A stretch of DNA of 60,834 bases from Aminobacter ciceronei. GTDB lineage: Bacteria > Pseudomonadota > Alphaproteobacteria > Rhizobiales > Rhizobiaceae. Positions 1-60,834 of the stretch are shown piece by piece (the first letter of the stretch is position 1; each line of letters starts with the position of its first letter). The translations under genes and the position numbers were made by a program. The DNA lies in the NCBI RefSeq assembly GCF_014138625.1, contig NZ_JACJHY010000036.1:1-60834 (forward strand), in the 5' to 3' direction. The notes under the pieces were generated by a model. The model ran no database searches. It was not told the DNA's origin and saw only the letters and a list, made by a program, of their open reading frames with translations.

Positions 1-1
1 C

Positions 2-88
2 AACTACAACCTGGCACGCCCACACTCGGCCCTTGGAGGCATCAGCCCGTTCCAAAGACTGAACAACCTTCTTGGAAACGACACCTAG
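2..88 (+). mobile_element. IS481-type transposase, 3' end only
   Basis: The reading frame that enters from the window edge encodes YNLARPHSALGGISPFQRL followed by NNLLGNDT and a TAG stop. The RPHSALGG-x-SP block is the conserved C-terminus of DDE integrase-core transposases of the IS3/IS481 type, and the NN-LG-xxT tail favours IS481. Only the last 28 codons are inside the window. The element's end lies at or just beyond the stop and abuts a broken amidohydrolase gene on the other strand. Confidence 0.75.
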
Positions 89-376
89 GCCGAGAGGCAC
101 GGAACGTTGCCGCATCTGCTGCCAGGGAAGCGGCGCCGTACCGCCCATGGCAACCGTCGTCCATGAAACACCCGCTTCCGCGAGCTTCTCGACGATCTCC
201 TCCTGGACGTTCTGGGGCAGCGTGCCGAGCACGAAGCCGTGCGAGATGGTGACGCGGGTCGGTAGCGCCAGTCCCAATCGTTGCACGTCGCAGTTCCCGC
301 GTGGGTTGCCAAATCAAACCTGTGCCCCAACTTGTCCAATTCGAATTGATGCGGGCAATGCCATCTTGGCAAGCCA
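86..376 (-). pseudogene. cytosine-deaminase-like amidohydrolase fragment, truncated by the IS
   Basis: The minus strand from about 285 down to 90 reads GLALPTRVTISHGFVLGTLP and then a helix-rich stretch ending VPLGLGV. This matches the central part (second metal His, VxxSHxxxLG) of cytosine deaminase/N-isopropylammelide hydrolase-type amidohydrolases. A neighbouring frame upstream (about 376-290) reads LGHRFDLATHAGTA, resembling the preceding HxHx region, so a frameshift lies near 285. There is no start or usable C-terminus; the 3' side runs into the IS481 end. It is related in family to the intact deaminase-like gene at 18.8-20.0 kb. Confidence 0.6.
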
Positions 377-609
377 CGTGTTGTCACCAACTGCTATTTG
401 CGGAACTTGCGGACCCACCCATTTTGCGATTGTTGCGGCCCTGGGCGCGATGCGATGGCCATTCTGCATGGTTTCGCCGAGCGTTTTTCGACGGGCCGGA
501 TCATGCACGCCATGCTCGTGACGGCAAGTGCGCTCATGTATCTGCACCCGCCGCCATAGGTCATGCCGCCAGTCAAGACACCGGCTGCCGCGACACCCTT
601 TGAGCGATG
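377..609. other. no recognisable gene
   Basis: Short frames exist on both strands, but none has a ribosome-binding site or a recognisable domain. The stretch may be further debris of the truncated amidohydrolase locus. Confidence 0.4.
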
Positions 610-1317
610 CTAACCCAGCCCCTCCGACGCTGCGTAGCTCGACAATGCATCGCGAATGTCAGCGTGGCGATCCCTGGGCAGAACGGCTCGCGTGGTGATG
701 GACTCAAGATGGTGGATCATGAGGTTTGCGGCGCGCTTTTGGTCGCCCGCCACGAGTGCGCCGAGTATTTCGTGGTGTTCCGAAACCGCGCATTCGGAAG
801 AATGAGGGCGGCCGTAAAGCGCAAGGATAAGTGAGCTGCGTGAGACAAGTTCATTGACGAAGCGGGCAAGGGTGGCGTTGCCGGTCATCGACGCCAGCAA
901 GGTGTGGAACTCCCCCGCGAGCCGAATAGAAGCGGAGCTGTCGCCGCTGCGCGCGGCCTCTTCCGCCGCTATGTGTTCCTTCAGCTGCATTTGCTGAGCC
1001 GTTGTCAGCCGCCCCGACAGCGTCTCCGTCACCAGGCGCTCCAGGGCAAAACGGGTGCTGAACAGATCCTGCCCCTCCTCGAGACTGGGAGTGGCCACTG
1101 CGGCTCCCCGATTGGGGCGCAGTTCCACCAGACCTTCTTCGCTCAAGCGCACCAGGGCTTCGCGCACGAGGGTCCGGCTGACGCCCAGTCCTTCGCCGAT
1201 TGAATCTTCGGGCAGCTTCACCCCAGGACCGAGGGCCTGATCCAGGATCGCTCTTTTCAATGCACGGTGCACCGCCTGAGCACGTCCGCCATTGCCCTTT
1301 TTTTCAAGTCGCCGCAT
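610..1317 (-). CDS. GntR-family (FadR/FCD subfamily) transcriptional regulator
   Basis: A 235-aa protein with an N-terminal winged helix-turn-helix (GVSRTLVREALVRLSEEGLV, then LRPNRGAAV) and a C-terminal FCD ligand domain with the acidic/His pattern of metal-assisted FCD folds (EFHTLL near the middle, SEHHEI and MIHHLE near the end). Such proteins are dimeric effector-responsive repressors of catabolic or transport genes. I chose the start MRRLEKK because GGGGAA precedes it at good spacing; an ATG at 1356 in frame is the alternative. It diverges from the ABC transporter at 1528, and operator-like sites lie in and before its leader, so control of that transporter plus autoregulation is the likely role. 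Confidence 0.85.
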   Translation of the reverse strand: MRRLEKKGNGGRAQAVHRALKRAILDQALGPGVKLPEDSIGEGLGVSRTLVREALVRLSEEGLVELRPNRGAAVATPSLEEGQDLFSTRFALERLVTETLSGRLTTAQQMQLKEHIAAEEAARSGDSSASIRLAGEFHTLLASMTGNATLARFVNELVSRSSLILALYGRPHSSECAVSEHHEILGALVAGDQKRAANLMIHHLESITTRAVLPRDRHADIRDALSSYAASEGLG

Positions 1318-1336
1318 CAGGTTTTCCCCACCCAAA

Positions 1337-1346
1337 TTGCATACAA
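1337..1346. promoter_or_regulatory. GntR operator-like site in the regulator leader
   Basis: TTGCATACAA is symmetric except for one base pair per half and resembles the TNGTATNCNA consensus of FCD-type GntR regulators. It lies just upstream of the chosen start codon of the regulator, where binding would give autorepression. Assignment is by motif only. Confidence 0.4.
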
Positions 1347-1465
1347 CATTGCTCATAAATCCACTACGATCGAGGCGTTCTTCATAGACCGTCGTGAACG
1401 CGGCCGCCAGCGGAAACCATGAGAATCGACGTTTCATGAGCGATTAACGATTGTTGTCCGCAGTT

Positions 1466-1498
1466 TTGTATGCTTATGATAGGCACTATCGTATACAA
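1466..1498. promoter_or_regulatory. paired GntR operator-like half sites in the divergent promoter region
   Basis: TTGTATGCTT (1466-1475) and TCGTATACAA (1489-1498) form an interrupted inverted repeat around a short centre with further symmetry (ATAG/CTAT). They lie about 30 bases before the start of the transporter operon, consistent with repression of the operon by the divergent GntR regulator. Confidence 0.45.
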
Positions 1499-1527
1499 TA
1501 CATTGTCCACTTTGGGAGGAATTCGAC

Positions 1528-2469
1528 GTGCTCGCCTTCATTGCCAAGCGGTCGCTCGCAGTCATCCCGGTGATGGCCGTTGTCTCGATAGTGGTGTTTC
1601 TCTTGTTGCGGCTGAGCCCGGGCGATCCCGCCTTGGTCATCGCCGGAGAGAATGCCGATGCCGCGTCCGTCGAGCGGATTCGGATGGCCCTGGGCCTCGA
1701 CCAGCCGCTTGTCTCGCAGTTCCTGATCTGGATCCGGAACATGCTGGGCGGCGATCTGGGCACGTCGATCTTCTCGAAGCTCCCGGTGACGGAACTGATC
1801 GCGCAGCGCATCGAGCCCACGGCCTCGCTGGCTCTGGCCACGATGCTCTTCGCAATTCTCGTCGCCGTTCCCTTGGGCACAGTTGCCGGCGCTACCGCCG
1901 GAAGCTGGCTCGACCGCACGCTGATGGCGGTTTCCGTTATCGGCTTCTCGGTCCCCGCTTTCGTGCTCGGCTACTGCATGATCTATGTGTTCTCGCTGCG
2001 ACTGGGCTGGGCGCCCGTGCAAGGCTTCACCAGCATATCCGAGGGAATCCTCCCATTCTTGCGGAGCATCGCACTGCCCACGGTGACGCTTGGGCTGGCC
2101 TATCTGGTGCTGATCGCACGCATCACACGCGCCAGCGTGCTTGAAATGATGGGCGAAGATTTCATCCGCACGGCCCGCGCCAAAGGGGTCTCCGAACGAT
2201 TGGTCATAACCCGTCATGCCTTGCGCAATGCCGCGATCCCGATCCTCACCGTGATTGGAATTGGCGTGGCACTGCTGATCAGCGGCGTCGTGGTGATCGA
2301 GACGGTCTTCAACATTCCCGGCATCGGTCGCCTGGTCGTCGATGCCATTCTGAAGCGTGACTATCCGGTCATCCAGGGCGTGATCCTGATCTTTTCGGCT
2401 GTCTATGTCCTGGTCAATCTGGCCATCGACATCGGATATGCCTTGCTCGATCCGAGGGTGCGTTACTAA
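1528..2469 (+). CDS. peptide/opine-type ABC transporter permease (DppB-like)
   Basis: A 313-aa inner-membrane permease of the BPD_transp_1 superfamily, DppB/OppB branch. It has the N-terminal membrane anchor followed by a large periplasmic part (PGDPA, LGLDQPLVSQF) and then five membrane segments. The EAA loop that contacts the ATPase reads RAKGVSERLVITRHALRNA, and the family-typical FNIPGIG and DPRVRY are near the C-terminus. It starts at GTG with GGGAGGA 7 bases upstream and is the first gene of a five-gene operon. Its TAA overlaps the next ATG by one base. Confidence 0.93.
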   Translation: MLAFIAKRSLAVIPVMAVVSIVVFLLLRLSPGDPALVIAGENADAASVERIRMALGLDQPLVSQFLIWIRNMLGGDLGTSIFSKLPVTELIAQRIEPTASLALATMLFAILVAVPLGTVAGATAGSWLDRTLMAVSVIGFSVPAFVLGYCMIYVFSLRLGWAPVQGFTSISEGILPFLRSIALPTVTLGLAYLVLIARITRASVLEMMGEDFIRTARAKGVSERLVITRHALRNAAIPILTVIGIGVALLISGVVVIETVFNIPGIGRLVVDAILKRDYPVIQGVILIFSAVYVLVNLAIDIGYALLDPRVRY

Positions 2470-3350
2470 TGACGATGCTGTCGCAACCCGTTGCCGGCGA
2501 CGAGCCGCGCAACCCGCTCTTCGATCTCGCCTTCCAGGCGTTTCGCAATCCCTCCGTGTTGATTGGCGGGACCATTGTCGCGGCAATCATCATCATGGCG
2601 CTCGCGGCGCCGCTGCTCGGCACCGTCGATCCAGTCCGCATCGATCCGGGAATGCGGTTGAAGCCGCCGTCGGATCTCGCCTGGATGGGCACGGACCTGT
2701 TTGGACGCGATGTCTACAGCCGCATCGTCTATGGGGCCCGCAGTTCCCTCCTCGTTGGCTTGAGCGTAGCGGCCGTGGCGATCTCCCTCGGCGTGCTGGT
2801 CGGTCTCGTTGCCGGCTACTTCCGCGCTATGGACATCATTGTCATGCGTGTCATGGACGGGCTGATGGCGATCCCGACCTTCCTGTTGGCGATCGCTCTC
2901 GTCTCGCTCACTCGCGCCAGCATCGGGACGGTCATCGTCGCCTTGACGATCCCCGAAATCCCCCGCGTCGTGCGGCTTGTGCGCAGCGTCGTGCTGACTG
3001 TGCGAGAAGAGTCCTATGTCGAGGCCGCCATCTCGGTTGGCACGCCCGCGCCACTGATCCTCGTGCGCCATATCCTGCCGTCCACCATCGCACCGCTGCT
3101 GGTGCTCGGCACCTATATCTGCGCCCAGGCAATCCTGATCGAGGCCGGGTTGAGCTTCCTCGGCACCGGGCTTCCGCCCGAGATTCCGAGCTGGGGCAAC
3201 ATGATCTCCGAGGGGCGGACCTTCTTTCAGGTGACCCCGCGCCTCGTCTTTCTTCCAAGCCTTTTCCTGGCGTTGACGGTCCTCGGCATCAATCTGCTCG
3301 GCGACGGTCTGCGGGACACGCTGGACCCCCGTATCGCCAAACGGATGTGA
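2469..3350 (+). CDS. peptide/opine-type ABC transporter permease (DppC-like)
   Basis: A 293-aa second permease of the same transporter, DppC/OppC branch: an N-terminal OppC_N segment with one membrane helix, then WMGTDLFGRDVYSRI, the hallmark of the family, and four or five more helices. The EAA loop is VGTPAPLILVRHILP, and GLSFLGTGLPPEIPSWG near residue 240 is diagnostic. It overlaps the upstream permease stop (TAATG), so translation is coupled. Confidence 0.94.
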   Translation: MTMLSQPVAGDEPRNPLFDLAFQAFRNPSVLIGGTIVAAIIIMALAAPLLGTVDPVRIDPGMRLKPPSDLAWMGTDLFGRDVYSRIVYGARSSLLVGLSVAAVAISLGVLVGLVAGYFRAMDIIVMRVMDGLMAIPTFLLAIALVSLTRASIGTVIVALTIPEIPRVVRLVRSVVLTVREESYVEAAISVGTPAPLILVRHILPSTIAPLLVLGTYICAQAILIEAGLSFLGTGLPPEIPSWGNMISEGRTFFQVTPRLVFLPSLFLALTVLGINLLGDGLRDTLDPRIAKRM

Positions 3351-3359
3351 GCAAGAGAC

Positions 3360-4955
3360 ATGACCACTCAGCCACCTATCGTCGATATCCGCAATCTGAC
3401 CGTATCACTGCCGATCGGCGGCGACCGCCGCAGCGCGGTCGAGGAGGTATCGCTCTCGGTCTCTAAAGGCGAAATCGTCTGCGTCGTCGGTGAATCAGGC
3501 TCCGGGAAATCGGTAACCGCGCAGGCCATCATGGGGCTGCTGCCCAAGACATTCGCACGCCCGTCCGGCGCCATCATGTTCGACGGCGAAGACATCCTCC
3601 ACACCTCGACGCAGCGATTGCGGGCGTTGCGGGGCCGCGACATCGGCATGATCTTCCAGGAGCCGATGACCGCACTCAATCCGGTCCATACCGTCGGCGC
3701 ACAGATCGACGAAGTGCTGCGCACGCATCTTTCGCTCCCGTCCGACGAGCGTTTCGACCGCGTCGTCAATGCGATGGAAGAAGTCGGCTTGCCTGATCCG
3801 AGCCGGCTCTATCACACATTTCCGCACCAGCTGTCAGGCGGTCAGCGCCAGCGCGTGCTGATCGCGGCGGCCCTGATCCTTGAACCGCGATTGCTCATTG
3901 CCGACGAGCCAACCACCGCGCTCGATGTCACCACCCAGGCGCAGATTCTCAGGCAGATCCGCGACCTGCAGCGCAGCCGCGGCATGGGCATTCTGTTCAT
4001 CACGCACGACATAGGCGTCGTTGCCGAGATCGCCGACCGGGTTGTGGTCATGAAGTCCGGCAGGGTCGTCGAGAGCGGTCCGGTGCATCGCATTCTCACC
4101 CGGCCGGAAGCAGACTACACACGCATGCTGATCGCTGCGGTTCCGACGCTGCATGCGGCAAGGCCCGAGGAGCCCACGCAGGGGCCGCTTGCGCTGGAGG
4201 TCAACGGCATCGCCAAGACCTACAGCGTTCGCAGCACCTTCGGCGCGGCGCGCGAGGTCGTCGCGCTCAAGCCGACTTCACTGACATTGCATCGTGGCGA
4301 AACGATTGGCGTCATCGGCGAGTCCGGTTCGGGAAAGTCGACGCTGGCGCGCTGCATCACCCAGTTGATCGAGCCGACGGCCGGTGCGGCGAGGCTGGTC
4401 GGCGAAGCCGGCGGCAAGCCCTTCCGCAGGCGCATCCAGGTCGTATTCCAGGACCCTTACCGCTCCCTCAATCCGCGCCGCACCGTCGGGCAATCGATCA
4501 TCGAAGGACCGATGAACTTCGGCGCCTCGAAGGCGGACGCCTGGGCCAAGGCCCGCGAACTGATGTCGCTTGTGGGCTTGGAGCCGAAGGCGCTCAATCG
4601 CTACCCGCACCAGTTCTCGGGCGGCCAACGGCAGCGCATTTCGATCGCGCGCGCCCTGGCCATGGAGCCGGAAATACTGGTGGCGGACGAAGCCGTCTCG
4701 GCGCTTGACGTTTCTGTTCAGGCCCAGGTGCTGAAGCTGATCGACGACGTTCAGAAACGCTTCAATCTTGCCATCCTGTTCATCACCCACGACCTGCGCG
4801 TCGCAGCCCAGATATGTGACCGCATCCTCGTCATGCACCGTGGCCAATTGGTCGAAGAAGGCAGCGTACGTGCCGTTTTTGCCTCGCCATCACACGATTA
4901 CACACGCCGCCTGCTGGACTCTATTCCCGGCAGGCAGGTCGCAGCCGCCGCTTGA
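3360..4955 (+). CDS. fused double ATP-binding protein of the peptide-type ABC transporter (DppD-DppF fusion)
   Basis: A 531-aa protein carrying two complete nucleotide-binding domains in tandem. The first has [17 protein letters not shown] and [13 protein letters not shown]; the second has GESGSGKS again, FSGGQRQRI and [13 protein letters not shown]. Each half keeps the oligo_HPY-type tail after the ABC domain, in reduced form. The fusion replaces the separate D and F subunits seen in the operon at 15.3-17.3 kb and parallels the fused protein at 52.9 kb. It starts 9 bases after the DppC-like stop. Confidence 0.94.
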
Positions 4956-4986
4956 GGCGACAAAAGATCCAAGGAGGAGACCTATC

Positions 4987-6576
4987 ATGCTGTCACAAAT
5001 GAAAAGTGCATGTCGTACATTCCTGGCATCCGCCATTCTGTTGGGCGGGATTGGAACGGCCATGGCGGAGACAACGCTGCGGTTCGTCCCGCACGCCGAC
5101 CTTCAGGCGCTCGACCCCATGGGCTCCACCGCCGACATCGTGAAGATGCACGGCTTCCTGATCTACGACACGCTGTACGGCCTCGACGAGACGTTCGTAC
5201 CGCAGCCACAGATGGTGAAAGAGATGGTGCTGTCGCAAGACCGCAAGACCTATCGCTTCACCTTGCGCGACGGGCTGAAATGGCATGACGGCCAGCCGGT
5301 CAAGGCCGAGGATTGCGTTGCTTCGCTGAAGCGCTGGGCCGCCCGCGACGCGGCCGGCCAGTTGATGAACCGCGTCCTGTCGGAAATGAAGGTGGTGGAC
5401 GACAAGACCTTCGAACTGGTCTTCAAGGAGCCTTACGGGCTGGTGCTTGAGTCGCTGAGCAAGGTCGCCTCCAACATCCCGTTCATGATGCCCAAGCGCA
5501 TCGCCGAGACGGACCCGTTCAAGGAAATCGAGGAATATGTCGGTTCCGGACCGTATCGCTTCGTCAAGGAGGCATGGGTTCCCGGCAACAAGGTCGTCTA
5601 CGAGAAGTTCGCCGATTATGTTCCGCGTTCGGAGCCGGCCAGCGCATTTGCCGGCGGCAAGATCGCCAACGCCGACCGCATCGAATGGCTCGTGATCCGC
5701 GACCAGCAGACGGCACTTTCCGCATTGCTCGGCGGCGAGGTCGATGTCTGGGAGAACCCGTCGCTCGATCTTCTGCCTGTGCTGCAAGCCACGCCAAGCA
5801 TCAAGACCGAAACCGTCAACAAGACGGGCAGGCAGGCATTGCTCTTCTTCAACCATGTGATCCCGCCTTTCGACAACCCGAAGGCGCGTCAGGCGATGTT
5901 CTGGCTGACCAACCAGACGGCCTATCTGCAGGCGATCAACGGCAATCCGGACTTTTTCCGCACCTGTGCCTCCTTCTTCATCTGCGGCACGCCGATGGAA
6001 ACCGACGCGGGACTTGACGCCTTGAAGGCGCCGAACCCCGAAAAGGCCAAGGAACTGTTCAAGGAAGCCGGCTGGGATTTCTCCAGGCCGATCGTCATTC
6101 TGGATCCGACCGACGAGTCGGTCGCCCATCCGGCAACCGTCGTAACCGTCCAGGCGATGCGCGACATCGGGCTCAATGTCGATGTGCAGGCGATGGATTG
6201 GGCGACGGTGCTCAAGCGCCGCAACTCCAAGGAACAAACCAGCAATGGCGGTTGGAACCTGGTCCATTCAAGTGTGGGTGGTCAGGTTGTTTCCACTCCG
6301 GTGTGGAGCATCACCTACTCGGCGGCATGCGAGAAGGGAATATTCGGTTGGCCCTGCGATCAGCAGCTCGAAGACCTGCGCCTGAAATGGGCGATGGCCG
6401 AAGGCGTGGAAGCGAAGAAGGCGGTGGCAGCTGAATACTCGACGCGCGGCTTCGAAACCGGTCATCACGTGCCGCTCGGCCAGTGGACCACCTACCTCGC
6501 GCATTCGGACAAGGTTTCCGGGCTTCTCTCCACCAATGACGTGCCGGTGTTCTGGAATCTGAAGAAGGCCGACTGA
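4987..6576 (+). CDS. ABC transporter substrate-binding protein, family 5 (peptide/opine type)
   Basis: A 529-aa periplasmic SBP_bac_5 protein. The start has AAGGAGGAG 8 bases upstream and opens a Sec signal peptide (FLASAILLGGIGTAMA, cleavage before ETTLRF). The mature part shows the family landmarks RFTLRDGLKWHDGQPVKAED and GSGPYRFV. It is the fourth gene of the operon and determines the substrate of the transporter; the following M24 hydrolase suggests an amide-, amidino- or ectoine-like compound, but the substrate cannot be read from sequence. A strong hairpin follows the stop codon. Confidence 0.92.
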   Translation: MLSQMKSACRTFLASAILLGGIGTAMAETTLRFVPHADLQALDPMGSTADIVKMHGFLIYDTLYGLDETFVPQPQMVKEMVLSQDRKTYRFTLRDGLKWHDGQPVKAEDCVASLKRWAARDAAGQLMNRVLSEMKVVDDKTFELVFKEPYGLVLESLSKVASNIPFMMPKRIAETDPFKEIEEYVGSGPYRFVKEAWVPGNKVVYEKFADYVPRSEPASAFAGGKIANADRIEWLVIRDQQTALSALLGGEVDVWENPSLDLLPVLQATPSIKTETVNKTGRQALLFFNHVIPPFDNPKARQAMFWLTNQTAYLQAINGNPDFFRTCASFFICGTPMETDAGLDALKAPNPEKAKELFKEAGWDFSRPIVILDPTDESVAHPATVVTVQAMRDIGLNVDVQAMDWATVLKRRNSKEQTSNGGWNLVHSSVGGQVVSTPVWSITYSAACEKGIFGWPCDQQLEDLRLKWAMAEGVEAKKAVAAEYSTRGFETGHHVPLGQWTTYLAHSDKVSGLLSTNDVPVFWNLKKAD

Positions 6577-6591
6577 CGCGAACCTTCACTT

Positions 6592-6617
6592 GACGGCGGC
6601 ACGCTAGTGCCGCCGTC
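6592..6617 (+). terminator. hairpin after the binding-protein gene
   Basis: GACGGCGGCAC - gcta - GTGCCGCCGTC is a perfect 11-bp stem with a 4-base loop just after the binding-protein stop, with no T-run. It is best read as a 3'-stabilising or partially terminating hairpin that raises binding-protein mRNA over the downstream gene. Confidence 0.6.
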
Positions 6618-6642
6618 CCTGCTCCCAATCCGAGACGTGGAA

Positions 6643-7803
6643 ATGACCGAGAAATTCGACCGACTTGCTTTCGCCCCTGAAGAATATCTGGCGCGACGCG
6701 ACGCCCTGCGCGCGCTAATGGTGAAACGCGGCATCGACGTCGTGGTTCTTACCACGACCGAGAACACCTACTACCTGACCGGTTTCGGTTCGCTCGCCTA
6801 TGGCGCGACCGCATTGGTCATGCGGGTCGATGGCAAGGCAGTGTGGGTCATGCGCCGCACGGAACTCAGTAACGTCCGGGCGCTTGCCGACCAGCTTTGG
6901 GTCAATGAAGGCATCGGCGTCGCTGACGGTGATAGCCACGCCGAAGTGCTCAACACCGCCATAGCAGACCTTGCCGATGCAAATGCCGTCGTGGCCATGG
7001 AGTTTGCAGCCGTTCAACCCATCCTCAGGGGCTTTGTCGGTCCACGCAATGATGGGCGGAAACTGGTGGACGCCTCAGGACTTGTCGAACATCTGCGCCG
7101 CATCAAGAGTACGGCGGAGATCGACCTGATGAAGCGTGCGGGCGTGATGGCGGCGCGCGCTTGCCGCGACGGTTTCGAAGCGCTCACCGAAGGTATAACC
7201 GACAGCGCCCTGGCAGCCGTGGTTACCGACAGCCTGCTGCGCAATGGCAGCGGTCGCATGGCACAGATGCCCAATGTCTGCGCCGGGCCTCGCAGCGCAA
7301 GGGCGCATGTCACCTGGTGCGGCGCGCCCATCCTGCGTGGAGACCTCATCAACATCGAGCCGGCCGCATCGGTTCATGACTACCACACCCCGATCTACCG
7401 ATTCTATTCGATCGGCGCGCCGCAGGACATTGTCCGGCGCATGTTCGACGTCTGCCGTTCGTCCCTTGATGAAGGCTACGCGCGAATCAGGCCAGGCATG
7501 ACGTCGCACGAAGCGGCCAGGATCTTCGAGACTGTCATCGAAAAGGCCGGGTTCGCCGAATACATGGTAACACGACCGGCCTACAGCATCGGCGCGGCCT
7601 TCCCCCCAGGTTGGGGAGAAGACAATGTGATGGCGATCCGCAGTGGCAACGAGCAGTTGCTTGAGGAAGGCATGTGTTTTCACGTTGTGCCCTGCCTCTA
7701 CAGGGACGGCATCGGCTGCGTCGCGGCCAGCATGCCATCCGTCTTGACGCATAATGGCTTTGAATCGCTCTCCCAGGACGAGGTCGTGTTCGGCATCAAG
7801 TGA
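6643..7803 (+). CDS. M24-fold hydrolase, ectoine-hydrolase/creatinase-like, without metal ligands
   Basis: A 386-aa two-domain pita-bread protein (creatinase N-terminal domain, then M24 domain from about residue 150). The positions that hold Asp, Asp, His, Glu, Glu in metal-dependent aminopeptidase P proteins are not conserved: INIEPAASVHDYHTPIYRF replaces DxG...DxTRTF, and CFHVVPCLY replaces the EP motif. This pattern, with PPGWGED and HVVP, resembles ectoine hydrolase (DoeA/EutD) and creatinase relatives, which cleave amide or amidino bonds without metal. The ATG at 6643 is preferred over GTG at 6607, which lies in the hairpin. Likely it processes the imported substrate. Confidence 0.75.
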   Translation: MTEKFDRLAFAPEEYLARRDALRALMVKRGIDVVVLTTTENTYYLTGFGSLAYGATALVMRVDGKAVWVMRRTELSNVRALADQLWVNEGIGVADGDSHAEVLNTAIADLADANAVVAMEFAAVQPILRGFVGPRNDGRKLVDASGLVEHLRRIKSTAEIDLMKRAGVMAARACRDGFEALTEGITDSALAAVVTDSLLRNGSGRMAQMPNVCAGPRSARAHVTWCGAPILRGDLINIEPAASVHDYHTPIYRFYSIGAPQDIVRRMFDVCRSSLDEGYARIRPGMTSHEAARIFETVIEKAGFAEYMVTRPAYSIGAAFPPGWGEDNVMAIRSGNEQLLEEGMCFHVVPCLYRDGIGCVAASMPSVLTHNGFESLSQDEVVFGIK

Positions 7804-7868
7804 ATGTCGGCCACGACGGCCGAACAAAAGCTGGCCCCGTCCCCTGAACCGGCGGGTCAAGGACACTT

Positions 7869-7899
7869 AAGCCCGGCCAGCTTTCGCTTGACCGGGCTT
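7869..7899. terminator. hairpin downstream of the first operon
   Basis: AAGCCCGG and CCGGGCTT are perfect 8-bp arms around a 15-base centre that can pair further. No T-run follows on either strand. It is placed where the 1.5-7.8 kb operon would end. Confidence 0.4.
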
Positions 7900-7929
7900 G
7901 AGCAGTTGAAGCCCAGCCACCCCCTACTT

Positions 7930-8190
7930 GGCTATTCGCGGCTGCAGGGGACGCAGAGCGCTTCGGGTGGTGCGTGCGCGACCTGAGGCCGGCGAGCAGA
8001 ACCAGTGAGGCGACATAGGGCAGGATCAGGAAGAAATGGTGCGGGATCGACACCCCGACCACCTGGGCATCGATCCCCACCGCCTCAAGCAATGCGAAGA
8101 TGAAAATCACCGACCATCCGGGACGGCATCCAGTTGCCGGCGATGATGGCGAAGCCTGACGTAAGCTCCAGCCAGCCGACTGCCCCGTCC
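7930..8190 (-). pseudogene. C-terminal remnant of a ribose/nucleoside-type ABC permease (BPD_transp_2)
   Basis: On the minus strand GFAIIAGNWMPSRM (about 8165-8125) is followed, after a frame change near 8120, by IFIFALLEAVGIDAQVVGVS and then IPHHFFLILPYVASLVLLAG. This is the last two membrane segments of BPD_transp_2 permeases (GxxAIAV-x-GRW ... ALLFGALDA ... LPYVLTLxxLAG). There is no start, no EAA region and a frameshift, so it is debris. It lies between the M24 operon and the amidohydrolase gene. The frame stays open past about 7930 with no conserved content. Confidence 0.6.
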
Positions 8191-8193
8191 TCC

Positions 8194-9672
8194 TCAATTC
8201 AGGATTGGATAGCTCGGCGCGAAGATCTCCGACACCGGCGGATGCTCAAAGCTTCTGTCGGGATACTTGGCGATCAGCCCTTCGAACTGCTGCTGGGCGC
8301 GTTCGCGGGCGGCAAGTATGTCGAAACCTGCGAGCTTGCCCTCGAACATCGACAGGCGTCCGTCGACGAACACCGCCTGCGTGACCTTGCCCGAGCCGCC
8401 GAGAACCAGTGTGGTGATCGGATCGACAGTCGGCGTCATGTAGGGGTCGTCGAGGCGGAAGATCGCGATGTCGGCCTTGGTGCCGGCGGCAAGCCGACCG
8501 ATATCGGTTCGGCCCAGCGCCTTGGCGCCGCCCAGCGTGGCGGCATCGTAGAGATCCTTGCTGAGAACGGCGTCGGATGCCTTCTCGCTGATCCGGCATC
8601 CGACGAGTCCCATCAGCAGGTTCATCAGCATGTCCTGCGGTGCCGTGTCGGTTGCCATGCCGATGTTGATGCCGAGCTTCCGGCAGGAGGCGAAGGAGTT
8701 CAGCGTGCTGCCCATGCGCGCCGACACCAGTGGCGAGTGCGCGATAGAGACGCCGTTTTCGGCATAGAGCTTCAGGTCGTCGAGCGAGGCATGGGTGCCG
8801 TGCGGGGTGATCAGTCGCTCGCTCAACAGGCCATGATCGCCCATCCAGCGCGGCCCAGACACGCCATGCAGCTTGTGCATGGTGTCGAGCTCAAGCTTGC
8901 CCTGGGCCATATGCAGCCGCACCCGGCAATCGAGATCGCGCGCCGCAGCCATCGTCCGCTGCAGGACTTCGAGCGTGCAGGTCTCGACCCGGTCGGGCGC
9001 GAGCATGCCGTTGACCAGCCCGCCATGCCGGCCGTGCTGGCGCTCGATGAAAGCTATCGCATCGTCGAGACCGGCCAGCCCTCGTGCTTCGTTGAAGTCA
9101 GGCACGATCTTGCCCGGCGCCTCCAGCACCATGCCGCCCGAGCGGTAGGCGGGGCTGAGAAACACGCGAAGACCGAGGTCACCGGCCGCGTCCGCTGCCG
9201 CATCGAATTCGGCGGCCGTCTCGCCCCATTCGCGATAGTAGAGCGAGGCAATAGGTGCTGCCGACGTGACGCCGTTCAGCAAGGACAGGCCGAAGGCGAA
9301 CTTCTTCTGGAAGGCCAATTCCTCGGGCGAATACATCTCGTAGGGTCCACGCTCGACATAGGAGCGCGGCCAGATGCGGCCCTTGGCCCATCCGGGCTGG
9401 TTGTCGTGGACGAGCACATAGGTGTCGATGTCGGACAGCGCATCGAGGTCGATCAGGCCGGGGCTGATCAGGGCTGCGCCGAAGTCGATGCGTCTCGCCA
9501 CCTCGCCATCGAAGCGGCGGCCGGCGAAGATGACCTCGCCCCCTTCGACCACCAGCTCTCCGCGCGGCACCAGGCGATGCCCTTCGCCGTCATAGGCAAG
9601 CAGCCAGTCGGCGGTCATGAGGGTACGGCCGGCCGGCCGCTGGCCAAGGGTCAGCTCTTCGGGACGTGTCAT
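8194..9672 (-). CDS. amidohydrolase-superfamily protein lacking the HxH metal motif (paralogue A)
   Basis: A 492-aa TRZ/ATZ-type amidohydrolase-fold protein: composite beta-sandwich at both ends (LMTADWLLAY, GKVTQAVFVDGRLSM) around a TIM barrel. Where family members read PGxIDxHxH, this one reads PGLIDLDALSDIDT, so the first two metal ligands are absent. The later positions are retained: His in LHMAQG, His in ITPHGTH, Asp in GMATDTAP. It is closely similar over its full length to 17295-18791, which shares the same lesion. The start MTRPEE aligns with the paralogue's start; an upstream in-frame ATG at 9723 is less likely. It follows the binding-protein gene at 9791 on the same strand, after a terminator-like hairpin. 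Catalytic status is unknown. Confidence 0.8.
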   Translation of the reverse strand: MTRPEELTLGQRPAGRTLMTADWLLAYDGEGHRLVPRGELVVEGGEVIFAGRRFDGEVARRIDFGAALISPGLIDLDALSDIDTYVLVHDNQPGWAKGRIWPRSYVERGPYEMYSPEELAFQKKFAFGLSLLNGVTSAAPIASLYYREWGETAAEFDAAADAAGDLGLRVFLSPAYRSGGMVLEAPGKIVPDFNEARGLAGLDDAIAFIERQHGRHGGLVNGMLAPDRVETCTLEVLQRTMAAARDLDCRVRLHMAQGKLELDTMHKLHGVSGPRWMGDHGLLSERLITPHGTHASLDDLKLYAENGVSIAHSPLVSARMGSTLNSFASCRKLGINIGMATDTAPQDMLMNLLMGLVGCRISEKASDAVLSKDLYDAATLGGAKALGRTDIGRLAAGTKADIAIFRLDDPYMTPTVDPITTLVLGGSGKVTQAVFVDGRLSMFEGKLAGFDILAARERAQQQFEGLIAKYPDRSFEHPPVSEIFAPSYPILN

Positions 9673-9728
9673 CGCCAATCCAGTCTGAAGTCGTCGCGCC
9701 TGCCGGCGAGCGGGCGCTGCCAAAGAAA

Positions 9729-9758
9729 GGGCGCTTCACCTTTCAGGATGAAGCGCCC
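9729..9758 (-). terminator. rho-independent-type terminator after the binding-protein gene
   Basis: GGGCGCTTCA and TGAAGCGCCC form a 10-bp stem around a 10-base loop, followed on the minus strand by TTTCTTT. It sits 33 bases after the stop of the binding-protein gene and before the amidohydrolase start, so it should reduce read-through into the latter. Confidence 0.65.
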
Positions 9759-9790
9759 AGGTCTTCTTGGGAGTTACGGTTTGGCTGGGC

Positions 9791-11359
9791 TTAGTCGCCG
9801 GCCATCTGCGTCAGCCAGTGGCGCGGCTTGTTGTCCGAGCGGAAGTCGACGCTCTTGACCTTGGCCTGCGTCGCCCAGGCGATCGGCTGCTGGTGCAGCG
9901 GAACGAGGATCGTGTCGTCCTTGGCGATCTTGAGGGCTGCTTCTTCCAGCGCCAGGCGCTTGGCGACATCAGGTTCCTGCACGGCCTGCGCAACCAGCTT
10001 GTCCAGCTCCGGATACGACCATCCGCCATAGTTCGAGACGCCGACCTTGTCGTTCTTGGTCGACAGCACCTGGGCCAAGATCGAGTAGGCGTCGAGCGTC
10101 GGCTCGTTGGCCCAGCTCAGGTTGAACATGTCGGCCTTGCCCTGCGTGCGCTTCGGCGATTGGACGGCGCGCGGCGCAATGTCGATCGAGACGTCGAAGC
10201 CGGCGCGCTTCAGCATGTTGGCGATGCCGGCGCAGAAGTCCTCCTCGTTGATGCTCTCGTCGTTGGAGCACATGTAGGTGAACTTCAGGCCTTCCTGGCC
10301 GGCTTCCTTGAGCAGCGCCTTGGCGCGTTCCGGATCGGCCTTGCTGTAGGTGTCGAGCGACTTGGCATAGCCTGCGATCTCAGGCGCGATCAGCGAGCCG
10401 GACGGCCGGGCGAGGCCGCGCATCACCTTGGCGTTGATCAGGTCGCGGTCGATCGCAGCCTCGACGGCCTGACGTACACGCACGTCGTTAAACGGGCTGG
10501 GACGACCGTCTTCCAGCTTCTCCTTGCGGTTGAAGCCGAGGAAGACCGTGCGGAACTCCTGCTTCTTCAGCACCGTCAGGCCGGGCGTGCTTTCGAGACG
10601 CGGCAAATCTTGGATCGGCGCGGAGTCGACGAGGTCGACTTCGCCCGACAGCAGTGCTGCGACACGGGTCGCCGGCGAGGCGATCGGCATGTATTCGATG
10701 CGGTCGAGATTGTGCTTCTTCTCATCCCACCAGAGATCGTTGACCAGCAGCACGGTCTTGCTGTCGGCGACGCGGCTTTCGAGCTTGAAGGGGCCCGTGC
10801 CGTTGGTGTTGTGGGTGGCGAAGCCTTCCGTCTTGGTGTCGACGGCGGTCGGCTTCTCCGTGTTGTTGTCCTTCAGCCACTTGCCGCTGAACATGAAGAT
10901 GTTCGTCATGTCGTTGAGGAACAGCGACGTCGGCGCCGAGACCTCGATGTCGACCGTGTGGTCATCGACCTTCTTGCTGCTGACGTAGAGCGGGATGTTG
11001 CCGCGCAGCGGCGAGGCCGGATCGGTGACGCGGTTGAGCGAGGCGATCACGTCGTCCGCGGTGAAGTCGGCACCGTTGTGGAACTTGACGCCCTGGCGCA
11101 GGGTGAAGCGCCAGACCTTGTTGTCGATCAGCTCCCACTTGGTCGCCAGCGCCGGCTCGATCTTGAAGTTGGCGTCGTAGCGAACCAGGCCCTCATAGAT
11201 GTGGTTGAGGAACGACAGGTTGAACGTCGACGCGATCGAATCAGGATCGAGCGAATAGATATCGGCGCGGCCGCCCCAACGCAGGGTTTCGGCACTGGCC
11301 GGTGCCGAGATGGCGATTGCTGCAACGGCACCGAGAATGAGTTTCTTAAAGCGAGACAT
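9791..11359 (-). CDS. ABC transporter substrate-binding protein, family 5 (stand-alone gene)
   Basis: A 522-aa SBP_bac_5 protein with a clear Sec signal (MSRFKKLILGAVAAIAISA, cleavage after ASA) and family landmarks (FTLRQGVKFHNGADFTADDV, NGTGPFKL). GGGAGG precedes the chosen start; the longer frame has no such site. No permease or ATPase gene adjoins it. Its N- and C-termini resemble the fossil at 21983-22126 (KLIL near the start; NKPRHWLTQ versus NKPHHRLTH at the end), and both have the same 22-bp operator. It may therefore serve the 15.3-21.9 kb transporter in trans. Confidence 0.9.
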   Translation of the reverse strand: MSRFKKLILGAVAAIAISAPASAETLRWGGRADIYSLDPDSIASTFNLSFLNHIYEGLVRYDANFKIEPALATKWELIDNKVWRFTLRQGVKFHNGADFTADDVIASLNRVTDPASPLRGNIPLYVSSKKVDDHTVDIEVSAPTSLFLNDMTNIFMFSGKWLKDNNTEKPTAVDTKTEGFATHNTNGTGPFKLESRVADSKTVLLVNDLWWDEKKHNLDRIEYMPIASPATRVAALLSGEVDLVDSAPIQDLPRLESTPGLTVLKKQEFRTVFLGFNRKEKLEDGRPSPFNDVRVRQAVEAAIDRDLINAKVMRGLARPSGSLIAPEIAGYAKSLDTYSKADPERAKALLKEAGQEGLKFTYMCSNDESINEEDFCAGIANMLKRAGFDVSIDIAPRAVQSPKRTQGKADMFNLSWANEPTLDAYSILAQVLSTKNDKVGVSNYGGWSYPELDKLVAQAVQEPDVAKRLALEEAALKIAKDDTILVPLHQQPIAWATQAKVKSVDFRSDNKPRHWLTQMAGD

Positions 11360-11412
11360 TTTACCTCCCAAGGATCGCGCTTACTGGAACCCACCATCGA
11401 TCTGATCGACAG

Positions 11413-11434
11413 GATTGTCAACAATCTTGTTGAC
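11413..11434. promoter_or_regulatory. TTGTCAACAA-type operator, copy 1
   Basis: GATTGTCAACAATCTTGTTGAC lies between the divergent binding-protein (11359) and amidohydrolase (11553) genes. Its reverse complement matches 22296-22317 at 20 of 22 positions. The core TTGTCAACAA is symmetric apart from its central two bases, as expected for an FCD-GntR dimer site. The regulator at 14648 is the natural candidate. Confidence 0.6.
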
Positions 11435-11552
11435 GCAATTTCGCTGAATCGGTAGCAAAATTACGTCGGGTCACGCTGACGCCATGCGGCGTCGAGCCAA
11501 CCGACGGGGCTGCCAGAAGGCCGGCGGCCAGCGGAAATGGAGGAAAAACCGC

Positions 11553-13028
11553 ATGAGCGATCTGCTGTTGCTGCACGGAACCATCGTCACCGTCGACCCC
11601 GATCGACGCATCATCGAAGACGGCGCAATCGCGATCAGGGATGACAGGATTGTCGACATTGGTTCGGCGAGCGAGCTCGAACCACGGCATCAGGACAAGA
11701 AGGTTGTCGACTGCCGTGGCAAGCTGATCATCCCCGGTCTCATCGACGCCCACGGCCATGCCGGGCACGTGCTGATCCGCAGCGTCGCAGCAGACACAAA
11801 CTCGATGTGGATGCAGATCGTCACCCCGACCTACTACCACTACATGACGCGCGACTATTGGTATGCCGACGGCCTGGTATCGGGCCTCGAGCGCCTGCGC
11901 GCCGGCGTCACGACAGGTGTCAGCATCATTGCGTCGATGCCGCGCAGCGACGATCCGGTCTTTGCCAGCAACCATGCCAAGGCCTATGGCGAGATCGGCC
12001 TGCGCGAGATCATCTGCGTCGGCCCGGCCGGCCTGCCCTGGCCGCATCCGGTCACACGCTGGGAAAGCGGCAAGCCGGAACGCCGACACATCTCCTTCGA
12101 GCAGATGATCGAGGGCGCAGAGGCAACGATCCAGGAGCTGAACGGCAGCGCCGACGGGCGCATCAAGGTGTTCCTGACGCCCTTCACCATCGTGCCGTCG
12201 CTCGATCCGTCCAACGCCAGCACACCGGACCGGGCGGTCAAGCTCACCGACAATGACCGCATGCAGGCCCGCCGCGTGCGCGAAACCGCCCGCAAATGGG
12301 GCGTTCGTATCCACTCCGACGCCTTCGCCGGCCAGATCCGCATGGCCTTCCAGGACAAGGAAAACGCCATCCTCGGACCCGACGTCCACCTGCAGCACTG
12401 CTGGGGCATATCACATGAAGAGGTCGACATTCTTGCCGAGACCGGCACCTTCGTCACGCACGCCCCACCCGGCCGCTCGACGCCGATCCTCGACATGATC
12501 TCCAAGGGTGTGCCGGTTGCCGTCACCTCCGATGGCGTCTCGCCGAGCCGCCACTTCGACATGTTCCAGATGGCGCGGCTTGCCCAGTACACGCAGCACC
12601 TGCTGCACAATCACGACCGCTATTTGCTGCCGCCGGGCAAGATGTTCGAGATGATCACCATCGACGCCGCGAGAGCACTCGGCATGGACCACGAGATCGG
12701 CTCGCTGGAGGTCGGCAAGAAAGCCGATATCGCCATCATCAACATGCGCCAGCCGCATCTGACGCCGAACTGGATGGTCGTTCACCGGCTGGTCCAGCAG
12801 GTTCTCGGCAGCGACGTCGACACCGTCATCGTCGACGGCAAGATCCTGATGGAGGGCGGCAAGGTGCTGACCACCGACACGGAACAGGCGCTCGATTTCG
12901 GCGAGCGCGAGGCGCAGGCCCTTGTCGAACGGGCAGGCCTTAAGGCGCACATGCACGATCCCGCCTGGGGCAAGCTCTATCGCACCTTCGAGGAAGCGGT
13001 GGTGCCACCGGCGCCACCGGTTCTGTAA
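11553..13028 (+). CDS. amidohydrolase, SsnA/TRZ-ATZ deaminase-like
   Basis: A 491-aa metal-dependent hydrolase of the cytosine deaminase/TRZ/ATZ group with a complete-looking metal set: PGLIDAHGHAGH (HxH), RIHSDAF (His of strand 5), HLQHCWGISH (His of strand 6) and TSDGVSPSRH (Asp of strand 8). The N-terminal sandwich starts MSDLLLLHGTIVTVDPDRR. ATGGAGG lies upstream of the start. It diverges from the binding-protein gene and shares the operator region at 11.42 kb. The family hydrolyses C-N bonds in ring or side-chain amines; the substrate is not identifiable. Confidence 0.87.
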   Translation: MSDLLLLHGTIVTVDPDRRIIEDGAIAIRDDRIVDIGSASELEPRHQDKKVVDCRGKLIIPGLIDAHGHAGHVLIRSVAADTNSMWMQIVTPTYYHYMTRDYWYADGLVSGLERLRAGVTTGVSIIASMPRSDDPVFASNHAKAYGEIGLREIICVGPAGLPWPHPVTRWESGKPERRHISFEQMIEGAEATIQELNGSADGRIKVFLTPFTIVPSLDPSNASTPDRAVKLTDNDRMQARRVRETARKWGVRIHSDAFAGQIRMAFQDKENAILGPDVHLQHCWGISHEEVDILAETGTFVTHAPPGRSTPILDMISKGVPVAVTSDGVSPSRHFDMFQMARLAQYTQHLLHNHDRYLLPPGKMFEMITIDAARALGMDHEIGSLEVGKKADIAIINMRQPHLTPNWMVVHRLVQQVLGSDVDTVIVDGKILMEGGKVLTTDTEQALDFGEREAQALVERAGLKAHMHDPAWGKLYRTFEEAVVPPAPPVL

Positions 13029-13042
13029 GATCGGGCATCGAT

Positions 13043-13066
13043 GGCTGCCTGCCGAAGCAGGCAGCC
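13043..13066. terminator. strong hairpin with GNRA-like loop between convergent genes
   Basis: GGCTGCCTGC - CGAA - GCAGGCAGCC is a perfect 10-bp stem 15 bases after the amidohydrolase stop. Confidence 0.65.
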
Positions 13067-13080
13067 ACCATCCACCAAAG

Positions 13081-13104
13081 CAAAGGGGTCCAAGGGCCCC
13101 TTTG
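13081..13104. terminator. second hairpin, bidirectional terminator candidate
   Basis: CAAAGGGG and CCCCTTTG form an 8-bp stem followed on the plus strand by TCGTTT. With the hairpin at 13043 it separates the convergent amidohydrolase and racemase genes. Confidence 0.55.
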
Positions 13105-13116
13105 TCGTTTCCGGTA

Positions 13117-13863
13117 CTAGCTGTTCGCCGCTATCAGCGGCAGATCGACATCGGCAGGCGCCGGTCCCTTCTGGCGCGGGAAATCATAGGCGTTGACCTT
13201 CGACGTGACATAGCCGGCGCCGACAAGCGCCTCTGCGATCTTCAGCGCGGCGGTGACGCCGTCGATGACCGGCACGCCCGTCGCCTTGGCCAGACGATCG
13301 CACAGGCTCGACATGCCGGCACAGCCGAGGATGATCGCCTCGGCGCGGTCATAGAGCTTTGCCCGCTCGATCGTCTCGACCAGCAGCCGCTCTGCCGTCT
13401 CGGGGTCTTCCTCGAGCCCAAGCACAGGCAGATCGATGGCATGCACGGCGCGGCAATGGTGCCCGGCGCCATAGGCCTGGACGATGTCCTCGATGATCGG
13501 CACCGAGCGCGGCAGCGTGGTGACGACGGAGAAGCGGCGGCTGATGGTCATGGCCACCTGCACGGCTGCCTGGCAGATGCCGATGACCGGCCCCTTGGCG
13601 ACTTCGCGGGCGGCATGCAGGCCCGGATCGTCGAAGCAGGCGATCACATAGGCGTCGACGCCCTCGCGCTCGCCCTTGCGGATTTCCGACAGCATGTCCG
13701 GCACCGCCAGCGCCTCGTCGGCGCTGCCTTCGATGCTGACAGGCGTCCTGGTCGGGTTGACGGCGCTCACATGCGTCGCCGCATTGGCAACGCGCAGCGC
13801 GCTTTCCAGCGCCTGGTTGGTCATGGAAGCGGTCGAATTCGGATTGATCAGGCGGATATGCAC
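13117..13863 (-). CDS. Asp/Glu racemase family protein, hydantoin-racemase type
   Basis: A 248-aa protein of the Asp/Glu/hydantoin racemase superfamily. It opens IRLINPNSTASMT as in hydantoin racemases and carries the two catalytic Cys contexts: VIACFDDPGL in the N-terminal half and ILGCAGMSSL in the C-terminal half. The family inverts the C5 stereocentre of hydantoins (or related allantoin-like rings) through a two-base mechanism. The start is a GTG, 11 bases after the stop of the upstream flavin-reductase-like gene; no better in-frame ATG fits the family N-terminus. It forms a two-gene operon with that gene. Confidence 0.88.
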   Translation of the reverse strand: MHIRLINPNSTASMTNQALESALRVANAATHVSAVNPTRTPVSIEGSADEALAVPDMLSEIRKGEREGVDAYVIACFDDPGLHAAREVAKGPVIGICQAAVQVAMTISRRFSVVTTLPRSVPIIEDIVQAYGAGHHCRAVHAIDLPVLGLEEDPETAERLLVETIERAKLYDRAEAIILGCAGMSSLCDRLAKATGVPVIDGVTAALKIAEALVGAGYVTSKVNAYDFPRQKGPAPADVDLPLIAANS

Positions 13864-13874
13864 TTTGCTGGATC

Positions 13875-14510
13875 CTACTCGCCGCGTTCGTTTGCCTTGA
13901 GCACATCCGCGATCGTCGGTGCCTTCAGCACGAACTGGCGGTCGGAGGTGATGTAGTTGTCTGCGTGAAGCCGGGCGATCGGCTGGTAGACTTCGGGGTT
14001 TACATACCGTCCCGCCTCGTCGAGGCAGTCGCGGCGCACATGCATGTGCACCACTTCGCCCAGCACGAGCAGGCGGCGCGGATATTCGATCAGCCGTTCG
14101 ACACGGCATTCGAATGCACATGGCGCGTTGGTCACATAGTCGACGTCGATCTGGGCGCCGCGAGCGGTGGGCAGCCCCGCCATCTCGAGTTCGTCGACAT
14201 CGCTTTCGAAGCCGAGGCCGCAGACCAGCATCTGCTGCGACAGCGCCATGTCGACCATATTGACCACGAACTCGCCGGTCCGCCGGATGTTGACCACCGT
14301 GTCCTTGTCCTCGCCGGAAAGACGCGGCTGGATACCCAGCACGACGATCGGCGGCTCATGCGAGAATACGTTGAAGAAGCTCATCGGGGCTGCATTGCTG
14401 CGCCCCGTGGCCGTGCGGGTGGTGACGAGCGCAATCGGCCGCGGACCAATGAAATTGGTCAGCAGACGATAGCGGCTTTCCATCTCCAGCCTGGTGAAAT
14501 CGAACTCCAT
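13875..14510 (-). CDS. flavin-reductase-like FMN-binding protein
   Basis: A 211-aa split-barrel FMN-binding protein of the flavin reductase/DIM6-NTAB family: RPIALVTTRTATGRSNAAPM for flavin binding, SFFNVFSHEPP, and KDTVVNIRRTGEFVVNMV. Such proteins reduce FMN for a partner monooxygenase or act as stand-alone FMN proteins. GAGAGG precedes the start at MEFDFTR. It is the first gene of the operon with the racemase, and diverges from the GntR regulator at 14648. No partner monooxygenase is adjacent. Confidence 0.87.
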   Translation of the reverse strand: MEFDFTRLEMESRYRLLTNFIGPRPIALVTTRTATGRSNAAPMSFFNVFSHEPPIVVLGIQPRLSGEDKDTVVNIRRTGEFVVNMVDMALSQQMLVCGLGFESDVDELEMAGLPTARGAQIDVDYVTNAPCAFECRVERLIEYPRRLLVLGEVVHMHVRRDCLDEAGRYVNPEVYQPIARLHADNYITSDRQFVLKAPTIADVLKANERGE

Positions 14511-14647
14511 ATGCCCTCTCAAACCCGAACCGCTTGGTACACAATTTTATGCTGGATTGTCCGCAAAATGGGATTCGGGTAATTTATTGGAATGTTGACT
14601 TTTAAGTGTCCATGACGAATGTCGGCCATCGCAGGAGGCAGCGCTTC

Positions 14648-15325
14648 ATGACCGAACAAGCAAGCGTTTCGACACAGCAGATCGTCGAAAAAGTATGGCT
14701 TTCTATTGCCGAGCGGCGGCTGCGTCCGGGCGTCCAGCTCAAGGAAGGCCAACTGGCCGAAATCTTCGACGTCAGCCGCGCGCGCATTCGCCAGGCATTG
14801 ACCGCGCTCGAGCGCGAAGGGCTTGTCACCATCATCCCCAATCGCGGCGCTTTCGTGTGCCAGCCATCCGTCGACGAGGCCCGGGAGGTGTTCTTCGTGC
14901 GCCGATCGGTTGAGCGCTGCGTCATCGAGCGCATCTGCACGTCGCGGTCGAAGGCCGACGTCCTCAGGTTGCGCAGCCATGTCGCGCGCGAAAGGGTCGC
15001 AAACGCCAACGACGCCACCACCGACATCATCAAGCTGTCCGGTGGCTTCCACCTCCTGCTCGCCGAGCTCTCCGGATCGGACTTCCTCTTCGGCATGATG
15101 CGCGACCTGATCTCGCGCACCTCGCTGATCACCGCCGTGTATCGCAACACCGCGCGCTTCAATTGCGGGCCGGACGAACATGACGAAATCGTCGAGGCCA
15201 TTGCCGCCGGCGATGTCGAAAAGGCCTCGCGGCTGATGCAACATCATCTCGACCATGTCGAGTCCGAGCTGGACCTCAGGGAGGTCCGCGACATGTCGCA
15301 CGACCTCAAGGCCGCCTTGGCGTAA
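14648..15325 (+). CDS. GntR-family (FCD) transcriptional regulator
   Basis: A 225-aa regulator: winged HTH (FDVSRARIRQALTALEREGL, then IIPNRGAFV) and an FCD domain (GGFHLLLAEL, DEHDEIVEAI, LMQHHLDHV). The start has GGAGG 9 bases upstream. It lies between the two halves of the amidohydrolase locus and diverges from the flavin-reductase/racemase operon, so it is the best candidate to bind the TTGTCAACAA-type operators at 11.42 and 22.31 kb. It is convergent with the ATPase gene, 16 bases apart. Confidence 0.88.
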   Translation: MTEQASVSTQQIVEKVWLSIAERRLRPGVQLKEGQLAEIFDVSRARIRQALTALEREGLVTIIPNRGAFVCQPSVDEAREVFFVRRSVERCVIERICTSRSKADVLRLRSHVARERVANANDATTDIIKLSGGFHLLLAELSGSDFLFGMMRDLISRTSLITAVYRNTARFNCGPDEHDEIVEAIAAGDVEKASRLMQHHLDHVESELDLREVRDMSHDLKAALA

Positions 15326-15341
15326 ACCGCATCCCTCAACG

Positions 15342-16318
<977 letters not shown>

Positions 16319-16322
<4 letters not shown>

Positions 16323-17302
16323 GCGGTTCCTCCTGCATTTATCCAGCAAGCGCTTGCCCCGTTGCCCGCAGTCACAAGACCCGGCCGTTCACGCGAGCAG
16401 CGTGGCCCAGCGTCCTTGCAGCGCGGGTTGAAGGCACAGCCATCGGGAATGGCGTCGAGCCGCGGCATCGAGCCGTCGATCTGATTCAGCTGCTTGACGC
16501 GCGCGCCGAGTGCGGGGATCGAAGCCATCAGCCCCCGCGTGTAGGGGTGCTTGGGCGCATGCAGCACCTCGGCGACAGGTCCGATCTCGACGAGGCGACC
16601 GGCATACATCACCGCAATGCGGTCGGCGGTCTCGGCAATGACGCCCATGTCGTGCGTCACCAGCATCACCGCCGTCTGCTTCTCCTTGCACAACTTGCGC
16701 AGCAGCGAGGTAATCTGCGCCTGGATGGACACGTCGAGCGCGGTGGTCGGCTCATCGGCGATGATCAGCTTGGGTGAAGCGGCCAGCGCGAGCGCAATCA
16801 CCACGCGCTGTCGCATGCCGCCCGAAAACTGGTGCGGATACTGGCCGAAGCGATCCTCCGGCGAAGGAATGCCGACATCCTTGAGCAGCGAGATCGCCCG
16901 TGCCCTGGCCTCGGCCTTGCCCATGCCGAGATGCTGGCGGATGGTTTCGGTCAGCTGTGCACCGACGGTGAACAGCGGGTTGAGCGAAGTCAGCGGGTCC
17001 TGGAAGATCGCACCGATCTCGCGGCCGCGGATCGTCTCCATCTCGCGGTCGTTGAGCTGGTCGATGCGGCGATCGCCAAGCCAGATCTCGCCTTCGGCGA
17101 TGCGGCCCGGCCGCTCGAGCAGGCCCTGGATCGCCAGGCCCGTCATCGACTTGCCGGCACCGGACTCGCCGACGACGCCGAGGATCTCGCCGGGTCGGAT
17201 CGAAAGGCTCACGTCGGAGAGCGCGGTGGCAACCCCGCGGCGGCCGGGAAACTCGACCTTGAGGTTGCGTACTTCAAGCACTGCCTTCTCGGCTTCAGCC
17301 AT
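16319..17302 (-). CDS. peptide-type ABC transporter ATP-binding protein (DppD-like)
   Basis: A 327-aa ATPase: [30 protein letters not shown], and an oligo_HPY tail with CAFNPRCKDA. It overlaps the end of the amidohydrolase gene upstream by 8 bases and the DppF-like gene downstream by 4. Confidence 0.94.
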
Positions 17303-18791
17303 TGTCGTTGACCTCTATCGGATAGCTGGGCGGGAAGATTTCCGAAACAGGCGGGTTGCCCCAGCTGCGTTCCGGATACTTGGCGATGAGACCGTCGAAC
17401 TGGCGCTGCGCAAGCTGGCGCGCGGCCTTCATGTCGATGCCGGCAACCTTGCCGAAGCGCATCGACAGGCGCCCGTCGACGAACACGGCCTGGGTGACCT
17501 TGCCCGATCCGCCGGTTACCAGCGTGGTGATCGGATCGATAGATGGCGCCATGACCGCGTCGTCGAGGCCGAACACGGCGATGTCGGCGCGCGCGCCTGA
17601 CATCAGCTTGCCCAGGTCGTCGCGGCCCAGCGCCTTGGCGCCGCCGAGTGTCGCTGCGTCGAACAGATCGGCACTCCGGACACGGTCCGGAGCCCGGTCG
17701 TTGATGCGGCAGGCGATCAGGCCGACAAGCAGGTTCATCAGCATGTCGGCAGGCGTCGTGTCGGTGCCCATCGCGATGTTGATGCCACGTTCCTTGCACT
17801 TGGAGAACGAGTTGAGCGTGCTGCCGCCACGGGCCGAAACCAGCGGGCAATGCACGATCGACACACCGTTCTCGGCATAGAGACCGAGGTCTTCCTCGGT
17901 GGCGTTGGTGGCATGCGGCGCGATCAGTCGGTCGTTGAGCAGACCGGCGCGTGCCAGCCACACAGGTGCTGTCGCACCATGCAGCTTGCGCACGGTGTCG
18001 ACTTCCATCGAGCCCTGCGCCATGTGCAGGCGGATCTTGCAACCGAGTTCTGCAGCCGCGGCTTGCGTCTGGCGCAGCAGCTCCTCGGTGCAGGTCTCGA
18101 CACGGTCCGGCACCAGCAGGCCGCGCACCAGGTCGCCATGGCGACCGTTCTGCCGCCCGATGTAGTCGACGGCGTCGCGCAGTCCGGCGAGGCCGCGCTT
18201 CTCGTCGAACACCGCTTCCATGCGGCCCGGCTCTTCAAGCACCATGCCGCCGGCGCGATAGGCCGGGCTGAGATAGACGCGCAGGCCAAGCTCTCCGGCC
18301 GCATCGGCCGCCGCGTCGAACTCGGCAACCGTCTCGCCCCACTCGCGATAGAACAGCGAGGCGATGGGCGCAGCCGTGGTGATACCGTTCAGCAGCAGCT
18401 GGCCGAAGGCAAAACGCTTCTGGAAGGCCAACTCCTCCTGCGAATACATCTCGTAGGGGCCGGCTTCGACGTAGTGGCGCGGCCAGACACGGCCCTTGGC
18501 CCAACCCGGATGGTGGTCGATGCCCAGGATGGTGGTGTCGAGATCCGACAGCGCATCGAGATCGATGAGGCCGGGGCTGACAAGTGCATTGCCGAAATCG
18601 ATGCGGCGGGCGACCTCGCCGGCAAAATCGGTACCGACATAGATCACCTCGCCACCGTCGATGACGACCTGGCCATTGGGGATCAGCCGGTGGCCACCAT
18701 CGCGGTGACCGAGCACCCAGGCGGCGGTGATGAGCGTGCGCCCTTCGGGACGCTTGCCGAGTTCGAGCGTGTCGAGAACCTGTCTTGTCAT
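17295..18791 (-). CDS. amidohydrolase-superfamily protein lacking the HxH metal motif (paralogue B)
   Basis: A 498-aa paralogue of 8194-9672 with long identical blocks (PGLIDLDALSD, DAATLGGAKALGR, GKVTQAVFVDGRLSM). As in paralogue A, the PGxIDxHxH signature is PGLIDLDALSDLDT, while LHMAQG, IAPHATN and GTDTTPAD keep the later ligand positions. It is embedded between the deaminase-like gene and the ATPases with overlapping termini on both sides, so it is an integral part of the transport operon and presumably acts on, or senses, the imported substrate. Confidence 0.82.
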   Translation of the reverse strand: MTRQVLDTLELGKRPEGRTLITAAWVLGHRDGGHRLIPNGQVVIDGGEVIYVGTDFAGEVARRIDFGNALVSPGLIDLDALSDLDTTILGIDHHPGWAKGRVWPRHYVEAGPYEMYSQEELAFQKRFAFGQLLLNGITTAAPIASLFYREWGETVAEFDAAADAAGELGLRVYLSPAYRAGGMVLEEPGRMEAVFDEKRGLAGLRDAVDYIGRQNGRHGDLVRGLLVPDRVETCTEELLRQTQAAAAELGCKIRLHMAQGSMEVDTVRKLHGATAPVWLARAGLLNDRLIAPHATNATEEDLGLYAENGVSIVHCPLVSARGGSTLNSFSKCKERGINIAMGTDTTPADMLMNLLVGLIACRINDRAPDRVRSADLFDAATLGGAKALGRDDLGKLMSGARADIAVFGLDDAVMAPSIDPITTLVTGGSGKVTQAVFVDGRLSMRFGKVAGIDMKAARQLAQRQFDGLIAKYPERSWGNPPVSEIFPPSYPIEVNDNG

Positions 18792-19984
18792 GGCATTTCC
18801 ACCGTGGCCTGGCCGTTGCGCGCGGTGACGCGACCGCCCTTGACGACCAGCGGGCGCGGCGCGACATCGACCACGGCGTGGGCCAGCGTCTCGCCGGTCA
18901 GCAGGGTCAGGTCTGCGTTGCAGCCTTCGGCGAGGCCGTAGCCCTCGATGCGCATGACATCCGCGCCGCCCTGCGAGACGACGTGCAACACATGCGCCAG
19001 CTCGATGTCCGAGCGCAGGCCGTTCTTCATGCCGACCACCTTGGCGCGGTCGAGCATGTCGGGCTGGCCCCAGGGGCCCCAGGTGTCGCGGATGCCGTCG
19101 CAGCCGGCGCCGACGCGGACGCCTGCCTGCTTGAGGCGCATGATCGACGGCACGGTGGCCGACGGCGCACCCGTGGTCAGGATCGCCACGTCGAGTTCGG
19201 CGATCTGTTCGATCAGCTGGCCGACGCGCAGATAGTCGTTCATGCCGAGTGCAAAGGCGTGGCTGATCGCAACCTTGCCCTGCATGCCGTTGGCGCGGAT
19301 GCGCTCGAACATCAGTTCCATGGTGAAGGCGCCAAGATCGCCCGCCTCATGGAGGTGAATGTCGATCGGGCACTGGTGCTTCAGCGCCAGGGCGAAGAGC
19401 GCGTCGAGCTGGCCCTTGGGGTCGCGGTCGATGCCGCAGGGATCGATGCCGCCAAGAACCTCGCAGCCCTGGCTGAGTGCCTCGTCGAGCAGTTCCAGCG
19501 TGCCAGGCATGACCATCAGGCCCGACTGCGGGAAGGCGACGATCTCGATGTCGATGACGCCTTTCAGCTTCTCGCGGGTTTCCATGATGCCGTCGACGAG
19601 CGCCAGCTTGTGGACCGGATCGATGTCGACATGGCTGCGGATATGCGTCGCGCCATGGGCGGCCAGGCCGATGGCATGGCGCATCGACTGGCGATGTGGG
19701 TCGATGCCGATCTCGATGCGGTGCTCGCGCTCGAAATCGATGCGCTCGCGCAGCACGGCGCGGCGATTGTTCTCGTGCCAGGGCATGCCCCAGGTGGTCT
19801 TGTCGAGATGGGTATGCGCGTCGATCAGGCCCGGAATGGCGATGGCGCCCTTGCCATCCTCGACCGGCATGCCGGGGTCTGGCTCGAAACGGCCAATGCC
19901 GGCGATCCGCCCGTCGCGGATCAGCAGATCGGAATTCGCACCGCCATAAGGACGAACGTTGCGAAGCAACAGGTTGGTCATCAC
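18788..19984 (-). CDS. amidohydrolase, cytosine-deaminase-like
   Basis: A 398-aa metal-dependent hydrolase with a full cytosine-deaminase-type active site: PGLIDAHTHLDK (HxH), IDIHLHEAGD (His and Glu), AISHAFALG (His) and GCDGIRDTWGP (Asp). It belongs to the CodA-like/N-isopropylammelide isopropylaminohydrolase branch that acts on cyclic amidines and aminopyrimidines or triazines. It is coupled to both neighbours (2 bases after the DppC-like stop; 4-base overlap with the next gene). Confidence 0.88.
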   Translation of the reverse strand: MMTNLLLRNVRPYGGANSDLLIRDGRIAGIGRFEPDPGMPVEDGKGAIAIPGLIDAHTHLDKTTWGMPWHENNRRAVLRERIDFEREHRIEIGIDPHRQSMRHAIGLAAHGATHIRSHVDIDPVHKLALVDGIMETREKLKGVIDIEIVAFPQSGLMVMPGTLELLDEALSQGCEVLGGIDPCGIDRDPKGQLDALFALALKHQCPIDIHLHEAGDLGAFTMELMFERIRANGMQGKVAISHAFALGMNDYLRVGQLIEQIAELDVAILTTGAPSATVPSIMRLKQAGVRVGAGCDGIRDTWGPWGQPDMLDRAKVVGMKNGLRSDIELAHVLHVVSQGGADVMRIEGYGLAEGCNADLTLLTGETLAHAVVDVAPRPLVVKGGRVTARNGQATVEMP

Positions 19985-19986
19985 GC

Positions 19987-20937
19987 TTACCTCAGTTTCG
20001 GATTGAGCAGGTCGCGCAGCCAGTCACCCAGAATGTTGACGACGACGACGAGCAGGCAGAGCTGGATCACCGGAAACAGCACGATCCACCACGAACCGGA
20101 GAACAGGAACTGGTTGCCAATGCGGATCAGCGTTCCGAGCGACGGCTGGCCGGGTGGCATGCCGATGCCAAGGAACGACAGCGTCGCCTCGGTCAGGATC
20201 GCCATGCCGAAGTTCAGCGTGGCGGCGACCAGTACCGGCGTCAGCGTGTTGGGCAGGATGTGATGCGCCAGGATACGACGAGCGGGCACTTTCAGCAGGC
20301 GAGCCGCCTGAACATATTCCTTGTTGCGCTCGACAATGGTCTGTGCACGCACGGTGCGCGCATATTGCACCCAGGACGACAGCGCGATCGCGAACACCAG
20401 CACGGCCGCGGCACCGATCTCGCGCAGATCATCCGGCAACATCTGGCGCACGACGGTCGACACAAGGATGGCGATCAGGATCGTCGGGATCGACAACGTG
20501 ATGTCGCCGAAGCGCATCAAGAGATTGTCGACGACACCGCCAAAGAAGCCGGCGCACAGGCCCGCGGTCATGCCGATCAGCAAGGACAGCACCACCGAGA
20601 AGAGGCCGATGACGATGGATATGCGCGTGCCGTAGAGAATGGCCGACAGCATGTCGCGCCCTTGCGTGTCGGTGCCGAGCAGGTAGGGCCACTCACCCGT
20701 TGGCTCCCAGATCGGCGGAAGCTCGGCCTTCCACATATCGAGCTGGGCAGCATCATAAGGGTTCTGCGGTGCGATCAGCGGCGCAAACACCGCAGCCGAC
20801 ACCAGCACGGCCAGGATCACGGCGGCGATCATCGCCGACTTGCTGCGGGTGAAGGACCACCAGACATCGCTGTTGCGGATGCGCTTGAGCAGGCCGGGAC
20901 GGGCGGCAGCGCCGGTTTTGGTAACGTCTGTCGTCAT
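19987..20937 (-). CDS. peptide-type ABC transporter permease (DppC-like)
   Basis: A 316-aa permease: OppC_N helix (AAVILAVLVSAAVFAPL), LLGTDTQGRDMLSAILYG, EAA loop AARLLKVPARRILAHHILPN, and ATLSFLGIGMPPGQPSLG. The chosen ATG has GGAG upstream; the much longer upstream frame is the antisense shadow of the neighbouring permease. Second permease of the operon. Confidence 0.93.
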   Translation of the reverse strand: MTTDVTKTGAAARPGLLKRIRNSDVWWSFTRSKSAMIAAVILAVLVSAAVFAPLIAPQNPYDAAQLDMWKAELPPIWEPTGEWPYLLGTDTQGRDMLSAILYGTRISIVIGLFSVVLSLLIGMTAGLCAGFFGGVVDNLLMRFGDITLSIPTILIAILVSTVVRQMLPDDLREIGAAAVLVFAIALSSWVQYARTVRAQTIVERNKEYVQAARLLKVPARRILAHHILPNTLTPVLVAATLNFGMAILTEATLSFLGIGMPPGQPSLGTLIRIGNQFLFSGSWWIVLFPVIQLCLLVVVVNILGDWLRDLLNPKLR

Positions 20938-20954
20938 CGACTGGACTCCAGCTG

Positions 20955-21923
20955 TCAGTGCGAGGCACGCAGGCGCGGATCGATCACGGCATAGGTGATG
21001 TCGACCAGCGTGTTCAGCGCGACGAAGATGAAGGAGATGATGCAGAGATAGGCGGCCATGACGGGGATATCGAGGAACGTCACCGCCTGAATGAACAGCA
21101 TGCCCATGCCCGGCCACTGGAAGACGGTCTCGGTGATGAGCGCGAAGGCGATCAGCGAGCCGATGTTCATCGCGGTCATGGTCACCACCGGCATCAGGCA
21201 GTTGCGCAGCGCGTGGCGGAAATAGACGCGCCAGCGCGGAATGCCGCGGGCGCGGGCGAACTTGACATAGTCGGAGCGCAGCACTTCGAGCATCTCGGCG
21301 CGGACGAGGCGCATGATCAGCGTGATCTGGTAGAGCGACAGCGACACCGCCGGCAGGATCAGCGCCGCGCGTCCGGACGGCGTCAGAAGGCCGGTCGACC
21401 ACCATCCCAACTGCACGACCTCGCCGCGACCGAAGGACGGCGACACGCCGAGGATGACAGAAAACACCAGGATCAGGAGAATGCCCACGACGAAGCTCGG
21501 CAGCGACACGCCGACGATCGACAGGAATTGCAGCGACTCCGTGTACCATCTCCCCCGCTTGATCGCGGTCAGCACGCCGAGCGGCAGGCCGACGACCAGC
21601 GAGATCAGTGTCGCCACCAGAACCAGCTCCAACGTAGCCGGGAAGCGCTCTCCGATCAGGGTCAGCACGTCCTGGCCATTGCGGTAGGAGATGCCGAAAT
21701 CGCCCCGTGCCGCATTCGCGACGAAGCGCGCAAACTGGGTGGCAACGCCGTCGTCGAGACCCAGCCGCTCGCGAATGGCATCACGGTCCGCCTGCGTCGT
21801 CTGTTCGGTGACCATGAGCTCGACCGGATCGCCGGCGAGACGGAAAATCAGGAAGGCGAGCATGGCGACCGCCAGCATGACCATGATGGCATTGGCAATG
21901 CGGCTTATAGTGAAGACCAGCAT
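20955..21923 (-). CDS. peptide-type ABC transporter permease (DppB-like)
   Basis: A 322-aa permease: N-terminal helix, RLAGDPVELMV, ERLGLDDGVATQFARFV, EAA loop ARARGIPRWRVYFRHALRNC, FQWPGMG and DPRLRASH at the end. It is the first intact gene of the operon and is preceded by a binding-protein fossil and its hairpin. Confidence 0.94.
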   Translation of the reverse strand: MLVFTISRIANAIMVMLAVAMLAFLIFRLAGDPVELMVTEQTTQADRDAIRERLGLDDGVATQFARFVANAARGDFGISYRNGQDVLTLIGERFPATLELVLVATLISLVVGLPLGVLTAIKRGRWYTESLQFLSIVGVSLPSFVVGILLILVFSVILGVSPSFGRGEVVQLGWWSTGLLTPSGRAALILPAVSLSLYQITLIMRLVRAEMLEVLRSDYVKFARARGIPRWRVYFRHALRNCLMPVVTMTAMNIGSLIAFALITETVFQWPGMGMLFIQAVTFLDIPVMAAYLCIISFIFVALNTLVDITYAVIDPRLRASH

Positions 21924-21944
21924 GTGGAGCCTCGCGGGGTGGAC

Positions 21945-21973
21945 GGAGCCGGAGCGCCTGCTGCGCCGGCTCC
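21945..21973 (-). terminator. hairpin between the binding-protein fossil and the permease
   Basis: GGAGCCGG and CCGGCTCC form an 8-bp stem extended by GCGC/GCGC with a bulge. There is no T-run. It has the same place and character as hairpins after intact binding-protein genes in this window and probably once stabilised the binding-protein mRNA end. Confidence 0.55.
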
Positions 21974-21982
21974 ACGTGGTGT

Positions 21983-22126
21983 TTACTGGGCGAAATGAGT
22001 CAGCCGGTGGTGCGGCTTGTTCTCGGTAAGCTGCGCGATATCAGCGCGGAGATCCTCTTGAGGGGCTCCGCATGGCAAGGCGTCGAAAAGCCCGCGGCCT
22101 GCCGCGAGGATCAGCTTCCTGAACAT
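21983..22126 (-). pseudogene. internally deleted family 5 binding-protein gene (47-codon fossil)
   Basis: ATG at 22126, preceded by GGAGAAC, opens MFRKLILAAGRG (start of a signal peptide). The frame then runs in phase to DIAQLTENKPHHRLTHFAQ and TAA. The end resembles the C-terminus of the binding protein at 9791 (SDNKPRHWLTQMAGD) and the start resembles its KLILGA. About 470 internal codons are missing without a frameshift. It occupies the usual binding-protein position: first gene, followed by a hairpin and the DppB-like permease. The 47-aa product is not expected to bind anything. Confidence 0.65.
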
Positions 22127-22923
22127 GTGAGTTCTCCACCACTTCGTTTTGCCCCAGCCCCCTTAGGCGGGGATCTTTTCATGAAGCGATGGCGGCTCGG
22201 GGCCGCCAATCTGCTCGCCGCATCAACCGGCTGCACCTCCACTGCCTTGCCGATTGCCGCCTGCGTGCCAAAAGCTACGAAGTCGCAACACACATGTCAA
22301 CCATATTGTTGACAATCTTCTTTATTTTTGCCAACAGACGACTCAAACCAGCCATGAGCGGCCGACAGCCGGACCAATGGCGGTGTCGTCAGCCTGCTTG
22401 CAGGTCGGCCCAGCCACCGGCATGCTGCCGCATCTTTGAAAAGATCTGCGCCCAAGCCCCACCTTCTTGCCGGCCACCGGTGCTTGCAGCCGCATCCAGC
22501 GGAGAGGGCCCGAGGCGCTCATCGAACATCGCCGGGATCTCCCGCCCGCTCTGGAAGATCGGCCTGAGACATCGCTCGGTCCGTCAATCGTCAAAGCCCG
22601 GCAAACCAAGTCCGACGACGTAAATTCTGCAACAACGCCCCCCTCACATGGCGTGTCGTCGGGCGATTGTTCTTTGCCTGCCTTGGACGCTGCATGTCGC
22701 GCTTCGATGACCAAGCGCGCATCAACACTGATTTATTTCGTTGAATCAAAGTATAAACACAAAAATGAATCTATAAGTTCTTTTGAAATCGCCCTGGTTG
22801 CGGCATCTCGAAATTATTCCCGCATTGCGATAGAGAGTTTTGTGGTGCCGATACATGACAGTTTAATAAAGTTGCAATCTGCGGCGCGGTACTGAGCCAT
22901 ATCAAATCGAGCCGGAACCCGTC
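22127..22923. other. long intergenic stretch with an operator, no supported gene
   Basis: It holds the operator at 22296-22317, the 5' leader of the transporter operon (about 170 bases), a GC-rich stretch at 22330-22700 with open but unrecognisable frames, and an AT-rich stretch at 22740-22880 that is probably the promoter of the chemotaxis gene. Confidence 0.5.
22296..22317. promoter_or_regulatory. TTGTCAACAA-type operator, copy 2
   Basis: GTCAACCATATTGTTGACAATC differs at two positions from the reverse complement of 11413-11434. It sits upstream of the binding-protein fossil and the transporter operon, linking this operon and the stand-alone binding-protein gene to one regulator. Confidence 0.6.
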
Positions 22924-24732
22924 ATGACGATTAGATTAAAGCTCATTGCCAGTATCGCCCTTCTCGCCGCTTTGTTGCTGATTTCAGGCGGCACCGCCTT
23001 TTTGGCGCTGCAATCAGTGTCGGAGCGCACCCGCACCATTGTCGTCGATCGCGTCGAGCCGATGACCCATCTGAAGACCGTCGCGGACATGTATGCCGTC
23101 AACATCGTCGACACGGCCCACAAGGTCAGAAGCGGCGCGCTCGATTGGGCGGAAGGCGAAAAGGCGTTGCGTGTCGCCATCGATGCCATCGACCGCTCCT
23201 GGACGGCCTATGCGTCAACGACGATGACATCGGATGAAAAGGCGCTGGCCGACGGGTTCGCAGGGCTTCGCGAGAGTTCGAGAAGTGAGATCGACACTCT
23301 GGTCGGTATCATCGCGCGAAAGGATCAGGCAGCCCTCGATCGCTTCGTCGGCGAGCGGCTCTATCCGACGATCGATCCGCTTGCCACGCCCATCAGCGAC
23401 CTGGTCTCGCTCCAGCTTCGCGTGGCGCAGGAGGAATTTGCCGCCGCAAACGAGCTGAAATCTACCATCGTCCTGTGGATGGGCGCGCTCGCGGTCGTCT
23501 CGTTGGCCATCGTTGCCTTCTCGGTCTGGCTGGTGATCGGCGGCGTCACGACCCCACTCAAGCGCATGCAAGAGGCAATGCGCCGGCTGGCGTCGGGCGA
23601 CACGGTGACAGGAGTTCCATATTCCGGGCGCCGCGACGAGATCGGCGATATGGCCGGAGCGGTCGAGGTGTTCCGCCAGGCGGCCATTGCCAACCGGCGC
23701 ATGGAAGAGGAGGCGCAAGCCACGCGGGCACGGGCCGAGAGCGACCGCATCCGCCTGACGGAGGAAGCCGAAGCCGCAGCCCAGGCGCGACTGGAGCAAG
23801 CGACATCGGGGCTTGCGGCCGGTTTGCGCCGGCTTGCCTCGGGCGACCTGTCGTTCCAGCTCGATCAAGCCTTTGCGCCGGATTTCGAGCCGCTGCGCCA
23901 TGATCTCAACGCCGCGATCGGCCAGCTCGGCGACACGCTGTCGGCCATCACCCTGTCGGCCGGATCGATCGACAACGGAACCCGCGAGATCAGCGTCAGC
24001 GCCGACGACTTGTCGCGCCGCACCGAACAGCAGGCAGCGTCGCTCGAAGAGACGGCCGCCGCGCTCGACGAGATCACCGTCAATGTCTCCAACTCCGCCA
24101 AGCGCGCCGACGAGGCGCGTGCCGTGGCGATGCGGGCCAATGCCAGCGCCGCCCAGTCGGGCGCTGTGGTGGGGAACGCGGTCGAGGCCATGGGCCGGAT
24201 CGAGGAAGCCTCCGGCCAGATCTCCAACATCATCGGCGTCATCGACGAGATCGCCTTCCAGACCAACCTTCTGGCGCTCAACGCCGGCGTCGAGGCGGCG
24301 CGGGCGGGCGATGCTGGCAAGGGCTTTGCCGTCGTCGCCCATGAGGTGCGCGAACTGGCGCAGCGCTCGGCCAAGGCGGCCAGGGAAATCAAGGAACTGA
24401 TCCGCAATTCGAGCGTCGAGATCGAGGCCGGTGTCAAGCTGGTGCGGCAAACCGGCGAGGCACTGAAGACCATCGAGACCTATGTCGTGACCATCAATCA
24501 GCACATGGACGCGATCGCCACCTCGGTGCACGAGCAGTCGACCGGCCTCGGCGAAGTCAACACCGCGGTCAACCAGATTGACCAGGTCACCCAGCAGAAC
24601 GCCGCCATGGTCGAGGAGACCACCGCCGCCAGCGTGACGCTTGCCGGCGAGGCCGCCCGGCTGCGCCAGTTGATCGCGCAGTTCGCGCTTGCCGAGACTT
24701 CGCCACCTCAGAGCCAGCGTCGCGCAGCCTGA
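22924..24732 (+). CDS. methyl-accepting chemotaxis protein
   Basis: A 602-aa receptor: membrane helix 1 (residues ~7-28), a ~160-residue four-helix-bundle-type periplasmic domain, membrane helix 2 ([20 protein letters not shown]), HAMP ([18 protein letters not shown]) and a second HAMP-like unit ([18 protein letters not shown]), then the signalling domain with the conserved tip [20 protein letters not shown]. There is no C-terminal receptor pentapeptide for CheR/CheB. It probably senses a nutrient handled by the surrounding catabolic genes; that is inference from position only. Confidence 0.93.
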
Positions 24733-24753
24733 CAGCCCACAGCTGAACCGCAA

Positions 24754-24784
24754 CAGCCTCTCCGGCAAATCGCCGGAGAGGCTG
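24754..24784. terminator. strong hairpin between convergent genes
   Basis: CAGCCTCTCCGGC - aaatc - GCCGGAGAGGCTG is a perfect 13-bp stem just after the chemotaxis gene, without a T-run. Confidence 0.65.
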
Positions 24785-24883
24785 CGCCGGAACTAACGTT
24801 GAAGACACTTGGCAGAATCGGCGACCTTGCTGGCGGCTATGACGAACCGCCTCGCCGTCGCCTTCGATGGCTCGTTCAGACCA

Positions 24884-25315
24884 TCACTCGACCTGATGCC
24901 TGAGACCTGCCGCCTCGATCCCAGCAACGGCCACGAGTTCGTCATTGTCCGACGTGTCACCAGTGACGCCGACGGCGGCGAGGAGCTTGCCGGCCTGGTC
25001 GCGCACGAGCACGCCGCCCGGAACGGGCACGATCCTGCCGCCGGAGACGGCATTGAGCCCCTCGACAAAGTGCGGCCGCTCCCTCGCGGTCTGGTCGAGC
25101 CAGAGCGACCCCATGCCGACCGCCAGCGCACCATAGGCCTTGCCCGCGGCGATCTCGTAGCGCAGCAGCGAGGCACCGTCCTGTTTCTGGAAGGCCTTCA
25201 GATGCCCACCGGCGTCGAGCACCGCAATTGTCAGGGGCTTTATCTTCGCCTCGGCGCCCTTTTCGAAGGCTGCAGCGATGATGGTGTTGGCTATGGAAAG
25301 CGTCAGTTCAGTCAT
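24884..25315 (-). CDS. HbpS/GlcG-family (PduO C-terminal-like) protein
   Basis: A 143-aa protein of the GlcG/HbpS fold: LTIAVLDAGGHLKAFQKQDG, EIAAGKAYGALAVG and GGRIVPVPGGVLV, followed by AAVGVTGDTSDNDE. Members bind heme or cobalamin or are small accessory proteins in catabolic operons (for example beside glycolate or propanediol genes). The start MTELTL has GAGG upstream. It is the last gene of the FAH-SBP-VOC-permease-ATPase operon but sits behind a good terminator, so it should be expressed at lower or separate level. Confidence 0.83.
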   Translation of the reverse strand: MTELTLSIANTIIAAAFEKGAEAKIKPLTIAVLDAGGHLKAFQKQDGASLLRYEIAAGKAYGALAVGMGSLWLDQTARERPHFVEGLNAVSGGRIVPVPGGVLVRDQAGKLLAAVGVTGDTSDNDELVAVAGIEAAGLRHQVE

Positions 25316-25340
25316 GTGGTTTCCTCGGAAATTCTGGGTC

Positions 25341-25372
25341 AAAAAAAGCGGCCGCCAGCCCGTGGCAGCCGC
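25341..25372 (-). terminator. rho-independent terminator before the HbpS-like gene
   Basis: On the minus strand a GC-rich 9-10 bp stem (GCGGC..GCCA/TGGC..GCCGC, one mismatch, 5-base loop at 25348-25372) is followed directly by seven T residues. It lies between the ATPase stop and the HbpS-like start, so it acts as an end-of-operon or attenuating terminator. Confidence 0.75.
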
Positions 25373-25412
25373 GAGAGTGCGATCGAAATGCCGTCAGTGT
25401 CCGGCGAGGTGA

Positions 25413-26225
25413 CTACTTCGTCACGCCCATGATCTTGCCGAGATAGGCGACATATTCGCCGAACTGCGGCAGCGCGCGGGTGGCGGCGGCGTCGCGCGGA
25501 CGCGGCAGATCGATCACCACCTCTTCGATGATCTTGCCCGGCCGGTCGGCCATGACCAGCACGCGGTCGGACAAGAACACGGCCTCGGCAATGCTGTGGG
25601 TGATCAACATCACGGTCTTGCGGTGCTCCTGCCAGATGCGCAGCAGCTCGACATTGAGCTTGTCGCGGGTCAGCGCGTCGAGCGCGCCGAAGGGTTCGTC
25701 CATCAAGAGAATCGGCGGATCGAGCACCAGCGCCTGGCCGATCGAGGCGCGCTGGCGCATGCCGCCCGACAGCTGGTGCGGGTGGGCGTCGGCGAACTTT
25801 GAGAGCGACAAAACCTCCAGCACCTTGTCGACCGCGTGGTCGCGGGCTTGCGCCGGCATCTTTCGGATGCGGGCGCCGAGCTCGACATTCTTGCGCACGG
25901 TGAGCCAGGGCAGCATGTTGTTGGTCTGAAAGACCACGCCGATGTCAGGTCGCGGCGAGTGAATCACCTCGCCCCTGACAGTCGCCGAGCCACTCTCATA
26001 GGGGATCAGGCCGGCAATGATGCGCAGAAGCGTGCTCTTGCCGCAGCCACTCGGCCCGAGCACCGAGACGAATTCCTGGTTGCGGATGCCGAAATTGATG
26101 TCTTCGAGCGCCGCGACCTTGCCGAAGTGCTTGTTGAGCCCCTTGGCTTCGATGTGGTTGGCCAGAGGCTGTGCGGCCGGCTGCGCGCCACCCTTGTTCG
26201 CCTCGATGGTCGCCGTAGCCGACAT
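25413..26225 (-). CDS. NitT/TauT-type ABC transporter ATP-binding protein
   Basis: A 270-aa ATPase of the SsuB/TauB/NrtD group: Walker [11 protein letters not shown], the TauB-like FQTNNMLPWLTV Q-loop, LSGGMRQRA and [24 protein letters not shown] stands 4 bases before the chosen ATG; an ATG at 26252 overlaps the permease stop (ATGA) but has no comparable site. It energises the permease encoded just upstream. Confidence 0.93.
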   Translation of the reverse strand: MSATATIEANKGGAQPAAQPLANHIEAKGLNKHFGKVAALEDINFGIRNQEFVSVLGPSGCGKSTLLRIIAGLIPYESGSATVRGEVIHSPRPDIGVVFQTNNMLPWLTVRKNVELGARIRKMPAQARDHAVDKVLEVLSLSKFADAHPHQLSGGMRQRASIGQALVLDPPILLMDEPFGALDALTRDKLNVELLRIWQEHRKTVMLITHSIAEAVFLSDRVLVMADRPGKIIEEVVIDLPRPRDAAATRALPQFGEYVAYLGKIMGVTK

Positions 26226-26248
26226 GGTGTCCTCCCGAACTGCGATAT

Positions 26249-27013
26249 TCATACCTGGATACCCCGCCACCAGACCGACTTGGCCGCGCATTCAATGGCC
26301 GCATAGAGCACCAGCGAGATCAGCGTGATGACGATGATGCAGCCGAAGACGAGGTCGGTGCGCGACGAGGCAGTGCCCAGCATGATGAGGTTGCCCAGGC
26401 CGCGGTCGGAGCCGACGAGTTCGCCGATGATGGCGCCGATCATCGCCAGCGGCATCGCCACGCGACAGCCGTCGATGAAAGCCGGCAGCGCGCTTGGCAG
26501 GCGCAGCGTCGTGAAGGTCGTCCACGGGCCGGCATTGAGGGCGCGGAAATGCTCTTCCAGGTTCTTGGCCGTGCCGGCAAAGCCGCCCAGGGTGGCGACG
26601 ACGATCGGGAAGAAGGCGAACAGGAAGGCCATCGCCACCTTGGAGACGAAGCCGTAGCCGAACCAGACGATCATCAGCGGCGCCAAGGCGCTTTTCGGAG
26701 TCGTCTGCAGCGCCGTCACCAGCGGATAGATGGTGCGCTGGGCGAAAGGCGAGACATAAACGATCATGCCGATGATGATGCCGACGACGACGGCGGCGAT
26801 GAAGCCGATCAGCACTTCGGCCAGCGTGTACATGGAGTGCTCGAAGATCTGGTCGCGTGACTCCCAGATCGCCACCGCGATCGCCGAGATCGGCGGCAGG
26901 ATGTAGCTTTTCACTTCGAAATAGCGAACGCCGTATTCCCAGAAGAGCAGGAACGCTCCGAAAAACGAGACGACTTGCGCGTATGCGACAAGTCTTGGAC
27001 TTACGCCTGACAT
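26249..27013 (-). CDS. NitT/TauT-type ABC transporter permease
   Basis: A 254-aa BPD_transp_1 permease of the SsuC/TauC/ThiX type with five or six membrane helices, YILPPISAIAVAIWES near the N-terminus, TTPKSALAPLMIVWFGYG, and the EAA-loop segment TLRLPSALPAFIDGCRVAMP. GGAGGAG precedes the ATG. It pairs with the ATPase at 25413 and the binding protein at 27739, although a VOC gene separates it from the latter. Confidence 0.92.
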   Translation of the reverse strand: MSGVSPRLVAYAQVVSFFGAFLLFWEYGVRYFEVKSYILPPISAIAVAIWESRDQIFEHSMYTLAEVLIGFIAAVVVGIIIGMIVYVSPFAQRTIYPLVTALQTTPKSALAPLMIVWFGYGFVSKVAMAFLFAFFPIVVATLGGFAGTAKNLEEHFRALNAGPWTTFTTLRLPSALPAFIDGCRVAMPLAMIGAIIGELVGSDRGLGNLIMLGTASSRTDLVFGCIIVITLISLVLYAAIECAAKSVWWRGIQV

Positions 27014-27115
27014 ATTGGCTCCTCCTGATAGGCGTCCGGGGGGTGGGCCTCACAGGCAGCAGCCCCGACAAATCTGTGTGTCGCATCCGGTCTGTCCGGT
27101 GCGCTCTTTGAGCAA

Positions 27116-27138
27116 GGGCGCCAGCATGGCCGGCGCCC
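27116..27138 (-). terminator. hairpin between the VOC and permease genes
   Basis: GGGCGCC and GGCGCCC, 7-bp arms around 9 bases, follow the VOC stop. No T-run; likely a processing or stabilising structure. Confidence 0.4.
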
Positions 27139-27167
27139 CTCGTCTCGGTGGCTTGCAGGTCCTCGGC

Positions 27168-27710
27168 CTACTCGCCCAGCTTGTCCTTCACCACCTGGTG
27201 GGGCGGCGGGACAAGGAAGCGCTTGAAATGCCACTGGTCGAAGGCGTCGATGTTGCGCGCCCAGACCTGTGCGACATGCGGGTTGTCTTCGGTGACCTGG
27301 ATCATGTCGCAATAGATCTCGCAGTTGTTGCCGTCGGGATCCTTGAACACGAGGAAGCAGTTGGCGCCCGGGCCATGCTTGCCGATGCCGCGGACGATTT
27401 CCACGCCGCGCTCCTGCAGCATCTCGGCCGCTGCCTCCATGTCCTCGAGGCTGTCGACCAGGTAGGAGAAGTGCTCGAGGCCGGGCCTCGAATACTTCGG
27501 CAGGTCGTCGCGATCGGGCGAGTCAGCCGGAATTTGCGACAAGGCGAGGTCGTGATGGTCAGCGCCTGCACGCAGGAACACCATCTTGTCCTCGATCCAG
27601 TCCGAGACCTCGAGGCCGACGACATTGGTGTAGAAGTCGACGGACTTGTGGATGTCACGAACCATCAGGACCATGTGGCCCAGCTTCCTGACGTTGATCT
27701 TCTTCTTCAT
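27168..27710 (-). CDS. VOC-superfamily protein, extradiol-dioxygenase/glyoxalase-like
   Basis: A 180-aa vicinal-oxygen-chelate protein with two beta-alpha-beta-beta-beta modules. The metal triad expected for type I extradiol dioxygenases is visible: His12 (RKLGHMVLMV), His80 (GLEHFSYLV) and Glu131 (GNNCEIYCD). KDPDGNNCEIY is typical of ring-cleaving and lyase members. The start with GAGG upstream (MKKKINV) is preferred over an ATG three codons earlier. It sits inside the NitT/TauT transport operon, between binding protein and permease. Ring cleavage of a catechol-like compound is plausible; glyoxalase or fosfomycin-resistance-type roles fit the context less well. Confidence 0.82.
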   Translation of the reverse strand: MKKKINVRKLGHMVLMVRDIHKSVDFYTNVVGLEVSDWIEDKMVFLRAGADHHDLALSQIPADSPDRDDLPKYSRPGLEHFSYLVDSLEDMEAAAEMLQERGVEIVRGIGKHGPGANCFLVFKDPDGNNCEIYCDMIQVTEDNPHVAQVWARNIDAFDQWHFKRFLVPPPHQVVKDKLGE

Positions 27711-27738
27711 GTTCCTCATCCAGGAGTGAAGTCAGCCC

Positions 27739-28737
27739 TCAGCGGCTGATATTGCGGTAGAGGTCGTCGGTCTTGATGCTGTCGTCGACGACGAAAGCTT
27801 CACGCACGAAGCCCATGGTCTTTTCCATGCGGTCGGCACGGACGAAACCCAGCTCCTTGTTCTCGGCGTTCGGATCGCGGACAAGCGCGTTGATCTGCTT
27901 GATCTGCTCCAGCACGATGCTCTTTTCGAGCGTCGGATACTGCTTGACGATCAGATCGGCGGATTCATCCGGGTTCTGCGCGAGGAACTCATAGCCACGG
28001 TAGGAAGCGTCCAGGAACTTGTCGACGACCTCGGGCTTCTCGGCCAGCATCTGCTCGGTGGTGACGAAGCCGCTGCCATACATGTCGAGACCGAAGTCGC
28101 GATACTTGATCATGCCGATCTTCTTGCCACTCTCGCCGGCATTCTCTGTCAGGATCGGCAGGCTGGCGCCTTCCCAGCACTCGGCGAGATCGACCTTGCC
28201 TTCCAGGAAGGACGAGGTGATGACGGCCGGGTTCATGCGCAGCAGCTTGAGGTGATCCTTGGGCAGGCCATTGTCGACGAGCCAGCTCGGCACGATGTTC
28301 TGCACCGGCGATGTGGCGCCGCCGCCGACCGACTTGCCGGCGAAGTCGGCGAGCTTCTTTTCGCCCTCGCCGTCCTTGGTCAGGTAGCAGAGCGCGCCCG
28401 GCCACACCGTGTTGATCGAGCCGACGAAAACGGCCTTGCCGCCATTGGCGCGGTTGAGAATGACCGAGACAGGATCGCCATAGCCGATGTCGAACAGGCC
28501 CTGGTCGATCTCGTTGACGGTGCGCTGGCCGCCATAACCCTGGTAGACGGTGACGTCGAGGCCAGCCTCGTCATAAAAACCCTTGGCCTTGGCGACTAGG
28601 ATGCCACCGACGCTGCCTTGCGGCAGCCACGACATGTTGAATGCGACCTTCTCGGCCGCCGAGGCGGCGGCCGTCATGCTTGCAACGGCACCTGCCAGCG
28701 CGAGCCCGCGCAGTGCTTTCCCGAAACTCATTGCCAT
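27739..28737 (-). CDS. NMT1/THI5-like ABC transporter substrate-binding protein
   Basis: A 332-aa periplasmic protein with a Sec signal (LRGLALAGAVASMTAAASA) and the NMT1/THI5 pattern SWLPQGSVGGILVAKAKGFY followed by YDEAGLDVTVYQG, and a later IGYGDPVSV. The family binds small heteroaromatic or sulfonate/nitrogen compounds (pyrimidine precursors, riboflavin, taurine). AGGAGGACAG precedes the start. It is the second gene of the operon, after the FAH-family hydrolase. Confidence 0.9.
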   Translation of the reverse strand: MAMSFGKALRGLALAGAVASMTAAASAAEKVAFNMSWLPQGSVGGILVAKAKGFYDEAGLDVTVYQGYGGQRTVNEIDQGLFDIGYGDPVSVILNRANGGKAVFVGSINTVWPGALCYLTKDGEGEKKLADFAGKSVGGGATSPVQNIVPSWLVDNGLPKDHLKLLRMNPAVITSSFLEGKVDLAECWEGASLPILTENAGESGKKIGMIKYRDFGLDMYGSGFVTTEQMLAEKPEVVDKFLDASYRGYEFLAQNPDESADLIVKQYPTLEKSIVLEQIKQINALVRDPNAENKELGFVRADRMEKTMGFVREAFVVDDSIKTDDLYRNISR

Positions 28738-28778
28738 ACTGTCCTCCTCAGTGTTGGGCCTGGTTTTTTGGATGCTTC

Positions 28779-29717
28779 TTACCCGACCGGCATGGACCGG
28801 ATCGGATTTGTTATGGCGCCGACCTTCTCTACGGCAGCCGTGACGATGTCCCCGCAATTGAGGAACTCGCCGGTTCCCATGCCGACGCCGTCAGGCGTGC
28901 CGGTGGCGATCAGGTCGCCCGGCCGAAGCGTCAGGATCGACGACAGATAGGAGATCTGCTCGGCGACGGAAAAAATCATCGAACCGGTACTGTCGTCCTG
29001 CTTGCGCGTTCCGTTCACGTCCAGCGTCAGGCGCAGGCTCTGCGGATCGCCGATGCAGGCGGCCGGCACGAGCCACGGACCGAGCGGGGCGAACGTGTCG
29101 AAGCTCTTGCCCCGGAACCAGTCGAATTTGAAGGGGAAATCGGAGCGGCGCGTGAGATCGCGCGAGGTGATGTCGTTGATGACCGAATAGGCAGCGACAT
29201 GCTCGAGTGCCTTCTCGACCGGAATGTCGCGGCCGCCGATGCCAATGACTGCCGCCAGCTCGACCTCCCAATCGACCTTCTGCGCCCGCTCCGGCAGGAT
29301 CACCGCCGCATCGGGACCGATGACGCTCGAATCCGCCTTCATGAAGACATAGGGCTGGCTTTCCGACTTGGCGGCCAGCACCGTGCCCATCTCCTGGGCA
29401 TGCTCGACATAGTTGGACGCAGTGGCGAAAATGCGGATCGGGCGATAGGGCTCGCAAAGCTGCGTTCCCGTTCCCAGCGGCTCATATTTTGGACCTGCAG
29501 CGGCAACGTTCTCGGCGAGAGCCGCCAAAGCCGGCGCCACGTCCAGCCAGCGGTCGAGCATGCCCGCCACGCCGGCTGAAATCCACTTGTCCCAGGCCTG
29601 TGCGTCCTTACCCGTAAGGCGTGCCACCAGCGCGAGGTCATAGACGCCCTGCTCCGTCACCAATACGGGCCGAACTTCGTCCCTGATCACTCGTTGTCCT
29701 AGCGCGTGCCACACCAC
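28779..29717 (-). CDS. fumarylacetoacetate hydrolase (FAH) family protein
   Basis: A 312-aa FAH-fold protein: N-terminal 100-residue domain, then ATASNYVEHAQEM, the metal-binding VDWEVELAAVIG (Glu-x-Glu) with the Asp in VINDITSRDLT, and GDLIATGTPDGVGMG. The family hydrolyses or decarboxylates acylpyruvates and ring-fission products of aromatic catabolism. It starts at GTG with GGAAGGAG upstream and heads a six-gene operon, divergent from the GST-like gene, with an operator between them. Confidence 0.9.
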   Translation of the reverse strand: MVWHALGQRVIRDEVRPVLVTEQGVYDLALVARLTGKDAQAWDKWISAGVAGMLDRWLDVAPALAALAENVAAAGPKYEPLGTGTQLCEPYRPIRIFATASNYVEHAQEMGTVLAAKSESQPYVFMKADSSVIGPDAAVILPERAQKVDWEVELAAVIGIGGRDIPVEKALEHVAAYSVINDITSRDLTRRSDFPFKFDWFRGKSFDTFAPLGPWLVPAACIGDPQSLRLTLDVNGTRKQDDSTGSMIFSVAEQISYLSSILTLRPGDLIATGTPDGVGMGTGEFLNCGDIVTAAVEKVGAITNPIRSMPVG

Positions 29718-29751
29718 TGGCTGGCTCCTTCCTTGTTGCCTGCTATCGTTG

Positions 29752-29780
29752 TTGCATACATTTCATCATCTGTGTATGCA
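29752..29780. promoter_or_regulatory. operator region of the FAH/GST divergent promoters
   Basis: TGCATACA (29753-29760) and TGTATGCA (29773-29780) are perfect inverted half sites 12 bases apart. The right half is part of ATCTGTGTATGCA (29768-29780), which recurs in the promoters at 33.74 and 36.21 kb. The GntR regulator at 35358 is the likely binder. Confidence 0.6.
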
Positions 29781-29820
29781 TGTCAAGCATGAGGTGCGCA
29801 CGGAGAGCGAGTTTCTAACG

Positions 29821-30630
29821 ATGTCTGAAATCGAATTGTTCCATGAATGGGGTTCGGTTCAGTCCTTCAAGGTCCGCATGTGCCTGGCCGAGCTCGACCT
29901 TCCCTGGACCTCGCGCCGCATCGACCTGACGCGTTTCGACAATCTCTCCCCGGCCTATCTCACAGTGCACCCCAAAGGGCTGGTGCCGGCGCTACGCTGG
30001 AACGGCGAGGTCTTCGTCGAATCCTCCGACATCAACGAGCTGCTCGTCGACATTGCCGGCGGCAGGCTGCTGCCATCTTCGATAGAAGAACGCGCACGCG
30101 CGCGAAGCTGGGCTCGCTTCGAAGACGAGGTGGTGCACCCGGCCATCCGCCCGCCGACCTTCAATCTCATCCTCAAGGAGCGTGTGGCGAAAATCGCCCC
30201 TGCCACATTCGCCGAAATGATCTCGCGACATCCGCTGCCGGCACGACGCGACGCCTATCTGGCCGCGGCGCACGCGCCCTTCGATCACGCGGCCGTCGTC
30301 ACCTCGATCAGGACGTTCCGCGACGTGATGGCCAGGATGGAGCGAGCATTGGCTGAAAGACACTGGCTGGCAGCAGACAGCTTTTCGCTCGCCGACGTGG
30401 CCATGGCCGCCTTCGTCGACAGGCTCGACCGACTGGCCATGCCCGCCTTGCTCGCCGCCTTTCCCAAAACGTCCGACTGGGCGACGCGAATCCGCGCCCT
30501 CAAGTCATTCGCCGAGGCCCAGGGCCCGGACAACGCTCGCCCCGATCCACTCGTCAACACAGCTGCCGTGTCCACGCTGATCGCCGAGGCGCACGGGCAA
30601 GCTCCAACACTGGAAATGGAACGCTTCTGA
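29821..30630 (+). CDS. glutathione S-transferase-family protein
   Basis: A 269-aa GST-fold protein: thioredoxin-like N-terminal domain (FHEWGSVQSFKVRMCLAELD; PKGLVPALRW with the cis-Pro; FVESSDINELL with the Glu-Ser glutathione contact) and an all-helical C-terminal domain (HWLAADSFSLADVAMAAFVD). In ring-cleavage pathways such proteins act as maleylpyruvate or maleylacetoacetate isomerases or as dehalogenases/ether-cleaving enzymes. I chose the start MSEIEL; the frame is open further upstream through the operator, where translation is not expected. Coupled to the next gene (TGATG). Confidence 0.88.
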   Translation: MSEIELFHEWGSVQSFKVRMCLAELDLPWTSRRIDLTRFDNLSPAYLTVHPKGLVPALRWNGEVFVESSDINELLVDIAGGRLLPSSIEERARARSWARFEDEVVHPAIRPPTFNLILKERVAKIAPATFAEMISRHPLPARRDAYLAAAHAPFDHAAVVTSIRTFRDVMARMERALAERHWLAADSFSLADVAMAAFVDRLDRLAMPALLAAFPKTSDWATRIRALKSFAEAQGPDNARPDPLVNTAAVSTLIAEAHGQAPTLEMERF

Positions 30631-31241
30631 TGGATCACGCCATGAAGATCGACACACTGGACGACGGCAAGACCCTGCTCGACCGCCTGTTCTTCGACGC
30701 CCGCAGCCAGAATGGTTGGCTCGACCGGCCGGTCGATCTCGCGCTGCTCGAACGAATCCACGACATCGCCAGGATGGGGCCGACGAGCATGAACTGCTCG
30801 CCGCTGCGTATCGTCTACCTGGCGACCGATGCGGCACGCGACAAGCTGAAGGCGGCGCTGGCTGCGGGCAACGTCTCCAAGATCATGACCTGCCCGGTCG
30901 TCGCCATCTTCGCCACCGACTACGCTTTTGCCGAGAAGATGCCGTTTCTGTTCCCGCACACCGACGGCAAAGGCCATTTCGAGCGCAATCCGCATCTCGT
31001 CGACGACACAGCCTTCCGCAACGCCACGCTGCAGGCCGCCTATTACATGCTGGCGGCGCGTGCGCTCGGCCTCGACTGCGGGCCGATCTCCGGCTTCAAC
31101 CGTGCCGCCACCGACGAGATCTTCTTTGCCGGCACGGCCATTCGTTCAAACTTCATCTGCGGCATCGGCCATGGCGATCCGGCCAAGCTGTTTCCCCGCC
31201 ACCCGCGCCTGCCCTTCAACGAAGCCTGCACGGTGCTTTGA
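30630..31241 (+). CDS. nitroreductase-fold protein, RutE-like (malonic semialdehyde reductase type)
   Basis: A 203-aa flavoprotein-fold reductase resembling RutE: ARSQNGWLDRPVDLALLERI, GPTSMNCSPLRIVYL, and a C-terminal GHGDPAKLFPRHPRLPFNEA. RutE-type proteins reduce malonic semialdehyde to 3-hydroxypropionate at the end of pyrimidine degradation, using FMN and NAD(P)H. The rest of a rut operon is absent, so here it may reduce another short semialdehyde or an enal from ring cleavage. Confidence 0.88.
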   Translation: MDHAMKIDTLDDGKTLLDRLFFDARSQNGWLDRPVDLALLERIHDIARMGPTSMNCSPLRIVYLATDAARDKLKAALAAGNVSKIMTCPVVAIFATDYAFAEKMPFLFPHTDGKGHFERNPHLVDDTAFRNATLQAAYYMLAARALGLDCGPISGFNRAATDEIFFAGTAIRSNFICGIGHGDPAKLFPRHPRLPFNEACTVL

Positions 31242-31262
31242 TCTGCGCCTGAAAAGAAAATA

Positions 31263-31286
31263 GCCCCCGACGCAAGCGCCGGGGGC
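31263..31286 (-). terminator. rho-independent terminator between convergent operons
   Basis: GCCCCCG-a-CG - CAAG - CG-c-CGGGGGC. On the minus strand it is followed by TATTTTCTTTT, so it ends the hydrolase-DHDPS-RidA operon. It also lies just after the RutE-like stop on the plus strand. Confidence 0.75.
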
Positions 31287-31345
31287 AGGCTATGGGTGTG
31301 GTAACAGGCGGTCTGAAAAAGTCTTGAAACAGGTCTGCCTGAAAA

Positions 31346-31750
31346 TCAGTCCGGCCGGCGCGCCACGACCTTGAGCTCGACCACCATGTCCGGGTGCGGC
31401 AACTGGCGGACGCCGACGGTGGTGCGGGCCGGGCCGTCAGGCCCGAACCACTTGTTGTATTCGCAGTTCATGGCTGGATAGTAGGCCATGTCGGTGAGGA
31501 AGATCGTGACGTCGACCAGATCCGAGAGCCTGCCGTCGACCGCGCGCAACGTCTCGGTGATGTTGGTGACGATCGCCCGGAACTGCTCGGCCACGTCGTA
31601 GATTGCTTCGCCCGCCTGCCTGGAGACACCTGCAATTGTGCCGTCCTTCTGCCGGGCGCTGACGCCTGACAGGAACAGCAGGCCGCCCGCCTCACGCAGG
31701 AAAGGATAGTTGGCGAGCGGCTTCGGCCTGTCGGCTGCAGCAGTGCTCAC
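31346..31750 (-). CDS. RidA (YjgF/YER057c/UK114) family protein
   Basis: A 134-aa Rid-family protein: PKPLANYPFLREAGGLLFLS, KDGTIAGVSRQAGEA, VDVTIFLTDMAYYPAMN and TTVGVRQLPHPDMVVELKVVA with the substrate-binding Arg and Glu. Rid proteins hydrolyse enamine/imine intermediates; aromatic-pathway members are 2-aminomuconate deaminases. The GTG start overlaps the stop of the DHDPS-like gene (GTGA). It suggests that an imine or enamine arises in this pathway. Confidence 0.88.
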   Translation of the reverse strand: MSTAAADRPKPLANYPFLREAGGLLFLSGVSARQKDGTIAGVSRQAGEAIYDVAEQFRAIVTNITETLRAVDGRLSDLVDVTIFLTDMAYYPAMNCEYNKWFGPDGPARTTVGVRQLPHPDMVVELKVVARRPD

Positions 31751-32661
31751 GCCGCCTTCTCCAGCGCCCAGGGCGAGAAGCCGGCCTGGTCGACCGCAGC
31801 GAAGAACGTCTGCTCGGCCTGCGCGTCGAGTTCGACCAGCGGCGCGCGCACGGTGCGCCAATCGTTGGAGCCGAGTTCGCGCGCGATCAGTGACTTCATC
31901 GCCTGGATCATCGGGAACTGCTGGAACAGCGTGCGCACGGTGACAGCCTGGGCGAATGCGTCGGTCACGCCCATCTTTGGCGTGTTCACCACCGCCTCGA
32001 CCATGCCCTTGGCATTGACGTTGGCGGTCGCCGAGATGCAGCCGACCGACCCCCTGGCCATCGTCTCGCCGAGCAGGATCTCGGAAGCCGGGAAGACCTT
32101 GAAGCCGTCGCCGATGTCGAGATAACGCGCCAGGTTTTCGCGGTCGCCCGAGCTGTCCTTGATGCCGACGACGTTGGGATAGCGGCGACGCAGGCCCTCG
32201 ACCAGTTCGACGGTAACAGGCACGCCGGTGAATTGCGGGATGTGATAGAGCACCACCTGCAGCTTGTCCGAACCGACAGCTTCGATCAGGCGGCCATAGT
32301 GGCGGATCAGCCCTTCGGTCGTTGCCGGCTTGAAGAAAAACGGCGGCAGCACCAGCACGGCGGGCGCACCCGCGTCGACCGCCGCGCGCGTCAGCTCAAC
32401 GGTCTCCCCGAGCGAATTGTTGCCGGTGCCGGGCATCAGCGCCGAGGCAGGGATGCCAGCAGCAACCACCTCATCGAGCAGGCGACGCTTTTCCGAAATC
32501 GACAGCGAAGCTGCCTCGCTGTTGGTGCCGAAGATCGCAAGGCCGGCACCCTGCTCGACGACCCAGCGGCAATGGCTGAGGAAATGCTGCGAATTGACTG
32601 TTAGGTCCGGATTGAACGGCGTCAGAACCGGGGCGTAGACGGAGAGAAGCTCCTGGGTCAT
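31747..32661 (-). CDS. dihydrodipicolinate-synthase-family (class I lyase) protein
   Basis: A 304-aa TIM-barrel aldolase of the DapA/NAL family: IFGTNSEAASLS at the 2-oxoacid pocket, VVLYHIPQFTG with the catalytic Tyr and VVGIKDSSGD with the Schiff-base Lys. Family members include hydratase-aldolases of aromatic catabolism, 2-keto-3-deoxy-sugar-acid aldolases and lysine biosynthesis enzymes; GTNSEA instead of GTTGE argues against true DapA. Second gene of the hydrolase-aldolase-RidA operon; starts 5 bases after the hydrolase stop. Confidence 0.88.
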   Translation of the reverse strand: MTQELLSVYAPVLTPFNPDLTVNSQHFLSHCRWVVEQGAGLAIFGTNSEAASLSISEKRRLLDEVVAAGIPASALMPGTGNNSLGETVELTRAAVDAGAPAVLVLPPFFFKPATTEGLIRHYGRLIEAVGSDKLQVVLYHIPQFTGVPVTVELVEGLRRRYPNVVGIKDSSGDRENLARYLDIGDGFKVFPASEILLGETMARGSVGCISATANVNAKGMVEAVVNTPKMGVTDAFAQAVTVRTLFQQFPMIQAMKSLIARELGSNDWRTVRAPLVELDAQAEQTFFAAVDQAGFSPWALEKAA

Positions 32662-32666
32662 GGGTC

Positions 32667-33623
32667 TCACTTTCGCTTTTGACAGGACAATCCGCAGGGA
32701 AAGAGACCGCATTCGTCGATGGCGAAGCGCATGATCTCGTGTCCCAGTTCCTCTTCGTGCGTATCGAAATGCGCGACGATGGATGTGTGGTTGTGGCGGC
32801 TCAGCTGGACGAAGCGCGGCGCCTTGCCGGTGCGCATCGCATGCCGCTGGACGAACTCGGCGCCATAGGCGTCGATGTAGCGGTTCTCGAACTCGGCAAC
32901 GGCGACCATCACCGGCAGCGCACTGGTTCCCGCATGAATGACCGGCGACAGCGCGTCGTAGGCCGCCTCGTCGTCGCCGAAATACTGGCGGACGTTGTTG
33001 GCATTGGGATTGGTGGGCAGGCTGTCGGCCCTGAGCCGCGCGCTGATCAGCACCGCCCCTCTGATGTCGGGGCTCGGAAGCCGCCCGACATTGGGGTCGT
33101 GGAGGTAACCGGCGACATGGCAGCCGCCGGCGGAATGGCCAACAAGCAGGATCGCGCGCGGATTGCCGCCGAAACGCTCGATGTTTGCGGCGATCCAGTC
33201 GATCGCCGCCGCCACGTCGCGCGCGCCTTCGGGGTACTGCGCGCCGGGCGCCAGCCGGTACTCGACATTGACGCCGACGAGGCCCTGGCGGCTGAACCAG
33301 CGCAGCACATTGTCGTAGATCAGGCCGTCCACGCTTTTCGAGCCGCGCGTAAACGCGCCGCCATGGACAAAGACGACGACCGGCCGGCCGCGCCCGGACG
33401 CGCAACGGCTGCTGCTTTCGAAGACGTCGAGGCGATGGGCGGGATCGGCGCCATAGGCCAGGTCGCGGTGGACGACGATGCCGTCATTGGCGGCCTTTTC
33501 CTGGTGATGGTCACGATAGACGTCGAGCACCACCTTACGGCTCGCGCCGAGATCGTCGTTCCAGACCCTGCCTATGGCATCCAGTCGCGCCCGCTCATCA
33601 GGCGAAAGTCCGGCAAATCGCAT
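32667..33623 (-). CDS. alpha/beta hydrolase, HSL/kynurenine-formamidase-like
   Basis: A 318-aa hydrolase: oxyanion motif VFVHGGAFTRG, nucleophile elbow LLVGHSAGGCHVAGY, catalytic His in LSRHNHTSIVAHF. The arrangement resembles arylformamidases and N-formyl or carbamoyl ester/amide hydrolases rather than lipases. No signal peptide. It heads the operon with DHDPS-like and RidA genes and diverges from the VOC gene at 33836, with tandem operator-like repeats between. Confidence 0.86.
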   Translation of the reverse strand: MRFAGLSPDERARLDAIGRVWNDDLGASRKVVLDVYRDHHQEKAANDGIVVHRDLAYGADPAHRLDVFESSSRCASGRGRPVVVFVHGGAFTRGSKSVDGLIYDNVLRWFSRQGLVGVNVEYRLAPGAQYPEGARDVAAAIDWIAANIERFGGNPRAILLVGHSAGGCHVAGYLHDPNVGRLPSPDIRGAVLISARLRADSLPTNPNANNVRQYFGDDEAAYDALSPVIHAGTSALPVMVAVAEFENRYIDAYGAEFVQRHAMRTGKAPRFVQLSRHNHTSIVAHFDTHEEELGHEIMRFAIDECGLFPCGLSCQKRK

Positions 33624-33737
33624 TTTCGCTGTCCCTGCTCCTCGCAGAGGGGGCCCTCAAGCAGGCGTACCCACTCCGGTGTACCCACCCCCCTCATTTG
33701 TCGCTGGATAGCAGTCAATTTCACACTTGACAACATA

Positions 33738-33772
33738 TTTGCATACACAGATTAGTATTTGAATACACAGAT
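33738..33772. promoter_or_regulatory. tandem operator-like repeats in the hydrolase/VOC divergent promoter
   Basis: TTTGCATACACAGAT (33738-33752) and TTTGAATACACAGAT (33758-33772) are direct repeats 20 bases apart with one mismatch. The first contains the reverse complement of ATCTGTGTATGCA found at 29768-29780. Two turns of helix separate the copies, suiting cooperative binding of a dimeric regulator. Confidence 0.65.
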
Positions 33773-33835
33773 GAAGAGAGTCTGTGTTGCGGGGCGGCTG
33801 CCGCCTCGCCGTCAAACCCTGTGAAAGGAAAACCT

Positions 33836-34240
33836 ATGGCCAAGTTGCGCCATCTCGCCATCGCCGTGTCCGACCCGGAAGCGGCCGCCCAGTTCTTCGA
33901 GAAGGCCTTCGGCATGACCCGCGCCGGTCAGGCGATGCGCGGCGTTTACATGTCCGACGGCGTCATGAACGTCGCCCTTTTGAACTTCGGCGAAGAGCCG
34001 GTTCCGGGCTTCGAGACCGAGAAGGACTACAACGGCATCATCCACTTCGGCATGTGGGTGGATTCGGTCGAGGAGACCGACGAACTGGTGAAGGCTGCCG
34101 GCGGTTCGTACATGAACGGCCGCAAGGAATCGAACCCCAACGTCTTTTACGAAGTGAAGTACAAGACCCCCGAAGGCATCGTTTTCGACGTCACCGAGAA
34201 CGGCTGGAAGGGCGCGGTCAAGAACGTCAAGTCAGCCTGA
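33836..34240 (+). CDS. VOC-superfamily (glyoxalase-like) protein, small
   Basis: A 134-aa single-unit VOC protein: LRHLAIAVSDPEAAAQFFEK with a candidate metal His, NGIIHFGMWVDSVEETDELV with a second His, and TPEGIVFDVTENGW near the end. Likely dimeric. AAAGGAAAA precedes the ATG. It begins the plus-strand operon VOC - dehydrogenase - GntR. Reaction unknown; isomerase, lyase or hydratase roles are possible. Confidence 0.83.
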   Translation: MAKLRHLAIAVSDPEAAAQFFEKAFGMTRAGQAMRGVYMSDGVMNVALLNFGEEPVPGFETEKDYNGIIHFGMWVDSVEETDELVKAAGGSYMNGRKESNPNVFYEVKYKTPEGIVFDVTENGWKGAVKNVKSA

Positions 34241-34340
34241 CCTGGCCCGAACCAATGCCGAGGCAACTAGCACCCCCGGCATCGGGCCATGTCACGGCCG
34301 CCGGCTTGGGCGGCGGCAACAACGGAATGGAGCAATCGAG

Positions 34341-35276
34341 ATGGCCAAGTCCAAGATCGCGGTGACGATCCCCGTCTCCGACACCTGCCTGTCGCGACTG
34401 TCCCAATCCTACGACGTGATCACGCTGCCCGCAGGACTGGGCAGCGGATCACCGGAGATCGATTTCAGCGGCGTCTGGGCGGTGCTCACCAACGGCAGCA
34501 CCGGCATGTCCGACGGCGAAATGGATAGGCTGCCGGACCTAAAGCTGGTTTCCGCCTATGGCGCGGGCTACGAGAATGTCGACGTCGAGGCCGCAAGGCG
34601 CCGCGGCATCCACGTCACCCACGCGCCGAACACCAACACGGAGACTGTCGCTGACCATGCGCTCGCGTTGATGCTGGGGATCTCGCGCGACATCTGCCGG
34701 CGCGACCGCCGCCTGCGAGAGGGTGCCTGGGGCGCGATCCGCTCGGCCCGGCCGACGCTGTCGGGCGCAACCCTCGGCATCATCGGCCTCGGCAACATCG
34801 GCCAAGGCGTGGCAAGGCGCGGCAAAGCCTTCGGCATGCGCGTCGCCTACACCACCCGCAATCCAGTAACCGATGTCGACTGGCAGCACGTGCCCGACCC
34901 GATCATGCTTGCATCGATGAGTGATTTCCTCGTCATCGCCTGCCCCGGCGGGCCGTCAACGCGACATCTCGTCGACCGCCGCATGCTCGCGGCACTCGGG
35001 CCGGACGGGTTCCTGGTCAATGTCTCGCGCGGCATGGTCGTCGACACAGCGGCACTGGTCGAAGCCCTCCGTGAAAGCCGAATTGCCGGCGCCGGCCTCG
35101 ACGTCTTCGAAGGCGAGCCTGAGCTGCCCGCCGGCCTCGCCGACCTCGACAATGCCGTGCTGACACCGCACATGGCCGGACGCTCACCGGCGGCGGAAAA
35201 CGCACAGATCGACGTTTTTCTCCACAACCTCGCCGCGCATCGCAACGGCGGTATACTCAAAGCCCAGCTTGCATAA
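34341..35276 (+). CDS. D-2-hydroxyacid dehydrogenase (NAD(P)-dependent)
   Basis: A 311-aa member of the D-isomer-specific 2-hydroxyacid dehydrogenase family: Rossmann motif GIIGLGNIGQGVARRG, and the catalytic Arg in VNVSRGMVVD, Glu in DVFEGEPELP and His in LTPHMAGRSP. It resembles glyoxylate/hydroxypyruvate reductases and would interconvert a 2-oxoacid produced by the aldolase with its D-2-hydroxyacid. It lies 100 bases after the VOC gene. Confidence 0.9.
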   Translation: MAKSKIAVTIPVSDTCLSRLSQSYDVITLPAGLGSGSPEIDFSGVWAVLTNGSTGMSDGEMDRLPDLKLVSAYGAGYENVDVEAARRRGIHVTHAPNTNTETVADHALALMLGISRDICRRDRRLREGAWGAIRSARPTLSGATLGIIGLGNIGQGVARRGKAFGMRVAYTTRNPVTDVDWQHVPDPIMLASMSDFLVIACPGGPSTRHLVDRRMLAALGPDGFLVNVSRGMVVDTAALVEALRESRIAGAGLDVFEGEPELPAGLADLDNAVLTPHMAGRSPAAENAQIDVFLHNLAAHRNGGILKAQLA

Positions 35277-35357
35277 ATCTCGGGCTGTCACTAAATCGAT
35301 TTGGGATTTGCCTCGCGGCAGATCGCCATTTGCCGTGAGAACCGGAAAGCCGAACGC

Positions 35358-36008
35358 ATGACCACCATCGCCTCGCAGATCTACCAGGCCCTCGCCGAGG
35401 AAATCGCCAAGGGCGTGATGGTTCCTGGCCAGAAGCTCGAAGAAAAGGTCATCGCCGAGAAGTTCGGCGTCTCCAGAACGCCGGTGCGTGACGCCCTGCG
35501 CGAACTCGGCGCCCGCGGCCTGATCGAGATGAATCCGCGCCGCGGCGGCGTCGTCGCCCGCATCGACACCGAACAGATGGCCGACATGCTGGAGGCCGAA
35601 TGCGAGATCGAGGCCCTGTGCGCCCGCCTCGCCGCCCAGCGCATGAGCGCGCTCGAGCGCGAGCAGCTTTATGAACTGCACCGCCAATACGCGGCCTGCG
35701 CCGCCGAAAAGGACATAGAGGGCTGCCGCGACATCAACCGCAAGTTCCATGACGCCATCTGCCGTGGCGCCCACAGCGTCACCATCACCGCGATGGCGGT
35801 CGACCTGCGCGTGCGCCTCGCCCCTTTCCGCCAGCATCAGGCCGGTCCCGCCGACATCCGACTGCAGCAGTCGCTCGACGAGCACCAGAAGGTCGTCGAC
35901 GCGATCCGCGCCAATGACGGTCCGGCTGCCTTCGCCGCCCTTTACCAGCACAACGCCCGCCTCAGCGCCGGTGTGATGAGCCGCTTCGCCGCCGAAGCGG
36001 CCAAGTAG
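35358..36008 (+). CDS. GntR-family (FCD) transcriptional regulator
   Basis: A 216-aa regulator with winged HTH (FGVSRTPVRDALRELGARGL, IEMNPRRGGVV) and FCD domain (DINRKFHDAICRGA, DEHQKVVDAI). The start MTTIASQIYQ follows 81 bases after the dehydrogenase gene. It is the only regulator between the three promoters that carry the ATCTGTG-type motif, so it is the presumed controller of the 24.9-37.3 kb cluster. Confidence 0.88.
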   Translation: MTTIASQIYQALAEEIAKGVMVPGQKLEEKVIAEKFGVSRTPVRDALRELGARGLIEMNPRRGGVVARIDTEQMADMLEAECEIEALCARLAAQRMSALEREQLYELHRQYAACAAEKDIEGCRDINRKFHDAICRGAHSVTITAMAVDLRVRLAPFRQHQAGPADIRLQQSLDEHQKVVDAIRANDGPAAFAALYQHNARLSAGVMSRFAAEAAK

Positions 36009-36310
36009 CCCAAGGCATCATCCCGACACCGAAGTTGACCTTGCCTGGCCACCGGCCGGGCCACTTGCGCTCGCCTTGGGCTGACCGAGCAACACCCTGC
36101 ATTCCCGCCAACTCACGCCTCGCCGCCCGCGCAGCCGCACGCTTTTGCGGACGCAGGTATACAAGAATGCGGATGTGCATATCAAATCATTTGCATTCTC
36201 AAACTCATCTGTGCATACATGATAATCGCATTGCATACTACAAGGTACCTGTAGCCGCCGGCACATCGAGCAACGGCGATATTCAAGACCCGAATTCTGG
36301 AGGAGAAATC
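36009..36310. other. 302-bp intergenic region with regulatory sites
   Basis: It has no supported gene. It contains TATACAA at 36159-36165, TTGCATTCT at 36191-36199, the operator-like site at 36207-36219 and TTGCATAC at 36231-36238. It looks like a multi-site promoter for the binding-protein gene downstream. Confidence 0.5.
36207..36219. promoter_or_regulatory. operator-like site of the cluster regulon
   Basis: ATCTGTGCATACA matches ATCTGTGTATGCA (29768-29780) at 11 of 13 positions; the flanks CATCTGTG...CATG also agree. It lies about 90 bases before the ribose-type binding-protein gene. Confidence 0.55.
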
Positions 36311-37255
36311 ATGGGCAAGAATGCACGGTATTTGACTTTGGCTCTGGCGATGGCGGCAACAGGCATGCTGTCGGCACCGGCCATGGCGGCCGAGAAGACG
36401 ATCGGCGTCACGGTCCCCTATTTCGGCTCGCCGTTCTGGAAGGCCGGGCTCTACGGCGTCGAGACCGCCGGAAAGGAAAAGGGCTACACGGTGCTGAAGG
36501 GCGACGCCAAGGACAAGGCCGAGGTCCAGATCGAGCAGATCCGCAGCTACATCGACAAGAAGGTCGACGCCATCATCATCGGCGCCGCCGACGCCGCAGC
36601 CGTCGGCCCGGCGGTCGAGGAAGCCATCGACAAGGGCATCCCTGTTATCGCACTGTCGGTGCCGCCGAAGTCCGACCGCCTGACCTCATTCGTCGGCGCC
36701 GACAATATCGGCATGGGCCGCCTGCAGGGCATCTGCCTCGGCCGCGCCATCGGCGGCAAGGGTGAGGTCGGCCTGTTTGCGGGACCCGACGAAATCTGGG
36801 CCAAGCTGCGCGTCACCGGCTTCAAGAACACCATGGAAGCCGACTTCCCCGACATCAAGATCGTCGCCGAGAAGGCCGGCGGCACCAAGGATGCGGGCGT
36901 CGCCGCCGTCGAATGGGCCAAGGCTCATCCCGACATGCACGGCATCTTCACCGCCGCCGACACCATGGCCGTCGAGTCGATCAACCAGCTCGGCGCGTCC
37001 GTAGAGAAGATCAGGGTTTCGACCTCGAATCTCAACGACGACGCTCGCGCTGCCCTCGAAAACGGCAAGCTGACCTGCGCCTCGCTGCAGCCGGCGGTGG
37101 CCATGGGCCGCGACGCCGCCCGCGAGGCGATCGCCGCGATCGAAGGCGGCAAGGTGCTCGGCCGCATCGAAGCGCCGGCCCTGCTCGTCACCAAGGAGAA
37201 GGTCGCCGGCTACGACTTCTCCAAGATCATAGCCCCGGCCGACTACCAGCCGTAA
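36311..37255 (+). CDS. ribose-type periplasmic binding protein (PBP family 1), without a cognate transporter
   Basis: A 314-aa periplasmic protein with a Sec signal (LTLALAMAATGMLSAPAMA) and the RbsB-like fold: TIGVTVPYFGSPFWKAGLYG, QIRSYIDKKVDAIIIGAAD, GKGEVGLFAGPDE and HPDMHGIFTAADTMA. GGAGGAG precedes the start. No BPD_transp_2 permease or double ATPase of the matching class is in the window except the dead fragment at 7.9-8.2 kb. It could feed a distant transporter or act as a chemosensory binding protein. Confidence 0.88.
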   Translation: MGKNARYLTLALAMAATGMLSAPAMAAEKTIGVTVPYFGSPFWKAGLYGVETAGKEKGYTVLKGDAKDKAEVQIEQIRSYIDKKVDAIIIGAADAAAVGPAVEEAIDKGIPVIALSVPPKSDRLTSFVGADNIGMGRLQGICLGRAIGGKGEVGLFAGPDEIWAKLRVTGFKNTMEADFPDIKIVAEKAGGTKDAGVAAVEWAKAHPDMHGIFTAADTMAVESINQLGASVEKIRVSTSNLNDDARAALENGKLTCASLQPAVAMGRDAAREAIAAIEGGKVLGRIEAPALLVTKEKVAGYDFSKIIAPADYQP

Positions 37256-37296
37256 GCGCAACGTCCGGCGGCACTTCAGCCTGACACATCAGCAAA

Positions 37297-37323
37297 GGGG
37301 AATCCGGCCGGCCCGGGTTCCCC
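37297..37323 (+). terminator. terminator after the binding-protein gene
   Basis: GGGGAA-t-CCGGCC pairs with GGCCCGG-g-TTCCCC, followed by TCGTCTTT. It separates the binding-protein gene from the TSUP gene. Confidence 0.65.
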
Positions 37324-37353
37324 TCGTCTTTACCAGCCCAGAGAAATCAAGCG

Positions 37354-38157
37354 ATGTTGACACTTGCAATTGCCTTCGTCCTCTCCGGCGCCGTGGCCGG
37401 CCTTCTGGCCGGACTGTTCGGCATCGGCGGCGGCGCCATCCTCGTCCCCGTCCTGGTGCAGGCGCTTGCCATGCTCGACGTCGATGAAAGCATCCGCATG
37501 CATCTGGCGGTGGCGACCTCGCTCGGCATCGTCGTGCCGACCTCGATCCGCTCCTTCATGGCCCACCGCAAGCATGGCGCGGTCGACATGCCGCTGCTCA
37601 AAAGCTGGGCAATCGTATTGCCTATCGGCGCCATTCTCGCCTCGGCGGTCGCAGCCGTCATTTCCGGCGCCAGCCTGAAGTGGATCTTCACCGCGATCGC
37701 CACCATGGTCGGCGTCAAGATGCTGATCAACAAGCCGGGCTGGATCGTCGCCCAGGACCTGCCCGGCCAGCCGGTGCGTTCACTCTACGGCCTGTTGATC
37801 GGCTTCCTCTCGACGCTGATGGGCATCGGCGGCGGCATCATGAACAACACCTTCATGATGCTCTACAACCAGCCGATCAAGCGGGCGGTGGCGACCTCGT
37901 CTGGCGTCGGCGTGCTTATTTCCATCCCCGCCGTCATCGGTCTGATCGTCGCCGGCTGGCACAAGACCGACCTGCCCGAATTCTCGCTCGGCTACGTCAA
38001 CATGCTTGCCGTGGCGCTGATCATGCCGATATCGCTCGTCACTGCCCCCCTTGGCGCGCGTATGGCTCATGCTGCCTCCAAGCGCGCGCTCGAAGTGTCC
38101 TTCGGCGTCTTCCTGCTCGCCGTCTCGGCCCAGTTCGCCTGGTCGCTGCTGGCATAG
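37354..38157 (+). CDS. TSUP-family (TauE/SafE) sulfite/organosulfonate-type exporter
   Basis: A 267-aa inner-membrane protein of about eight helices with the two TSUP repeats: AGLLAGLFGIGGGAILVPVL near the N-terminus and LSTLMGIGGGIMNNTFMML in the middle. The family exports sulfite, sulfoacetate or other anions, and imports some. Its position ahead of a sulfonate-type transporter and a sulfatase suggests release of sulfite or sulfate from the organosulfur metabolism next door. Weak ribosome-binding site (GAGAAA). Confidence 0.9.
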   Translation: MLTLAIAFVLSGAVAGLLAGLFGIGGGAILVPVLVQALAMLDVDESIRMHLAVATSLGIVVPTSIRSFMAHRKHGAVDMPLLKSWAIVLPIGAILASAVAAVISGASLKWIFTAIATMVGVKMLINKPGWIVAQDLPGQPVRSLYGLLIGFLSTLMGIGGGIMNNTFMMLYNQPIKRAVATSSGVGVLISIPAVIGLIVAGWHKTDLPEFSLGYVNMLAVALIMPISLVTAPLGARMAHAASKRALEVSFGVFLLAVSAQFAWSLLA

Positions 38158-38289
38158 CGGGAGCACGGCACCGCTTCGGGCTCGCTATCGAACAGGGGAG
38201 CGCGCCGATCTCATTCGCCAGCCGGGACACTCTGGCCGTTCGTCGGTTCGGATGTCGATCCTTTGCTCCGCCAACCGAATCTGTTGACT

Positions 38290-38332
38290 CCTCCCATATT
38301 AATTTCTAAAGTTTAGAAAATAATATGGGAGG
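38290..38332. promoter_or_regulatory. 43-bp palindrome covering the ROK gene ribosome-binding site
   Basis: CCTCCCATATTAATTTCTAAA - g - TTTAGAAAATAATATGGGAGG (21-base arms, 1 mismatch). The central AATTTCTAAA/TTTAGAAAAT part fits the AT-rich operators of ROK-family (NagC/Mlc/XylR) repressors. The right arm ends in GGGAGG, the Shine-Dalgarno sequence of the ROK gene, so a transcript that includes the whole palindrome would hide it in a hairpin. Confidence 0.75.
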
Positions 38333-38338
38333 AACCGG

Positions 38339-39466
38339 ATGGGTGTTCATCACGGCCATATCTTGCGCATCCTCAGGGATGAAGGACCGCAGTCGCGGGC
38401 CGACCTGTCGCGCCGGTCGAAGCTGTCGGCGACGACGCTGACCCATGTCACGGCTGCCCTGCTGCGTGATGGCTCGATCCTCGAAGGCGACACCAGCCTG
38501 CCCAACGGCGTGGTCGGCCGCCCCGCCCAGGCGGTGAAGCTGGCGCCCGACGCCCGCAGCGTCGCCGGCGTCCATATCGGCGCCGGCAATGTGCAGGTGG
38601 CGATCACCGATCTCCTCGCCCGCCCCAAGGCCACCGCCGCCTTTGCCTTCGACACCGAGGCTGCCGATCCCGACGAGATCGTCGGTCAGGTGTCGAGGAC
38701 TGTCACCGAGCTTGCCGCCGAAGTGCAGGTCGAGACCAGCAGACTGCTTGGCGTCGGCATCGGCGTGCCCGGCCCGGTCGATCCGGCGCGCCGCACGGCG
38801 CTCGCCTCGATCAATGTCGGCTGGCGCAACGTGCCGCTCGCCGACAAGCTCGAAGATGCGCTTCGACTGCCGACGACGGTCGAACACAATGTCAGCGCCA
38901 TGGCTCTGGCCGAAAGCCACTACGGCATCGGCAAGAATGTGCCGGCCCTGCTCTACATCTACCTGCGCACCGGCCTTGGCGCCGGATTGATGGTCGATGG
39001 CGCGCCGTTCAGGCCGGGCGGCCATGGTGCGGTCGAACTCGGCCACATCCAGATCGTGGCCGAGGGCAAGCGCTGTGCCTGCGGCAATGTCGGCTGCCTC
39101 GAAACCTTCGTCTGCGAGCGCGCTTTGATGGACGCCGCCGGCCTCAAGGGCGCGGCGCCCGACAACCTGCTCGCCAGGGTCGAGCAGAACACCGCCGCCT
39201 GGGACGTCGTCGTTCGCCACCTCACCACCGCGCTCGCCAGCGCCGTCAACATATTGAGCCCCGACCTGATCGTCTTCGGCGGTCATCTCGGCGACGCGCC
39301 GCAATCACTGTTCGAGCGGCTGGAACGGGACCTGCCGCTCCGCATCATGCCGCATATGCGCGACATATTGAGCATCCGCCGCGCCACGTTCGGAGCGCAG
39401 TCCGGCGCCATCGGCGGCGCGGCCGTTGCACTCGACCAGTTCTTCTATTCGGGAGCACTCCATTGA
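38339..39466 (+). CDS. ROK-family transcriptional regulator
   Basis: A 375-aa NagC/XylR-type protein: N-terminal HTH ([20 protein letters not shown]), sugar-kinase fold with the ROK zinc motif [10 protein letters not shown]. The phosphate-binding DxGxT position reads [12 protein letters not shown], without the Asp, so kinase activity is unlikely. It is preceded by its probable operator and is translationally coupled (TTGA overlap) to the transporter permease, so the repressor and the transporter form one operon. Confidence 0.92.
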
Positions 39467-40272
39467 GCGCCGCCTCGTCGACCGTCGCGGCCTCCACTGG
39501 CACGCTTCTTTCGCGCGTCGGACCACACCTCCCCGGCCTCGCTCTCAACGCCCTCGCCTTCCTCGTCGGCCTCGCCATCTGGTGGGCGATCACGGCAGCC
39601 AAGCTGGTTGTCCTGCCCGGGCCGCAGGAAGTGTTCGTCCGCGCCATCGAACTCGCCGCCAACGGCCAGCTCGCGCTCGACATCTTCTCCAGCCTTAAGC
39701 GCGTGCTCACAGGCTTCCTGCTCGGCGCAGCACTCGCCATCCCGGTCGGCTTCCTGATGGGCTGGTACAAGATCGCCCGCGCGCTGATCGAACCTTACGT
39801 CCAGTTCTTCCGCATGATCCCGCCGCTGGCGGTTATCCCGCTCGCCATCGTCACCATGGGCATCGACGAGGCCCCCAAGATCTTCGTCATCTTCCTTGCC
39901 TCGTTCCTGTCCTGCGTCGTCGCCACCTATCAGGGAGTCATCAGCGTCGACCGCACTTTGATCAACGCAGCCCGCGTGCTCGGTGCCAGCGACAGGGTCA
40001 TATTCCCGCGGGTCGTCATCCCGGCGTCGACCCCCTTCATCCTCGTCGGCGTCCGCATCGGCCTGGGATCGGCCTGGGCAACTGTCGTCGCGGCCGAGCT
40101 GATCGCGGCGCAGTCGGGCCTCGGCTTCCGGATGCAGCAGGCCCAGCTCTATTACGACCTGCCGACCATCTTCGTCAGCCTGATCACCATCGGCGTGCTC
40201 GGCCTGCTGATGGATCGCCTGCTTCAGGCGACCGAACGCCGCCTCACCAGTTGGCAGGAGCGCGCCCAATGA
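39463..40272 (+). CDS. sulfonate/taurine-type ABC transporter permease (SsuC/TauC-like)
   Basis: A 269-aa permease of the NitT/TauT group with six predicted helices, [37 protein letters not shown], and an EAA loop [20 protein letters not shown]. It starts at TTG (GGGAG 8 bases before), overlapping the ROK stop, and ends overlapping the ATPase start (ATGA). Confidence 0.92.
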
Positions 40273-41066
40273 GCCAGCCCAAGCTTTCCTTCCAGCCCAA
40301 ACTTTCCTTCCAAAATGTCAGCCGCCGCTTCGGCGAAGGCGACAAGTCGTTCCTGGCGCTTGACCGGCTCAACCTCGACATCGCCGACGGCGAGTTCGTC
40401 ACCGTCGTCGGCCCGTCCGGCTGCGGCAAGTCGACGGCGATGAACATCGCCGCCGGCCTGATGGACGTCTCCGACGGCAAGGTTCTCGTCGACGGCAGGC
40501 CGGTCAGCGGCCCGGGGCCGGAACGGGGCGTCATCTTCCAGCAATACGCCCTGTTCCCGTGGCTGACGGTGCGCCAGAACGTCGAGTTCGGACTGCGCAT
40601 CAAGGGCCTGCCGGCGTCGGAGCGGCGCCGCATCTCCGACCATTTCATCGGGCTGGTCGGGCTCCGCGATTTCGCCGACGCGCTGCCCAAGACTCTGTCG
40701 GGCGGCATGAAGCAGCGCTGCGCGATTGCCCGCGCCTATGCCGTCGACCCGACGATGCTTTTGATGGACGAGCCGTTCGGCGCGCTCGACGCGCTGACCC
40801 GGGTGCACATGCAGGACCAGTTGCTCGACACCTGGAGCCGCGAGCGCCGCACCGTCTTCTTCATCACCCATGACGTCGACGAGGCGGTCTATCTCGCCAA
40901 CCGCGTCATCGTCATGGCCGCCCGGCCCGGGCGCCTGCACAAGATCATACCGGTCAACCTGCCGGCCGAGCGCAACGAGGATGTGCGCCTGTCCAAGGAA
41001 TTCACCGAGATACGCAACCAGGTCTGGCACTCGGTCTACCACCAGAAGCCGCAGGTCGAGGCCTGA
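40269..41066 (+). CDS. sulfonate/taurine-type ABC transporter ATP-binding protein (SsuB/TauB-like)
   Basis: A 265-aa ATPase: [46 protein letters not shown]. The N-terminus has a perfect hexapeptide duplication ([12 protein letters not shown]), an 18-base tandem repeat in DNA just before the first beta strand. Coupled to the permease by ATGA. Confidence 0.93.
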
Positions 41067-41085
41067 CACCAAAGGGAGGACTACA

Positions 41086-42072
41086 ATGAAGATCAAACTG
41101 ACCAGGCGCGGCTTTCTCGCCGCAACCGGAAGCGCGCTGGCCGCACCCGCAGTGTTGTCGCTCGGCAGTCCGGCCCGCGCACAGGCCAAGCCGGTGCGCG
41201 TCGGCTACATCGCCGACTATTTCGGCACCAGCCTGACAGCCGTTGCCAGCGACCAGGGCCTGTGGGCCAAACATGGCCTCGAACCGGAACTCAAGGTGTT
41301 CACCAACGGTCCTATCCAGGTCCAGGCGCTCGGCGCCGGCAGCCTCGACTTCGGTTATGTCGGTCCCGGCGCCTTGTGGCTGCCCGCCTCTGGCAAAGCC
41401 AAGATCGTCGCCATGAACGCGCTTGGCCTGTCCGATCGCGTCATCGCCCAGGCCGGTTTCAACTCGATGGCCGACCTCAAGGGCAAGAAGGTCGGCGTGC
41501 CCGAGGGCACATCCGGCGACATGCTGCTGCGCCTCGCGCTCGCCAAGGCAGGCATGCAGCTCTCCGACGTCGAGGTGGTCAAGATGGACCCGAGCACCGT
41601 GGTCTCGGCCTTCGCCTCCAAGCAGATCGACGGTGCCGGCATCTGGTACCCGCTTGTCGGCGTCATCAAGAAGACCGTGCCCGACCTGGTCGAGGTCGCC
41701 CAGAGTGCCGATTTCTTTCCCGCCAATTCCTTCCCCTCGGCCTTCGTCGCCCGTAACGAGGTTGCAGCGGAAGATCAGGACACGGTCCGGAAGATGATCG
41801 CCGTGCTCAAGGACGCCAACGACTTCCGTGCCGCCGACGTTCCGCGCTCGGTCGATATCACCGCCAAATTCCTCGGCGTTCCGGCAGACCCGCTGGTAAC
41901 CGAGAGCAAGAACGGCAAGTACCTGACCAGTGCCGAACTTGCCGCCGCCACCAAGGACGGCACCGTCGCCGGCTGGCTCAAGGGCCTCAACGAGCAGTTT
42001 GTCGCTTTCGGCAAGCTGAAGGACCCGCTCGATCCGAAGGACTACTATCTCGGCGATCTCTACGCCGGCTGA
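41086..42072 (+). CDS. sulfonate/taurine-type ABC substrate-binding protein with Tat-type signal
   Basis: A 328-aa SsuA/TauA-like protein. Its leader has TRRGFLAATG followed by a hydrophobic stretch and PARAQA, a Tat-type signal with probable cleavage after ARA or AQA. The mature part shows VGYIADYFGTSLTAVASDQG, FGYVGPGALWLPASG and KKVGVPEGTSGDMLL. GGGAGGA precedes the ATG. A hairpin follows the stop. Confidence 0.9.
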   Translation: MKIKLTRRGFLAATGSALAAPAVLSLGSPARAQAKPVRVGYIADYFGTSLTAVASDQGLWAKHGLEPELKVFTNGPIQVQALGAGSLDFGYVGPGALWLPASGKAKIVAMNALGLSDRVIAQAGFNSMADLKGKKVGVPEGTSGDMLLRLALAKAGMQLSDVEVVKMDPSTVVSAFASKQIDGAGIWYPLVGVIKKTVPDLVEVAQSADFFPANSFPSAFVARNEVAAEDQDTVRKMIAVLKDANDFRAADVPRSVDITAKFLGVPADPLVTESKNGKYLTSAELAAATKDGTVAGWLKGLNEQFVAFGKLKDPLDPKDYYLGDLYAG

Positions 42073-42084
42073 TCGAGCCTGCTT

Positions 42085-42108
42085 GCCTCGCCGCTTTGGC
42101 GGCGGGGC
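42085..42108 (+). terminator. hairpin between binding protein and sulfatase
   Basis: GCC-t-CGCCGC - TTTG - GCGGCG-g-GGC followed by CTTTCCC. It probably limits, without abolishing, transcription into the sulfatase gene. Confidence 0.55.
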
Positions 42109-42141
42109 CTTTCCCGACCTCTCCCATCCAAGCGTGACCCC

Positions 42142-43632
42142 ATGAACGTTCTCTACATCGACATCGACAGTCTCCGCCGCGACCATCTCGGCTGCTACGG
42201 CTACCACCGCAACACCTCGCCTGCGATCGACGCTCTGGCGGCAGACGGCATCCGCTTCGAGAACGTCTATGTCTCCGACGTGCCCTGCCATCCGTCGCGC
42301 ACCGCTCTCTGGAGTGGCCGGCACGGGTTGCGGACGGGCGTCGTCGGTCATGGCGGCACCGCCTGCGAACCTTTTCGGGAGGGTGCTGAGCGCGCCTGGG
42401 CCGGCACCTTCTACGAGGAAGGCTGGATGAAGGCGCTGCGCGACCTCGGCTACCACACCGCCACGATCTCGTCCTTCGGCGAGCGCCATGGCTGCTGGCA
42501 TTGGTATGCCGGCTTCAACGAGATGTTCAATCCCGGCCAGGGTGGCATGGAGAATGCCGACGACGTCGTCCCGGTGGCCGTCGACTGGCTGCGCCGCAAC
42601 GGCAAGTCCAGGAAATGGTTCCTGCATGTCAATGTCTGGGATCCGCACACCCCCTACCGCGTACCTGAAAGCTTCGGCGACCCGTTCAGGGACGATCCGA
42701 TCCCGTCATGGATGACGCGCGAGGTCCTTGCCGAGCAGATGAAAGGCTATGGCCCACACAGCCCGATGGAGCCGCGCGGCTATGACGCCGATCCCTCCGG
42801 CTACCCTCGCATGCCCGTCCCCATCGATGACCTCGCAAAGGCCAAGGCCTGGTTCGACGGCTACGACACTGGCGTCAGATATGCTGACGACCATGTCGGC
42901 ATGCTGGTCGCCACGCTGAAGGACCTCGGCCTGTTCGACGACACCATCATCGTCATCGGTGCCGACCATGGCGAGAACATGGGTGAACTCAACGTCTGGG
43001 CCGACCACCAGACCGCGGACGAATACACCTGCAACGTGCCGCTGGTCATGCGCTGGCCCGGTGTCGCCGACATGCGCGGCGTCAACGAGGGCCTGCACTA
43101 TCACTTCGACTGGGCAGCGACCCTGATCGACAAGCTCGGCGGTAAGGTGCCCGAGGTCTGGGACGGCAAGTCCTTCGCGCCTGCTCTGGCAGCGGGTGAA
43201 CAGGGTGGCCGCGACTTTCTGGTGCTGTCGCAGGGCGCATGGGCGGTGCAGCGTGGCGTGCGTTTCCGCAGCGAGGATGCCGACTGGCTGATGCTGCGCA
43301 CCTACCACGACGGCTACAAGGACCTCGAACCGATCGAGCTCTACAACCTGACCTACGACCCGCACGAGCAGCACGACCTCGCCGTCGAGCGGCCCGACAT
43401 CGTCGCCCATGCGAGCAAGCTCCTGGAGGACTGGCGTTCGGCCACGCTTGCCCGCAGCGAGACCGACGTCGACCCGCTGGTAACCGTCCTGCGCGAGGGC
43501 GGTCCCTATCACTGCAAGGGCGAGTTGCCGGCCTATCTCGAACGCCTGAGGGCCACCGGCCGCGCCCATCACGCGGACAAGCTGGAAGAGCGCCATCCCG
43601 GCCCGAAGGCGCGGACGGCAACGACGCGCTAG
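42142..43632 (+). CDS. sulfatase (Cys-type, formylglycine-dependent)
   Basis: A 496-aa alkaline-phosphatase-fold sulfatase. The maturation signature C-x-P-S-R is present as PCHPSRTALWSG with Cys49 the residue oxidised to formylglycine. The metal residues are in YIDIDSLRRDHLGCYG at the N-terminus and VIGADHGENMGE in the second half; HVNVWDPHTPYRVP supplies a His. No signal peptide is evident, so it is cytoplasmic and would act on an imported sulfate ester. It follows the sulfonate-type transporter, consistent with uptake and desulfation. No formylglycine-generating enzyme is in the window. Phosphonate monoester hydrolase is the main alternative. Confidence 0.88.
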   Translation: MNVLYIDIDSLRRDHLGCYGYHRNTSPAIDALAADGIRFENVYVSDVPCHPSRTALWSGRHGLRTGVVGHGGTACEPFREGAERAWAGTFYEEGWMKALRDLGYHTATISSFGERHGCWHWYAGFNEMFNPGQGGMENADDVVPVAVDWLRRNGKSRKWFLHVNVWDPHTPYRVPESFGDPFRDDPIPSWMTREVLAEQMKGYGPHSPMEPRGYDADPSGYPRMPVPIDDLAKAKAWFDGYDTGVRYADDHVGMLVATLKDLGLFDDTIIVIGADHGENMGELNVWADHQTADEYTCNVPLVMRWPGVADMRGVNEGLHYHFDWAATLIDKLGGKVPEVWDGKSFAPALAAGEQGGRDFLVLSQGAWAVQRGVRFRSEDADWLMLRTYHDGYKDLEPIELYNLTYDPHEQHDLAVERPDIVAHASKLLEDWRSATLARSETDVDPLVTVLREGGPYHCKGELPAYLERLRATGRAHHADKLEERHPGPKARTATTR

Positions 43633-43679
43633 CGCAATTCCAGGAAAAGTGTGCAGCGGTTTTCCGTCCGGAATTGCGC
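43632..43679. repeat. rhizobial intergenic palindromic element (copy of a dispersed type)
   Basis: GCGCAATTCC at one end and GGAATTGCGC at the other bracket GGAAAA...TTTTCC inner arms, 48 bases in all. The form agrees with the short mosaic palindromes that are common in Mesorhizobium and relatives. It starts inside the sulfatase stop codon. Confidence 0.55.
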
Positions 43680-43696
43680 AAAAGCAGGAAGATAGA

Positions 43697-43729
43697 GAGG
43701 TTCCGCGGTTCGAAGAAAAGCGGAACCTC
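43697..43729. terminator. hairpin after the sulfatase gene
   Basis: GAGGTTCCGC and GCGGAACCTC are 10-bp perfect arms around 13 bases, with no T-run. Confidence 0.5.
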
Positions 43730-43839
43730 GCTAACGACGGCACGGACCCCGCCGGGCAAATCGTTCCGTTTCCGCGACGGCTTGTCCGGCTGTCTTCTGC
43801 GGCGCACCAGGCACTATGCGATGAGCAGGCTGAGCGCTG

Positions 43840-44193
43840 TCAGGCCGGTCGGGCGCACACCGTCGAGCGCGTCAGAAAACGCTTCTCGCGGCCGTTGTCG
43901 AGCGAGAACATGCCGCCGCGCCCCGGCACGACGTCGATGATCAGGTCGGTGTGTTTCCAGGCCTCGTATTGGGAGGCGCTGATGTAGACAGGCGTTTCGC
44001 CGATGGTGCCCAGCCGCACGTCGTTGTCGCCGACGATGAAGTCGGAGCGCGGATAGCACATCGGCGACGAGCCGTCGCAACAGCCGCCGGACTGGTGGAA
44101 CAGCACCGGCCCATGGTCGGCGATGATCTCGTCGAGCAGGGCGACTGCTTCGACCGTGGCGGAGACCTTGTCGAGGGGAGGATGCGAGGGCAT
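43840..44193 (-). CDS. DUF779-family protein
   Basis: A 117-aa Cys-rich protein with the family core HGPVLFHQSGGCCDGSSPMC and ISASQYEAWKHTDLIIDVVP. DUF779 genes are very often next to AldA/ExaC-type aldehyde dehydrogenase genes, as here (same strand, just downstream), though their function is unknown. A repeat element separates the two. Confidence 0.85.
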   Translation of the reverse strand: MPSHPPLDKVSATVEAVALLDEIIADHGPVLFHQSGGCCDGSSPMCYPRSDFIVGDNDVRLGTIGETPVYISASQYEAWKHTDLIIDVVPGRGGMFSLDNGREKRFLTRSTVCARPA

Positions 44194-44214
44194 GGGCGGA
44201 GTTCCGGGTTAGCT

Positions 44215-44342
44215 TTCCTCTCCCCGTTCACGGGGAGAGGATGCCGGCAGGCAGGTGAGGGGCAGCGCAGACATTGCTGGTTCGAGCCGCCCCTCATCCG
44301 CCCCTTTCGGGCACCTTCTCCCCGCAAGCGGGGAGAAGGAAG
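44215..44342. repeat. RIME-type intergenic mosaic element
   Basis: It consists of a palindrome (CTCTCCCCG-ttca-CGGGGAGAG), a middle part with GGTGAGGGGC and its inverse GCCCCTCATCC, and a second palindrome (CTTCTCCCCGC-aa-GCGGGGAGAAG). This double-palindrome layout of just over 100 bases is that of rhizobial intergenic mosaic elements. It lies between the aldehyde dehydrogenase and DUF779 genes. Confidence 0.7.
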
Positions 44343-44346
44343 AGGC

Positions 44347-45864
<1,518 letters not shown>

Positions 45865-45967
45865 GCTCTTCCTCCCGAGAAGCAGCGCCGCGGCATGCGG
45901 CGCGTCGGGAGGCAGACTTGCCGGGACTTCGACAGTTGTCAGCCGGGCTGCAAGCGGGGCCCGTCGC

Positions 45968-45993
45968 GATGTGTCGCAGTTCTGCGACACATC
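45968..45993. promoter_or_regulatory. perfect palindromic regulator site upstream of the aldehyde dehydrogenase
   Basis: GATGTGTCGCAG - tt - CTGCGACACATC: 12-base arms without mismatch. TGTCGCA-N-TGCGACA sites like this are known before acoR/exaC-type genes and fit a Fis-type HTH dimer. The AcoR-like protein at 46530 is the likely ligand. Confidence 0.7.
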
Positions 45994-46036
45994 TGCCAAA
46001 CGCACTGGCAGCCGGCCGAAAGGCGGTGCCGGGACC

Positions 46037-46441
46037 TCAGATGTAGGAGGTGATCGCAGGCGGTTCCCACCACCTATTGTCGCGGCCATTGCCATAGTTG
46101 ACGGGCGCCGCTGCAAGCTCGTTCGGATCGACGTCGTCGAGACATCCGATCTGGATGGCAACGAAGTCGCCGCCGATCGCCTCGACATGACCTTGGCTGA
46201 ACGGCGCGCAGCCGCATGTCGAACAGAACAGATGATGCCCCTGCATGGTGCCGAAGCCGTAGTCGGTCATGGCGTCCTCGCCCGACAGCAGGCGAAACTG
46301 TGCCGGCTTGACCAGCGCGTTCCACGAGCGCCGCTTGGAGCAGATCGAACAATTGCAGCGCGCAGTCCCTGCCGCGAGATCCATGTCAGCCTCGAAATGC
46401 ACCTTGCCGCAATGACAGCTGCCCCGGTAAGTCTTGATCAC
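46037..46441 (-). CDS. GFA-family (Mss4-like fold) zinc protein
   Basis: A 134-aa protein with the GFA/CENP-V zinc cysteines [25 protein letters not shown] and [13 protein letters not shown]. The family includes glutathione-dependent formaldehyde-activating enzyme, but most members are uncharacterised. The start is a GTG with GAGGAGG 5 bases upstream. Next to an aldehyde dehydrogenase, a role in aldehyde handling is plausible. Confidence 0.87.
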
Positions 46442-46529
46442 GACGTCCTCCTCGATGAACTGGCCGCGACATACCACCCGGCTCCTGCCATCTTGATGTC
46501 AGGAGACTTGTCAGCATCCGTTGATTTCG

Positions 46530-47495
46530 TCAGGTGGCGCGGTGGAGATCGAGCCGGTTCATCTTGCGATGCAAGGTCGCGCGGCTGATGCCGAGCATAC
46601 GCGCGGCAAGCGCGACATTGCCGCCGGCGCGGGCCAGCGCGCGCTGCAGCACGGCCCGCTCGGCCTCGCGCAATTCTCGCTCCGCCACCACGCTGCCGCC
46701 CAGCAGGTCGGCTGCCGGCATGGGTTTGGCAAAGCTTTCGGCGGTCAGCCCGAGCGCCAGCCTGGCGCTGCGCGTCGCGCCGATGACGAGATCGTCGGCA
46801 TCGATGGCAAGCAGGGCGCCGGCGCTGCGTTCGGCCACCGGCGCCAGCATGATGCGGGCATCGGGGAAGGCGAGCCGGAAATTGTCGGCTTCGATGCGCC
46901 GGGCGGCGTCCCCCACCGCCAGCGCGATGAGGTTGACAAAGCCCTCGGTCAGGTCGGCACGGCAGGACGAGACGTCGAGCGCCGCGGCCAGCTTGCCTTC
47001 GTGGTCGAAGATCGGCGTGGTCGTACAGGACAAAGCCGTGTTGCGCGTCAGAAAATGCTGGCCGCGATGGATTGTCAGCGGTCGCTGCTCGACAAGGCAG
47101 GTACCAATGCCATTGGTGCCCTCGCTCTCCTCGCTCCACACCGTGCCGGTCCACAGTCCCCAGTCATGGAAGGTCTCGTCATCGGCCAGCGCACCGCGGC
47201 GCTCGACCGGCACGCCGTCGCGATCCGCCAGGAGCACGCAGCAGCCGACCCCGCCGACGGCGAGGTAGAGCCGGTCGAGGCTGGCCTGGGCGACCGCGAT
47301 GAGCGGCTCGATGCGCTGCCGGGCGAACACGAGCTCGGATTCGGTCAAGCGTTTGGGCGGGCTGCGATGGGTCGGATCGAGATGGTGATGCGACGATCGC
47401 TGCCAGGACGCGACCAGTGCCGAACGCGCGGCCTCGCTCGACTTCAGGGCAGCCTGCACCTTGTCGGCATGCTCGGTGACTGCGGTGCCTCTCAT
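46530..47495 (-). CDS. AcoR-like regulator (GAF + Fis-type HTH) without AAA+ domain
   Basis: A 321-aa protein that begins like acetoin regulators (SALVASWQRSSHHHLDPTHR), has a GAF domain (GTNGIGTCLVEQRPLTIHRG, CTTTPIFDHEGKLAAALDVS) and ends with a Fis-type HTH (ALARAGGNVALAARMLGISR). The central AAA+ domain with GAFTGA is absent, so it cannot remodel sigma-54 polymerase and must act by another route. The ATG with GGAGGAGAGG upstream is preferred. It probably regulates the aldehyde dehydrogenase/GFA genes downstream. Confidence 0.88.
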   Translation of the reverse strand: MRGTAVTEHADKVQAALKSSEAARSALVASWQRSSHHHLDPTHRSPPKRLTESELVFARQRIEPLIAVAQASLDRLYLAVGGVGCCVLLADRDGVPVERRGALADDETFHDWGLWTGTVWSEESEGTNGIGTCLVEQRPLTIHRGQHFLTRNTALSCTTTPIFDHEGKLAAALDVSSCRADLTEGFVNLIALAVGDAARRIEADNFRLAFPDARIMLAPVAERSAGALLAIDADDLVIGATRSARLALGLTAESFAKPMPAADLLGGSVVAERELREAERAVLQRALARAGGNVALAARMLGISRATLHRKMNRLDLHRAT

Positions 47496-47592
47496 CCTCT
47501 CCTCCGGCGGCGTCTGCACCTCTTCCCGTACCGCATAGTCGTTGCCTGCTTCCGAAATCGGGTCAAGTAGCCCTTAGACGTATGCGGATGCC

Positions 47593-47619
47593 GGCCGGCG
47601 GAGCCAACGCCCGCCGGCC
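47593..47619. terminator. hairpin after the monooxygenase gene
   Basis: GGCCGGCGG and CCGCCGGCC are perfect 9-bp arms around 9 bases, without a T-run. Confidence 0.5.
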
Positions 47620-47632
47620 GCGTGGTTTGACA

Positions 47633-49435
47633 TCAGGACTTGTGATGGACCTCCTGCAACCCGTAGATGTCGGTTGCGATCCCTTCCTTGCGCGCCTTGA
47701 GCTGCAGCGACAGATACTGCGAATAATGCCTGGACTGGTGCAGGTTGCCGCCATGGAACCACAGCGCGTCCTGCCGGGTCGGCTTCCACATGTTGCGCTG
47801 TTCGCCTTCCCACGGCCCGGGATCCTTGGTCGTGCTCGAGCCAAGTCCCCAGCACTTGCCGACCTTGTCGGCGACGTCCTGGCTGATCAGGTCGGCGGCC
47901 CAGCCGTTCATCGAGCCATAGCCGGTGGCATAGACGATGAGGTCGGCTTCCAGCTCGCGCCCGTCTTCGAGCACGATCGAGGTCTCCGTCAGCTTCTCGA
48001 CGCCGACACCGCTGACCAGCTTGATCCGGCCATCGGCAACCAGCTCGCAGGCGCCGACGTCGATGTAGTAGCCGGAGCCGCGCCGGAGGTACTTCATGAA
48101 CAGGCCGGACTCGTCGTCTCCGAAGTCGAGCATGAAGCCGGCCTTCTCCAGCCGCTCGTAGAAGGCGGCGTCCTTCTCGCGGATCTTGTTGTAAATCGGC
48201 ACCTGGAACTCGTGCATGATACGGTAGGGCAACGAGGCGAAGATCAGGTCCGCCTTACGTGTCGTCATGCCGGCAGCGACCGCGCGCTCGGAATAGAGAT
48301 CGCCGAGCCCGATCTCCATCAGCGAGTCCGACTTGACGATGTGGGTCGAGGACCGCTGCAGCATGGTGACGTCGGCGCCACCCTCCCAGAGGGCCGCGCA
48401 GATGTCGTGCGCCGAGTTGTTGGAGCCGACAACGACAACCTTCTTGCCCCGGTAGGCATCGGGCCCCGGATGCTGGGAGGAATGCTGCTGCTCGCCCTTG
48501 AAGACGTCCTGCCCCTTGAACTTGGGAACATTCGCCTTGCCCGACATCCCCGTCGCCAGCACCAGCTGCTTCGGCTTCAGCACGATCTCCCGTCCGTCGC
48601 GCTCGACCACGACCGTCCACTCGCGCGTGGCCTCGTCATAGCTGGCGGACTTGCAACTGGTCGAGCTCCAGTAGTTGAGCTCCATCACCTTGGTGTACAT
48701 CTCCAGCCAGTCGCCGATCTTGTCCTTCGGCGCAAAGACCGGCCAGTTCTCGGGGAACGGAATGTAGGGCAGGTGATCGTACCAGACCGGATCGTGCAGG
48801 CAGAGCGACTTGTAGCGCTTGCGCCAGCTGTCGCCCGGCCGCTCGTTGCGTTCGACGATGATGGTGGGCACGCCGAGCTGCCGCAGTCGGGCGCCCAGCG
48901 CGATGCCGCCCTGGCCGCCGCCAATGATGACGACATAAGGCTGCTCGGAGAAGCCGAGCTCTGCGGCCTCCGCCTCGCGCTTTTCCTTCCACGTCCGGCG
49001 GCCGGCGTCGCTGCCATGTTCGGCACCCATCGGACGCAGAAGGCCCTTGGGCTCTTCGTGACCCTTCAGCTCACTCATCGTCGTCAGCAGCGTCCAGATG
49101 AGACCGTTCTTGAGCCTGACATGGCCATAGCCGCGCGCCACTGCAGTCTCGAACTCGAACCAGCCGTCGGTGATGCCATCATTCTGGCTGGCAAGCTCCT
49201 TTTCGTCCTGGCGGAAGCGCCCCGGCTTGATCGATGCCAGCTGGCTCTTCAACATGTCGCGGATCTGGTCGTGGCCCTCCATGGTCTTGAGGTTCCAGGT
49301 AAACGTCACCAGGTCACGCCAGTAACAGTCTGCCTGGAACAGGTTCACCGCCGCTTCGATGTCGCCGCCGGCAAGCGCTTTTTCCAGCTTGGCGAGAATG
49401 TTGTCGATCTTGGTCTGCGGGCTGTCGTCGAGCAT
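47633..49435 (-). CDS. flavin-containing monooxygenase with an N-terminal NTF2-like domain
   Basis: A 600-aa class B flavoprotein. Residues 1-130 form a SnoaL/NTF2-like domain (DIEAAVNLFQADCYWRDLVT). The oxidoreductase part has FAD motif YVVIIGGGQGGIALGARLR, the FMO/BVMO-type fingerprint FKGEQQHSSQHPG and an NADPH-binding VVVVGSNNSAHDICAAL. Such enzymes oxygenate ketones, amines or sulfides. GGAGG precedes the ATG. It lies downstream of a sigma-54 promoter and an AcoR/NtrC-type activator gene, so it is substrate-induced; ALDH and GFA genes nearby could handle aldehyde products. Confidence 0.91.
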   Translation of the reverse strand: MLDDSPQTKIDNILAKLEKALAGGDIEAAVNLFQADCYWRDLVTFTWNLKTMEGHDQIRDMLKSQLASIKPGRFRQDEKELASQNDGITDGWFEFETAVARGYGHVRLKNGLIWTLLTTMSELKGHEEPKGLLRPMGAEHGSDAGRRTWKEKREAEAAELGFSEQPYVVIIGGGQGGIALGARLRQLGVPTIIVERNERPGDSWRKRYKSLCLHDPVWYDHLPYIPFPENWPVFAPKDKIGDWLEMYTKVMELNYWSSTSCKSASYDEATREWTVVVERDGREIVLKPKQLVLATGMSGKANVPKFKGQDVFKGEQQHSSQHPGPDAYRGKKVVVVGSNNSAHDICAALWEGGADVTMLQRSSTHIVKSDSLMEIGLGDLYSERAVAAGMTTRKADLIFASLPYRIMHEFQVPIYNKIREKDAAFYERLEKAGFMLDFGDDESGLFMKYLRRGSGYYIDVGACELVADGRIKLVSGVGVEKLTETSIVLEDGRELEADLIVYATGYGSMNGWAADLISQDVADKVGKCWGLGSSTTKDPGPWEGEQRNMWKPTRQDALWFHGGNLHQSRHYSQYLSLQLKARKEGIATDIYGLQEVHHKS

Positions 49436-49583
49436 GTTGTTTTCCTCCGAATTGCCGATGATTGTTCAAATGGCGAGCGCGCGGTCTCGCGCTTTCCCGG
49501 GCGGTCCGGCCGGCGAGACGGATTCTCGTCTCCGGCTGTTCCGCAGCTTTCAGCAGGCCGTCGCGGCCCTGGCTGTTCGACAT
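49314..49583 (-). CDS. possible upstream ORF in the monooxygenase leader
   Basis: An 89-codon frame begins MSNSQGRDGLLKAAEQPET with GGAGGAA 4 bases before its ATG, starts just after the sigma-54 start site, and overlaps the first 122 bases of the monooxygenase gene in another frame. The first half has plausible composition; the second is Arg-rich and looks like an out-of-frame shadow. It may be a leader peptide or chance. Confidence 0.25.
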   Translation of the reverse strand: MSNSQGRDGLLKAAEQPETRIRLAGRTARESARPRARHLNNHRQFGGKQHARRQPADQDRQHSRQAGKSACRRRHRSGGEPVPGRLLLA

Positions 49584-49614
49584 GGCTTCCTCCGATTCCA
49601 GTCGATCCATGGAC

Positions 49615-49631
49615 AGCAAGCGCCGTGCCAA
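49615..49631 (-). promoter_or_regulatory. sigma-54 promoter of the monooxygenase gene
   Basis: TTGGCACGGCGCTTGCT on the minus strand contains TGGCACG-N4-TTGCW exactly, with GG and GC at the required 10-base spacing. Transcription would start about 12 bases downstream, giving a leader of about 170 bases before the monooxygenase ATG. Confidence 0.85.
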
Positions 49632-49710
49632 GTCGCCGGCGCCGGGAAAAGACTTGATTTCCTGGGGAAACGCAGGCGCGGCCTGTTGCACCGCGCCTGC
49701 CGCATGCCAC

Positions 49711-49739
49711 AGCTGTTGCAGCGGCAAGCTGCAACAGCT
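49711..49739. promoter_or_regulatory. upstream activator site (inverted repeat) for the sigma-54 promoter
   Basis: AGCTGTTGCAGC - ggcaa - GCTGCAACAGCT: perfect 12-base arms, about 120 bases upstream of the expected start site and touching the stop codon of the activator gene. A related half (CTGTTGCACC) lies at 49683-49692 and may be a second, weaker site. Confidence 0.75.
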
Positions 49740-51637
49740 CAGTTGAGCGCGGTCAGGCCGTAGCGCTTGATCTGGCGGTGGATGGTGGAGCGGTCGACGC
49801 CCATGCGGCGGGCGGTCTCGGAAATGTTCCAGCCGCAGGCCCCGAGCATCGCTTTCAGCGCCGCCGGTCCGGCACTGGCGTCATCGAGCCGCACGGCGAC
49901 CGCTGCCGCCGACGTCAGCGTCTCCGGCAGGTCGCCGGGTTCGATCACGCCGTCCTGGCAAAGCGCTGCAGCAACGGCGATCACATTGTCGAGCTCACGG
50001 ATGTTGCCCGGCCAGCCATGGGCGCGCAACGCCAGGAGTGCCGCCGGCGAGACTGCAAGTCGCTCGCCGACCGGTCGGTGGCGGGCTACGACCGTCTCGA
50101 GCAGCCAGTCGAAGTCGCGGCGCTCGCGCAGCGGCGGGATCGAAAGTGTCGCCGCATTCAGGCGGTAGTAAAGATCCTCGCGGAAGCGTCCCTCCCGCAC
50201 CAGCAAGCCGAGGTCTCGGTGCGAGGCCGAGATGACCCTGAGGTTCACTGGTCTTGGCCGCGCAGCGCCCACCGGCAGCACCTCCCGTTCGGCCAGGACT
50301 CGCAGGAAACGGCTCTGCAGTGAAAGCGGCATGTCGCCGATCTCGTCGAGGAACAGTGTGCCACCGTCGGCCTCCTCTATCAGGCCCTTGCGCCCCTTGG
50401 CGGAAGCACCGGTGAAGGCGCCCGGCAGGTGGCCGAACAACTCGCTTTCGATCAGTTGCTCCGGGATCGCGGCGCAGTTGATGGCGACGAACTTGCCCTT
50501 GACGGCAGCACCGTCATGGATGGCCTTGGCCAGATATTCCTTGCCGGTGCCGGTTTCGCCCTGGAGCAGGATCGGCAGCGGCTTGCCAGCCAGCTTCGCC
50601 GCCTTTGCCTGGAGAGTCGCCATCTGCGGATCGCCGCCGCTCAGGCCACGCAGCGACACCGGAATCTGCTCGCGCGCCAGCACCGGCGCCTGCACCTTGT
50701 GGTGCGGCTCGATGGCGTGGGCAAACAGCGCGTTGCCGTCGCGGGCGAAGACCAGGCGATCCTGAGTCGGCCGCCGCCGGGTGAGATCCGGCAGGTCGTC
50801 GATCTCCATGTCGAAGAATCGCGCGATCGGCTGACCGATCAGCCCATCCGGTTGGCGCCAGTCGAGTCCGACAGAGCGCGCCAGTATCTTGGCGCCGCCA
50901 TGGGTCATGCCGATGATGCGGCCCGAGCCATCGATGGAAATCGCCGCCTCCGGGTCGACGTCGAGGAACTCTGGCGAGCGGGCAAAGCGCAGCACCCATT
51001 CGTCCCGGGTCTGGGCCATCAGATTGGCCAGCTCGATGCGGCGCACGGTGGCGGCGACCAGATGCAGCGCGAGGTTCTGGCTGGTCTTGCGGATCGGCGA
51101 GCTCAACAGGGAGATGTCGAGCACGGCGGCAAGATCGCCACTGGTATCGTAGACCGGCGCGGCGGTGCAGGACAGCGGCGTGTGCGTGTTGTCGAAATGG
51201 TCGGTCTGGTGGATCGTCAGGGCCTCACCCGCCTCCAGGCAGGCGCCGACGGCGCAGGTTCCGGCGCGCGCCTCCGACCACTCGGAGCCGAGATACAGGC
51301 CGGCCTTGCGGAGATTGTTGTCGAACAGCGGGTCGCCCAGAAACTCGACCGTCACGCCCTTGCGGTCGGACAGCAGCAGAACATAGTTCTGGCCCGCCAC
51401 CTGCCGGAACAGGTTTTCGAGGCCCGAGCGGGCAATGGCGATCAGTTCCTCGGACTGCTGGCGATGCGCGCGCAATTCGCCATCGGGCAGGATATAGGCC
51501 TCGCACGCCTGGGTAGGGTCGAGACGATGCTGCTCGATGCAGCGCAGCCACGACTTGACCACTTGCTCGTCACGCCCGGTCGAGGCACCGAGGCTGACGC
51601 TTTCGATCTCGCGAATATGGTCGGAATGCGAAAACAT
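49739..51637 (-). CDS. sigma-54-dependent activator, AcoR type (GAF-PAS-AAA+-Fis HTH)
   Basis: A 632-aa activator: N-terminal segment KSWLRCIEQHRLDP, GAF domain (residues ~70-200), PAS-like part (EAAISIDGSGRIIGMTHGG), AAA+ domain with Walker A QGETGTGKE, the sigma-54 contact loop GAFTGA and GGTLFLDEIGD, and a C-terminal Fis HTH (GWNISETARRMGVDRSTIHR). An in-frame GTG at 51643 has better-placed GGGAGG and may be the real start. It is upstream of and co-directional with the monooxygenase whose promoter it should activate. Confidence 0.92.
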   Translation of the reverse strand: MFSHSDHIREIESVSLGASTGRDEQVVKSWLRCIEQHRLDPTQACEAYILPDGELRAHRQQSEELIAIARSGLENLFRQVAGQNYVLLLSDRKGVTVEFLGDPLFDNNLRKAGLYLGSEWSEARAGTCAVGACLEAGEALTIHQTDHFDNTHTPLSCTAAPVYDTSGDLAAVLDISLLSSPIRKTSQNLALHLVAATVRRIELANLMAQTRDEWVLRFARSPEFLDVDPEAAISIDGSGRIIGMTHGGAKILARSVGLDWRQPDGLIGQPIARFFDMEIDDLPDLTRRRPTQDRLVFARDGNALFAHAIEPHHKVQAPVLAREQIPVSLRGLSGGDPQMATLQAKAAKLAGKPLPILLQGETGTGKEYLAKAIHDGAAVKGKFVAINCAAIPEQLIESELFGHLPGAFTGASAKGRKGLIEEADGGTLFLDEIGDMPLSLQSRFLRVLAEREVLPVGAARPRPVNLRVISASHRDLGLLVREGRFREDLYYRLNAATLSIPPLRERRDFDWLLETVVARHRPVGERLAVSPAALLALRAHGWPGNIRELDNVIAVAAALCQDGVIEPGDLPETLTSAAAVAVRLDDASAGPAALKAMLGACGWNISETARRMGVDRSTIHRQIKRYGLTALN

Positions 51638-51762
51638 CGGCACTGCAGCACGCCTCCCAACGCCCCGCCTCCCATTTCCTCCTGATGCCACATGACTGCA
51701 TGGCATGTTGGTAATGTAAAGGACGCAACCGATGCAGCAGGGGGCACACGCCTCCAGCCTTG

Positions 51763-52308
51763 TCAGCCCGTAGCTCCGAACTGGGCCCACAGCAGCATCG
51801 TCCCCGCCCCGGCGACAAGCACGCCGACGGTGGGACAGCGCGGCATCCAGAGCAGCAGTGCGGCCGAGGCCACGGCGATCCCGGCTGCAAGCAGACCGCC
51901 GCCAGCGAGCTGGAAAATGGCCATGACGCCCGCAATGATCAGCCCCACCCCGACGGGGGCGAGGCCCTCGCGCATCGCCTTGTGCCACCGCTTTGCCTTG
52001 TGGGCATTGGACACCTTGATGACGCCGTAGCAGAGCAGCGAAGACGGCACGAACAGGGCCATGGTCGCGGCCAGCGCTCCCCACCAGCCGGCGACCTTCC
52101 AGCCGATAAGCGTCGCAAGCATAGTGCCCGGTCCGGGTGCAGCGCGGGAGATGGCAAACAGGTCGATGAACTCACGGCTGCTGATCCAGCTGTGCACCGC
52201 GACGGATTCGTGCTGGATACCGGCGATGATCGCCGAGCCGCCGCCGATCGACAGCAGCGAAAACGGCACGAAAACGGCGATCAGGGTGACAAGGTCGTCG
52301 TCGCGCAT
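51763..52308 (-). CDS. chromate-transporter half protein (CHR domain), second
   Basis: A 181-aa membrane protein with one CHR domain: FVPFSLLSIGGGSAIIAGIQ, AISRAAPGPGTMLATLIGWK and four or more further helices. It forms a pair with the gene just upstream (3-base gap), as in short-chain two-gene ChrA systems whose halves have opposite topology. It is the last gene of the RraA/peptide-transporter operon. Confidence 0.9.
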   Translation of the reverse strand: MRDDDLVTLIAVFVPFSLLSIGGGSAIIAGIQHESVAVHSWISSREFIDLFAISRAAPGPGTMLATLIGWKVAGWWGALAATMALFVPSSLLCYGVIKVSNAHKAKRWHKAMREGLAPVGVGLIIAGVMAIFQLAGGGLLAAGIAVASAALLLWMPRCPTVGVLVAGAGTMLLWAQFGATG

Positions 52309-52311
52309 TGA

Positions 52312-52896
52312 TCAGCTCGGACGCCAGGCAAGGGCGACGCTGATCGGTGCCACGACAAGGACGACGGGGATCAGCGGCAGCTTCATCAGCCCGACGGCGA
52401 TGGCGACGACGGCAATCACGACCAAGCTCGGTGGAAACTTCATGGCGCGCTGGACACCCTTCAGGCAGATCACCAGCAAAAGCCCCAACGCGGCATAGGC
52501 CACGCCATTCGACGCCGCCTCCAGCATGGTCACATCGGGCAGGGAGTCGAACACTGCGCTCAATGCGATCACGGCAAAGAACGGGCCGACGAGGAAGCCG
52601 AGCACACAGGCGATGCTGCCAGCAAGGCCGCGTAAATCGTCGCCCATGCAGATGACCAGGTTGACGACATTGGCACCGGGCAGCATCTGCGAGATCGCGA
52701 GCGAGCTGGCGAAATCCTCGTCGCTGATCCAGCGGTTGCGCAAGACGAACTCCTGGTAGAGCCAATCTGACAAACCGCCGCCGAAGCTCAGCAGCCCGAT
52801 CTTCAGGCAGGCGAGGAACAGCGCGCCCAGGCCTGGGGCAGGCCGCATTGCGTTCAACAGCTGCGGCTCTACAACCGGATCGGGAATCGACGTCAT
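52312..52896 (-). CDS. chromate-transporter half protein (CHR domain), first
   Basis: A 194-aa CHR-domain membrane protein: KIGLLSFGGGLSDWLYQEFV, SLAISQMLPGANVVNLVICM, CVLGFLVGPFFAVIALSAVF. Where ChrA proteins have PGP this half has PGAN. It begins one base after the stop of the fused ATPase gene, so it belongs to the transporter operon; chromate itself may not be its substrate. Confidence 0.9.
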   Translation of the reverse strand: MTSIPDPVVEPQLLNAMRPAPGLGALFLACLKIGLLSFGGGLSDWLYQEFVLRNRWISDEDFASSLAISQMLPGANVVNLVICMGDDLRGLAGSIACVLGFLVGPFFAVIALSAVFDSLPDVTMLEAASNGVAYAALGLLLVICLKGVQRAMKFPPSLVVIAVVAIAVGLMKLPLIPVVLVVAPISVALAWRPS

Positions 52897-52897
52897 C

Positions 52898-54538
52898 TCA
52901 GGCCGCCAGCGCGCCCGGCTGCACTTCGCTCGCCGCCAAAAGTCGCCTGGTGTAATCGTGCTGCGGCTTGCCGTAGACCTGCTCGGTCGGGCCCTGCTCG
53001 ACGATCTTGCCCTGGTACATGACGATGACCGAGGTGGCGAAGTCGCGGACCAGCGCGAGATCGTGGGCAATGAAGATGTAGGACAGCCCCATGTCGCGGC
53101 GCAGTTCCTTGAGCAGGTCGATGATCTGCGCCTGGATCGAGACGTCGAGCGCCGACACCGCCTCGTCGCAGACGATCAACTCCGGCTGCAGCGCCAGTGA
53201 GCGGGCGATGGCGATGCGCTGCCGTTGGCCGCCGGAGAACTGGTGCGGGTAGCGCTCGGCATGGTCCGGCAGCAACCCGACCTTCTCGAGCAGTTCGGCG
53301 ACACGCTCACGCCATTGCTGCCTCGGCAGCACGCCCGCATGGATCGCCCACGGTTCCGACACGATCTGCTGAATGGTCATGCGCGGATTGAGCGAAGCGG
53401 TCGGGTCCTGGAACACGAATTGCACGCGCCGCCGGACCTTGAAGGTCTCGGCGGCCGACAGCTTGAGCAGATCCTTGCCGTCGAAGTCGATCGATCCCGC
53501 CGTGGGTGTGTCGAGCCCGAGCAGCATGCGCGCCAGCGTCGACTTGCCGGAGCCGGATTCGCCGACGATGCCAAGCGTCGCACCGCGCGACAGCTTGAAG
53601 CTCGCGTCGTCGACCGCCTTGACCTGTGGCTGCGGCGCGCTGGAAAACAGCTTGGGGCGGCCGAAATAGACCTTGGAGACATTGCGCACCTCGAGCAGCG
53701 GCGTCGGTCCCGCCTCGGCTGCCTCGTTGACGCTGAAGCCATGGCGCCCCGGTACCGCGTCGAGCAGGCGCTGGGTATAGGGATGGCTCGGCTGCGATAG
53801 TACCTTGGCCACAGGTCCTGCTTCGACGATGCGCCCGCCCTGCATGACCACGACCTTGTCGGCGACCTTTTCGACGACGCCGAGATCATGGGTGATGATC
53901 ACCATGCCCATGCCGCTGTCACGCTGCAGCTCCTTCATCAGGTCCAGCACCTGCGCCTGCACGGTGACGTCGAGCGCGCTTGTCGGCTCGTCGGCGATTA
54001 GAAGGTCGGGCTGCAGCGCGATCGCCGAGGCGATCATGATGCGTTGGCGCTGACCGCCCGAGAACTGGTGCGGATAGTCGCGCGCGCGCCGCTCCGGATC
54101 CGATATGCCGACGCGGCCGAGCAGGTCGATGGCGCGTCGCCGCGCCGTGTCGGCGTCGATGCCGTGCACGCGCATCGTCTCGGCGATCTGCCAGCCGATC
54201 GGGTAGACCGGGTTGAGCGCGGCGAGCGGGTCCTGGAAGATCATCGAGATGCTCTTGCCGTTGACCAGGCGCCGGTCCTCGGCAGAGGCCTTCAGCAGGT
54301 CCTGGCCACGGAACAGGATCTGCCCGGACGAGATCACCGCCGGCGGCGTGTCGACGAGGTTCATCACCGCAGAGGCGCTGACACTCTTGCCGGAACCGCT
54401 CTCACCGAGGATGGCCAGCGTTTCGCCCCTGTCGACAGTCCAGCTGACGTCGTTGACGGCATGCACGATGCCCTTGCGCGTCGGGAACTGGATGCTGAGG
54501 TTCTGCACCTTGAGAAGTCTCGTGTCGGGCATTGTCAT
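52898..54538 (-). CDS. fused double ATP-binding protein of the peptide-type ABC transporter (DppD-DppF fusion)
   Basis: A 546-aa protein with two ABC domains: [17 protein letters not shown] and [13 protein letters not shown] in the first; [17 protein letters not shown] and [13 protein letters not shown] in the second. The start overlaps the permease stop (ATGA). It has the same architecture as 3360-4955 but is clearly a different protein. Confidence 0.94.
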
Positions 54539-55434
54539 TCCGCCGAGGTTTGCAGGCGCCAGCGTTCAACCGGATCGGTCACGACGCGGAGCCAGTTCGA
54601 GAACAGATTGAGCGACATGGTGACGAGCATGATCACGAGGCCGGGCCAGAACGCCACCCACCAGGCCGAGCCGATGTAGTTGCGCCCGTCCGAGACCATC
54701 AGGCCCCAGGTGATCTCGGGCGGCTGGATGCCGATGCCGAGGAAGCTCAGGCCGGATTCGACGAGCATGACGAAGGCCATTTCCAGCGCCGCGAGATTGA
54801 TGACGGTCGGCAGCACCATCGGCGCGACATGGCGAAACAGGATGCGCCAGGTCGAGGCGCCCATGGCGCGTGCCGAGGTGACGAACAGCCGTTCCTTCAG
54901 CTCGAGCACTTCGGCACGGACCGTGCGCAGGAAGATCGGCACGCGCGAGATGGCGAGCACCAGGATGACGTTGGCGACGCCGGGCTCGAACACGAACAGC
55001 ACGATAACGGCGAGCAGAAGCGACGGAAAGCTCATGATAGCGTCCGCCAGGCGCAACAGGATCGCGCTGACGGCGCCCTCCTTGAAACCGGCGACGAGGC
55101 CGAGCGCACCGCCGACCACCAGCGAAGTCAGCACCGCCGTTCCGGCGATCAGGATGGTATTCTGGCTCGCCACGATGATGCGGGCGAGAACCGAGCGTCC
55201 GAGCGCGTCGGCGCCGAGGATGTAGAGCCATGGCCGATCGAACGAGAACGGTGCTGCGTTGCGCTGCATCAGGTTCATGGCGCGGGCCTGGTCGGCGAGC
55301 AGCGTCGGCCCCAGTGCAACGCAAACCAGGACGATGGCCAGGAAGGCGGCCGAGACCAGGGCGACCTTGTCGCGCAACAGGCTCGAGACGATGTCGCGGA
55401 GTGCCGACGGCGTTGCCTGTGCGGGCCTGGCCAT
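54535..55434 (-). CDS. peptide-type ABC transporter permease (DppC-like)
   Basis: A 299-aa permease: N-terminal helix (VSAAFLAIVLVCVALGPTLL), YILGADALGRSVLARI, EAA loop SARAMGASTWRILFRHVAPM, and SGLSFLGIGIQPPEITWG. It starts one base after the stop of the DppB-like permease. Confidence 0.93.
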   Translation of the reverse strand: MARPAQATPSALRDIVSSLLRDKVALVSAAFLAIVLVCVALGPTLLADQARAMNLMQRNAAPFSFDRPWLYILGADALGRSVLARIIVASQNTILIAGTAVLTSLVVGGALGLVAGFKEGAVSAILLRLADAIMSFPSLLLAVIVLFVFEPGVANVILVLAISRVPIFLRTVRAEVLELKERLFVTSARAMGASTWRILFRHVAPMVLPTVINLAALEMAFVMLVESGLSFLGIGIQPPEITWGLMVSDGRNYIGSAWWVAFWPGLVIMLVTMSLNLFSNWLRVVTDPVERWRLQTSAE

Positions 55435-55435
55435 C

Positions 55436-56353
55436 TCAGCTGTGCCGGATGCGTGGATCGACGAGCGCATAGGTGATGTCCACAACGATGTTGATGATGA
55501 AGACGGCAAGTGCCGTGACCAGCACTGCGGCCTGGATGACGGCAAAGTCGCGCAGCAGCACGGAATCGATCATCAGCTTGCCGATGCCGGGAAAACCAAA
55601 CACCGTTTCGACGATGACTGCCCCATTGACGATGCCGGCGGCCTGGTCGCTGGCGACCGTGATGACAGGTAGCAGCGCGTTGCGCAGCGCGTGAACGAAG
55701 ACGATGGCCCTGGCGCGCACGCCCTTGGCTCGCGCCGTCTTCACATAGGCCGAAGACAGCGCCGTGATCATCGACGAGCGCACGACCTGCACCAAGACAC
55801 CTGTTGGCCTGAGGCAAAGCACTGCGACCGGTAGGACCCAGTGCCAGGGCGTTCCGGTGCCCGATGTCGGCAGTACGCGCAGCCAGACGGCGAAGACGAT
55901 CACGCCGACGATCGCCACCCAGAAATTCGGCGTGCTGGCGCCGATCAGCGAGATCAGGCTGGCGATGCGGTCAAACAGCCCGCCCGGACGGAAGGCGGCG
56001 AGCGAGCCGGTAACGATGGCGACCGCGATGACGATCGGCATGGTGATCGCCGCCAGCATCAGGGTCGTCGGGAAGGCCTGCAGCACGACCTCGACGGCCG
56101 GCTTCGAATACTGGATCGACTCGCCGAGATCGAACTGCAGCAGGCCGCCCAGGAAACGGAAGAACTGGACATAGACCGGATCGTCGAATCCGAAGCGCTG
56201 GTTGAACTGGTCGCGCATCTCCTCGGTGGCGTCGAGCGGCAGATAGAGGTCTGCAGGCGAGCCGGTGAACCTGGCCAGAAAGAAGACGAGGATGATCAGC
56301 AGCGCCAGCGACAGCACGCTCTGCAACGATCGCTTGAAGATGAAATTGCCCAT
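55436..56353 (-). CDS. peptide-type ABC transporter permease (DppB-like)
   Basis: A 305-aa permease: RFTGSPADLYLPLDATEEMR, QRFGFDDPVYVQFFRFL, EAA loop ARAKGVRARAIVFVHALRNA, FGFPGIG and DPRIRHS at the end. GGAGGCGGAGAAT precedes the ATG. Confidence 0.94.
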   Translation of the reverse strand: MGNFIFKRSLQSVLSLALLIILVFFLARFTGSPADLYLPLDATEEMRDQFNQRFGFDDPVYVQFFRFLGGLLQFDLGESIQYSKPAVEVVLQAFPTTLMLAAITMPIVIAVAIVTGSLAAFRPGGLFDRIASLISLIGASTPNFWVAIVGVIVFAVWLRVLPTSGTGTPWHWVLPVAVLCLRPTGVLVQVVRSSMITALSSAYVKTARAKGVRARAIVFVHALRNALLPVITVASDQAAGIVNGAVIVETVFGFPGIGKLMIDSVLLRDFAVIQAAVLVTALAVFIINIVVDITYALVDPRIRHS

Positions 56354-56393
56354 TCTCCGCCTCCTCCGCCGGACATGGTTGACACGGGAGGGC

Positions 56394-56416
56394 GGCGCCG
56401 GCGATCGGCCGGCGCC
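56394..56416 (-). terminator. hairpin between binding protein and permease
   Basis: GGCGCCGGC - gatcg - GCCGGCGCC: 9-bp perfect stem 10 bases after the binding-protein stop, without a T-run; a likely mRNA-stabilising intercistronic structure. Confidence 0.55.
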
Positions 56417-56425
56417 GTTCCAGTG

Positions 56426-57952
56426 TTACGACGGTGACTTGACGACCAGCTTGGCAAGCTGCAGCTCGACCGCGTTGGCAATTGTCGGCGTGAAGTCGAT
56501 GCGCTTGCCGACCCGCATGTAGTTGACCATGTGGAACAGCGGCGCGTCGGCGACAAGGTCCTCGTAGATGTAGCGGAAGGTCTCCTGGTAGAGCTTGGCG
56601 CGTTCCTCGCCCGAGGCCATGCCGGCGTCAGTGATCAGCTTGTCCACCTTGGCGTCGTGGATTTCGCTCTGGCGGCCGTCGCTGTGATACTTGAAGAACG
56701 CGGTGAACTGGGCGTCTCCGCTGTTGTTGTCATGCATTGTCAGCAGCGCGTTGGCCTGGCGACCGGCGGCGAACGGCTTGTTGGCCGCCTCCAGCCACTG
56801 TGTCATCTCGAGATTGTCGAGCTTGATCTTGAAGCCTACGGCCCGCAGCATCTCGGCGGCCGCCTCGACGAACTCGTTCGAGTTGGCGAACATGCCGGGG
56901 CGGCCGATCATGCGGATCTCGGTGTCGACGGGCACGCCCGCGGCCTTTGCCTCGGCGAGCAGCGCCTTGGCCTGTTCGGGGTCATAGGGCCACGGCACGA
57001 GGTTCGGGTTGTGGCCGAGCACGCTCGGGCCGACCTGCTGGGTGGCGAGTTCCGCCTTGTCGCTGATGACGCTGCCGAGGAATGCCTTGCGGTCGATCGC
57101 CAGGTTTAAGGCCTTGCGCACGCGAATGTCGTTGAGCGGCGGAATGTCGGCGGAGAGACGGAACATCGCACTGTCGGAGTTCGGGTAGACCTTGTCCGTC
57201 TCCGGATTGGTCGCATCCTGCGGCGCGATCGAGAAGGCCAGGTCGGCCTCGCCGGTTTCCACCATCGCGGCCGCGACGGAGGATTCGCTGCGCCAGACAT
57301 AGGTGGCGTCTTCGATCTTCGGCTTCTCGCCCCAATAGCCGTCGAAACGCTTGATCTTGACGTTCTCGCCCTGGGTCCAGCTGACGAAGTCATAGGGGCC
57401 GGTGCCGATCGGCTCGGTCGTGTATTCGCCCTTCGGCGTCTTCGCCGATGCGATCGCCAGTTGCGCCAGCAGCGTCGGCAGGATCGGCATCGGCGTCTTG
57501 GTCATGAACTCGACGGTGTTCTCGTCGATCGCCCTGGCAGTGATGTCGACGCCGCCGAAATATTTGGTGCGGGTGATGCAGGTCAGCTTGGGATCGAGCG
57601 TGCGCTCGAGCGAATAGACCACCGAGGCCGCATCGAACGGCGTGCCGTCGTGGAACTTGACGCCCTTGCGCAGGTTGAAGCGCCAGGTCGTCGGCGAGGT
57701 CTGCTCCCAGCTTTCGGCGAGGCGCGGAATTGTCGTCTGCTTGGCATAGTCCAGCTCGACCAGCGTCTCGACGACATTCTGCTTGATGATGCGGCCGATG
57801 ACCGAGCGCGGAGTCTCGCATGGATCGAGCCGGTCCGGCCCGCCCGGCAAGACGATAGTCACGGCATCGCCCGACTGGGCCATGGCCGCTGGCATCGGCG
57901 ACAGAAACAGCGCCGTCGAAAGCCCCAGTGCGGTTTTCCTGAATGCGTTCAT
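56426..57952 (-). CDS. ABC transporter substrate-binding protein, family 5
   Basis: A 508-aa SBP_bac_5 protein with Sec signal (ALGLSTALFLSPMPAAMAQ), GPDRLDPCETPRSVIGRII, RFNLRKGVKFHDGTPFDAAS and GTGPYDFVSW. CGGGAGGAG precedes the ATG. Two Cys in the mature part (in DPCET and KLTCI) may form a disulfide. Second gene of the operon, after the RraA-like gene. Confidence 0.92.
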   Translation of the reverse strand: MNAFRKTALGLSTALFLSPMPAAMAQSGDAVTIVLPGGPDRLDPCETPRSVIGRIIKQNVVETLVELDYAKQTTIPRLAESWEQTSPTTWRFNLRKGVKFHDGTPFDAASVVYSLERTLDPKLTCITRTKYFGGVDITARAIDENTVEFMTKTPMPILPTLLAQLAIASAKTPKGEYTTEPIGTGPYDFVSWTQGENVKIKRFDGYWGEKPKIEDATYVWRSESSVAAAMVETGEADLAFSIAPQDATNPETDKVYPNSDSAMFRLSADIPPLNDIRVRKALNLAIDRKAFLGSVISDKAELATQQVGPSVLGHNPNLVPWPYDPEQAKALLAEAKAAGVPVDTEIRMIGRPGMFANSNEFVEAAAEMLRAVGFKIKLDNLEMTQWLEAANKPFAAGRQANALLTMHDNNSGDAQFTAFFKYHSDGRQSEIHDAKVDKLITDAGMASGEERAKLYQETFRYIYEDLVADAPLFHMVNYMRVGKRIDFTPTIANAVELQLAKLVVKSPS

Positions 57953-57999
57953 TTCAAACTCCTCCCGAGTTCTAGTTGATTTCGTGAAGTCCGTCGCTG

Positions 58000-58626
58000 C
58001 TAGACGGCGCGCAGGCGCGCACCCGTCCTGAAGCCCTCCAGCTTCAGTCGTTCCTTCTCCTCCTGGGCACGGATGCCGGGCAGGATGTCGGCCGCCACCT
58101 TCGGCGACAGGGCGACGACGCCGTCCTCGTCGCCGACGACCAGGTCGCCCGGATGAACGACGAGGCCGCCGATGGCGACGTCGACGTTGATGGCGCCGGG
58201 GCCATTCTTGTAGGGGCCGCGATGGGTGACGCCGCGGGCAAAACAAGGCAGCTTGCTGGCCTTGATGGCTGCGACGTCACGGATAGCTCCGTCGATGACG
58301 AAGCCGGCAACACCAAGGGATTCGGCATGGGCCAGGATGATCTCGCCGATCAGCGCCTGGCTGGTGTCGCCGCCGCCGTCGACGACGATGACGTCGCCGG
58401 GACGCGCAATGCGCAGCGCCGCATGGATGGCGAGATTGTCGCCACGACGCGTCCGCACCGTCAGCGCCGTGCCGAGCAGCTGTCCGCCGGCATGAAAAGG
58501 CAAGAGGCCGACCGCGCCCGGAAGACGATCCAGATTGTCGCTGACGATCGACGTCGCGACATTGGCGTATTGTCTCAGCAGATCGTCCGCAACGGGTGCT
58601 GCGGACGGCAATTCGGTGACGGTCAT
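58000..58626 (-). CDS. RraA-like / HMG-CHA aldolase-family protein
   Basis: A 208-aa RraA-fold protein: GDVIVVDGGGDTSQALIGEI, the Arg-Asp of FVIDGAIRDVAAIKA, and HPGDLVVGDEDGVVALSP. Class II pyruvate aldolases of the family (HMG aldolase) use this Arg and a divalent metal to cleave 4-hydroxy-4-methyl-2-oxoacids made in aromatic catabolism; others inhibit RNase E. As the first gene of a transport operon under a LysR regulator, an aldolase/decarboxylase role is more likely. GGGAGGAG precedes the ATG. Confidence 0.88.
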   Translation of the reverse strand: MTVTELPSAAPVADDLLRQYANVATSIVSDNLDRLPGAVGLLPFHAGGQLLGTALTVRTRRGDNLAIHAALRIARPGDVIVVDGGGDTSQALIGEIILAHAESLGVAGFVIDGAIRDVAAIKASKLPCFARGVTHRGPYKNGPGAINVDVAIGGLVVHPGDLVVGDEDGVVALSPKVAADILPGIRAQEEKERLKLEGFRTGARLRAV

Positions 58627-58706
58627 GATAGCTCCTCCCTTGGCGACCGCGGACCAGCGGCCTCCAGTCGTCAAAGGGATAGGAGTGTCACCTCCTGAAG
58701 AAAAGC

Positions 58707-58745
58707 GATATTAATGCATCAGAAGGCATCACTATTCTTCATATC
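58707..58745. promoter_or_regulatory. LysR-type binding region between divergent genes
   Basis: The 130-bp gap between the RraA-like and LysR genes is AT-rich here. It has GATAT at one end and ATATC at the other, and the direct repeat GCATCA/GCATCA (58716 and 58726, one helical turn apart). It is a plausible LysR site; the exact box is not certain. Confidence 0.35.
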
Positions 58746-58756
58746 AGGAGGAATTC

Positions 58757-59635
58757 ATGTTCACGATCAAGCAGATGGAGGCGCTTTACTGGGTCAGCAC
58801 GCTGGGCAGTTTCGAGGCTGCTGCCGACTATCTGAACATGGTCCAGTCGACGATCTCCAAGCGCATCGGCGAACTGGAGGCCAGGTTTTCAACGCCGCTG
58901 TTCCATCGGACCGGGCGCAAGCCGGTCCTGACGACCAAGGGCGAAGAGATCCGCGCAATCGCCGAGCAGATTCTGCGCCTGAACGATCGCCTGAACTCAC
59001 TGGCAAAGAAATCGTCGGTTCCGTCATTCCGCTTTCGCCTTGGCGTCACTGATCTCGTCGCGCTGTCATGGCTGCCCGAACTGTTGTCCGGGATTCTCGA
59101 CCGCTATCCGATGATCACGCTCGAACCCGAGATCGACCTCACCGCCTCCCTGCTCGAGCGCCTGGTCGACCGCCGCCTCGACTTCGTCATCTGCCCGCGT
59201 GTCATCCAGGAGCCGCAATTCGTCAGCACGCCGCTTGGCGCCATCGAGCTTGTGTGGATGTGCAGCCCGAAGCTGTTGGACGGCAAGGACAACGCGACGT
59301 TGAGCGATCTCACCAAGCATCCATTGCTGATCCAGACGACCGGCTCGATCCTGCACAGCGTCATCGACAACCCGAATTTGCCGTTCAAGCGGACGATTTC
59401 CTGCAACAACATGGTGGCGCTGGCTCACTTGGCGGCCCATGGCATGGGCGTCACCATCCTGCCGCACGCCTTCTTCAGGAACATGGTCGCCGATGGCCGG
59501 CTGTGCGTCGTGCGCACCGAGATGGAGCTGCCCAATCTCGAATACTTCGCCACCTTCAGGAACGATTACCATGTGCAGTTCTGTGAGGAAGTCGCGGCCC
59601 TGAGCGCCGAAATCTGCGATTTCCGGCTGCAATAG
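58757..59635 (+). CDS. LysR-family transcriptional regulator
   Basis: A 292-aa regulator: N-terminal HTH (MEALYWVSTLGSFEAAADYL, STISKRIGELEARF) and a periplasmic-binding-type effector domain with LGVTDLVALSWLPELLSGIL. AGGAGGAATTC precedes the ATG. It diverges from the RraA/transporter/ChrA operon, which it presumably controls in response to the transported compound. Confidence 0.92.
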   Translation: MFTIKQMEALYWVSTLGSFEAAADYLNMVQSTISKRIGELEARFSTPLFHRTGRKPVLTTKGEEIRAIAEQILRLNDRLNSLAKKSSVPSFRFRLGVTDLVALSWLPELLSGILDRYPMITLEPEIDLTASLLERLVDRRLDFVICPRVIQEPQFVSTPLGAIELVWMCSPKLLDGKDNATLSDLTKHPLLIQTTGSILHSVIDNPNLPFKRTISCNNMVALAHLAAHGMGVTILPHAFFRNMVADGRLCVVRTEMELPNLEYFATFRNDYHVQFCEEVAALSAEICDFRLQ

Positions 59636-59738
59636 GTGCCGCGCAAATCGCCACTGGCGTGCCGATGCCGCCTTGCCGCCGGACAGCCGATCTGCGATCT
59701 CGGCGTGAGCATCGAAATGAACCCGACCGGAGTTGGCA

Positions 59739-60743
59739 GTGCGCAGTGTGGGCTTGATCGTTTCGGCCATCGTCCTTGTCATCGCCATCGCGCTCACCAC
59801 CGCCTGGGCAGCGATGGCGCTTTGGTATCGGTTGCCGGCGCCTGACATCGCCAGGGGACTGGCCGCAGGCTTGTTCGTCCTGCTCGGCATCGCAGCCGCC
59901 ATCGCCCTGTTCACGCCCTGGCGCCTGCATGGGCTGGCACTGTTCGCCATCGGCTTCGCCGCGGTGCTGGTATGGTGGAACACCATCGTTCCGTCGGACC
60001 ATGCCGAGTTTGCGCCCGACGTGGCCCGGCAGGTCACCGGCCGGCGCGACGGCGACATGCTGACCCTGACAGATGTCCGCGACTTCGACTGGCGCAGCAA
60101 CAGCGACTTCACCGAACGCTGGACGACGCGCAGCTACGACCTGAGCAAGCTCAAGACGCTCGACCTGTTCATGTCCTACTGGGCCGGGCCCGAGATGGCC
60201 CATGTCATCATGAGCTTCGGCTTCGAAGGCGGCGATCAGCTCGCCTGGTCGGTCGAGGTCCGCAGGCAGAATGGCGGTCAGTTTTCGCCGATCGCCGATC
60301 TGTTCAAGGCAAACCCGCTGGTCATCGTCGCCGCCGACGAGCGCGACGTCGTTGGTGTCCGCTCGAACATTCGCGGCGAGGACGTCCAGCTCTATCGCCT
60401 CAACGTCTCACCGACCGCCGCCCGGGCGCTGCTGCTCGGTTATGTCGCCGATGCCAATGCGCTGGCCGCAACACCGCGCTTCTACAATTCGATCACCACC
60501 AACTGCACCACCGTCATCTTCAGGATGATGCGCGCCGTCGGCGACGTCACCCCGTTCGACTGGCGCCTGATCGTCAACGGCTACCTGCCCGAATATGCCT
60601 ATGACCGTGGCGCGCTCGACACACGCATGTCGGTGCAGGAGCTGCGCAGCCGCGCCCATATCGCCCAGCGCGCGCTGGCGGTTGGGCTGACCGGCCATTT
60701 CTCGCGGCTGATCCGCGAGGGCGTGCCGCAACCGGCCCTCTAG
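59739..60743 (+). CDS. DUF4105-family membrane protein
   Basis: A 334-aa protein with three hydrophobic segments in the first 85 residues (GLIVSAIVLVIAIALTTAWA, GLFVLLGIAAAIALF, GLALFAIGFAAVLVWW) and then a soluble DUF4105 domain with NSITTNCTTVIFRMM, whose Asn-Cys suggests a thiol-hydrolase-like site. GTG at 59739 with GGAG upstream is preferred to TTG at 59733. Function unknown. Its stop codon overlaps that of the IS5-type transposase on the other strand. Confidence 0.8.
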   Translation: MRSVGLIVSAIVLVIAIALTTAWAAMALWYRLPAPDIARGLAAGLFVLLGIAAAIALFTPWRLHGLALFAIGFAAVLVWWNTIVPSDHAEFAPDVARQVTGRRDGDMLTLTDVRDFDWRSNSDFTERWTTRSYDLSKLKTLDLFMSYWAGPEMAHVIMSFGFEGGDQLAWSVEVRRQNGGQFSPIADLFKANPLVIVAADERDVVGVRSNIRGEDVQLYRLNVSPTAARALLLGYVADANALAATPRFYNSITTNCTTVIFRMMRAVGDVTPFDWRLIVNGYLPEYAYDRGALDTRMSVQELRSRAHIAQRALAVGLTGHFSRLIREGVPQPAL

Positions 60744-60834
60744 GTGACCGACTCATAACTACGCAACCAGATGCGGATTGAAGCAAGCTGGACGGAAGCG
60801 AGGAAGTTGTCGTCGCGCTTGTCGTAGCGGGTGG
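60740..60834 (-). mobile_element. IS5-family transposase, 3' end only
   Basis: The minus strand reads TRYDKRDDNFLASVQLASIR followed by IWLRSYESVT and a TAG stop. This is the typical C-terminus of IS5-family DDE transposases in Rhizobiales (RYDKxxxNFLAxVxLAxxxIWLR). The rest lies beyond the window. Confidence 0.85.

Follow-up and report, generated by a model that had tools for sequence, protein, structure and literature searches.

The window, i.e. the whole stretch of 60,834 nucleotides analysed here, belongs to an Aminobacter-like soil bacterium and harbors a catabolic module organized in five predicted transcription units (Table 1). It comprises an FAH-family hydrolase, two VOC proteins, an alpha/beta hydrolase, a DHDPS-family protein, a RidA, a RutE-like reductase and a 2-hydroxyacid dehydrogenase. 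A sequence-only reading had tied about 12 kb and four units into one regulon; a single regulon is still what the sequence suggests, with a span of ~12.4 kb (24884-37255) and five units instead of four.

Table 1. Predicted transcription units, promoter elements and operator cores of the catabolic cluster (positions in the window)
Feature	Positions	Strand	Remarks
Unit 1 (FAH promoter): FAH-family hydrolase, NMT1-type substrate-binding protein, VOC1, ABC permease, ABC ATPase, HbpS-like	24884..29717	-	predicted to be a single unit
Core FAH-1, TGCATACA	29753..29760	+	present in 8/8 aligned clusters; overlaps putative -10/+1 of FAH promoter
Core FAH-2, TGTATGCA	29773..29780	+	exactly 20 bp from FAH-1; between putative -35 and -10 of FAH promoter
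Putative -35 TTGACA, FAH promoter	29781..29786	-	TGTCAAG block invariant in 8 clusters
Unit 2: glutathione S-transferase-like (GST) and malonic-semialdehyde-reductase-family proteins	29821..31241	+	predicted control
Unit 3: alpha/beta hydrolase, dihydrodipicolinate-synthase-family and RidA-family proteins	31346..33623	-	predicted control
Putative -35 TTGACA, VOC2 promoter	33727..33732	+	CACACTTGACAAC invariant in 8 clusters
Core VOC2-1, TGCATACA	33740..33747	+	between putative -35 and -10
Core VOC2-2, TGAATACA	33760..33767	+	exactly 20 bp from VOC2-1; TGCATACA in 7 relatives
Unit 4: VOC2, D-2-hydroxyacid dehydrogenase, FCD-GntR	33836..36008	+	predicted operon, predicted autoregulation
GntR-family regulator with FCD domain, proposed repressor	35358..36008	+	PF00392 and PF07729
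Third SBP2 core, weaker, TGCATTCT	36192..36199	+	lies 20 bp upstream of SBP2-1; TTTGCATTC invariant in 8 clusters
Core SBP2-1 (central), TGCATACA	36212..36219	+	
Core SBP2-2, TGCATACT	36232..36239	+	exactly 20 bp downstream of SBP2-1
Unit 5: ribose/TorT-like periplasmic binding protein	36311..37255	+	no permease or ATPase of the same type adjoining

Among the enzymes, the RutE-like reductase alone passes the curated NCBIfam cut-offs, the product of 30630-31241 matching the RutE equivalog NF003768 with 256.3 bits (cut-off 152). The RutC model TIGR03610 gave 43.6 bits, below its cut-off of 169.1, and the module was therefore not classed as the Rut pyrimidine pathway. PDB relatives of the enzymes are generic and provided no pathway name, and literature searches with the enzyme names found no paper on this catabolic module among those listed. 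The type of control proposed below is ordinary; the pathway under control is unstudied. The regulator of unit 4 carries an N-terminal winged helix (PF00392, 66.8 bits against a cut-off of 27) and a C-terminal FCD domain (PF07729, 80.4 bits against 24.3), and its orthologues in seven syntenic clusters are 84-99% identical.

A 13-bp motif had been proposed as the operator of this cluster, and all four sites are where they had been placed: two exact copies at 29768-29780 (+) and 33740-33752 (-), a 12/13 match at 33760-33772 (-) and an 11/13 match at 36207-36219 (+). Four matches in the window compare with a mean of 0.64 and a maximum of 3 in 100 shuffles (0/100 reach 4). While these sites stand, the 13-mer is not the best unit, which is rather an 8-bp near-palindrome, TGYATRCA, in pairs or a triple at 20 bp. 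The 5' ATCTG portion of the 13-mer is not conserved at every promoter of the relatives; the TGYATRCA core and its 20-bp partner are. The 20-bp spacing, noted earlier at one place, holds there and is present at all three promoters (FAH, VOC2 and SBP2), with cores that the sequence-only reading had not listed: at 29753 (TGCATACA), at 36232 (TGCATACT) and, more weakly, at 36192 (TGCATTCT). Compared with a GT-Nx-AC palindrome, the best cores (TGTATGCA/TGCATACA) are perfect in one half, GTAT or ATAC, and deviate by one base in the other. At the permease promoter, where a weaker match had been reported at ~27072, the sequence is present in the window, but A. carboxidus has a changed version and the other 5 aligned relatives lack it, and the match was dropped.

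The placement of the sites in the 6,774,758-base genome is near-exclusive. The exact 13-mer occurs twice, both times in this cluster; at most one mismatch gives 4 places (3 in this cluster), and at most two give 32, against 9 for the reversed pattern. We then scanned the genome with a weight matrix, as had been suggested, using a sequence-only model trained on four Ensifer/Sinorhizobium-type genomes (12 sites in all), with no Aminobacter site included. It gave 3 matches at E<=10 (150/535 first-look candidates scored), which are the three promoters, with 28.2, 19.3 and 17.7 bits. Weaker extra pairs are present at C3:125532 (1 mismatch), C1:259398 and C22:111379 (2 mismatches), and at <=3 mismatches the pair pattern meets a dense background (49 places against 26 for the reversed pattern). 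Extra pairs in Aminobacter-type genomes, one behind an aminotransferase-like gene, one near a vsr-like gene (both names being by-eye readings) and C3:125532, were inspected and showed no link to this regulator.

Conservation was examined in eight rhizobial clusters, the window's included, with a GntR orthologue of 84-100%; they were gathered by searching with this GntR, whose presence is thus by construction, and represent two related lineages rather than independent draws. The TGCATACA core is kept at each of the three promoters in all eight clusters. With TGCATACA as anchor, +20 ranks top among the offsets for a second core at each of the three promoters, with mean matches of 7.88, 6.88 and 6.62 of 8 over a background of ~2.5. 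Invariant columns amount to 42/48 in the cores, 14/36 in the 12-bp spacers and 110/407 in the other aligned intergenic positions. The counterpart of FAH-2 is TGTATTCA or TGTATTCT in 6/7 relatives. Moreover, the orientation of the second core varies between promoters and between species, which would be expected of a dimer site and not of a direct-repeat reader. In a held-out Ensifer plasmid cluster the model recovers all three promoters (28.4, 25.6 and 14.5 bits).

Co-occurrence of sites and orthologue had been proposed as a check, and pairs are indeed found at all three promoters in 8/8 clusters with an 84-100% orthologue. Under stricter filters, matches of >=17.7 bits are present in 4/61 genomes: three with a close orthologue (three sites each), and G035 once. 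The G035 match lies inside a Sel1-repeat gene and was judged to be due to chance. The L052 genome, whose GntR is 69-71% identical with a practically identical recognition helix, has no TGYATRCA pair at <=1 mismatch, and a pair-like match at 2 mismatches occurs in 12/58 relatives without a close orthologue. Additional pairs are present in A. carboxidus, at C5:43274 (1 mismatch) and C2:36166 (0), and in A. anthyllidis, at C23:635329 (1). Sites corresponding to the C5 and C2 types also occur in a genome of the same genus (G002) without a close orthologue, suggesting that another protein may read similar DNA.

The module was also traced by a search led by VOC2, the sole comparison free of GntR-based cluster selection. 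Plasmid loci were opened in Ensifer PDNC004, Diaphorobacter, B. arboris and C. metallidurans CH34 (VOC2 identity at least 45%), and in all four a relative of this GntR, at 42-86% identity, is encoded within ~10 kb. Near a VOC2 relative at 38% in Terrarubrum (L138) there is a LysR, and no GntR gene is annotated; VOC2 also has a distant relative in G174. In B. arboris (GntR 48%), triples of GTATAC-type cores at 20-bp steps are present in the FAH-GntR gap and in the hydrolase-VOC2 gap. The perfect palindrome TGTATACA was seen solely at the loci of B. arboris and C. metallidurans. The Ensifer/Sinorhizobium-based model missed the loci of Burkholderia, Cupriavidus and Diaphorobacter.

These data bear on whether the sites are a chance likeness, or inherited sequence without function. 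The relatives do share descent, and the 49 against 26 places of the pair pattern at <=3 mismatches would fit such an origin. However, the model matches at E<=10 among the scored candidates are restricted to the three promoters, the held-out cluster is recovered, the +20 phasing and the core columns are maintained, and the B. arboris cores have diverged yet are equally phased, leaving this origin scarcely credible.

We consider it highly probable, on the sequence evidence, that the FCD-GntR of unit 4 has this repeated element as its operator; its dimers would bind side by side and repress the five units. This gene had been described as the only regulator gene among the sites, which holds for the interval between them but not for the window, where a second FCD-GntR gene lies at 610-1317. 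That a different GntR paralogue, such as this one, reads the sites would be in line with the 27 matches of the local GntR in the genome at E<=0.001, with the FCD and GntR domains of the 610-1317 product and with the elements TTGCATACAA and CGTATACAAT beside its gene; the local GntR, moreover, is in the clusters by construction of the search. On the other hand, none of the matches to the 610-1317 protein exceeds 50% identity across seven searched genomes, although the sites are retained in six of these, and the VOC2-led look again finds a relative of the local GntR near the module in 4/4 opened places at >=45% identity. Reading by a paralogue appears very unlikely. The 610-1317 protein itself was rejected as site reader, being 28% identical to the local GntR and having a best match of 50% in the cluster genomes.

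No promoter passes a strict sigma-70 consensus scan, and the promoter positions in Table 1 are predicted from conserved CTTGACA blocks. As these blocks adjoin the cores, and as TTGCAT and CATACA lie 17 bp apart at the SBP2 promoter like a possible -35/-10, the conserved blocks could be promoter hexamers and not regulator sites. This seems highly improbable, since the distance from core to CTTGACA differs between FAH and VOC2, the cores occur at 20 bp in either orientation, and at E<=10, among the scored candidates, the model matches nowhere else in the genome.

If the sites are operators of the local GntR, the spacing of 20 bp start-to-start, about two helical turns, would place two dimers adjacent on one face of the DNA. 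At FAH and VOC2, one core would lie inside the putative -35/-10 and its partner on or immediately beyond -10/+1, positions from which a bound regulator would obstruct RNA polymerase. The regulator would be released by a metabolite of the pathway, probably a carboxylate since these are the usual effectors of FCD domains, and uptake and catabolism would be switched on from the five units, the regulator's own operon included. The divergent GST and hydrolase units would be likewise controlled. The same regulator might instead activate, or act both ways depending on its ligand: the pair of the hydrolase unit is >100 bp upstream of its start, a possible activator position, and FCD activators such as CitO are described. 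However, in 8/8 clusters one core at FAH and VOC2 is just behind CTTGACA within the predicted -35/-10 spacer, a repressing position as for Atu1419, and a role in activation appears unlikely.

The direct repeats read by NanR are closely packed. As proposed here, NanR of E. coli places several GntR-type dimers side by side, three on a (GGTATA)3 repeat, but it is a direct-repeat reader whereas the present cores are near-palindromes about two turns apart (PMC8012715). Atu1419 of Agrobacterium fabrum, an FCD/VanR-group GntR repressor of hydroxycinnamate catabolism with the operator ATGTATACAT (PMC7797058), is likewise an alphaproteobacterial FCD-GntR acting in a catabolic region on more than one local promoter, and the site type is similar. 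Its 10-bp palindromes, as described there, overlap the -10 or lie between -35 and -10, which is comparable to the predicted promoters here; a tetramer bridges them over a separation of 190 bp (or 109 bp where the partner is degenerate), whereas the present cores follow each other at 20 bp and in most cases differ by one base from a perfect palindrome (TGCATACA). AlkR of Pseudomonas aeruginosa, another repressor of the FCD/VanR group, acts on a catabolic gene whose -10 region is covered by a palindrome, but is reported with one main palindrome, ATTGTCAGACAAT, plus two weak extra sites (PMC12042122). Finally, FadR-subfamily divergons have double sites at constant distance (29 with a regulator gene), the two sites between the divergent genes being taken to act together, and a GT/AC palindrome (Suvorova et al. 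2015, PMC4494728); the divergon passages of that paper mention neither the present motif nor an exact 20-bp phase at three promoters.

The module thereby gains a candidate regulator, operator and gene list, and its substrate becomes findable: any compound able to dislodge the regulator from 28-bp probe DNA, or to induce a reporter carrying this pair, should be the pathway's substrate or one of its intermediates. With its constant 20-bp phase, the array is also a simple system in which to examine whether FCD-GntR dimers bind side by side. More tentatively, a small FCD-GntR group of rhizobia and Burkholderiales may use two to three slightly asymmetric near-palindromes at exact 20-bp phase, bound by cooperative adjacent dimers or a tetramer, to control this undescribed catabolic module. 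In Cupriavidus metallidurans, the module sits amid genes of the kynurenine/3-hydroxyanthranilate pathway.

The sequence-only reading had tied a 13-bp operator motif at four sites in three promoters of the catabolic cluster to one regulon of the local FCD-type GntR regulator, and all four sites were found at their coordinates. The exact 13-mer is confined to this cluster in the 6.77-Mb genome; with at most one mismatch it occurs at four places, three of them in the cluster, and with at most two at 32 places, versus nine when the pattern is read backwards. Between the genes there are more sites than had been recorded, seen as near-palindromic TGYATRCA-type cores upstream of the FAH-family hydrolase (FAH), VOC2 and the periplasmic binding protein SBP2 (table). 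Exact TGYATRCA is present five times in the window (1338, 29753, 29773, 33740, 36212), and among the 34 8-mers with at least 7/8 matches, pairs at spacings of 9-60 are 20 bp apart three times, all at the three cluster promoters, the other spacings (23, 45 and 56) being represented by one pair each.

Seven further clusters were obtained with the regulator as query, so that finding a local GntR there carries no weight on its own. The regulator orthologues are 99% identical in A. carboxidus, 85% in A. anthyllidis, 86% on a plasmid of Ensifer sp. PDNC004 and 84% in four Ensifer/Sinorhizobium-type genomes (two Ensifer, a Sinorhizobium and a "Rhizobiales bacterium"). These rhizobial clusters have a common ancestry and do not count as independent. 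From the ABC permease to SBP2 all eight share one gene order, bar the GST gene, which was not found in two (L047 and L051), and among the relatives a TauE-family gene 3' of SBP2 was found in the two Aminobacter ones only. TGCATACA, which served as anchor, is present at all 24 promoters (three per cluster), and in all three promoter sets a second core fits best at +20 from it. Invariant columns amount to 42 of 48 in the cores, 14 of 36 in the 12-bp spacers and 110 of 407 in the other aligned intergenic positions, the SBP2 alignment being restricted to the 150-175 bp nearest the gene. The orientation of the second core varies by promoter and species (TGCATACA, TGTATGCA, TGAATGCA), which would fit a near-symmetric dimer site. 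SBP2 (36311-37255), a ribose/TorT-like protein with no same-kind permease or ATPase adjoining, shares the proposed operator and keeps its position throughout the eight clusters; it is perhaps a sensor or helper.

Features of the proposed operator system (model matches: window's genome, E<=10, 150 of 535 first-look candidates scored)
Feature	Position	Strand	Detail
Cores, FAH promoter	29753, 29773		20 bp start-to-start
Cores, VOC2 promoter	33740, 33760		20 bp start-to-start
Cores, SBP2 promoter	36192, 36212, 36232		20-bp steps
Putative VOC2 promoter	TTGACA 33727-33732, GATTAG at 33750	+	from conservation
Putative FAH promoter	TTGACA 29786-29781, AAATGT 17 bp on	-	from conservation
Model match	33733-33769		28.2 bits
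Model match	36206-36238		19.3 bits
Model match	29750-29785		17.7 bits
GTATAC-type triple cores, B. arboris	L134 11770-11817, 14690-14737		exact 20-bp steps, two intergenic regions

A sequence-only model was trained on 12 sites from the four Ensifer/Sinorhizobium-type genomes and on no Aminobacter site. The proposed concentration of sites was borne out in the window's genome, where all three matches fall at the three promoters (table), and on the held-out PDNC004 plasmid the model recovers all three (28.4, 25.6 and 14.5 bits). Under stricter filters, with 104 candidates scored in each genome having so many, 16 of 61 genomes were matched at E<=1. The three close-orthologue genomes, with three sites each, reached 17.7 bits or better, as did a single site in genome G035, the next-best score being 14.6 bits; strong sites track the close orthologue, as had been anticipated, with G035 as sole exception. 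The G035 match (19.1 bits) falls within a Sel1-repeat gene. The pattern TGYATRCA-N12-TGYATRCA, scanned in seven genomes at no more than one mismatch, occurs at two places in each Ensifer/Sinorhizobium-type genome, all in the cluster, at four in A. anthyllidis and at five in A. carboxidus, three of them in the cluster in either case, and nowhere in that of L052 (Pseudoxanthobacter MAG record); read backwards, it matched in none of the seven.

Among the extra pairs outside the cluster in Aminobacter-type genomes, two kinds have counterparts in G002, a genome of the same genus without a close GntR orthologue. One TGCATAA...TTGTATGCA pair lies behind an aminotransferase-like gene (L035 1501-1528), with counterparts in the same-genus genomes G001, G002 and G007. 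At two mismatches, pair-like matches appear in 12 further orthologue-less genomes versus four for the backwards-read pattern. L052 harbors a 69-71% GntR homologue with a nearly identical recognition helix, and no other cluster gene was found in its 15-kb locus. The TTGTGCACAA and TCGTGCACGA palindromes upstream of this lone homologue (9855-9875) may represent a different candidate operator despite the near-identical helix; the helix alone therefore does not settle which DNA is read.

The regulator carries GntR and FCD domains, both over Pfam cut-offs. Its most likely mode is repression, in which the bound protein would block the polymerase. The promoter positions rest on conservation because a strict consensus scan of the region found none; in both the putative FAH and the putative VOC2 promoter the spacer contains one core, and the second falls at -10/+1 or beyond. 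The FCD/VanR-group repressor Atu1419 is reported to work likewise, its palindrome ATGTATACAT overlapping the -10 or sitting between -35 and -10 (PMC7797058). AlkR, another repressor of the FCD/VanR group, has its main palindrome over the -10 (PMC12042122), and paired sites at constant distance have been described in 29 FadR-subfamily divergons with a regulator gene (PMC4494728). Within the open-licence literature, no paper was found on the Aminobacter GntR/FAH cluster, on the module enzymes with a GntR or on TGCATACA with a GntR, and no Aminobacter GntR operator was among the matches listed. The system offers a ready handle on the catabolic pathway.

VOC2 as query matched nine of 72,556 plasmid records and, at E<=1e-25, two of 397 genomes sampled evenly across the order, the window's own included. 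Five of the plasmid neighbourhoods were opened, and a GntR relative (42-86%) lies within about 10 kb in PDNC004, Diaphorobacter, Burkholderia arboris and Cupriavidus metallidurans CH34; none is annotated in the stretch examined of Terrarubrum (VOC2 38%). The model gave no match at E<=5 in L052 or in loci L134 (B. arboris), L135 (CH34) and L136. B. arboris (GntR 48%) has ten cluster genes together and a RidA-like gene about 7 kb away, with CGTATACA, TGTATTCA and CGTATACT at 20-bp steps in the FAH-GntR region and GGTATATA, TGTATACA and AGTATACC at 20-bp steps in the hydrolase-VOC2 region, where an overlapping core at -18 ties with that at -20. CH34 (GntR 51%) has one pair between VOC2 and the regulator, TGTATACA with a poor TGTGTTCA, and relatives of FAH, VOC1, hydrolase, DHDPS, RidA and reductase (L135 ~11608-33189). 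Genes for kynureninase and 3-hydroxyanthranilate 3,4-dioxygenase flank this module on one side, and those for 2-hydroxymuconic semialdehyde dehydrogenase, acetaldehyde dehydrogenase and 4-hydroxy-2-oxovalerate aldolase on the other; this setting between kynureninase/3-hydroxyanthranilate and lower meta-cleavage genes gives a hint of the module substrate. In Diaphorobacter sp. HDW4B the module comes with a 42% GntR, TGGTATACCA sites and a binding protein of the tripartite-tricarboxylate type, and a kynureninase gene lies about 5 kb past the module.

Finally, a second FCD-domain GntR gene in the window (610-1317, minus strand) is divergent from a binding-protein-dependent transporter, and the core-related TTGCATACAA and CGTATACAAT elements near it (1337-1346, 1464-1473, 1490-1499) have a spacing other than 20 bp.
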